A stretch of 25,519 nt of DNA from NCBI GenBank assembly GCA_900771165.1, contig CAAGMX010000316.1, forward strand, positions 1-25,519. The letters run 5' to 3'. This DNA comes from Victivallales bacterium. GTDB lineage: Bacteria > Verrucomicrobiota > Lentisphaeria > Oligosphaerales > Oligosphaeraceae. A model generated the notes under the pieces. It was not told the DNA's origin and ran no database searches. It was given only the letters and a program-made list of their open reading frames with translations. The position numbers were made by a program, and so were the translations under genes. Positions within the stretch are counted from its first letter, which is position 1; each line of letters begins with the position of its first letter. Positions 1 through 25,519 of the stretch are shown here, piece after piece.

Positions 1-20
1 ACACGACGCTCTTCCGATCT
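1..20 (+). other. Illumina adapter remnant at contig end
   Basis: The first 20 bases equal the 3' end of the standard Illumina TruSeq read-1 adapter (ending GCTCTTCCGATCT). This is library sequence, not genome. It shows that the contig begins here because of assembly. The bases immediately following (about 21-78) may also be chimeric, because the methyltransferase remnant that follows loses its reading frame exactly in this stretch. Confidence 0.96.
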
Positions 21-78
21 GTAGTTTGCTCATCGTGGACTCCTCAAGATGCCCACTTAATTTAGTGTCCTACGTTAA

Positions 79-342
79 TTGGGACCAATATATCCGACCT
101 ACGATAACTGCCAGGGAATTCACGTTCATCGGACAGAGGATATCCCCATGGATTATGAGGGAATGATGGGGGTGCCCATCACTTTCCTTCACAAGTATAA
201 TCCCGCCCAGTTTGAGATCATCCGGTTCCGGAAGGGGGATGATGGCAGGGATCTGCAGGTTCATGGAAAATGCCCGTATTTCCGTATTTTGATCAGGAAG
301 CGACGTGTCCAGAATCCCGTCTTCTCCTTGCCTACCGTGTGA
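79..342 (+). pseudogene. 3' fragment of EcoRI-type adenine-specific DNA methyltransferase
   Basis: The translated fragment (87 residues) contains YPTYDN, then DIPMDYEGMMGVPITF and KYNPAQFEI, and ends with RILIRKRR. This order (Y-DNY, IP-DY-G-MGVPITFLDKYNP-QFEI, RI-IRRK) is the C-terminal signature of the EcoRI-methylase family, which methylates adenine in a restriction-modification setting. The catalytic N-terminal two thirds are missing. In-frame stops at 58-60 and 76-78 close the frame upstream, and adapter sequence begins at base 1. The break may therefore be real decay, or an artefact of a chimeric contig end. The usual variable segment before the RI-IRRK motif is also short. No cognate nuclease is visible. 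Family identification is fairly secure; the state of the gene in the genome is not. Confidence 0.72.
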
Positions 343-576
343 CCCACCCCCCGGGGAGGAGATCGTAATCTTCCGTTGTGCTTTTTGCGCAAAGACGGGG
401 GAAAAAGTGTGAAAGTCGGGCCAGAGGGAGGACGCCTGGTCGGGTAAAAACCACATTCCGGAGCCCGGTCGGGGTGGCGTTTTGGGCGGAAAGGGGCGAG
501 AATTCCTAGGCGGGGAGGGGAAGAGGGGGGAGAATAGGGAGAAGAAGCTTGCCGGGCGCGGGTTGGGGATGAAGGT
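343..576. other. Intergenic spacer upstream of comEC
   Basis: This 234-bp stretch has no convincing coding frame. It becomes purine-rich (G/A) toward 500-550. A short palindromic element (TTGCGCAA) lies near 385-392, without the T-run expected of a terminator. A GAAGG at 571-575 could serve as ribosome binding site for the comEC start at 583. No clear promoter was identified. Confidence 0.4.
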
Positions 577-2181
577 ATGGACATGTCCCCCAGTTTGCGC
601 CAATTACGAGTCACTTCCCCGGCCTTTTGGGCTTTTGCCGGGCTTTTATGCGGGGCACTGTGCGGGGGCTGGGGGCAAGGATGGGGCTGGTGTGGGGTGT
701 GGACGGCCGGGTGGCTGGGAGCAACGTGGCTGAGCGGCGCCCGGGGGTGGTCCTGTCTGGCATGGGGGCTTTTCCCCTTGGCGGGATGGGGCTGGTTTTC
801 TTTTCGGGAGTATCAGGGAGAGCGTGCCCTGGCCCAGGTGTTTCCCCGGGAACGGACCGCCGGACTTTTTCGCCTGACGATTTCGGAAACGCCCCTGACC
901 GGAGGAATGCTGGCTCCCTGGGATGGCGGCGGCGGACGCACGGTGGGGGAGTTGCAGTGGGTGGCCACCAGGGGAACGAGAGAGCGTCCGGTGTTCCTCC
1001 GCCAATGCGTTTGGGTGCAGGGAGGCAATGCCCGGGAACAGGCTCTTCTGCGGGGACTGCCGGAGGGAACCTGCCTGGAGGGCCGGGGCGTGTTTCTGCC
1101 CCTGGCGACATCGGATTCCCTGCGCGCTCAGGGTGTGCGCCGGGGACTGCACCTGACGGAATGGCGGGTGGCCAGAGGGCCGAAGGGCAGCGGGGGTGCG
1201 CTGCGGCGGATGCGGGAATATCTGGGAGTCTGCCTGGTGGAGGGGCTGGCGTCGCCCCGGGAGGGACAGATGGCTCTGGCCCTGGGATTGGGGGTCTCGG
1301 AGGCTCTGCCCCGGGACTGGCGGCGTCGGCAGGCCTGGGCGGGGACGATCCATGCCTTCGCCATTTCAGGGATGCACGTGGGGATGGTGGCGTGGATGGC
1401 CGGTCTGGTGCTGCAGTGGCTGGGGGTGCCGTTGTTTTTCCGTCGCGGCACCCTGGGGATATTGCTGATGGGATATGTGCTGCTGACGGGGGCGCCGGCT
1501 TCGGGGCTCCGGGCCCTGGGGATGGCTCTGGCGGTGTTGTATGCCCGCCTCCGGTGGCGTGTGCCTTCCTGGGCCAACGCCCAGGGAATTTCCGGGCTGG
1601 CGGCGTTTCTCTTCCAGCCCCTGTGCGTCCTCCATATGGGCTTTCTCTACTCCCATACCGTGGTGGCCATTCTGCTCTTCGCCTCCCCGCTGTTCCGGGA
1701 GCAGGGCGAACTCCTGGAGGAACGGCAGCGCTGGCTTCCCCGGGAAATGCGCCGCTATCCCCGGATCCTCCTGGCAAAGTGGGTGCTGGGCACCCTGGGG
1801 GCCGGAATCCTGGCCTGGATCACTGCTCTCTGGCTCTCCCTGGAAACCAACGGACGCCTGGGGCTCCTGGCTCCCCTGGTGAATCTCCCCCTGGGGGGCC
1901 TCATCACCCTGATTCTGGCCTTTCTGCCTCTGCGGCTGCTCCTGGGATTCCTCCTGCCCCAGGGAGATGGCCTGTGGGCGGAAATCCTGGGGATTCTTCT
2001 GCGTCTGGCGGGAAGCTTCTCCACCCTGGGAAGCCAGGGGGAGAGCTGTGTGGCCATCGTGGCGCCCCCGCTCTGGACCCGGATTCTCTTCTTCCTGTCT
2101 CTCTGGGGTGCGCTGTGCCGGCTGCGGGATCAGAGCTATGCCCGGCGATATTCCGGCGGAAGGAAGGAGTCGAAGCGCTGA
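577..2181 (+). CDS. comEC: ComEC/Rec2-type competence channel protein, short form without metallo-hydrolase domain
   Basis: This polytopic membrane protein of about 534 residues belongs to the ComEC/Rec2 family, the inner-membrane channel that passes single-stranded DNA into the cytoplasm during natural transformation. Tryptophan/glycine-rich N-terminal membrane segments come first, followed by a soluble stretch (about 75-220). The family hallmark IHAFAISGMHVGM then appears (ISGMHVG at 263-269), followed by repeated hydrophobic helices to the C-terminus. Many family members continue with a metallo-beta-lactamase-like domain (HxHxDH). Here the protein ends after the membrane domain, so it is the short form. 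Start choice: ATG at 577 or ATG at 583; the GAAGG at 571-575 is better spaced for 583 (7 nt). Its 3' end overlaps the convergent WaaP-like gene by 46 nt. Confidence 0.9.
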   Translation: MDMSPSLRQLRVTSPAFWAFAGLLCGALCGGWGQGWGWCGVWTAGWLGATWLSGARGWSCLAWGLFPLAGWGWFSFREYQGERALAQVFPRERTAGLFRLTISETPLTGGMLAPWDGGGGRTVGELQWVATRGTRERPVFLRQCVWVQGGNAREQALLRGLPEGTCLEGRGVFLPLATSDSLRAQGVRRGLHLTEWRVARGPKGSGGALRRMREYLGVCLVEGLASPREGQMALALGLGVSEALPRDWRRRQAWAGTIHAFAISGMHVGMVAWMAGLVLQWLGVPLFFRRGTLGILLMGYVLLTGAPASGLRALGMALAVLYARLRWRVPSWANAQGISGLAAFLFQPLCVLHMGFLYSHTVVAILLFASPLFREQGELLEERQRWLPREMRRYPRILLAKWVLGTLGAGILAWITALWLSLETNGRLGLLAPLVNLPLGGLITLILAFLPLRLLLGFLLPQGDGLWAEILGILLRLAGSFSTLGSQGESCVAIVAPPLWTRILFFLSLWGALCRLRDQSYARRYSGGRKESKR

Positions 2182-2786
2182 TGCTGGCTTTCCCGGTATT
2201 CCCGGGAGAGAGGTTTGGCGACGGGATAGAGGCGTTCTCCGTCGATGAGGGCGATTTCCCCGTCGGGGCAATAGAAGAAATGTTCCGGTTTGCAGTCCCG
2301 TTTCCAGTCGATCCGGGCCTCCTGGAGGCGGGTGAGGGTTTCCCGGGCCTTTGCCAGGGCCTTTTCCTTGGTTTCCCGGAGCACGTAGGGATCCTGGACC
2401 AGGGTGTCTACGGCGGTGCCTTCCACCGCCAGCTGAAGCATGGCGCCCCGGCGGGGCGGAAGCCAGGGAGTGTGCTGCAGATAGGCGAGAATCACCGGCA
2501 CCCGGAATCCCAGACGCCGGGCATTCTCCAGAAGCCGCACTTCCCGTTCCGTGTTGGTCTCCGGGGCCTGAAAGTGCAGCAGGCGCTGGAGGATCACGGC
2601 GGGCTTGGTGTAGAAGTCCTTCTTCAGGAATAGGATGCGCCCGTCCTCCAGAGGGATGCGGTAGGTGGCGCCCCGGGTGTGGCTGCTGACACACTTTCCC
2701 CCTGTGAAATCCAGGAGCGCCTTGGGGGTGTCTAGGCCCAGGGAGTGAAGCAGTTCTTCGTAGGAAGGGGTGAGGATGATTTTCAT
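2136..2786 (-). CDS. Kdo/WaaP-family (lipopolysaccharide kinase-like) protein
   Basis: This 216-residue protein has the layout of the small bacterial kinases that phosphorylate lipopolysaccharide core sugars. It has a basic ATP-binding strand (ILFLKKDFY, K55/K56), a TEREVRLL helix with the Glu that would pair with that Lys, a hinge region, then DWKRDCKPEHFF as catalytic-loop equivalent and IALIDGERL as the metal-binding segment (DLHR in WaaP). It probably acts in the cytoplasm on cell-envelope glycolipid or a related small molecule. The substrate cannot be read from sequence. It is the last gene of the minus-strand block, 76 bp after ligA, and its 3' end overlaps the convergent comEC gene. 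No pyrimidine tract or Shine-Dalgarno stands out at the start. Other kinase-like families (APH, RIO-like) are the main alternative. Confidence 0.75.
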   Translation of the reverse strand: MKIILTPSYEELLHSLGLDTPKALLDFTGGKCVSSHTRGATYRIPLEDGRILFLKKDFYTKPAVILQRLLHFQAPETNTEREVRLLENARRLGFRVPVILAYLQHTPWLPPRRGAMLQLAVEGTAVDTLVQDPYVLRETKEKALAKARETLTRLQEARIDWKRDCKPEHFFYCPDGEIALIDGERLYPVAKPLSREYRESQHQRFDSFLPPEYRRA

Positions 2787-2862
2787 GTTCGGAAGATCTG
2801 GGTGACGGCGTGTCGGCGTGCCCTGGGGTATCGCAGTTCCCCCGGCGGCCGAAAGGATTCCC

Positions 2863-5106
2863 TCACCCTTCGTTCAGTAGAGCCAGAAAAGCCGTCTCGT
2901 CCAGGACCTTCACCCCCAGGGCCTGGGCCCGGGCGGTTTTGGTGGCTCCGGTGTTTTCCCCGGCCACCAGGAAGGAGGTTTTTCCGCTGACGGAGTCGGT
3001 GACCGTTCCGCCCAGGGCCCGGATTTTGGCGGCGGCCTGGGTGCGTCCCATGGAGGTCAGGGTTCCTGTGAGGACGAAGGTCAGCCCCTTGAGGGGTCTT
3101 TCCGAGGTGTCTTCCGCCCCTTCATTGCCTCCCTCCGGCTGGATGCGGAGTTCCTGAAGCCGCTCCCGCCACCGCAGCCCAACCGGAGCCTGGAAGAACT
3201 CCAGGATGGCCTGGGCGGTCTTGGGGCCGACGCAGGTGGTGACGTAGGCCCCTTTGCTGGCGGAGAATTTCACCAGGCCGGCCCGCTGGAGGGGAGGAAG
3301 GAGGGCCTCCTGCCGGTGGCGCCGTTCTTCCTCGGGGGTATGGCGGTCTTCCTGGAGTTCCAGGAGCTGCAGGAGGGCGTGGAGGTAGGGGGAGTCGGCC
3401 ACCTGATCCAGATCCTTGTGGATGCGTCCCAGCTGGTAGGCGGTGGCGCTTCCCACCTCGGGGATGCCCATGGCCTGGAGCCAGTGTCCCAGATCCTTTT
3501 GGCGGGCCTTTTCCAGGGCGGAGAGGACCTTGGCGGCGTTTTTGGCGCCGAAGAGCCGGGGTTCGTCTGCGGTGCCCAGATTCAGGGAGGCCAGCTGGTC
3601 CTGGGTGAGGGAGAAGAGATCCAGGGGTTCCCGGACCAGTCCGGCATCGCAGAGGCTTTCGGCCACCACGTCACCCAGGGATTCGATGTCCAGGGCGTTC
3701 CGGTGGGCGAAGTATTCCACCCGGCGCACATTCTGGGCGGGACACTGGAGATTTTCGCAGCGCCAGGCGGCGAACTGGGGATCCCGGTGGATGGGGCCGC
3801 CGCAGGAGGGACATCTGCCCCCCAGGCTGCCGGGAAGGTCAAAGGGCTTCGCCTCGGGGGGACGATGCTCCATGAGCACCCGGACCACGGCGGGGATCAC
3901 CTCCCCCGCCTTCTCGATGAGCACCGTGTCCCCCACCCGGATGTCCTTCCGGGCAATCTCATCCTCGTTGTGGAGGGTGGCCCGGGAGATGGTGGAGCCG
4001 GAGAGGGGAACGGGTTCCAGTTCCGCCACAGGGGAGAGGACCCCGGTGCGCCCCACCTGGATGGTGATGGCCTTCAGCCGGGTGGCCGCCCGCTCGGGCT
4101 CGTATTTGTAGGCCTTGGCCCAGCAGGGGGCCTTGGCGCTCATACCCAGGATCTCCCGCTGCCGGAAGGAATCCACCTTGATGACGGCGCCGTCGGTATC
4201 GTAGGGCATGGTGGCCCGGAGGCGGTCCAGCTCCTGGATGGCCTCCTGGATCTCCTGGAAATTCCGGGCGGTGCGGCGCCATTTCTGGGTCTTGAGGCCG
4301 AAGGCGCGGAAGGTTTCCAGCAGTTCCTGCTGGGATTGGATGTCTGCTCCTTCCAGACGGCCCTGGGCGTAGAAGAGGATATCCAGGGGGCGGGTGGCCA
4401 CTTCCCGGGAGTTCAGGAGCTTCACGGAGCCGGCGGTGGCATTTCGGGCATTGGCGAAGGGCTCCAGACCCTCCTCCTGGCGCCGCTGATTCAGGCGGGC
4501 GAAGCCCTCCCGGGGCAGATAGCATTCTCCCCGGGCCTCGAAGAAGGGCGGGGGATTGGGGGTGGCCAGACGGAGGGGGACGGAGGGGATGGTGCGGACA
4601 TTTTCCGTGACGTCGTCTCCCTGGCGTCCATTGCCCCGGGTGACAGCCTGGGTGAAGACGCCCTGGACGTAGCGGACGGCAATGGAGATGCCGTCGATTT
4701 TGGGTTCCACCACATAGAGGGGCTTTTCTCCCTGGAGTCCCTTGAGGACGCTTTCATGGAAGCGTTCCAGATCGGCGGCGTTGTAGGTGTTTTCCAGGGA
4801 GAGCATGGGGATGGTGTGCTCCACGGTCTGGAATCCCTCCAGGGTTCCGCCATGCATTCGCTGGGTGGGGGAGTCGGGGGTGACCAGTTCCGGGTGCTGG
4901 CGTTCCAGGTCCCGGAGCTGCTGGTAGAGCCGGTCGTATTCCTGGTCGGAGATTTCCGGGGTGGCCTCCAGGTAGTAGAGCCGGTCGTGGTGCCGGATTT
5001 GTTCCCGGAGGGCTTCCGCCTGTTCCTGGAGGGAGGGATCCGTGGCGGGGGAGGCCTGGGGTTCCTCGGGGAGGAAGAAGAAACTATCCTGTTGATACTG
5101 TGTCAT
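2863..5106 (-). CDS. ligA: NAD-dependent DNA ligase LigA
   Basis: LigA seals nicks in DNA during replication and repair using NAD+ to adenylate its active-site lysine. The protein is about 747 residues, longer than the usual 670. In order: Ia domain (about 25-90, HHDRLYYLEATPEISDQEYD), adenylation domain with EPKIDG (nucleophile K136), OB fold with VGRTGVLSPVAELEPV (351-367), a four-cysteine zinc finger (C432, C435, C450, C455), helix-hairpin-helix region, and a C-terminal BRCT domain (about 668-747, RPLKGLTFVLTGTL...GGTVTDSVSGKTSFLVAGE). The extra length lies partly in an N-terminal tail and in an insert in the HhH region rich in Glu, Arg and His. The ATG at 5104-5106 overlaps the mnmE stop (ATGA), so translation is probably coupled. 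A longer reading of the frame to 5442 is only the antisense-like shadow of mnmE. Confidence 0.97.
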   Translation of the reverse strand: MTQYQQDSFFFLPEEPQASPATDPSLQEQAEALREQIRHHDRLYYLEATPEISDQEYDRLYQQLRDLERQHPELVTPDSPTQRMHGGTLEGFQTVEHTIPMLSLENTYNAADLERFHESVLKGLQGEKPLYVVEPKIDGISIAVRYVQGVFTQAVTRGNGRQGDDVTENVRTIPSVPLRLATPNPPPFFEARGECYLPREGFARLNQRRQEEGLEPFANARNATAGSVKLLNSREVATRPLDILFYAQGRLEGADIQSQQELLETFRAFGLKTQKWRRTARNFQEIQEAIQELDRLRATMPYDTDGAVIKVDSFRQREILGMSAKAPCWAKAYKYEPERAATRLKAITIQVGRTGVLSPVAELEPVPLSGSTISRATLHNEDEIARKDIRVGDTVLIEKAGEVIPAVVRVLMEHRPPEAKPFDLPGSLGGRCPSCGGPIHRDPQFAAWRCENLQCPAQNVRRVEYFAHRNALDIESLGDVVAESLCDAGLVREPLDLFSLTQDQLASLNLGTADEPRLFGAKNAAKVLSALEKARQKDLGHWLQAMGIPEVGSATAYQLGRIHKDLDQVADSPYLHALLQLLELQEDRHTPEEERRHRQEALLPPLQRAGLVKFSASKGAYVTTCVGPKTAQAILEFFQAPVGLRWRERLQELRIQPEGGNEGAEDTSERPLKGLTFVLTGTLTSMGRTQAAAKIRALGGTVTDSVSGKTSFLVAGENTGATKTARAQALGVKVLDETAFLALLNEG

Positions 5107-6458
5107 TTGCCGATACAGAAGCGGTGAAAGATGGTATCCAGCACATCGGGATCCACGGTCTGCCCGGTGATGCTTCCCAGGGCGGCGATGGCCTGGCGCA
5201 GGGGGATGGCGGCCAGGGCCCATTCCTGGGATTCCACCAGGGGACGGGCCTCTTCCAGGGCCCGGGCGGCTTCCTCCAGCCAATGCCCGTGCCGGGCACT
5301 GACGGCTACGGAGGCCCGGACGGCATCCTGGGCCCTGGCGTCCAGCAGACGCCGGGCCAGTTCCTCCCGGAGGAGATCCAGTCCCTGGCCGGTGGTGGCG
5401 GAGAGGGGGAGGAGATCCGGGGGAGGGGTGGCCAGGTCGCACTTATTGGCGGCAAGGAGAAGGATTCCCCGGTGGGGCCACTGGGGCCAGGCGGTTTCCT
5501 GGGGGCGGGTGGCATCCACCAGCCAGAGGATGGCCTCGGCCTCGGCGGCGGCTTCCCGGGCCCGGGGGATGCCGTCCTGCTCCACGGGGTCGTCGGTCTG
5601 CCGTGCGCCGGCGGTGTCCACGATATGGATGGGGATGCCCTGGAGGATGAAATCCGCCTCCACGGTGTCCCGTGTGGTGCCGGGGATGGGGGAGACGATG
5701 GCCCGCTGGCGTCCCAGCAGCTGGTTCAGGAGGCTGGATTTTCCCACATTGGGGGCGCCGGCGATGACCAGTCTGGCGCCGTGGCGCAGCAATTCTCCTT
5801 CCCGCCGGCTTTCGGCCAGGCGCAGGAGTTCTTCCTGGCAGGCCGCCAGGGATCCGGCCACGGTTTCCGGGGGCATCCAATCCAGCTCCTCCTCCGGGAA
5901 ATCCAGGCGGGATTCTACCTCGGAGAGGAGGAGGGTGAGCCGGTCGTAGTGGCTTTGGATGGTCTGCCGCAATTCTCCGGAGAGCTGGCGATTGGCCAGC
6001 AGGAGAGCCTGTTCCGATTCGGCGGAGACCAGATCCGCCACGGCCTCGGCCTGGGTCAGATCCAGCTTCCCGTTCAGGAAGGCCCGCCGGGTAAATTCTC
6101 CCGGTTCCGCCCCCCGCACGCCACAGGAGAGAATGGCCTGGCAGGCCAGACGGGCGGCCACCGCCCCTCCGTGGAGATGAAATTCCACCACATCCTCCCC
6201 GGTGTAGCTGCGGGGGCCGGGCATGAAGACCGCCAGGCAGGAGGCATCCAGGCAACGGGTTCCCTGGGGATCCAGGAGCCGTCCCAGCAGCAGGCGCCGG
6301 GCGTTTTCCGGGGCCTCCAGGGAGCGATCCCCCTGCCAGAGCCTCCGGGCCACTGCCAGGCTTTGGGGGCCGGAAAGGCGGAGGATGGCCACGGCGCCCC
6401 CGGGAGCGGTGGCCGGGGCGCAGATGGTGTCTTGGGTGGAGACGGCAGGGGAGGGCAT
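5103..6458 (-). CDS. mnmE: tRNA modification GTPase MnmE (TrmE)
   Basis: MnmE with MnmG installs the 5-carboxymethylaminomethyl group on the wobble uridine of certain tRNAs, using folate and GTP. The 451-residue protein is the usual length. The N-terminal folate-binding domain has SYTGEDVVEFHLHGG and GEFTRRAFLNGKLDLTQAEAVADL. The inserted G domain has GAPNVGKSSL (234-243; its Asn is the residue that supports potassium-dependent dimerisation), PGTTRDT, DTAG (281-284) and NKCD (338-341). The C-terminal FCIGK (447-451) carries the conserved Cys. The stop overlaps the ligA start by four bases. Upstream, a hairpin (6501-6533) may terminate the murB transcript, so mnmE-ligA-waaP-like may be a separate transcription unit. 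The start has no purine-rich ribosome site; a CT-rich tract precedes it. Confidence 0.97.
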   Translation of the reverse strand: MPSPAVSTQDTICAPATAPGGAVAILRLSGPQSLAVARRLWQGDRSLEAPENARRLLLGRLLDPQGTRCLDASCLAVFMPGPRSYTGEDVVEFHLHGGAVAARLACQAILSCGVRGAEPGEFTRRAFLNGKLDLTQAEAVADLVSAESEQALLLANRQLSGELRQTIQSHYDRLTLLLSEVESRLDFPEEELDWMPPETVAGSLAACQEELLRLAESRREGELLRHGARLVIAGAPNVGKSSLLNQLLGRQRAIVSPIPGTTRDTVEADFILQGIPIHIVDTAGARQTDDPVEQDGIPRAREAAAEAEAILWLVDATRPQETAWPQWPHRGILLLAANKCDLATPPPDLLPLSATTGQGLDLLREELARRLLDARAQDAVRASVAVSARHGHWLEEAARALEEARPLVESQEWALAAIPLRQAIAALGSITGQTVDPDVLDTIFHRFCIGK

Positions 6459-6500
6459 GCGGGAGGGAAAGCGGGGGAGGCGACGGGCCGGAAAAGGGAA

Positions 6501-6533
6501 GAAACCCGCAGGGGAAAGCCACCTACGGGTTTC
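6501..6533 (-). terminator. Candidate rho-independent terminator after murB
   Basis: Arms 6501-6511 and 6523-6533 pair at 10 of 11 positions (GAAACCCG core) around an 11-nt loop. On the minus strand the stem is followed by a T/C-rich stretch (TTCCCTTTTCC). It lies between the murB stop (6629) and the mnmE start (6458), in the right orientation to end the gspI-J-K-murB transcript. The T-run is interrupted, so attenuation is as likely as full termination. Confidence 0.55.
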
Positions 6534-6628
6534 GCAGGAACCCTAAAATAACCCCTCTCCCCATGTCCCGGTGGCTGGCTCCCCTGGGACAATTCCGTCT
6601 CGGTTGCGGGCTCAGGCTGCCGGGGGAA

Positions 6629-7480
6629 TCAGAGCGGGAGGAGGGAATCCACCAGACAGACTTCCGGGAGGAGTCCGGGGACCCGGCGCTGCATCTCCCG
6701 GATGAGCCAGAGGGCGTCTGCGGCACTGGCGGGCTGGGCAGTGGGGTTGAGGATCCAGTTGGCGTGCTTTTCACTGACTACCAGGGGACCCCGGCGCAGT
6801 CCTTTGCATCCGGCGGCTTCCAGGAGACGTCCGGCGGAATCCCCCGGGGGATTCCGGAAGATGCTGCCGGCGGAGGGTCCCTGGGGATTGGCGGCCAGGC
6901 GGCGCTGGTGTTCCTGGCGGATGGCCTCCTGCTCCGCCTGGGGATCGCCGGGGGCCAGGCGCAGGGTGGCCTGGAGGACGATGCCGTCCCGGGGGACGGG
7001 GGAGTGCCGATAGGAGAAGCCTCCCTGGCTTCGGGTCCAGCGGAAAGGGGCGCCGGTGGCCAGGGAGACCCCGGTCCACTCTTCCAGGAAATCGCCGATG
7101 GCGGCACCGTGGGCGCCGGCGTTCATGCGGATGGCGCCTCCCAGGGTGCCCGGAATGCCGGAGAGGGGGGCCAGGCCGGCCCGCCCCTTCTGGGCGCAGA
7201 AACTGGCCAGGCGGGGCAGGGAGAGGGAGGCGGGGACGGTGAGGAGGTCGCCCTTTTCCTGGAGGGGGAGGGTGGGCGTGGGCGCCAGGCGGAGGAGGTG
7301 TGCGCCGTCCCGGTCGGAACCCAGGAGATTGGTGCCGGCCCCCAGGGGGAGGAGGGGCAGATTTGGGGGGAGATCCCGGAGATCCCGGGCTTCCTCCAGG
7401 GTCCAGAGGCAGACGGTTCCCAGCCCTACGTGGAGGGAGGTGAGTTCATGCCATGGGCATTCCCGGCAGGTCAGCGCCAT
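6629..7480 (-). CDS. murB: UDP-N-acetylenolpyruvoylglucosamine reductase MurB
   Basis: MurB is the FAD enzyme that reduces UDP-GlcNAc-enolpyruvate to UDP-MurNAc in the cytoplasm, the second committed step of peptidoglycan synthesis. The 283-residue product shows the N-terminal FAD-binding segment with LPLLPLGAGTNLL, then SGIPGTLGGAIRMNAGAHG, SYRHSPVP (conserved Tyr-Arg), AGSIFRNP (proton-donor Ser), SAGRLLEAAGCKGLRRGP and SEKHANWILN, and ends with LLPEVCLVD, keeping the catalytic Glu. The split SYRHS and SIFRNP pattern fits the type II enzymes. The ATG at 7478-7480 lies 10 nt inside the 3' end of the GspK-like gene, so it is probably translated by coupling. Being the last gene of a pseudopilin operon is unusual for murB, which is often in mur/fts clusters. 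Confidence 0.95.
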   Translation of the reverse strand: MALTCRECPWHELTSLHVGLGTVCLWTLEEARDLRDLPPNLPLLPLGAGTNLLGSDRDGAHLLRLAPTPTLPLQEKGDLLTVPASLSLPRLASFCAQKGRAGLAPLSGIPGTLGGAIRMNAGAHGAAIGDFLEEWTGVSLATGAPFRWTRSQGGFSYRHSPVPRDGIVLQATLRLAPGDPQAEQEAIRQEHQRRLAANPQGPSAGSIFRNPPGDSAGRLLEAAGCKGLRRGPLVVSEKHANWILNPTAQPASAADALWLIREMQRRVPGLLPEVCLVDSLLPL

Positions 7481-8487
7481 TTTCGCTCCCAGATGGAGAG
7501 GCACTCCCGTTTGTTGTCGGCAAAGAAGGTGCGGGAGGAGATTTTGGCTTCCCGCACCACCCGATATCCCCCCATGACTTCCCGCTGTCCGTCGTAGGCA
7601 TTGGCCTCCACCACGGCCACCCCCGCCTCCAGGAAGCTGAAATTGTTCTTCAGGGTGAGCAGCAGCTCCATGTCCAGGGAGTCTTCCAGGGGAATGCCCT
7701 CCTCCCGCCAGAGCCGGAGGGCTTCCATCACCGCCTGCACATCGGCGGAATCCTCGTCCTGGTCCAGGCGGTTGGCGATTTCCCAGGCGGTGGCGGAGAA
7801 GATGGAGACCCGGCTGGCGCTGGCGTAGGTGTAGGCGATCTGCATGGGGGGCAGGGTGGCGATTTCTCCCTCCACCACCGTGTCCCATCCCGGGAGCCAG
7901 TAGAGTTCCGCCTTGAATTCCATGGGGCCGTTGCGGGGCAGGGTATAGAAGCCGTCGGCGGCGTAGTCGTCCACCTCGTAGCCATTGAGGCTGCGGAGAT
8001 CGTTGTCATCCACATAGTCGGTGTAGGCGTCCAGGAAGTTGTCCACTTCCAGGAGGAGATCGGCGTCGTCCACGGCGCTAAGTCCCTGGCGCAGCTGGGT
8101 GGACATGTTTTTGAGGACCAGTCCGCTCTCCCCGGAGTTCAGGGTGACGCAGCAGCGTTCCTCATCCAGGAGGTGGGGTCTGCCGTCCAGCATCCAGGGG
8201 GGGAATTCCTCGGTGGTGCGGAATTCATCCTCCTCGGTTTGTCCCAGAGTGCGGTTGGCGAAGAGTCTACGGTCGGTGAGATGGAGCCAGAAGGCGGTAT
8301 CGGCGGCGGATTCGGCCTGATAGCGCAGGAGGCCCTTGGTGGAGACCGCATAGGCTTCCTTGGAGAGGATTTCGGAGACGGTCATCAAGTGGGCGATGAG
8401 GACCATGGAGGTGGCCAGGACCCCCATGACCATCAGGAGGGCCATGCCTTCCTGGCCGGGGGCGGGGATATGGCGCGGGGTGGTCAT
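7471..8487 (-). CDS. gspK: GspK-like minor pseudopilin (type II secretion/type IV pilus-like)
   Basis: This 338-residue protein begins with a short leader ending GQEG followed by MALLMVMGVLATSMVLIAHL. That is a prepilin-type N-terminus in which position +5 is Met, not Glu, as is characteristic of GspK. The middle contains LDAYTDYVDDNDLRSLNGYEVDDY and then YTLPRNGPMEFKAELYWLPG, matching the family pattern of a D-D-D/E, NG-E-YY and N-P-F-ELLLV-G series in the alpha-helical GspK domain. GspK caps the pseudopilus tip with GspI and GspJ, acting across the inner membrane and periplasm. The ATG at 8485-8487 overlaps the GspJ-like stop by four bases (ATGA). The 3' end overlaps murB. The major pseudopilin and the secretion ATPase are not in the window. 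Confidence 0.85.
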   Translation of the reverse strand: MTTPRHIPAPGQEGMALLMVMGVLATSMVLIAHLMTVSEILSKEAYAVSTKGLLRYQAESAADTAFWLHLTDRRLFANRTLGQTEEDEFRTTEEFPPWMLDGRPHLLDEERCCVTLNSGESGLVLKNMSTQLRQGLSAVDDADLLLEVDNFLDAYTDYVDDNDLRSLNGYEVDDYAADGFYTLPRNGPMEFKAELYWLPGWDTVVEGEIATLPPMQIAYTYASASRVSIFSATAWEIANRLDQDEDSADVQAVMEALRLWREEGIPLEDSLDMELLLTLKNNFSFLEAGVAVVEANAYDGQREVMGGYRVVREAKISSRTFFADNKRECLSIWERKWR

Positions 8488-9185
8488 CGCTTTTCCTCCT
8501 CCAGGGGATTCCATTTTCCGAAGCGTTCCCGGTAGGCGTTGCCCATGGTGCGGCGCATCCAGGTTTCCTGGCGTCCGTTGGTCCAGTAGACGGTCATGCG
8601 GATGGCCAGGGGGAGATCCAGGCGCTGGGAGTCCTCGGTTTCCCACTCGTCCAGCCAGAGCCAGCGGTCTTCCCAGTTGTCGTTCTGGTCACCGGACCAG
8701 TCCAGGTAGGAGAAGGCGATGTGGGAGATGCCTTCCGCCAGGAGGACCGTCTGGTCCCGTCCTCCCAGGTCGCCCCACTGATAGAAGGGGCGGTCGGTGT
8801 AGGTGAAATAGAGATTGCCGTCCTGGACCTGGAATTCCCCGAAGCGGAGGGCGCCCTCCACGGGATCATGGAGGTCATGGAGATAGGCGATGCGGAGGAA
8901 GTTGGGCTGGGCCACCAGGAAGGGGAATTTTCTGTCCTCCCGGGAGGCCTGGTCGCTGGTCCAGGTGAAGGGGATGGCGTGGGAGAGGGTGGCATCGATG
9001 ACCCGGTCCATCCCCAGCAGCTCCTGGAAACGGTTTTTCTCCTGGAGGATCTTGGCCCAGTTCTGGGAGACGCCCCGGGCATAGCCGAAGAGGACGATGG
9101 TGAGGGAGAGGAGGATGGCCACGGCGATGGCCAGCTCCAGAAGGGTGAAGAACCGCCTTTGGCGGAGAGGGGCTTGGCGGCTCAT
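8484..9185 (-). CDS. GspJ-like minor pseudopilin (prepilin-type N-terminal methylation protein)
   Basis: The 233-residue protein starts with a basic leader (RQRRF) and FTLLELAIAVAILLSLTIVLF, the prepilin-type membrane helix with Glu17 at mature position +5. The predicted residue before the cleavage point is Phe, not the usual Gly. The rest is a soluble, aromatic-rich domain with LLAEGISHIAFSYLDWSGDQ, resembling the GspJ segment that reads 'L-GV-L-F-Y-D--G-W-' and a C-terminal 'LP-AIR-TV-' equivalent (LDLPLAIRMTVYW). The order I-J-K and the four-base overlaps with both neighbours support the J assignment. It would be inserted in the inner membrane and assembled at the tip of a pseudopilus. Confidence 0.8.
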   Translation of the reverse strand: MSRQAPLRQRRFFTLLELAIAVAILLSLTIVLFGYARGVSQNWAKILQEKNRFQELLGMDRVIDATLSHAIPFTWTSDQASREDRKFPFLVAQPNFLRIAYLHDLHDPVEGALRFGEFQVQDGNLYFTYTDRPFYQWGDLGGRDQTVLLAEGISHIAFSYLDWSGDQNDNWEDRWLWLDEWETEDSQRLDLPLAIRMTVYWTNGRQETWMRRTMGNAYRERFGKWNPLEEEKR

Positions 9186-9598
9186 CCCTGGCCTCCTGTG
9201 GGCTCATAGTCCACATCCTCGTTCTTCACCAGCTTGCGAACCGACTGCTCCCCCACCAGCTTCCCGTTCTCGTCGTAGAGGCGCACCCGGAATTCTCCCA
9301 GCCGCCAGCCCTGGATGGATTCGTAGGCGGCGTCAGGGAGGCCGTCCTCCACGTTAAAGAGTTCGCATTCGGCGTACCACCCCTGGGGGAGGAGTTCCTG
9401 GGGGAAGTCGGCGTCGGGGCCGCAGGCCAGGTAGAATTCCAGGGCGTTGGTGAGATAGTGTTCCCGTCCCCATCGCCGTTCCTCCCGCAGGACCTTGGCC
9501 TGGCTGGTGCCCACGATGGACATGGTCGCCACGGCGCTGAGAGCCAGCACCAGGGAGGCGATCATGACTTCCATGAGGGTGAAAGGACGGCGGCGCAT
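9182..9598 (-). CDS. GspI-like minor pseudopilin (prepilin-type N-terminal protein)
   Basis: This short protein of 138 residues has a leader MRRRP and the prepilin motif FTLMEVMIASLVLALSAVATMS, with Glu10 at mature position +5. The residue before the cleavage point is Pro rather than Gly. The C-terminal part is a small soluble domain with EHYLTNALEFYL and FRVRLYDENGKLVGE. Size, motif (TLMEVMIA is typical of GspI-type EV-A helices) and first place in an I-J-K order support GspI-like. The start at 9596-9598 was chosen because it gives a normal prepilin leader. A longer frame to 10036 runs through intergenic repeat sequence. The 45 nt before the start are almost purely pyrimidine, with no Shine-Dalgarno. 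Confidence 0.8.
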   Translation of the reverse strand: MRRRPFTLMEVMIASLVLALSAVATMSIVGTSQAKVLREERRWGREHYLTNALEFYLACGPDADFPQELLPQGWYAECELFNVEDGLPDAAYESIQGWRLGEFRVRLYDENGKLVGEQSVRKLVKNEDVDYEPTGGQG

Positions 9599-9711
9599 GA
9601 ACAAGGGGGTGGGGAGAGGGTGGGGAATGGACGGAGGAATAACGCCTTCTCCTAGAGGAGTATTGTGTCGCCGGAATCCGCGAAGGAAATGCCGGTTTTG
9701 CGAAAGGACAT

Positions 9712-9782
9712 AATAACCTGTTGATATGCAGTATATATGTATTAACACAAAACAAAAGACTGCATTCGCCAAGGAGGTTATT
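9712..9782. repeat. AT-rich nested inverted repeat in the divergent gspI/ATPase spacer
   Basis: Outer arms AATAACCT (9712-9719) and AGGTTATT (9775-9782) and inner arms TGCAGT (9727-9732) and ACTGCA (9759-9764) are perfect and nested around a 26-nt AT-rich centre. This is the most AT-rich patch of the local sequence and lies between two divergent genes. It is a plausible promoter/operator region; a TATACT-like -10 is readable on the minus strand within it. It could equally be the edge of a decayed mobile repeat. The remainder of the spacer (9599-9711 and 9783-9969) holds GC-rich sequence without a credible gene. Confidence 0.5.
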
Positions 9783-9969
9783 CTCTCCGCCGCCAAATTT
9801 AGCACATCCCGTGAGAACCTCTCTCCACACGGAGGACTTTCCCTTGGGGACGGCCTGCTCTCCTCCACGGGAATGCGTGTCCCTGGGGAACACGGCGCCG
9901 CCCCATCGCGGTGCGCCTTGAGGGGCGTCCCCCCAAAACAGCGGGACACGGCACATGGGGGGACAGAGG

Positions 9970-10020
9970 AAAGATTTGGGGATTCCTGCCGTTTCGGGCG
10001 AAAAAGATTTGGGGATTCCT
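9970..10020 (+). repeat. 18-bp direct repeat, two copies 33 bp apart
   Basis: AAAGATTTGGGGATTCCT occurs at 9970-9987 and again, identical, at 10003-10020. It lies just before the DUF4143 ATPase gene. It resembles the interspersed repeats that some bacterial genomes carry many times, or it may be an operator pair. Only two copies are in this window. Confidence 0.75.
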
Positions 10021-10052
10021 CTCTTTCATGCTGCATTACAGGAACATGCGAT

Positions 10053-10058
10053 GGAGGG
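10053..10058 (+). promoter_or_regulatory. Shine-Dalgarno sequence deciding the ATPase start
   Basis: GGAGGG lies 7 nt upstream of the tandem ATGATG at 10066-10071. This supports translation from 10066 over the upstream in-frame ATG at 10051 and over the much longer frame from 9955, whose first residues come from the direct repeat. A strong purine-rich site contrasts with the CT-rich leaders of many neighbouring genes. Confidence 0.7.
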
Positions 10059-10065
10059 ATCCAAA

Positions 10066-11397
10066 ATGATGTTCAAGAGAAAAATCTACGATGCGTTGCT
10101 TGCCTGGAAGCAGACGCAGAACGGAAGAACCGCGTTGCTGTTGAAGGGGGCGAGGCGCGTGGGCAAGACGACGATCGTCAAGGAGTTTGCGGCAAGGGAG
10201 TACCAGTCCCACGTCCTGATTGATTTCGCCAAGACATCGGAGGACATCAGGAGCCTTTTTGACGACCTGTCCAATCTGGATGACTTCTTCATGAAACTGC
10301 AGCTTTTCACGCATTCGCGTCTCCCGAAAAGGCAATCCGTCATCATCCTGGACGAGATTCAGCTCTTTCCCAAGGCCAGGCAGGCCATCAAGTATCTGGT
10401 GGAAGACGGGCGTTACGACTACATCGAGACGGGCTCCCTGCTTTCCCTCAAGCGGAACACGGCGGGCATTCTGATTCCTAGCGAGGAGACGCGCCTTGTG
10501 ATGCCGCCGATGGACTATGAGGAGTTCCGTTGGGCGCTGGGCGATTTCGACACCTGCGCCCTCCTGCGGGATTTCTTCCAGGGACGCAAGCCATTGGGGG
10601 AGCCGCTGAACCGGAGGATGCTGAGGGATTTCCGGCTTTACATGCTGGTGGGCGGGATGCCACAGGCCGTGTCCGCGTACTTGGATTCCCACGACTTCAG
10701 CTACATTGACCAGGTGAAACGCGGCATTCTAGAACTCTATGAAGATGATTTTCGGAAGATCGACGCGAGCGGGGGCATTTCCCGTCTCTTCGGCAGAATT
10801 CCCTCCGAACTAAGGAAGGCGGCATCGAAGTATCAGGTCTCCAGCGTCCTTCCAGGACGAACCGCCGGGGAGGCGGGTGCCCTTGTCTGGGACATGGAGG
10901 ATTCCCAGACCGTGAACCTCGCTTTCCATGCCGACGACCCGAATGTTGGGATCGCACTCCATCGAGACGGACAGCGATTCAAGGTTTTCCTTGCCGACAC
11001 GGGACTTTTTGTGACGCTCGCCTTCAAGGACAGGAAATTCACCGAGAACATCATTTACGAGAAGCTGTTGTCGGACAAGCTGGATGCCAATCTGGGTTTC
11101 CTGTACGAGAACGCCGTGGCCCAGGCTCTGAGGGCCAATGGCGAGGAACTCTACTACTACACATTTCCGCAGGAGAGCAGCAATCACCTCTACGAGGTGG
11201 ATTTCCTGCTTTCACGGGGAAACAAGATCTGCCCCATCGAGGTCAAGTCCTCGGGATACCAGAGGCATGCGTCCCTGGACGCCTTCAAGGAGAAATACTC
11301 AGGGAGAATCAAGGAACGCTACCTGATGTACACGAAGGATCTAGCGAAAGTGCAGGATGTGCTGATGCTTCCTGTCTATATGGCCATGTTCCTGTGA
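10066..11397 (+). CDS. AAA ATPase with DUF4143 C-terminal domain
   Basis: The 443-residue protein has an N-terminal AAA domain with Walker A GARRVGKTT (28-36) and Walker B VIILDEIQLF (about 92-101), followed by the ETGS sensor segment of this family (YIETGSLLSLK) and PMDYEEF. The C-terminal domain carries a restriction-like pattern: YENAVAQAL, then YEVDFLL (about 376-382) and ICPIEVKSS (about 389-397), that is E...D...ExK. This is the AAA_14/DUF4143 family. Its biochemical role is not established; members are often multi-copy and mobile in anaerobe genomes. Base composition and codon use look less GC-rich than the neighbours, and it is the only gene in this part with a textbook Shine-Dalgarno. 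I infer horizontal acquisition. It converges on comF with 56 bp between them. Confidence 0.9.
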   Translation: MMFKRKIYDALLAWKQTQNGRTALLLKGARRVGKTTIVKEFAAREYQSHVLIDFAKTSEDIRSLFDDLSNLDDFFMKLQLFTHSRLPKRQSVIILDEIQLFPKARQAIKYLVEDGRYDYIETGSLLSLKRNTAGILIPSEETRLVMPPMDYEEFRWALGDFDTCALLRDFFQGRKPLGEPLNRRMLRDFRLYMLVGGMPQAVSAYLDSHDFSYIDQVKRGILELYEDDFRKIDASGGISRLFGRIPSELRKAASKYQVSSVLPGRTAGEAGALVWDMEDSQTVNLAFHADDPNVGIALHRDGQRFKVFLADTGLFVTLAFKDRKFTENIIYEKLLSDKLDANLGFLYENAVAQALRANGEELYYYTFPQESSNHLYEVDFLLSRGNKICPIEVKSSGYQRHASLDAFKEKYSGRIKERYLMYTKDLAKVQDVLMLPVYMAMFL

Positions 11398-11453
11398 CGA
11401 ACGAAAAGTTGTCCCAAGGCAAGCTGCCGCGATATCCTTCCCATGAAGAGGAA

Positions 11454-12182
11454 TCAGGCCCGGGCGGCGGCCAGGACGGCCGTCTGGGCGGCGCCGGCCT
11501 CCAGAAGGGCCTGGCAGGCGGCTTCCAGGGTGGCTCCGGTGGTGAGCACATCGTCCACTACCAGAATGCATTTCCCCTGGACATCCGGGGGACGGGGCAC
11601 CTGGAAGGCGTGGCGGAGATTGCGGTGGCGTCCTGTCCCTTTCAGCCGGGCCTGATGGGCGGTGGAACGGGGCCTCCGAAGGGCCTCTCCCCAGGGAACG
11701 CCCAGCTCCCGGGCCACTCCGGCGGCCAGAAGGGCGGCCTGGTTGAACCCCCGCTGCCGCCCACGGCGCCAGTGCAGGGGAATGGGAACCACCAGGTCGG
11801 GACGAAGGGGGGCTTCGCCGTGATGCCTTCGCCAGGCCTCCGCCATCCTATGGGACAGCAGGGGGACGAAGGCGGTTTCACCGCCGTATTTCAAGGCCCG
11901 GATCCAGGCGCCGGCGGGGCCGGCATAGGGAAATGCGCAAGTTCCTGCAATCCAAGGCCTTATAGAAGATGCGCATGCCTGGCAGATCTCCAGGGCGGTA
12001 TTCAGGGGGGCGCCGCAGAGGGGGCATTGTTCCGGGGGGAGGGCTTTCGCCTTCCGGGCGCAGCGTGGGCAGAGGGGGGAGGCGGGATCCGGGGAAGCGG
12101 CCCGTTCCTCCCGGCAGGCGGGGCAGAGAGGCGGGGCCAGGAAGGCATCCAGGGTGCGGGCGATGCTCCTCAGGATTCCCAT
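11454..12182 (-). CDS. comF: ComF family phosphoribosyltransferase-like competence protein
   Basis: The 242-residue protein has an N-terminal zinc-finger region with eight cysteines in four CxxC pairs (C20/C23, C38/C41, C53/C56, C67/C70) and a C-terminal phosphoribosyltransferase fold. The latter includes VVPIPLHWRRGRQRGFNQ, the family's VP-P-----R-RGFNQ motif, and the PRPP loop VVDDVLTTGAT (about 213-223). ComF is required for DNA uptake in transformable bacteria and is thought to act at the cytoplasmic face with the ComFA helicase and ComEC. Here it is the last gene of lysM-hyp-era-comF. The ATG at 12180-12182 overlaps the era stop by 13 nt, so coupling is likely. ComEC in the same window supports a DNA-uptake role, but ComF homologues also occur in bacteria not known to be transformable. 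Confidence 0.92.
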   Translation of the reverse strand: MGILRSIARTLDAFLAPPLCPACREERAASPDPASPLCPRCARKAKALPPEQCPLCGAPLNTALEICQACASSIRPWIAGTCAFPYAGPAGAWIRALKYGGETAFVPLLSHRMAEAWRRHHGEAPLRPDLVVPIPLHWRRGRQRGFNQAALLAAGVARELGVPWGEALRRPRSTAHQARLKGTGRHRNLRHAFQVPRPPDVQGKCILVVDDVLTTGATLEAACQALLEAGAAQTAVLAAARA

Positions 12183-13087
12183 AGGCGGATGTTCTTGAGG
12201 AACTGCTTGTGCTTCCGCCAGTTGGGAACCACCCGGATCTGCAGGGCAAGCTCCACCCGTCCCCCCTGGCATAGCTCCGAAATCTTCTTCACCGCATGAT
12301 GGCGGATGGCCTTGATCATCTTGCCCCCCTGGCCAATGACAATCCCCTTGTGGGCTTCCCGCTCCAGAATCAGGGTGGCCTCCAGGGAGGGGCCCTTCTC
12401 GGTGTTGGTCCAGGAATCTAGGGTGACGGCGATGGCGTGGGGAATCTCTTCCCGGAGAAGCTCCAGGACCGCCTCCCGGATCAGTTCGGCGGCGATGTCC
12501 CGCTCGTAGGCGGTGGTGACTTCCTCCCGGTCATAGAGGAGGAGATCGGTGGGGAGCAGGTCCTTCAGGCGCTGAATGAGGGTGTGGGCGGATTCGGGGG
12601 AGAGGGCGGACATCTCCAGGGTTTCCACCTGGGGGAGTTTTTCCTCGTAGAAGGCCCGGGTGCGCTGCCGCTGCTCCTGGGTGGTCACGTCGCTTTTGTT
12701 CAGGACCAGGAGCACCTTCTTTCCGCACTGGGCGGCCATGGTGGCGGCCATGGTGTCCTCCTCCCCGGGGGTGCGGGTGGGGTCGGCCAGGCAGACCACC
12801 AGATCCGCATCCTCCAGGACCTTGGAGACGGAGAGGGACATGGCCTCGTCGATGGCCAGGCGGGAGGGATGGACCCCGGGGGCGTCCAGGAAGATGATCT
12901 GGGAATCCTCGTCGTTGTAGATGCCCAGGAAGGATTTCCGGGTGGTCTGGGGTTTGGAGGAGACGGCGGCCAGATGGCATCCCAGCACCGTGTTGAGGAA
13001 GGTGGACTTGCCGGTGTTGGGTCTGCCCAGCAGGGCCACGTAGCCGGTGCGTCCCTTGGGGGGCGGGGTGGAGGGAAGGGATTCCAT
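12170..13087 (-). CDS. era: GTPase Era (16S rRNA maturation)
   Basis: Era binds the 3' end of 16S rRNA through a KH domain and couples 30S subunit maturation to GTP. The 305-residue product has G1 GRPNTGKST (21-29), G2 with PQTTR, G3 DAPG, G4 NKSD, and a C-terminal KH domain with KGIVIGQGGKMIKAI, the GXXG-containing loop. The start at 13085-13087 gives a normal N-terminus ending at GYVALLGRPN. A longer frame to 13189 overlaps the upstream 82-aa gene and was not used. Era follows that small gene by 11 nt and overlaps comF downstream. Length and motifs are normal. Confidence 0.96.
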   Translation of the reverse strand: MESLPSTPPPKGRTGYVALLGRPNTGKSTFLNTVLGCHLAAVSSKPQTTRKSFLGIYNDEDSQIIFLDAPGVHPSRLAIDEAMSLSVSKVLEDADLVVCLADPTRTPGEEDTMAATMAAQCGKKVLLVLNKSDVTTQEQRQRTRAFYEEKLPQVETLEMSALSPESAHTLIQRLKDLLPTDLLLYDREEVTTAYERDIAAELIREAVLELLREEIPHAIAVTLDSWTNTEKGPSLEATLILEREAHKGIVIGQGGKMIKAIRHHAVKKISELCQGGRVELALQIRVVPNWRKHKQFLKNIRLWES

Positions 13088-13098
13088 GGGCGTCCAGA

Positions 13099-13347
13099 TC
13101 AGGGAAGGAATTGGGGATCCAGGGAGCAGAGGCAGGCGCCGACCGGCAGAAGGACCGCCCCTTCCTGATCCGGAATCTTCCGGAGACATTCCTCCAGGAA
13201 TGCCTGGGAGGGGCCCCGGAGGAACAGGACGGCGGCGAAGGGAGCACTGGCGTCTTCCACGCAGTGCAGTTCGCTGACGCCGGGAATGGCCAAAAGTTCC
13301 TGGGGGGAGGCTACGGGACGGGGAAGCAGAACGATGCGGGTCACCAT
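13099..13347 (-). CDS. Hypothetical protein, 82 aa, between lysM and era
   Basis: I do not recognise this protein. It starts MVTRIVLLPRP and contains a compact alternation of hydrophobic strands and helices (ELLAIPGVSELHCV, FAAVLFLRG, FLEECLRKIP, GAVLLPVGACL) with no signal peptide or membrane helix. A GGGAGG precedes the ATG at a somewhat long spacing of about 12 nt. It is packed between lysM (19 nt away) and era (11 nt away) in the same direction, which supports it being a real gene of that operon. Its three cysteines have no obvious metal-binding spacing. Confidence 0.6.
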   Translation of the reverse strand: MVTRIVLLPRPVASPQELLAIPGVSELHCVEDASAPFAAVLFLRGPSQAFLEECLRKIPDQEGAVLLPVGACLCSLDPQFLP

Positions 13348-13366
13348 GGATGCCTGTCCCTCCCGT

Positions 13367-13942
13367 CTATTTCGCCGGCACCCGGAGAACCTGTCCCACC
13401 CGGATGTCATCGGGGGACTTGAGGTTGGGATTCAGGGCCATGAGCTCTGCCACGGTGCACTTTGCCACCTTGGCAATGGAGGAGAGCGTATCCCCGGCGC
13501 AGATGGTCAGTTCCTTGACGGGGACATTGGGGGCGGGGGGTGTGGCGGGGGCGGCGTTGCGCACCATGGTGGTGAGATCCTTGGTGAGGCTCTGCCATTC
13601 TTCCCGCCGGGCCTTCTGGTCGGCCTCCAGGGCCTTCTGGAGTTCCGCCATCCGGGCCTCCAGGGCCTGGTTCTGCCGGGCCAGTTCTCCGCAGAGGGTG
13701 CGGAGGCGTTCGATTTCCGTCGTGAATTGGGTGACTCCCACCTCCAGGGTGTCGATCCGCAGGGAGAGCTGCTTGTCCCGGGCATTGGCCAGATTCAGAT
13801 CCTCCCGCATGCCGGCCATAATCTGCATGACCTGCTGGGCGCTGATGGTCCCGGCGGGGGCTTGCTGGGCATGGAGGGGCAGAGCGCCTGCCAGGAAAAG
13901 GGCGGCGAAAACCGGGAGCAGGAAGGAACGCAGGGGGGACAT
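13367..13942 (-). CDS. Secreted coiled-coil protein with C-terminal LysM domain
   Basis: The 191-residue protein has a signal peptide (MSPLRSFLLPVFAALFLAGA, probable cleavage after LHA or HAQ). A long coiled coil follows (about 40-110, rich in Leu, Glu, Gln and Arg: DTLEVGVTQFTTEIERLRTL, LEARMAELQKALEAD), then a Pro/Ala linker, and a LysM module at the end (ELTICAGDTLSSIAKVAKCT, then LMALNPNL and IRVGQVLRVP). LysM binds N-acetylglucosamine in peptidoglycan, so the protein is probably a periplasmic wall-associated factor. AAGGAG at 13952-13957, nine bases upstream of the ATG, fixes the start. It is the first gene of the lysM-hyp-era-comF unit. No catalytic domain is visible. Confidence 0.88.
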   Translation of the reverse strand: MSPLRSFLLPVFAALFLAGALPLHAQQAPAGTISAQQVMQIMAGMREDLNLANARDKQLSLRIDTLEVGVTQFTTEIERLRTLCGELARQNQALEARMAELQKALEADQKARREEWQSLTKDLTTMVRNAAPATPPAPNVPVKELTICAGDTLSSIAKVAKCTVAELMALNPNLKSPDDIRVGQVLRVPAK

Positions 13943-13951
13943 GTTCGGGTT

Positions 13952-13957
13952 CTCCTT
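13952..13957 (-). promoter_or_regulatory. Shine-Dalgarno of the LysM gene
   Basis: On the minus strand AAGGAG sits 9 nt before the ATG at 13940-13942. It supports the start that gives a signal peptide, and rejects the longer reading to 14086. It is one of the few clear Shine-Dalgarno sites in the window. Confidence 0.7.
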
Positions 13958-14129
13958 CGGGGAATGGGGGGGATATAGGATTCGGGGGAGCGGCCGGGGA
14001 TGCCCCAGGCATCGTCCCTGCGGCAGAAAGGTCGGATGATGTTTTCGGCGGGGAATTTCGGCCTGGAGCCTCCAGAGGCGTCCCACCCTCTTCCCCCCGT
14101 GCGGGCAACATTTAAATTATGGCCATATT

Positions 14130-14152
14130 CCTTCCCCTCTGACAGGGGAAGG
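14130..14152. promoter_or_regulatory. Perfect 9-bp hairpin in the lysM/rsmB divergent spacer
   Basis: CCTTCCCCT (14130-14138) pairs perfectly with AGGGGAAGG (14144-14152) around the loop CTGAC. It lies in the 295-bp spacer between divergent lysM and rsmB, next to the AT-rich TTTAAATTATGG (14111-14122) and about 90 nt before rsmB. No T-run follows on either strand, so an operator or 5'-leader structure is likelier than a terminator. The rest of the spacer shows no gene. Confidence 0.5.
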
Positions 14153-14197
14153 CAGACATGGGGTTACTATATCCCCGCCTGGGGCGCCCGACCATCG

Positions 14198-14237
14198 CCC
14201 CCCTGCCTCTCTTTCCCCTCTTTCCTCCCTCTCCGCC
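14198..14237 (+). promoter_or_regulatory. Polypyrimidine leader directly before rsmB
   Basis: Of the 40 nt immediately before the rsmB ATG, 38 are C or T. There is no purine-rich Shine-Dalgarno. The same kind of tract precedes several other starts in the window. It may keep the initiation region unstructured; its function is inferred. Confidence 0.6.
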
Positions 14238-15443
14238 ATGCCCGCCACCGACTCCTCTTCCTCCCCTGCTCTCCTCGCTCTGCGGGAATTCCTCAAGCTG
14301 GTGGCCCGCCCTCCCAGGCTGGGGGAGGGACTGCCCGAGGGGGCCACGCCCCTGCTGCGGAATCTGTGGTATTCCTGGAACCGGCGCCATTTGTCCTTCC
14401 AGTGGATTCTCCAGCGTCGATGCCGGAAACTGCGTCCCCGGATGCAGGCCCTGCTGGAATGGGCGCTGACGGAATGCTATCTGCTGACAGGACTCCCTCC
14501 TCATGATGGTGTGAATTTGGCGGTGCAGTATGCCCGGGAACAGTGGGGGGCGCAGGAGGCGGGCTTCGCCAACGGGGTGCTGCGGGGGATCCTGAGGGAG
14601 GCGCCGCCCGCTCCGGGAGCCCTGGAGAAGCTTTGGGAAGGGGCCCCGGAATCCGTGCGCTGGGGACTCCCCGAGGAGCTTTGGTGCCGGTGGCGAAAGC
14701 TCCGGGGAGCGAAGGGGGCGGCGGAATTGGCGGCGCTGCTGCAGAAGCCGGCTCCCGTTACGGCCCGCCGCCGGGGCAGTCTGGCATCTCTCCCTTCCCC
14801 TCTGTCTTTTCCGGAGGCCCAAACCCTCTTCCAGGAGGTGGCCGGGGAGACTTCCACCCAGGAATTCTACCTCCAGGATCCCTCCACCATGCTGGCCCCC
14901 GCACTGCTGGATCCCAGACCCGGGGAAACCCTGGCGGATCTCTGCGCCGCACCCGGGGGAAAGTCCGTGGCGCTGGCAGAACGGATGCAGGGAAAGGGAC
15001 GCCTCCTGTGCGCCGATTCCGCCCCTCCCAGAATGTCCCGCCTCCAGGAAAATCTGAAGGTGTTTCCCTGGGTCACCCTGGAAGTGAGGGACGCCACCCA
15101 GCCCCAGCTCCCCACGGAATCCCTGGATGGACTGCTGCTGGATGTGCCTTGCTCCAACACCGGGGTCCTGCGCCGACGTCCGGATGTGCGCCGGAATTTC
15201 ACCCTGGGACACCTCCGGGAATTGACGGCCCTCCAGGAACGTATCCTGGACGCCTGCGCCCCCCTGGTACGCCCCGGCGGAAGAATGGTCTATAGCACCT
15301 GTTCCATCGAACCCGAGGAAAACCACCACCAGGTGGCCCACTTCCTGGAACGACATCCCGAATATGCCCTGGAGGAGGAAACCCAGCTCCTGCCCCAGGA
15401 AACCCACGACGGCGCCTACGCCGCCCGCCTCCGAAAATCCTAG
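14238..15443 (+). CDS. rsmB: 16S rRNA (cytosine-C5)-methyltransferase RsmB/Sun family
   Basis: RsmB methylates C967 of 16S rRNA from S-adenosylmethionine. The 401-residue protein has an N-terminal NusB-like helical domain (about 35-130, with LLEWALTECYLLTGLPPHDGVNLAV and ANGVLRGIL) and a C-terminal Rossmann methyltransferase. The latter begins with FYLQDPSTMLAP and the SAM loop DLCAAPGGKS, then DVPCSNTGVLRRRPDVR (second conserved Cys, C305) and YSTCSIEPEEN (catalytic nucleophile Cys, C355). Both cysteines typical of m5C-RNA methyltransferases are present. The C-terminus ends soon after GAYAARLRKS, the usual DG-F-A-L motif with the expected Phe replaced. It stands alone on the plus strand and is followed one base after its stop by a strong hairpin. 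The exact rRNA target is inferred from the NusB-like fusion. Confidence 0.93.
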   Translation: MPATDSSSSPALLALREFLKLVARPPRLGEGLPEGATPLLRNLWYSWNRRHLSFQWILQRRCRKLRPRMQALLEWALTECYLLTGLPPHDGVNLAVQYAREQWGAQEAGFANGVLRGILREAPPAPGALEKLWEGAPESVRWGLPEELWCRWRKLRGAKGAAELAALLQKPAPVTARRRGSLASLPSPLSFPEAQTLFQEVAGETSTQEFYLQDPSTMLAPALLDPRPGETLADLCAAPGGKSVALAERMQGKGRLLCADSAPPRMSRLQENLKVFPWVTLEVRDATQPQLPTESLDGLLLDVPCSNTGVLRRRPDVRRNFTLGHLRELTALQERILDACAPLVRPGGRMVYSTCSIEPEENHHQVAHFLERHPEYALEEETQLLPQETHDGAYAARLRKS

Positions 15444-15483
15444 TCCCCCCCACCCAAGGGGGGGATTCCGGGGGACACCCCCG
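15444..15483 (+). terminator. Two back-to-back GC hairpins after rsmB
   Basis: TCCCCCCC (15444-15451) pairs with GGGGGGGA (15458-15465) across a 6-nt loop, starting one base after the rsmB stop. CGGGGG (15469-15474) pairs with CCCCCG (15478-15483) across ACA. Only short T-runs follow, so termination is likely but not classical. The sequence sits between convergent rsmB and the AbiE locus and shares the 14-mer CGGGGGCACGGGGG (read on the minus strand) with the spacer at 24386-24399, so it may be part of a dispersed repeat. Confidence 0.5.
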
Positions 15484-15552
15484 TGCCCCCGTTTCCCTCA
15501 ATGGGCAGTTATAGGCAAACGCCAGGGATGGGGGGAATGCCAGAGGAATCCG

Positions 15553-15918
15553 TCATCTCCGGCGTCTGGTATAGAGGGAACGCAAATGGTGGTTAGGGGT
15601 AAGTGGAGACACTAGCGATAGAGGAATCAAAGAGGCATTTTTGTAAGGGAGAGATGAGTGCCAGCCATCTCCTGCATGCCAGGACTTCAGATCAATATTC
15701 CCAACAGTGATGATTGGTGCGAGGAAATCACATATACGCTTGATTGCGACTTTCAGGCTTTCAGGTTGTTTTGCCGGTTTCACTTTTTTTCAGAAAAGGA
15801 ATCGTTCGTAGGCATAGCGTAGAAGCAGGGAATCGAAACGGATTATGCGTTCAGAGGATAGTTGTTTCAGGCGGACATTGACGGAATGTCCCATGTTCTA
15901 GATGTCTTTTGTCTTCAT
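15553..15918 (-). pseudogene. Decayed AbiEii nucleotidyltransferase toxin (N- and C-terminal remnants)
   Basis: The frame starts with ATG at 15916-15918, overlapping the antitoxin stop as ATGA, the usual arrangement for abiEi-abiEii. It reads MKTKDI, hits TAG at 15898-15900, continues NMGHSVNVRLKQL, then DSLLLRYAYERFLF, hits TGA at 15790-15792, and continues in the same frame into KPAKQPESLKVAIKRICDFL and a WHAGDGW end. The first part matches the start of AbiEii ('NMAASVRARLLNLAR... QLLLTRYALERFLYRLS'); the last part resembles its C-terminal tail. The whole central nucleotidyltransferase core, about 200 residues with the GSxxDL-type site, is absent. The gene has therefore lost its core and gained two stops, and cannot make an active toxin. 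Confidence 0.82.
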
Positions 15919-16508
15919 ACCATGGCCTCCAGATAGGGGCGGAGAATTTTTGTCACTCGACACCGTGTGGCGGCTTTCCAAAGCCTGACAATGTCAATCC
16001 TGTTTTTCCTGACCGCTTCTTTGAGTGCCGCGACAGCGACATCAAGACCAATCTTGTTTCTGTATTGAAAACAATCCGCTATCGTTTGTTCCAGGCCATA
16101 AACCCGAAGTTTGACGCCGCTGGATTCCATTTCCATGACCTCAGAGGAAAAGGAAGGCTCCGTTCGGTAGATGAAGTTCACGGGTAGTCCTGAGGAGACG
16201 GGGGCATGGAACCCATGCCGGATCGCCATGCAAATCTCATGGGGGTTTTCATCGGTCAGTTCATGGAGACGCAGGGCGGATTGCAGGGCAAAGACTCCCT
16301 GGGGGATTTTCAGAGAAAGGGTTTCATAGTCGGCCAGAGCGGAGAATCCGGTGGCGGGGGAGACATAGGTGCCTCGGCTGCTTCGTACCGCTTCTCCCCG
16401 GCGCACCAGTAGGGAGGCCAGGCTGCTGGGGATGGCTGACTGACGCATTTCCCGTGCGCTCACAGGCCCTCTGGCAAGTCTCATTTTCAGTTGGGCAAGT
16501 TTCTTCAT
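15915..16508 (-). CDS. abiEi: AbiEi-type antitoxin / transcriptional regulator (type IV toxin-antitoxin)
   Basis: This is the antitoxin of the AbiE abortive-infection system: it represses its own operon and neutralises the AbiEii nucleotidyltransferase. The 197-residue protein has an N-terminal winged helix (about 1-55, MKKLAQLKMRL to RGTYVSP) and a C-terminal antitoxin domain. The latter contains KIPQGVFALQSALRLHELTDENPHEICMAI, VRVYGLEQTIADCF-type sequence (KLRVYGLEQTIADCFQYRNK), IGLDVAVAALKEA, and ends KILRPYLEAMV, closely following the family pattern. It appears intact although its partner is broken. A good sigma-70-like promoter lies upstream. Base composition is more AT-rich than the surroundings, consistent with acquisition by transfer. 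Confidence 0.92.
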   Translation of the reverse strand: MKKLAQLKMRLARGPVSAREMRQSAIPSSLASLLVRRGEAVRSSRGTYVSPATGFSALADYETLSLKIPQGVFALQSALRLHELTDENPHEICMAIRHGFHAPVSSGLPVNFIYRTEPSFSSEVMEMESSGVKLRVYGLEQTIADCFQYRNKIGLDVAVAALKEAVRKNRIDIVRLWKAATRCRVTKILRPYLEAMV

Positions 16509-16552
16509 GTGTTCTTTACCCCTCTTCTTCTCTTATGTCCGAAATAGCAACA

Positions 16553-16580
16553 AATATAAAGGATATGACGCACTTATCAA
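16553..16580 (-). promoter_or_regulatory. Sigma-70-like promoter of abiEi
   Basis: On the minus strand TTGATA (16580-16575) and TATATT (16558-16553) are separated by 16 nt; each matches 5 of 6 consensus bases. Transcription would begin about 35-40 nt before the abiEi ATG (16508). The AT-rich element stands out in a GC-rich sequence. AbiEi-type antitoxins usually bind inverted repeats here, but I see no perfect one. Confidence 0.6.
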
Positions 16581-16936
16581 CATTTTTCAGGGGGGGGAAG
16601 AATTTGCCTCTGCTTCTTGGGGCTTTCGCCTGCTTTTTCCCTGCGGTGTGTGCCCCGTAAGAAAAAAAGGGAAGAAAAGGGTGTGGGGGGGAGGAAAAAT
16701 AGATTGTGGTGGCTAGAGTATTCGGTGTGTCGGCGAAAGGGTGGGGGGACGAGGGGAGCCTCGCCTGTATGGCGCCGTTCCGCCGGTTGTTTTCTTTTTC
16801 CCCAATTCCCAGATCCTTCTCCGGAGGAGAACTGGTGTATCTGTCGGGCTGACAGATCGCCATCCGTCGTTTTTCCCATTTAGCACAGACCCGAAATTGC
16901 CTGTATTGGTAGAAGATATAGGTTTTCTGCTTGCGT
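16581..16936. other. Spacer between abiEi and the TolC-family gene, with a 7-bp palindrome
   Basis: No credible gene is seen in this 356-bp spacer; the open frames across it are low-complexity and lack family features. ATCTGTC (16839-16845) and GACAGAT (16851-16857) form a perfect inverted repeat around GGGCT, about 80 nt before the exporter operon, and are followed by CGTCGTTTTTCCC. It could be an operator for the export cluster or a short terminator/attenuator. I could not assign a convincing -35/-10 for the operon. Confidence 0.5.
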
Positions 16937-18373
16937 ATGAAGAAATCGACGTTGCCCATTCTGGTGGTGTCTGCTTTGGTGTGCCTGGGGAATCCTCTGG
17001 GAGAGCTGCTGCGTCAGGCTTCGGAGACCCATCCCGCCCTGGTGGCGGAGCGTGCGGTGGTGGAGCAGACCCTGCGCAGCCACGAGGAGCTGGCCGAGTT
17101 TCTGGATCCCGCCCTGTATGGAGCGGCGGGAGGGGCCACCCGGATTCGGGAGCTTCCCGGGGCGCCCCTGGGATATGACACGGTGGACAGCGCCAATGCC
17201 CTGGAGGCCCAGGCGGGGGTGCGGATTCCCGTGGAGGCAGGGGCGGTGGTTTCCGTGGGCGGGGTATTCCGCCGCTGGTTCGAGCCCGACGCCCCCTACG
17301 ATTCCCTGTATCAGCATCTTCTGGGGGTGAATCTCCAGGTGCCGCTCTGGCAGGACCGGGGGTTTGCCCTATACGGGCATCGTCGGGCGGCGGCGCTGGC
17401 CGCCTGTTCTGGAGCCATCCACCGTCTGCAGCAGGCGGAACAGCAGGTGCGCCGCCAGGTGGAGGCGGCCTATATCCAGCTTTGCGTGGCGGAGGCGGAC
17501 TGCCTGGTGTGGGGGGATGCCACGGAGCGCTTCCGGCGTCTCCATCAGGAGGCGGATCAGCTGGCGTCCTTGAAGGCCATTCCCCAGTATCAGGTGCAGA
17601 CGGCCCTCCGGGAACTGCAGGGGGGGCTGGCGGACGAGGAGGCCGCCCGGCAGACCCGGGAAAAGGCGGCCCTCTCCCTGGGACAGGCCATGGGACTGCG
17701 GGAGGTCCAGGAGGCCCGGGCATGCACCTCGGAGGAACTCCTCCAGGCCGCCCTCTCCCTGCCCCCTCTGGAGACTTTGGAAATCCCCGCCGCCCTGGAA
17801 CGCCGGGGCAGCTATCTGGCCATCCAGGATGACCAGAGGGTGGCCGAGGCGGAATCTGCCCTGGAGGAGGAGTATCAGAAGGATCAGGTGACTCTCCAGG
17901 CAGGGGTGACCTGGCAGGGGGATTCCTCTGGGCGTCCCCTGGGGTCCTACCGGGAAGCGACGGATCACCACTGGGGCGGGGAAGTGCTGCTGGTCTGGAG
18001 CCGTCCCCTGGACTATACCGGTCCCGAGGCGGCGGTGGCCCGGATGGCGGCCCGTCGTCAGGAACTTTCGGCCCGTCTGGAGGGGGAGGCTGTGGCGATC
18101 ACGGGGGAGATCCGGGGGGCGCAGCTGCGGCTGGAGGGGGCGAGGCGTCGTCTTGTCCTGATTCGAGAGGGGGTTTTGGCGGCCCGTCGGACCCTGGAGG
18201 CGGAGCAGGAGCGCTTCCGTCTGGGGGAAAGCACCTCGGCCATCGTCCTGGATGCCCAGAAGGAGCTGAACAACATTCTCCTGCGGCAGAACGCCACGGC
18301 GGCGGAGCTGCTGCTGGCTTATGCGGAACTCCAATACGCCTTGGGCTATCCCCGGGAGACTCCCCTCCTGTAG
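16937..18373 (+). CDS. TolC-family outer-membrane efflux protein
   Basis: TolC-family proteins form trimeric outer-membrane channels with long periplasmic helical barrels, working with an HlyD-type adaptor and an inner-membrane pump. The 478-residue product has an N-terminal signal peptide (MKKSTLPILVVSALVCLG), two repeat halves of long amphipathic helices (for example EQQVRRQVEAAYIQLCVAEAD and VAITGEIRGAQLRLEGARRR), and beta segments between them. The C-terminal LRLGESTSAIVLDAQKELN-type motif (FRLGESTSAIVLDAQ) is typical of the family. The ATG at 16937 was chosen over the in-frame TTG at 16931, because it gives a normal signal peptide. It is the first gene of the five-gene export cluster; 81 bp of CT-rich sequence separate it from the next. 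Confidence 0.88.
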   Translation: MKKSTLPILVVSALVCLGNPLGELLRQASETHPALVAERAVVEQTLRSHEELAEFLDPALYGAAGGATRIRELPGAPLGYDTVDSANALEAQAGVRIPVEAGAVVSVGGVFRRWFEPDAPYDSLYQHLLGVNLQVPLWQDRGFALYGHRRAAALAACSGAIHRLQQAEQQVRRQVEAAYIQLCVAEADCLVWGDATERFRRLHQEADQLASLKAIPQYQVQTALRELQGGLADEEAARQTREKAALSLGQAMGLREVQEARACTSEELLQAALSLPPLETLEIPAALERRGSYLAIQDDQRVAEAESALEEEYQKDQVTLQAGVTWQGDSSGRPLGSYREATDHHWGGEVLLVWSRPLDYTGPEAAVARMAARRQELSARLEGEAVAITGEIRGAQLRLEGARRRLVLIREGVLAARRTLEAEQERFRLGESTSAIVLDAQKELNNILLRQNATAAELLLAYAELQYALGYPRETPLL

Positions 18374-18385
18374 GAGGAGGAGACG

Positions 18386-18429
18386 CCTCTCTCCCCCCTC
18401 CCATTCCCCTTCTTCTTTCTCCTTTTCTA
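18386..18429 (+). promoter_or_regulatory. Polypyrimidine tract between the TolC-family gene and the zinc-ribbon gene
   Basis: A 44-nt run is C/T except for two A bases. It ends about 25 nt before the ATG at 18455, and no Shine-Dalgarno is present. It fits the pattern of CT-rich leaders seen before other genes in the window. A Rho-utilisation site within the operon is an alternative reading. Confidence 0.5.
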
Positions 18430-18454
18430 CCCTCACTTCATCGCATCAACGGCC

Positions 18455-19270
18455 ATGGGCTTCCATCTCTTTGGACATCGGGACAAATCGGACCTGCCGG
18501 GTCTGCAGAATCTGCCCACTACCATGACGGGGAGCATTGCCCTCCCGGAGGATCAACGGGCGCAGTTGGCCTCGGACCTTTCCATGCTGGACAAGACGGA
18601 CCTGGCCAGGAGCCAGCGCCTCCAGAAGGATGTGGAGCGCTCCGTGATCTCCGCCGCCGAGGACTCGGTGAAGCGTCTTCGGGTGGTGGAGATGGGGCGC
18701 TGCCCCTCCTGCGGCGCCCACATCTACCAGCATGTGGGGGCCAACATCTGCGACGCCTGCGGCTGGCATCAGTTCGACCTGCCCAAGAAAGGCGCGGTGC
18801 GGGTGCATCTCAAAGGAGGGAGCGAGACCCCTCTGGAAGGGGAGCGCGCCTATGTCCTGAAGAGCGGGGACTGCCTGGTGGTGCGCAACGGCGTCGTGGC
18901 GGCCCAGGTGCCCCGGGACGCCTACACCTGGGTGGAGTACAACTGGCCGAAGGAGGAGTTGTCCTCCCGTCACACCGAGGCCCAGAAGCAGTTGACCGTG
19001 CCTTGCGGCTGGTGCGGCAAGAGCACGAATCCCGCCGCGGACGGATTCCATCTGCTTCATATCGCCTTCGGGGCCACCCAGGAACGGTATTGCTTCTGCT
19101 GCGATGAATGCTACGAGGCCTTCCGTAAGATGTATCCCTCCCGGGTGCACCGGGACTGCTACAACCGGGATTGCGCCACCTGCAACGCTTGCCAGAAACG
19201 CTATGACGAGGAGGCCGCGGAGATGCGGATGCTCGCCAAGGACTACATCCGCACAGGGAAGGAGCGCTAG
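18455..19270 (+). CDS. Cysteine-rich zinc-ribbon protein of unknown function in export cluster
   Basis: I do not recognise this family. The 271-residue protein has no signal peptide or membrane helix, so it should be cytoplasmic. Residues 1-80 are polar and helical (DQRAQLASDLSMLDKTDLAR, LQKDVERSVISAAEDSVKRL). A classical zinc ribbon follows: CPSC (C83, C86) and CDAC (C99, C102, followed by GWH). A beta-rich middle segment (about 112-170) is followed by a second cysteine cluster: C184/C187, then C213, C215, C216, C219, and C235, C240, C243, C246. In all there are 15 cysteines. It sits between the TolC-like and HlyD-like genes, 6 bp before hlyD, all codirectional. I infer a regulatory, chaperone or substrate-handling role for the exporter. 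A role unrelated to export cannot be excluded. Confidence 0.75.
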   Translation: MGFHLFGHRDKSDLPGLQNLPTTMTGSIALPEDQRAQLASDLSMLDKTDLARSQRLQKDVERSVISAAEDSVKRLRVVEMGRCPSCGAHIYQHVGANICDACGWHQFDLPKKGAVRVHLKGGSETPLEGERAYVLKSGDCLVVRNGVVAAQVPRDAYTWVEYNWPKEELSSRHTEAQKQLTVPCGWCGKSTNPAADGFHLLHIAFGATQERYCFCCDECYEAFRKMYPSRVHRDCYNRDCATCNACQKRYDEEAAEMRMLAKDYIRTGKER

Positions 19271-19276
19271 GCTGCC

Positions 19277-20389
19277 ATGGGAGACATTCGTATCACAGAG
19301 GGAGAGGGGTTGCCGGAGACCCGGGCGCAGCGGCGTCACCGCAAAGGAAAGGCCCTGGCCTGGTTTTTTGGGGTAGTGATCCTGGTGGGCCTTCTGGGCT
19401 GGGTGATTCCGGTGAACCGGTATGCCACGGCCCGGGGCTATGTGACCACCCGGGAATATGCGGAGGTGCGCTCCCCCGTGACGGGGATTGTGAATCGGAT
19501 CCTGGTCTCCTCCGGGGAGACGGTGGAGGCGGGCCAGGTGCTGGTGGAACTGAATTGCGCCGAGGAGGAGGCCAGCCTCTCCGAGGCCCAGGCCCGGGTC
19601 TCCCGGCTGCGCTCCGAACGGGAGCGCCGCCAGACGGAAATGTCCAGCACCCTCTCCCGGAAGACCGTGGAGCTGGCGGAGCAGAAGCGGAACCACGCGG
19701 CCCAGCTCCAGGTGGCGGAATTGGAGCTGGCCAACCAGGAGAGCCGTTTGGGCCTTACCCAGGAACTGGTGGAGAAAGGGCTGAAATCCCAGCGGGAGCT
19801 GGACGAAATTCGTCTGGGGCGGGATTTGTGCCAGGTGCGTCTGGAGGCCTTGCGGCAGAAGGATTTCCAGGTCTTCGAGGAGCTGCTGGAGCGGGATCGC
19901 CAGATGTACGCCAGCGAGATCCAGTCCATTGACGAGGAGTTGTCCGCCCTGGAGGATTCCGTGCGCCGCGCCCAGGCCCGGATTGAGAACCGGAAGATTC
20001 GGGCGCCCATTGGGGGAAAGGTGGTGCGCTACGAGTTTGTGGTGGGGGAATTGCTGGAACCCACCTACGTCATCTACGAGATCTTCGGGGGAGAGGAGCA
20101 GGTGTTGAAGCTGCGGGTGGACGAGCGGTACGCCACTCGTCTGGCCACGGGGCAGCGCTATCGGGCCCGTCTGGCCAGCTACAACAGCGCCATTGAGCGC
20201 ATCTACTTCCGGGGGCAGGTCAGCTATCTGCGGAACGTGGTGCAGAATGACGGGCAGAACGCCTACCGGATGGCCTACTGCGACTTTCATCCTGGAGACC
20301 TGGCCATCCAGCCTGGAACCACGGCGGAAGCCCGAATCTATTACGCCCGCAGTTCCTTCTGGAGTTTTCTGCTGAATCTGGAACCCTGA
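19277..20389 (+). CDS. HlyD-family periplasmic adaptor (membrane fusion protein)
   Basis: Adaptors of this family link an inner-membrane pump to a TolC channel. The 370-residue protein has a basic cytoplasmic N-terminus, one membrane helix (about 26-46, ALAWFFGVVILVGLLGWVIP), a first lipoyl half-motif (VRSPVTGIVNRILVSSGETV, about 64-83), and a long coiled-coil hairpin (about 95-235, with ERERRQTEMSSTL and ELELANQESRL). The second lipoyl half is IRAPIGGKVVRYEFVVGELL, followed by a beta-barrel domain. Its start lies 6 bp after the zinc-ribbon stop; an AAGGAG within that gene's end (about 13 nt away) may act as ribosome site. It ends 22 bp before the first ABC gene. The single N-terminal anchor resembles HlyD/EmrA-type adaptors more than lipoprotein types. 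Confidence 0.92.
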   Translation: MGDIRITEGEGLPETRAQRRHRKGKALAWFFGVVILVGLLGWVIPVNRYATARGYVTTREYAEVRSPVTGIVNRILVSSGETVEAGQVLVELNCAEEEASLSEAQARVSRLRSERERRQTEMSSTLSRKTVELAEQKRNHAAQLQVAELELANQESRLGLTQELVEKGLKSQRELDEIRLGRDLCQVRLEALRQKDFQVFEELLERDRQMYASEIQSIDEELSALEDSVRRAQARIENRKIRAPIGGKVVRYEFVVGELLEPTYVIYEIFGGEEQVLKLRVDERYATRLATGQRYRARLASYNSAIERIYFRGQVSYLRNVVQNDGQNAYRMAYCDFHPGDLAIQPGTTAEARIYYARSSFWSFLLNLEP

Positions 20390-20411
20390 CGGCCCACGGC
20401 GCCCCTCTCCC

Positions 20412-22166
20412 ATGTCCCGGGATGCCCAACAGCCCAATCTCCTCTGGCGGCTTCTGCGCCGCTATTGGCTACCCCTGGTGCAGGCCGCGGGTCTCACCTT
20501 GGTGATGGCGGGGATCAATTCCATGGTGCCCCTGATCTCCAGCGCCTTGGTGGATCGGGTCTTCACCAATGGGGAGACGGATGTGTTCCTGCCCCTGGCC
20601 CTCTGCTATGTGGCGGGACCCATCCTCCAGCAGATTCTCACCGTCTTCCAGAGTTCCCTGGGCATTCTGGTGGCGGTCTTCTTCGCCGGGGATCTGCGGT
20701 GCGCCGTCTATCGCCACCTCCTTTCTCTCTCCCTCCGCTTCTTCCAGGTGAACAGCGCCGGAAAGGTGGTGAACCGGGTGATGGAGGATACCCAGACCCT
20801 CATGGGCATCTTCAATACCTCCGTCACCACCACCATCTCCGATGTGATCATCGCCACGGTGGCCATCTGCGTCACCATCACCATCAACTGGAGACTGGCG
20901 CTCCTCTCCTTCCTGGTGGTGACGGTCTTTGTGGTGAACTACCGCTTCAGCATCCACCGCATCGTCCGCTTCACCCGCTTGATGCGGAGGGAGGACGACA
21001 CCCTCACCGGCGGCGTCCAAAACCGGATTTCCGCCTCCCTGGCGGTGAAGACCTTCGGCATGGAGGAGCGGGAGAACCTGGTGTTCCAGGGGCACAATCT
21101 GGCCTCCTTGGACTATGGACGGATCCGGGACAAGGCCAATGCCCGCTTCTGGCTGAATGTGGCCCTCATCGCCGCCCTGGGGCCGGCCCTGATCTACTTC
21201 TGCGGTTGCACCATGGTCCTCCAGGGGCAGATGACCTACGGCCAGGTGCTGGCCTTCAATCTCTACACCCTCCAGCTCATCTGGCCCTGCGTCCGCTTCA
21301 GCCAGTTGGCGGGCCGTCTTCAGGAAGCCCGGGTGGCCCTGGGACGCCTGGGAGAATATCTCAAAGTGGAGCCGGAGATCCAGGATCCCCCCCATCCCCG
21401 TCCTCTCGCCCGTCTTCGGGGGGAGGTGGAGTTTCGGCATGTGGAGTTTCACTATGTGGAGAATGTGCCGGTGATCCAGGACATCAGCCTGAAGGTTGCC
21501 CCTGGGGAGACGGTGGCCTTCATTGGCACCACGGGCTGCGGAAAATCCACCATGCTCAATCTCCTGACCCGCTTCTATGACGTCACGGGGGGCGCCATCC
21601 TCCTGGACGGGGTGGATTTGCGGGAATACCGGATGAAGGATCTTCAGCGCCAGTTTGGCATCGTCCTCCAGGAATCCTACATCTTCTCCGTCTCCGTGCG
21701 GGAGAACATCCGGTATGGGCGTCCCCAGGCCACGGACCGGGAGGTGGAGGAGGCGGCCCGGGCGGCGGAGATCCATGACTTCATCCAGAGTTTGCCCCAG
21801 GGATACGACACCTTGATGGGGGAGGAGGGGGTGGCTCTCTCCGTGGGGCAGAAGCAGCGCATCAACATTGCCCGGGCCATCTGCGCCGATCCCGCCATCA
21901 TGATTATGGACGAGGCCACCAGCTCCCTGGACTCCGATTCCGAGGCGGCCATCCAGCGGGGCATGGAACGACTTCTGGCGGGACGCACCAGTTTTGTGGT
22001 GGCCCACCGCCTCTCCACCATTCGCAACGCCAACCAGATTGTCCTCATTCACAAAGGGCGGATTCTGGAGCACGGCACCCATCAGGAGCTCATGGCCCTG
22101 GAGAATGGGCACTACCGGGATCTGTACACCAAGCACATGGGGAAGGGGGTGTTGGACGATGCCTAG
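20412..22166 (+). CDS. ABC exporter half-transporter 1 (consensus catalytic Glu/His, altered signature)
   Basis: This 584-residue type IV-fold ABC exporter (MsbA/Sav1866 style) has six membrane helices (about 1-320) fused to a nucleotide-binding domain. Motifs: Walker A GTTGCGKST (372-380), Q-loop VLQES, signature LSVGQ (476-480) instead of LSGGQ, Walker B IMIMDEATSS with catalytic E501, and H-loop VVAHRLST with H532. There is no N-terminal C39 peptidase or C39-like domain, so it is not a leader-peptide-processing transporter. The intact Glu and His together with the altered signature are the expected complement of the next gene's product, which has the opposite pattern. The start follows a CT-rich stretch with no Shine-Dalgarno. 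Its end overlaps abc2 by 8 nt, so the two are probably made in equal amounts. Confidence 0.94.
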   Translation: MSRDAQQPNLLWRLLRRYWLPLVQAAGLTLVMAGINSMVPLISSALVDRVFTNGETDVFLPLALCYVAGPILQQILTVFQSSLGILVAVFFAGDLRCAVYRHLLSLSLRFFQVNSAGKVVNRVMEDTQTLMGIFNTSVTTTISDVIIATVAICVTITINWRLALLSFLVVTVFVVNYRFSIHRIVRFTRLMRREDDTLTGGVQNRISASLAVKTFGMEERENLVFQGHNLASLDYGRIRDKANARFWLNVALIAALGPALIYFCGCTMVLQGQMTYGQVLAFNLYTLQLIWPCVRFSQLAGRLQEARVALGRLGEYLKVEPEIQDPPHPRPLARLRGEVEFRHVEFHYVENVPVIQDISLKVAPGETVAFIGTTGCGKSTMLNLLTRFYDVTGGAILLDGVDLREYRMKDLQRQFGIVLQESYIFSVSVRENIRYGRPQATDREVEEAARAAEIHDFIQSLPQGYDTLMGEEGVALSVGQKQRINIARAICADPAIMIMDEATSSLDSDSEAAIQRGMERLLAGRTSFVVAHRLSTIRNANQIVLIHKGRILEHGTHQELMALENGHYRDLYTKHMGKGVLDDA

Positions 22167-24168
22167 GCTGGGCGGCGGCTTCTTCAAATTCATGCGCCGG
22201 GAGCATTTCCGGGGCTATCTCTACCGGGGGGAATCCCGGAAGGAGGAGCGGGGGGAGGAGAAGGGATACCTGAAGCGTTTCTTCCGGGAGTATCTCTGGC
22301 AGTATCGGTGGATGCTTCTGGCCACCATCCTGGTCATTGGCCTGAACAACTCCGGCCCCTTCATCATCGCCGCCCTGAACCGGGTGGTGGTGGACCGCAT
22401 TCTGGTGGTGACGGACGGGGAGGGAAAGCCCATGATGGCCCCCCCCGAGGAAAGGCGATTCCAGGAGGGAACCGCTCCCCACTATCGCACCCCCGGCAGA
22501 AATCCGCCCCGGGAAAGCATGGGACGACGCATGGCCCGGGGGGTACGCCTCAATGGACGCCCCGCCGAGGCGGGAAAAGCCCTCCTCCTCCTGGCCATCC
22601 TCTACATCCTCTCCCAGATCTTCTTCAACTATCTCTCCCGACGGGCGGACTACCTCCTGGTGGACTTCTCCATGCGGGTGCTGGGCACCCTCCGGGAGGA
22701 TATGCACCGGAAGGCTCTGGCCCTCTCCCTGTCCTATCAGCAGAAAATCACCCCTGGGCGTCTTCTCTCCCGGGTGGTGAGCGACACCGGTGCGGTGCGG
22801 GCGGAGATCAGCGGCTTCATTGAGTTGACGGTGAACGTGGTCTTCAAGGTGGCCATCGGCGTGGGCATCCTCCTGGTGTCGGAATGGCGGGTGCTGCTGG
22901 TGCTCTCCTGCGTCATCCCGGTCTTTCTCTGGATCCGACGCTGCTACGAACCCCCCATGCGCCAAATGCAGAGAGAGCAGCGCTTCACCAATAGCGCCCT
23001 CTATGGCCTCATCTCCCAGAAGATGGACGCCATCAAGGCCATCCAATCCTACGGACAGCAGGCCCGGGAGGATCTGGCCTTCCGCCGCCTCTCCTCCACC
23101 TTCAACCGGGATGCCATCCGGGTGCAGTGGAAGTTCAAGGCCATGGATTTCTGCACCTGGCTGACGCTCCATCTGGCCAATTGCATCGTCTTCCTGGGAG
23201 GAGGATACATGGTGGCCACGGGACGCATGAGCCTGGGAAAACTGGTCTTCCTCCAGACCTTGACCCAGATCTTCTTCCAGCCCGTCTCCGAATACACCCA
23301 GCTCTCCTTCGTCATCCAACGTCTCCAGGTGGCCCTGGGACGCTGCTTCCGCATCCTGGACGAACCCCCGGAAATCGTGGACGCCCCGGATGCCATGGAG
23401 GTGCCCAGCCCCCTCGCCCAGGGCATCCATATCCGGGACCTCTCCTTCGCCTACGACCAGGAGGAGGCAAAAAAGAAGGGAATCCCCCCCACTTACGCCC
23501 TCTCCCATGTGAACCTGGATGTCCCCCCAGGAGAATGGCTCTGCATCATGGGGGCCTCCGGCGCCGGAAAAACCACCCTCCTTCATCTCCTGGCACGACT
23601 CTACACCCCCACCGCCGGAACCATCGACTACGATGGAATCCCCCTGGATAAACTCCGACTGGATAGCCTCCATCGGAAGGTGGGGGTGGTGCCCCAGGAA
23701 GCCCAAATCTTCTCCGGCACGGTCCGGGACAATATCGCCTACGGCTATCCCCCCGCCTCCAACCAGCAAATTCTGGAGGCCGCCCAGGCCGCCCAACTCC
23801 ATGAGGTCATCATGGAAATGCCCGTCCAATACGAAACCCTCATCGGAGAAAAGGGACAGTCCCTCTCCGGAGGACAACGCCAGAGACTCTCCCTGGCTCG
23901 GGCACTCCTCTGCAAACCCGGCATTCTCCTCCTGGATGACTGCACTAGCGCCCTGGACGCCAATACCGAACGGAAAATCCAGGAAACCCTCATGACTCAA
24001 ATGGGGGGAAGAACCGCCGTCATCGTCTCCCAGAGGGTCTCCATGGCCATCCGATGCCAGCGCATCGCCGTCCTGGAAAAAGGACGGGTGACGGAATATG
24101 GGACCCACAAGGAACTGCTGGCCAACAATGGCTTCTATGCCACCCTCTTCCGGGAACAGACGGGCTGA
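22159..24168 (+). CDS. ABC exporter half-transporter 2 (degenerate Walker B/H-loop, canonical signature)
   Basis: The 669-residue protein is a membrane-domain/nucleotide-binding-domain fusion. It has a charged N-terminal tail (about 1-48). Between the first and second membrane helices there is an insert of about 55 residues (84-139), rich in Pro, Arg and Glu, predicted on the periplasmic side. Motifs: Walker A GASGAGKTT (465-473), signature LSGGQ (569-573), Walker B ILLLDDCTSALD with Asp594 where Glu is catalytic, and an H-loop SQR with Gln625 in place of His. Asp plus Gln, including the DDCTS string, is the pattern of the degenerate subunit in heterodimeric exporters such as TM287/288. I infer that it pairs with the preceding gene's product. 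The ATG at 22159 overlaps abc1's stop (ATGCCTAG). A longer frame from 21994 is a shadow within abc1. Confidence 0.93.
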   Translation: MPRLGGGFFKFMRREHFRGYLYRGESRKEERGEEKGYLKRFFREYLWQYRWMLLATILVIGLNNSGPFIIAALNRVVVDRILVVTDGEGKPMMAPPEERRFQEGTAPHYRTPGRNPPRESMGRRMARGVRLNGRPAEAGKALLLLAILYILSQIFFNYLSRRADYLLVDFSMRVLGTLREDMHRKALALSLSYQQKITPGRLLSRVVSDTGAVRAEISGFIELTVNVVFKVAIGVGILLVSEWRVLLVLSCVIPVFLWIRRCYEPPMRQMQREQRFTNSALYGLISQKMDAIKAIQSYGQQAREDLAFRRLSSTFNRDAIRVQWKFKAMDFCTWLTLHLANCIVFLGGGYMVATGRMSLGKLVFLQTLTQIFFQPVSEYTQLSFVIQRLQVALGRCFRILDEPPEIVDAPDAMEVPSPLAQGIHIRDLSFAYDQEEAKKKGIPPTYALSHVNLDVPPGEWLCIMGASGAGKTTLLHLLARLYTPTAGTIDYDGIPLDKLRLDSLHRKVGVVPQEAQIFSGTVRDNIAYGYPPASNQQILEAAQAAQLHEVIMEMPVQYETLIGEKGQSLSGGQRQRLSLARALLCKPGILLLDDCTSALDANTERKIQETLMTQMGGRTAVIVSQRVSMAIRCQRIAVLEKGRVTEYGTHKELLANNGFYATLFREQTG

Positions 24169-24548
24169 TCCCGCCGTAGCGTCAATCGTTTCCCCGGGGA
24201 CATCCTTTTCCCCCAGGGGGGGGGACAGGATGCATCCAGGGACACGATTGGCGGGACATTCCCCCGCCTGCGGGGGACACAGGGGGCATCCTTGTGAACC
24301 CCGTTTACGGGGTGGGAGGCCTGAATACCCCGTGGGTGAAGCGCAGCGCAACCCCCGGGGGCATTAGGATGCATCCCGGGAACCGGGGGCACGGGGGCAT
24401 CCCCTGTCTGTGGCGCTACACCTTCCACCCAGAACCCCGGCAGGGGTGACAGGATCGCTAGACGGGGGTGGAACCCCCGGCGGGAATATCCCGGCCGGGA
24501 ACCCCTCGGGGGGCGGATTTTTTTCTGTTGGGAGCGGACTAAAAACTA
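24169..24548. repeat. GC-rich hairpin and repeat cluster between convergent operons
   Basis: This 380-bp gene-free spacer holds at least six strong inverted repeats: TCCCCGGGGA (24191-24200), CCCCCGC-CT-GCGGGGG (24261-24276), ACCCCG-TTTA-CGGGGT (24298-24313), GGGGGT-GGA-ACCCCC (24464-24478), TCCCGGCCGGGA (24489-24500), and the 10-bp palindrome GGATGCATCC twice (24228-24237 and 24367-24376). The two palindrome copies share flanks (AGGATGCATCC-GGGA). A GAAGCGCAGCGCAACCCCCG string at 24338-24357 resembles dispersed intergenic repeats. I see no open reading frame with family features. It looks like one or two copies of an interspersed palindromic repeat. Confidence 0.7.
24489..24524 (+). terminator. 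Candidate terminator for the export operon
   Basis: GC-rich inverted repeats (TCCCGGCCGGGA at 24489-24500 and CCCC-TC-GGGG at 24502-24511) are followed after GGCGGA by seven consecutive T (24518-24524) on the plus strand. It is the only strong plus-strand T-run after abc2, though 320 bp downstream of its stop, so the transcript would include the hairpin cluster. Confidence 0.55.
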
Positions 24549-24550
24549 CA

Positions 24551-24575
24551 TAACCACTTGCATATGAAGTGGTTA
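24551..24575 (-). terminator. Perfect 9-bp hairpin after folE
   Basis: TAACCACTT (24551-24559) and AAGTGGTTA (24567-24575) pair perfectly around GCATATG. On the minus strand the stem is followed within 5 nt by TTTTT (24545-24541). It begins 19 bp beyond the folE stop. This fits a rho-independent terminator with an AT-rich stem; its symmetry would also suit a protein-binding operator. Confidence 0.6.
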
Positions 24576-24593
24576 CAATAAAATTCCCGCCCC

Positions 24594-25178
24594 TTATCCC
24601 CGTTTCAGGAGTTCCATGAATTCGTTTCGGGTGGCCTGGGAATTTCGGAAGGATCCCAGGACGGCGCTGGTGACCATCAGGGAGTTCTGCTTCTGGACGC
24701 CCCGCATCATCATGCACAGGTGGTGGCATTCCATGACCACCCCCACGCCCTGGGCGTCGATCTTTTCCCGGACATAGGAGGCGATCTGCTGGGTGAGGCG
24801 CTCCTGGAGCTGGAGCCTCCGGGCGAAGCAGTCCACAATCCGCGCCAGTTTGGAGACGCCGTAGACCTTTCCCCTGGGGATATAGCCGATATGGCATTTT
24901 CCGTAGAAGGGGAGGAGGTGGTGTTCGCAGAGGGAGTAGACCTCGATGTCCTTCACCACCACCATGTGGTTGCACTCCTCGCTGAAGAGGGCATCCCCCA
25001 CGATGTCATCGGGATTCTGGGTATAGCCCTGGAGGAGGAACTGGAAGGCCTTCTGGACCCGCTGGGGGGTCTTCAGGAGTCCTTCCCGCTCCGGATCCTC
25101 GCCGCTGAGGCGGAGGATTTCCCGGACGTGGTCGGCGATGTTCTCGCAGGGGTTGGTGGGATCGGGGGTCTGGTTCAT
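24594..25178 (-). CDS. folE: GTP cyclohydrolase I FolE
   Basis: FolE converts GTP to 7,8-dihydroneopterin triphosphate, the first step to tetrahydrofolate (and related pterins/queuosine precursors). The 194-residue protein is of normal type IA length. Motifs in order: [13 protein letters not shown], then [24 protein letters not shown] (zinc-ligand Cys and catalytic His residues), [44 protein letters not shown] (second zinc Cys), and a C-terminal TRNEFMELL. The start at 25176-25178 gives the usual N-terminus. It is preceded by about 30 nt of nearly pure C/T with no Shine-Dalgarno. It lies 34 bp after secA in the same direction, so it may be co-transcribed. Confidence 0.96.
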
Positions 25179-25212
25179 GAGGCAGGGGAGAGGGGAGGCG
25201 GGCGGGGGGACC

Positions 25213-25519
25213 TTACTCGAAGCGGCCGCAGCAGGCCTTGTACTTCTTGCCGGAGCCGCAGGGGCAGGGATCATTGCGCCCGATTTTGGGCTGCTGGCGC
25301 CGGACGGTGACGGGGCGGGGGGCCTGGGCGGCGGAGCCGTCTCCCTCGAACTGCCCCAGGGACTGGTGCATGGCCTGCTGTTTCCGGGCGCTGTCGCCGC
25401 CGGTGGCGTTCTGGCGGGTGCCGTCGGGGGATTCCAGCTGTTCCTGGGCGGGATTTCGGCGCTGTCCCTGTTCGGGGGCGGTGCGGCGCACCAGGCGATA
25501 GCGGAAGATGTCGGTGCAG
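25213..25519 (-). CDS. secA: Protein translocase ATPase SecA, C-terminal end (partial)
   Basis: The frame is open to the window edge and ends in a Gln/Arg/Pro-rich linker followed by [20 protein letters not shown] and GRFE. This is the C-terminal zinc-binding SEC-C tail of SecA, which contacts SecB and ribosomes. Just inside the window edge the frame reads [10 protein letters not shown], resembling the last structured helix of SecA before the linker. SEC-C tails also occur on other proteins, so the assignment rests on tail plus preceding helix, and the body of the gene lies outside the window. Stop is TAA at 25213-25215. Confidence 0.82.

What the first reader, a model, noticed from the sequence alone, without database searches (positions are those of the whole stretch)
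16937..24168. Five-gene tripartite exporter with an asymmetric ABC heterodimer and a zinc-ribbon partner
Seen: TolC-like, cysteine-rich zinc-ribbon, HlyD-like and two ABC half-transporter genes are codirectional with short gaps or overlaps. Known: type I secretion systems usually have one homodimeric ABC protein; heterodimeric exporters (TM287/288, BmrCD type) usually have no dedicated TolC/HlyD. Inferred: this is a dedicated envelope-spanning exporter built on a heterodimer, with an unknown cytoplasmic partner. No substrate with RTX repeats or a double-glycine leader is seen in the window.
Basis: partly seen in the sequence, partly recalled or inferred. Interest (0 to 1): 0.75.

Follow-up and report, generated by a model that had tools for sequence, protein, structure and literature searches.

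The report
Five-gene exporter with cysteine-rich partner
Some anaerobic bacteria keep five genes together that appear to build one pump through both cell membranes, driven by two unequal ATP-burning halves and accompanied by a highly conserved, metal-binding-looking protein whose job is unknown.

Summary
The order tolC, Cys-rich gene, hlyD, abc1, abc2 occurs in 42 of 77 related loci. In 94 genomes of Oligosphaera's class, the Cys gene and the abc2 orthologue occur in the same 20, in three of them on different contigs. ABC1 and ABC2 are an asymmetric pair in every readable sequence: one consensus, one degenerate ATP site. The 'zinc ribbon' gene's conserved core is a C-terminal eight-cysteine domain, half of it eL24/TRASH-like by predicted fold, more conserved than the ABC ATPase domains. 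Relatives form a series: ABC pair alone; pair plus Cys gene; both plus a short HlyD; full set. The ABC2 TM1-TM2 span is 40-45, 40-41, 68 and 76-101 residues along it. Best reading: a dedicated tripartite exporter on a heterodimeric motor, with a cytoplasmic Cys-rich subunit. The physical partnership, the cargo and the subunit's role are not shown. HlyD with two ABC proteins is known from NHLP peptide systems, so this is a new variant.

The parts
16937..18373 (+). TolC-family outer membrane factor (OEP); N-terminus looks like a signal sequence (by eye)
   Evidence: PF02321 E 1.1e-20; 57% identical TolC at the same place in L001 and L002
18455..19270 (+). Cys-rich protein, 271 aa: N-terminal helices, CxxC..CxxC ribbon (C83 C86 C99 C102), SH3/Sm-like beta domain (about 103-169), C-terminal eight-Cys domain
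   Evidence: 233 and 405 homologous clusters in two searches (one listed each); model pLDDT 77.9; beta domain matches
19001..19210 (+). C-terminal eight-cysteine core (residues 183-252): CxxC and CxxxC of an eL24/TRASH-like treble clef, then C-x4-C-x2-C-x2-C
   Evidence: 8 invariant Cys in 62 aligned pieces; fold matches to ribosomal chains taken as eL24/Rlp24; median identity 0.70 for 182-252; kept almost alone in L081
19277..20389 (+). HlyD-like periplasmic adaptor: N-terminal membrane helix (by eye), lipoyl and barrel domains, alpha-hairpin with an RLS-like tip
   Evidence: PF13437 8.8e-11, PF16576 1.8e-9; tip columns in 58 sequences
20412..22166 (+). ABC1 half-transporter: catalytic Glu and H-loop His present, signature LSVGQ degenerate
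   Evidence: PF00664, PF00005; motif columns in 63 rows
22159..24168 (+). ABC2 half-transporter: signature LSGGQ intact, Walker B Glu to Asp, H-loop His to Gln
   Evidence: PF00664, PF00005; motif columns in 57 rows; 33% identical to ABC1
22393..22641 (+). ABC2 span from the end of TM1 through the long TM1-TM2 loop into TM2 (83 residues, D79-R161); long in systems with HlyD, short in those without
   Evidence: span lengths

Best explanation
The five genes encode one dedicated envelope-spanning exporter. Shown by sequence: in this family ABC1 and ABC2 come as a pair in which ABC1's Glu/His would meet ABC2's intact LSGGQ (one consensus ATP site), while ABC2's Asp/Gln would meet ABC1's LSVGQ (one degenerate site). 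Inferred: they form a heterodimer that holds ATP at the degenerate site and hydrolyses it at the consensus site. Inferred from a correlation: HlyD docks on the enlarged periplasmic loop of ABC2 and reaches TolC. Inferred from co-occurrence: the Cys-rich protein is a cytoplasmic subunit or gate of the ABC pair, working through its eight-Cys C-terminal domain (an eL24/TRASH-like metal knuckle plus a second four-Cys site, Zn or Fe-S). The cargo is not evidently encoded in the operon; I think a small molecule, peptide or metal-thiol compound more likely than a large RTX protein.
For: Gene order in 42 of 77 loci; 36 of 43 among L001-L067 with room. Cys gene and ABC2 orthologue in the same 20 of 94 genomes of Oligosphaera's class; ABC2 scores are at least 853 bits in these and at most 468 in the rest; in 3 of the 20 the two lie on different contigs. 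In 116 genomes of a Kiritimatiellae MAG's class 17 have the Cys gene, 16 the ABC2 orthologue, 14 both; in all five discordant genomes the missing gene would lie across a contig edge (with 15 for L038). Motif asymmetry without exception in 62 readable ABC1 and 54 readable ABC2 rows. Distances of the five proteins correlate, r 0.72 to 0.96, 0 of 2000 permutations as high for each of 10 pairs (common inheritance alone also gives this). The Cys gene stays with the ABC pair in loci without TolC and HlyD. ABC2 loop length follows HlyD while the ABC1 span is 49 in all rows.
Against: No physical interaction was tested and no complex could be modelled. The ABC2 profile was built from loci found through the Cys gene, so the score gap shows that this ABC2 clade goes with the Cys gene, not that any ABC2 needs it. 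Four genomes of the second class have a related asymmetric ABC pair (566-589 bits) and no Cys match; their loci show no TolC or HlyD by BLAST. TolC is not adjacent in 5 of 60 loci with room; for one (L031, genome G008) a TolC match lies elsewhere. The loop-HlyD correlation rests on one deep split plus L064, a long-branch row. Flanking genes give no consistent cargo. No metal or Fe-S cluster was shown.
Confidence: 0.62

Rival explanations
1. Metal-linked export: the Cys protein is a metallochaperone or sensor that hands a metal-thiolate or metal-chelate compound to the ABC pair, or opens the pump when metal is bound. A specific form of the best explanation.
For: Half of the conserved core has an eL24/TRASH-like predicted fold, and 30 of 79 members match YHS at E up to 0.1. 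TRASH domains are described as acting in metal sensing and trafficking, and a Leishmania mitochondrial ABC half-transporter, LmABCB3, carries one (PMC4700571, passages read).
Against: YHS matches are below Pfam's cut-off (window 12.5 against 30.3 bits). The ABC proteins score best on MsbA-type NCBIfam models and below the cut-off in all 25 rows shown for each; no metal gene stood out among the flanks (by eye). The best fold matches are ribosomal proteins.
Confidence: 0.22
2. The Cys protein is not a pump part but a regulator (RNA, ribosome or DNA binding) of the operon or of the cargo pathway, kept nearby because they are used together.
Confidence: 0.15
3. A peptide exporter of the NHLP/Nif11 kind that has lost its peptidase, secreting modified peptides made elsewhere in the genome.
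For: Same kit of HlyD plus two different ABC proteins, reported next to NHLP genes also in Victivallis vadensis (PMC2887384); ABC1 scores 342 bits on TIGR03796 and 313 on TIGR03797.
Against: All three NHLP models are far below cut-off here: HlyD 35.8 of 156.2, ABC1 342.1 of 853.3 on TIGR03796, ABC2 264.7 of 709.4 on TIGR03797. ABC1 is 584 aa with no peptidase match. I did not search the genomes for precursor peptides.
Confidence: 0.1
4. Two separate homodimeric exporters that happen to share an operon.
For: Each protein has both a membrane and an ATPase domain.
Against: ABC2 has Asp for the catalytic Glu and no H-loop His in all 54 readable rows, ABC1 lacks the signature Gly in all 62: as homodimers both would have two impaired sites. 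The same two-way split of loci appears in both subunits and their distances correlate at r 0.96.
Confidence: 0.03

Closest known systems
NHLP/Nif11 (NHLM) export system: TIGR03794 HlyD-like, TIGR03796 ABC with peptidase, TIGR03797 ABC
   Same: A dedicated HlyD-like adaptor with two different ABC half-transporters, also reported in Victivallis (PMC2887384, passages read).
   Different: No peptidase domain, all three models below cut-off, TolC usually in the operon, a Cys-rich gene between TolC and HlyD.
Heterodimeric type IV ABC exporters TM287/288, TmrAB, BmrCD
   Same: Adjacent half-transporters with one consensus and one degenerate ATP site. Among bacterial half-transporters in the 60 PDB rows shown, ABC1 matches Sav1866 (337 bits) and TM288 (310), ABC2 matches 5mkk_A (277; TmrA by recall) and 3qf4_A (240; TM287 by recall); the top rows of both are eukaryotic ABCB proteins. 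PMC8277102 (passages read) describes TmrA E523/TmrB D500 and calls TmrAB the basis of the only Thermus T1SS.
   Different: Here TolC, HlyD and the Cys protein are encoded in the same operon, and ABC2 has a 76-101 residue TM1-TM2 span in the tripartite loci.
Canonical type I secretion (HlyB-HlyD-TolC)
   Same: ABC, adaptor and outer membrane factor; TIGR01843 (80 bits, HlyD) and TIGR01846 (371 bits, ABC1) are recognisable.
TRASH/YHS/eL24 metal-knuckle domains, including the one in LmABCB3
   Same: CxxC and CxxxC ligands and predicted fold of the first half of the Cys core.
   Different: A second C-x4-C-x2-C-x2-C cluster follows; separate protein rather than fused to the ABC; Pfam YHS cut-off not reached.
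VarACDEF of Vibrio cholerae (PMC5595328, passages read)
   Same: Tripartite pump with two different permease subunits, adaptor and own outer membrane channel.
   Different: MacB-like permeases with a separate ATPase; no Cys-rich protein mentioned in the passages.

Membership tests
Heterodimeric type IV ABC exporter with degenerate site | Two adjacent TMD-NBD half-transporters with complementary consensus and degenerate ATP sites | tested here: met
   ABC1 non-Gly signature 62 of 62, Glu 62 of 62, His 61 of 61 readable; ABC2 LSGGQ and Asp 54 of 54, Gln 52 and Met 2 of 54 readable; adjacent in 51 of 54 loci, the other 3 cut
Heterodimeric type IV ABC exporter with degenerate site | Physical 1:1 heterodimer | not testable with these tools
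   single chains only could be predicted
Type I secretion system | ABC protein, HlyD-type adaptor and TolC-type channel together | tested here: met
Type I secretion system | Members of TIGR01843 (HlyD), TIGR01844 (TolC) and TIGR01846 (HlyB) at cut-off | tested here: not met
   80.2 of 208.65; 24.7 of 225.15; 371.4 of 725.55 bits
Type I secretion system | Protein substrate with C-terminal or double-glycine signal | not tested
NHLP/Nif11 export system | TIGR03794, TIGR03796 and TIGR03797 at cut-off, with peptidase domain | tested here: not met
   35.8 of 156.2; 342.1 of 853.3 (ABC1); 264.7 of 709.4 (ABC2) bits; no peptidase domain match
TRASH/YHS metal-binding domain | Sequence score at Pfam YHS cut-off | tested here: not met
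   window 12.5 of 30.3 bits; 30 of 79 members match at E up to 0.1, best 9e-4
TRASH/YHS metal-binding domain | Treble-clef fold with CxxC and CxxxC ligands | tested here: inconclusive
TRASH/YHS metal-binding domain | Binds metal | not testable with these tools
   needs metal analysis of the protein
Tripartite adaptor (HlyD/AcrA type) | RLS tip motif for TolC contact (recalled) | tested here: inconclusive
   of 58 rows: R 18 and L 29 at the first place, L 53 at the second, S 18 and A 38 at the third

The most novel reading that the evidence does not exclude
A new kind of envelope-spanning pump: an asymmetric heterodimeric ABC motor with a dedicated third cytoplasmic subunit whose TRASH-like and second four-Cys (possibly Fe-S) site gates transport by metal or redox state, assembled stepwise in evolution from a plain heterodimer by adding first the Cys subunit, then a short adaptor docking on a new ABC2 loop, then a full adaptor and TolC.
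Probability: 0.28. Interest if true: 0.82.

Novelty: new variant of a known kind. Interest (0 to 1): 0.6.

Why it matters
How tripartite pumps attach to type IV ABC motors, and why many such motors keep one impaired ATP site, are open questions. Here nature offers a graded set of relatives (pair alone, pair with Cys protein, with a short adaptor, full pump) in which one subunit's periplasmic loop is longer where the adaptor is present. The Cys-rich family (405 homologous clusters, no functional name among those listed except automatic 'ribosomal protein L32' labels) is more conserved than the ATPase domains, so it probably does something demanding; a metal- or redox-gated ABC exporter would be a new regulatory principle.

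Tried and rejected
Cargo by neighbourhood: clustering flanking ORFs of 58 loci plus the window gave no constant sixth gene (several clusters there are antisense shadows). In ten loci an MFS-looking gene (named by eye) lies directly before tolC; the window has none there. Fusion of the Cys protein with an ABC or TolC: long Cys ORFs in L042 and L045 look like high-GC read-through of another frame; not pursued. Wider spread in Spirochaetota: of 198 genomes one real match, the seed genome, plus one of E 9.5e-4 judged spurious. Phylum of Oligosphaera: 32 of 288 genomes match. Foldseek gave no match at E 0.001 or better for the whole Cys protein or its C-terminal domain. Papers: nine searches (open-licence full texts only). 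In their listings, and in passages of six papers, I saw no description of this five-gene set or Cys family; that does not exclude one elsewhere. Rows dropped: the single-gene counts cover L001-L067 only (L076 and L077 not counted there); searches left out 14 loci thinned as close or partial relatives, ABC rows under 520 aa and, in 89, loci without both ABC proteins; one search used the 35 loci plus window with all five proteins near full length. L077 and L084, L064 and L085, L073 and L078, L037 and L092, L038 and L093, L060 and L094 appear to be the same places; none was counted twice as a locus.
Full report
What is there. The window encodes, on the + strand, tolC (16937-18373), a Cys-rich gene (18455-19270), hlyD (19277-20389), abc1 (20412-22166) and abc2 (22159-24168). 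Gaps are 81, 6 and 22 bases, and abc1/abc2 overlap by 8 (ATGCCTAG), which suggests translational coupling. The Cys gene has no Pfam match at cut-off and 233 homologous clusters at E 1e-3 or better, 405 with a broader alignment. Among the 120 listed, those with a name are 'hypothetical protein' or, in four JGI labels, 'ribosomal protein L32'. The nearest (93%) is from an Oligosphaeraceae MAG. No whole genome is held for the window.

The gene set is one unit. A scan of one genome per species (84,980 species) with 28 Cys proteins gave 77 loci: mostly MAGs titled Lentisphaerae/Lentisphaeria/Victivallales, Kiritimatiellae or Verrucomicrobia, and eight Spirochaetaceae/Spirochaetales contigs (L027 is titled Paceibacterota, probably misplaced). 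The five genes stand in the window's order in 42 of 77. Among L001-L067, TolC lies upstream in 55 of 60 loci with room, HlyD follows in 59 of 62, ABC1 in 52 of 57, ABC2 in 43 of 47; 36 of 43 with room for everything have all five. The seven others are L016 and L017 (tolC and Cys gene together; hlyD-abc1-abc2 together on another contig of the same genomes G007 and G005), L026 (no abc gene in the rest of the locus), L031 (a TolC match elsewhere in genome G008), L038 (5.4 kb between hlyD and abc1), L064 (no TolC match; short hlyD) and L065 (no TolC).

Co-occurrence across genomes. Of 94 genomes of the class of Oligosphaera, 20 have the Cys gene, one copy each. An ABC2 profile finds ABC exporters in all 94, but with a clean gap: 20 genomes at 853 bits or more, the next at 468. 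The two sets of 20 are identical; in G005, G007 and G217 the two genes lie on different contigs. The profile was built from Cys-linked ABC2 proteins, so what this shows is that this ABC2 clade and the Cys gene go together. In 116 genomes of the class of G002, a Kiritimatiellae MAG, 17 have the Cys gene, 16 an ABC2 at 680 bits or more, 14 both. The five discordant ones are all cut by contig ends: in G148 and G504 abc2 starts after abc1 and runs off the contig, G514's contig has the length and gene places of L038, where abc2 runs off the end, and in G490 and G509 abc2 itself sits at the edge where the Cys gene would follow upstream. Genome completeness was not told by the tool. Across the phylum of Oligosphaera 32 of 288 genomes match the Cys profile.

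Asymmetric motor. In an alignment of ABC1 (63 rows with the window) the third signature residue is V 51, T 5, I 3, L 1, A 1, R 1 and never G in 62 readable rows, with catalytic Glu in 62 of 62 and H-loop His in 61 of 61. ABC2 (57 rows) has LSGGQ and catalytic Asp in 54 of 54 and H-loop Gln (52) or Met (2) in 54 readable rows. By the established arrangement of ABC dimers (recalled) this gives one consensus and one degenerate site, as in TM287/288 and TmrAB. ABC1 and ABC2 are 33% identical. In a joint quick tree ABC2 forms one branch (SH-aLRT 99), and the same two-way split of loci appears within ABC1 and within ABC2; that all ABC1 form one clade is not resolved.

A graded set of relatives. Spirochaetaceae/Spirochaetales loci L068, L070, L072, L073 and locus L080 (genome G067) have abc1-abc2-Cys gene and no TolC or HlyD by profile search of the loci; genomes G003 and G067 have no match to the window's TolC anywhere (HlyD was not searched genome-wide). 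Genomes G131, G182, G185 and G277 have an abc pair with the same motifs and no Cys match in the genome; loci L086-L089 show no TolC or HlyD by BLAST (L089 is short). L064 has the Cys gene, no TolC, and an HlyD of 249 aa whose coiled region is too short for the usual hairpin (by eye); its genome has no match to the window's TolC. A 47-row tree of concatenated ABC1 and ABC2, loop columns removed, splits {pair alone, pair with Cys gene} from {L064, tripartite} at 100/100; the tripartite loci without L064 are held together at 97/97. L064 is a long branch and the tool warns of it. The Cys gene occurs on both sides, so it may be old and lost in L086-L089, or gained twice; the tree does not settle this.

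A docking loop. From the end of TM1 to the end of TM2, ABC2 spans 76-101 residues in 37 tripartite-type sequences, 68 in L064, 40-41 in six pair-with-Cys sequences and 40-45 in the four pair-alone sequences. ABC1 spans 49 in all rows. In type IV exporters this loop faces the periplasm (recalled). I infer that HlyD docks there. The independent events behind the correlation are few.

What it exports. Not known. The two ABC proteins score best on MsbA-type families, below cut-off in all rows shown. Flanking genes vary in the 30 loci listed and in the clusters of 58 loci; an MFS-looking gene precedes tolC in ten. The system is present in 20 of the 94 genomes of Oligosphaera's class, and all 94 have further ABC exporter matches, so it is an accessory, clade-bound function and not the only lipid flippase.

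Comparison with the known. HlyD with two ABC proteins is known in NHLP/Nif11 systems, also in Victivallis (PMC2887384); models for these fail here. TmrAB is called the basis of the only Thermus T1SS in a review (PMC8277102). LmABCB3 carries a TRASH domain (PMC4700571). I saw passages of these papers, not whole texts. I saw no description of this gene set in the searches named under Tried and rejected. Hence: new variant of a known kind, with an unexplained, extremely conserved partner.

Noticed in passing
window 15915-16508 (-) and 15553-15897 (-): An AbiEi antitoxin gene (PADLOC E 4e-55) next to tolC; only short frames remain where its AbiEii partner would lie, and they look like remnants of it (by recall; frames).
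   Followed up: partly
window 9955-11397 (+): AAA_14/DUF4143 ATPase that strongly matches PADLOC candidate defence family PDC-S01 (E 1.9e-96).
   Followed up: no
L086, L087, L088, L089: Heterodimeric ABC pairs of the same lineage with the same motif asymmetry but no Cys match in their genomes and no TolC or HlyD found in the loci: a natural control set.
   Followed up: partly
L064 10833-11582 / L085 10706-11455: HlyD-like protein of 249 aa with too short a coiled region for the usual alpha-hairpin, in an operon with Cys gene and ABC pair but no TolC.
   Followed up: partly
L006, L016, L017, L021, L024, L035, L036, L040, L059, L061: An MFS-looking transporter gene (named by eye) directly upstream of tolC, gaps -52 to 520 bases; absent at that place in the window.
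   Followed up: partly
L011, L035, L036, L039, L040, L059, L061: A recurrent gene whose start (IIGRGHSGTRAISNTL) suggests a sulfotransferase-like nucleotide-binding protein (cluster; suggestion recalled).
   Followed up: no
window 2136-2786 (-): WaaP/Kdo-type kinase gene (PF06293, E 6.7e-6) whose 3' end overlaps the 3' end of the comEC-like gene 577-2181 on the other strand.
   Followed up: no
window 8484-10036 (-): Neighbouring ORFs with type IV pilin-like N-terminal stretches (FTLLELAIAVAILLSL, FTLMEVMIASLVLAL); the one tested (8484-9185) has no Pfam match.
   Followed up: no
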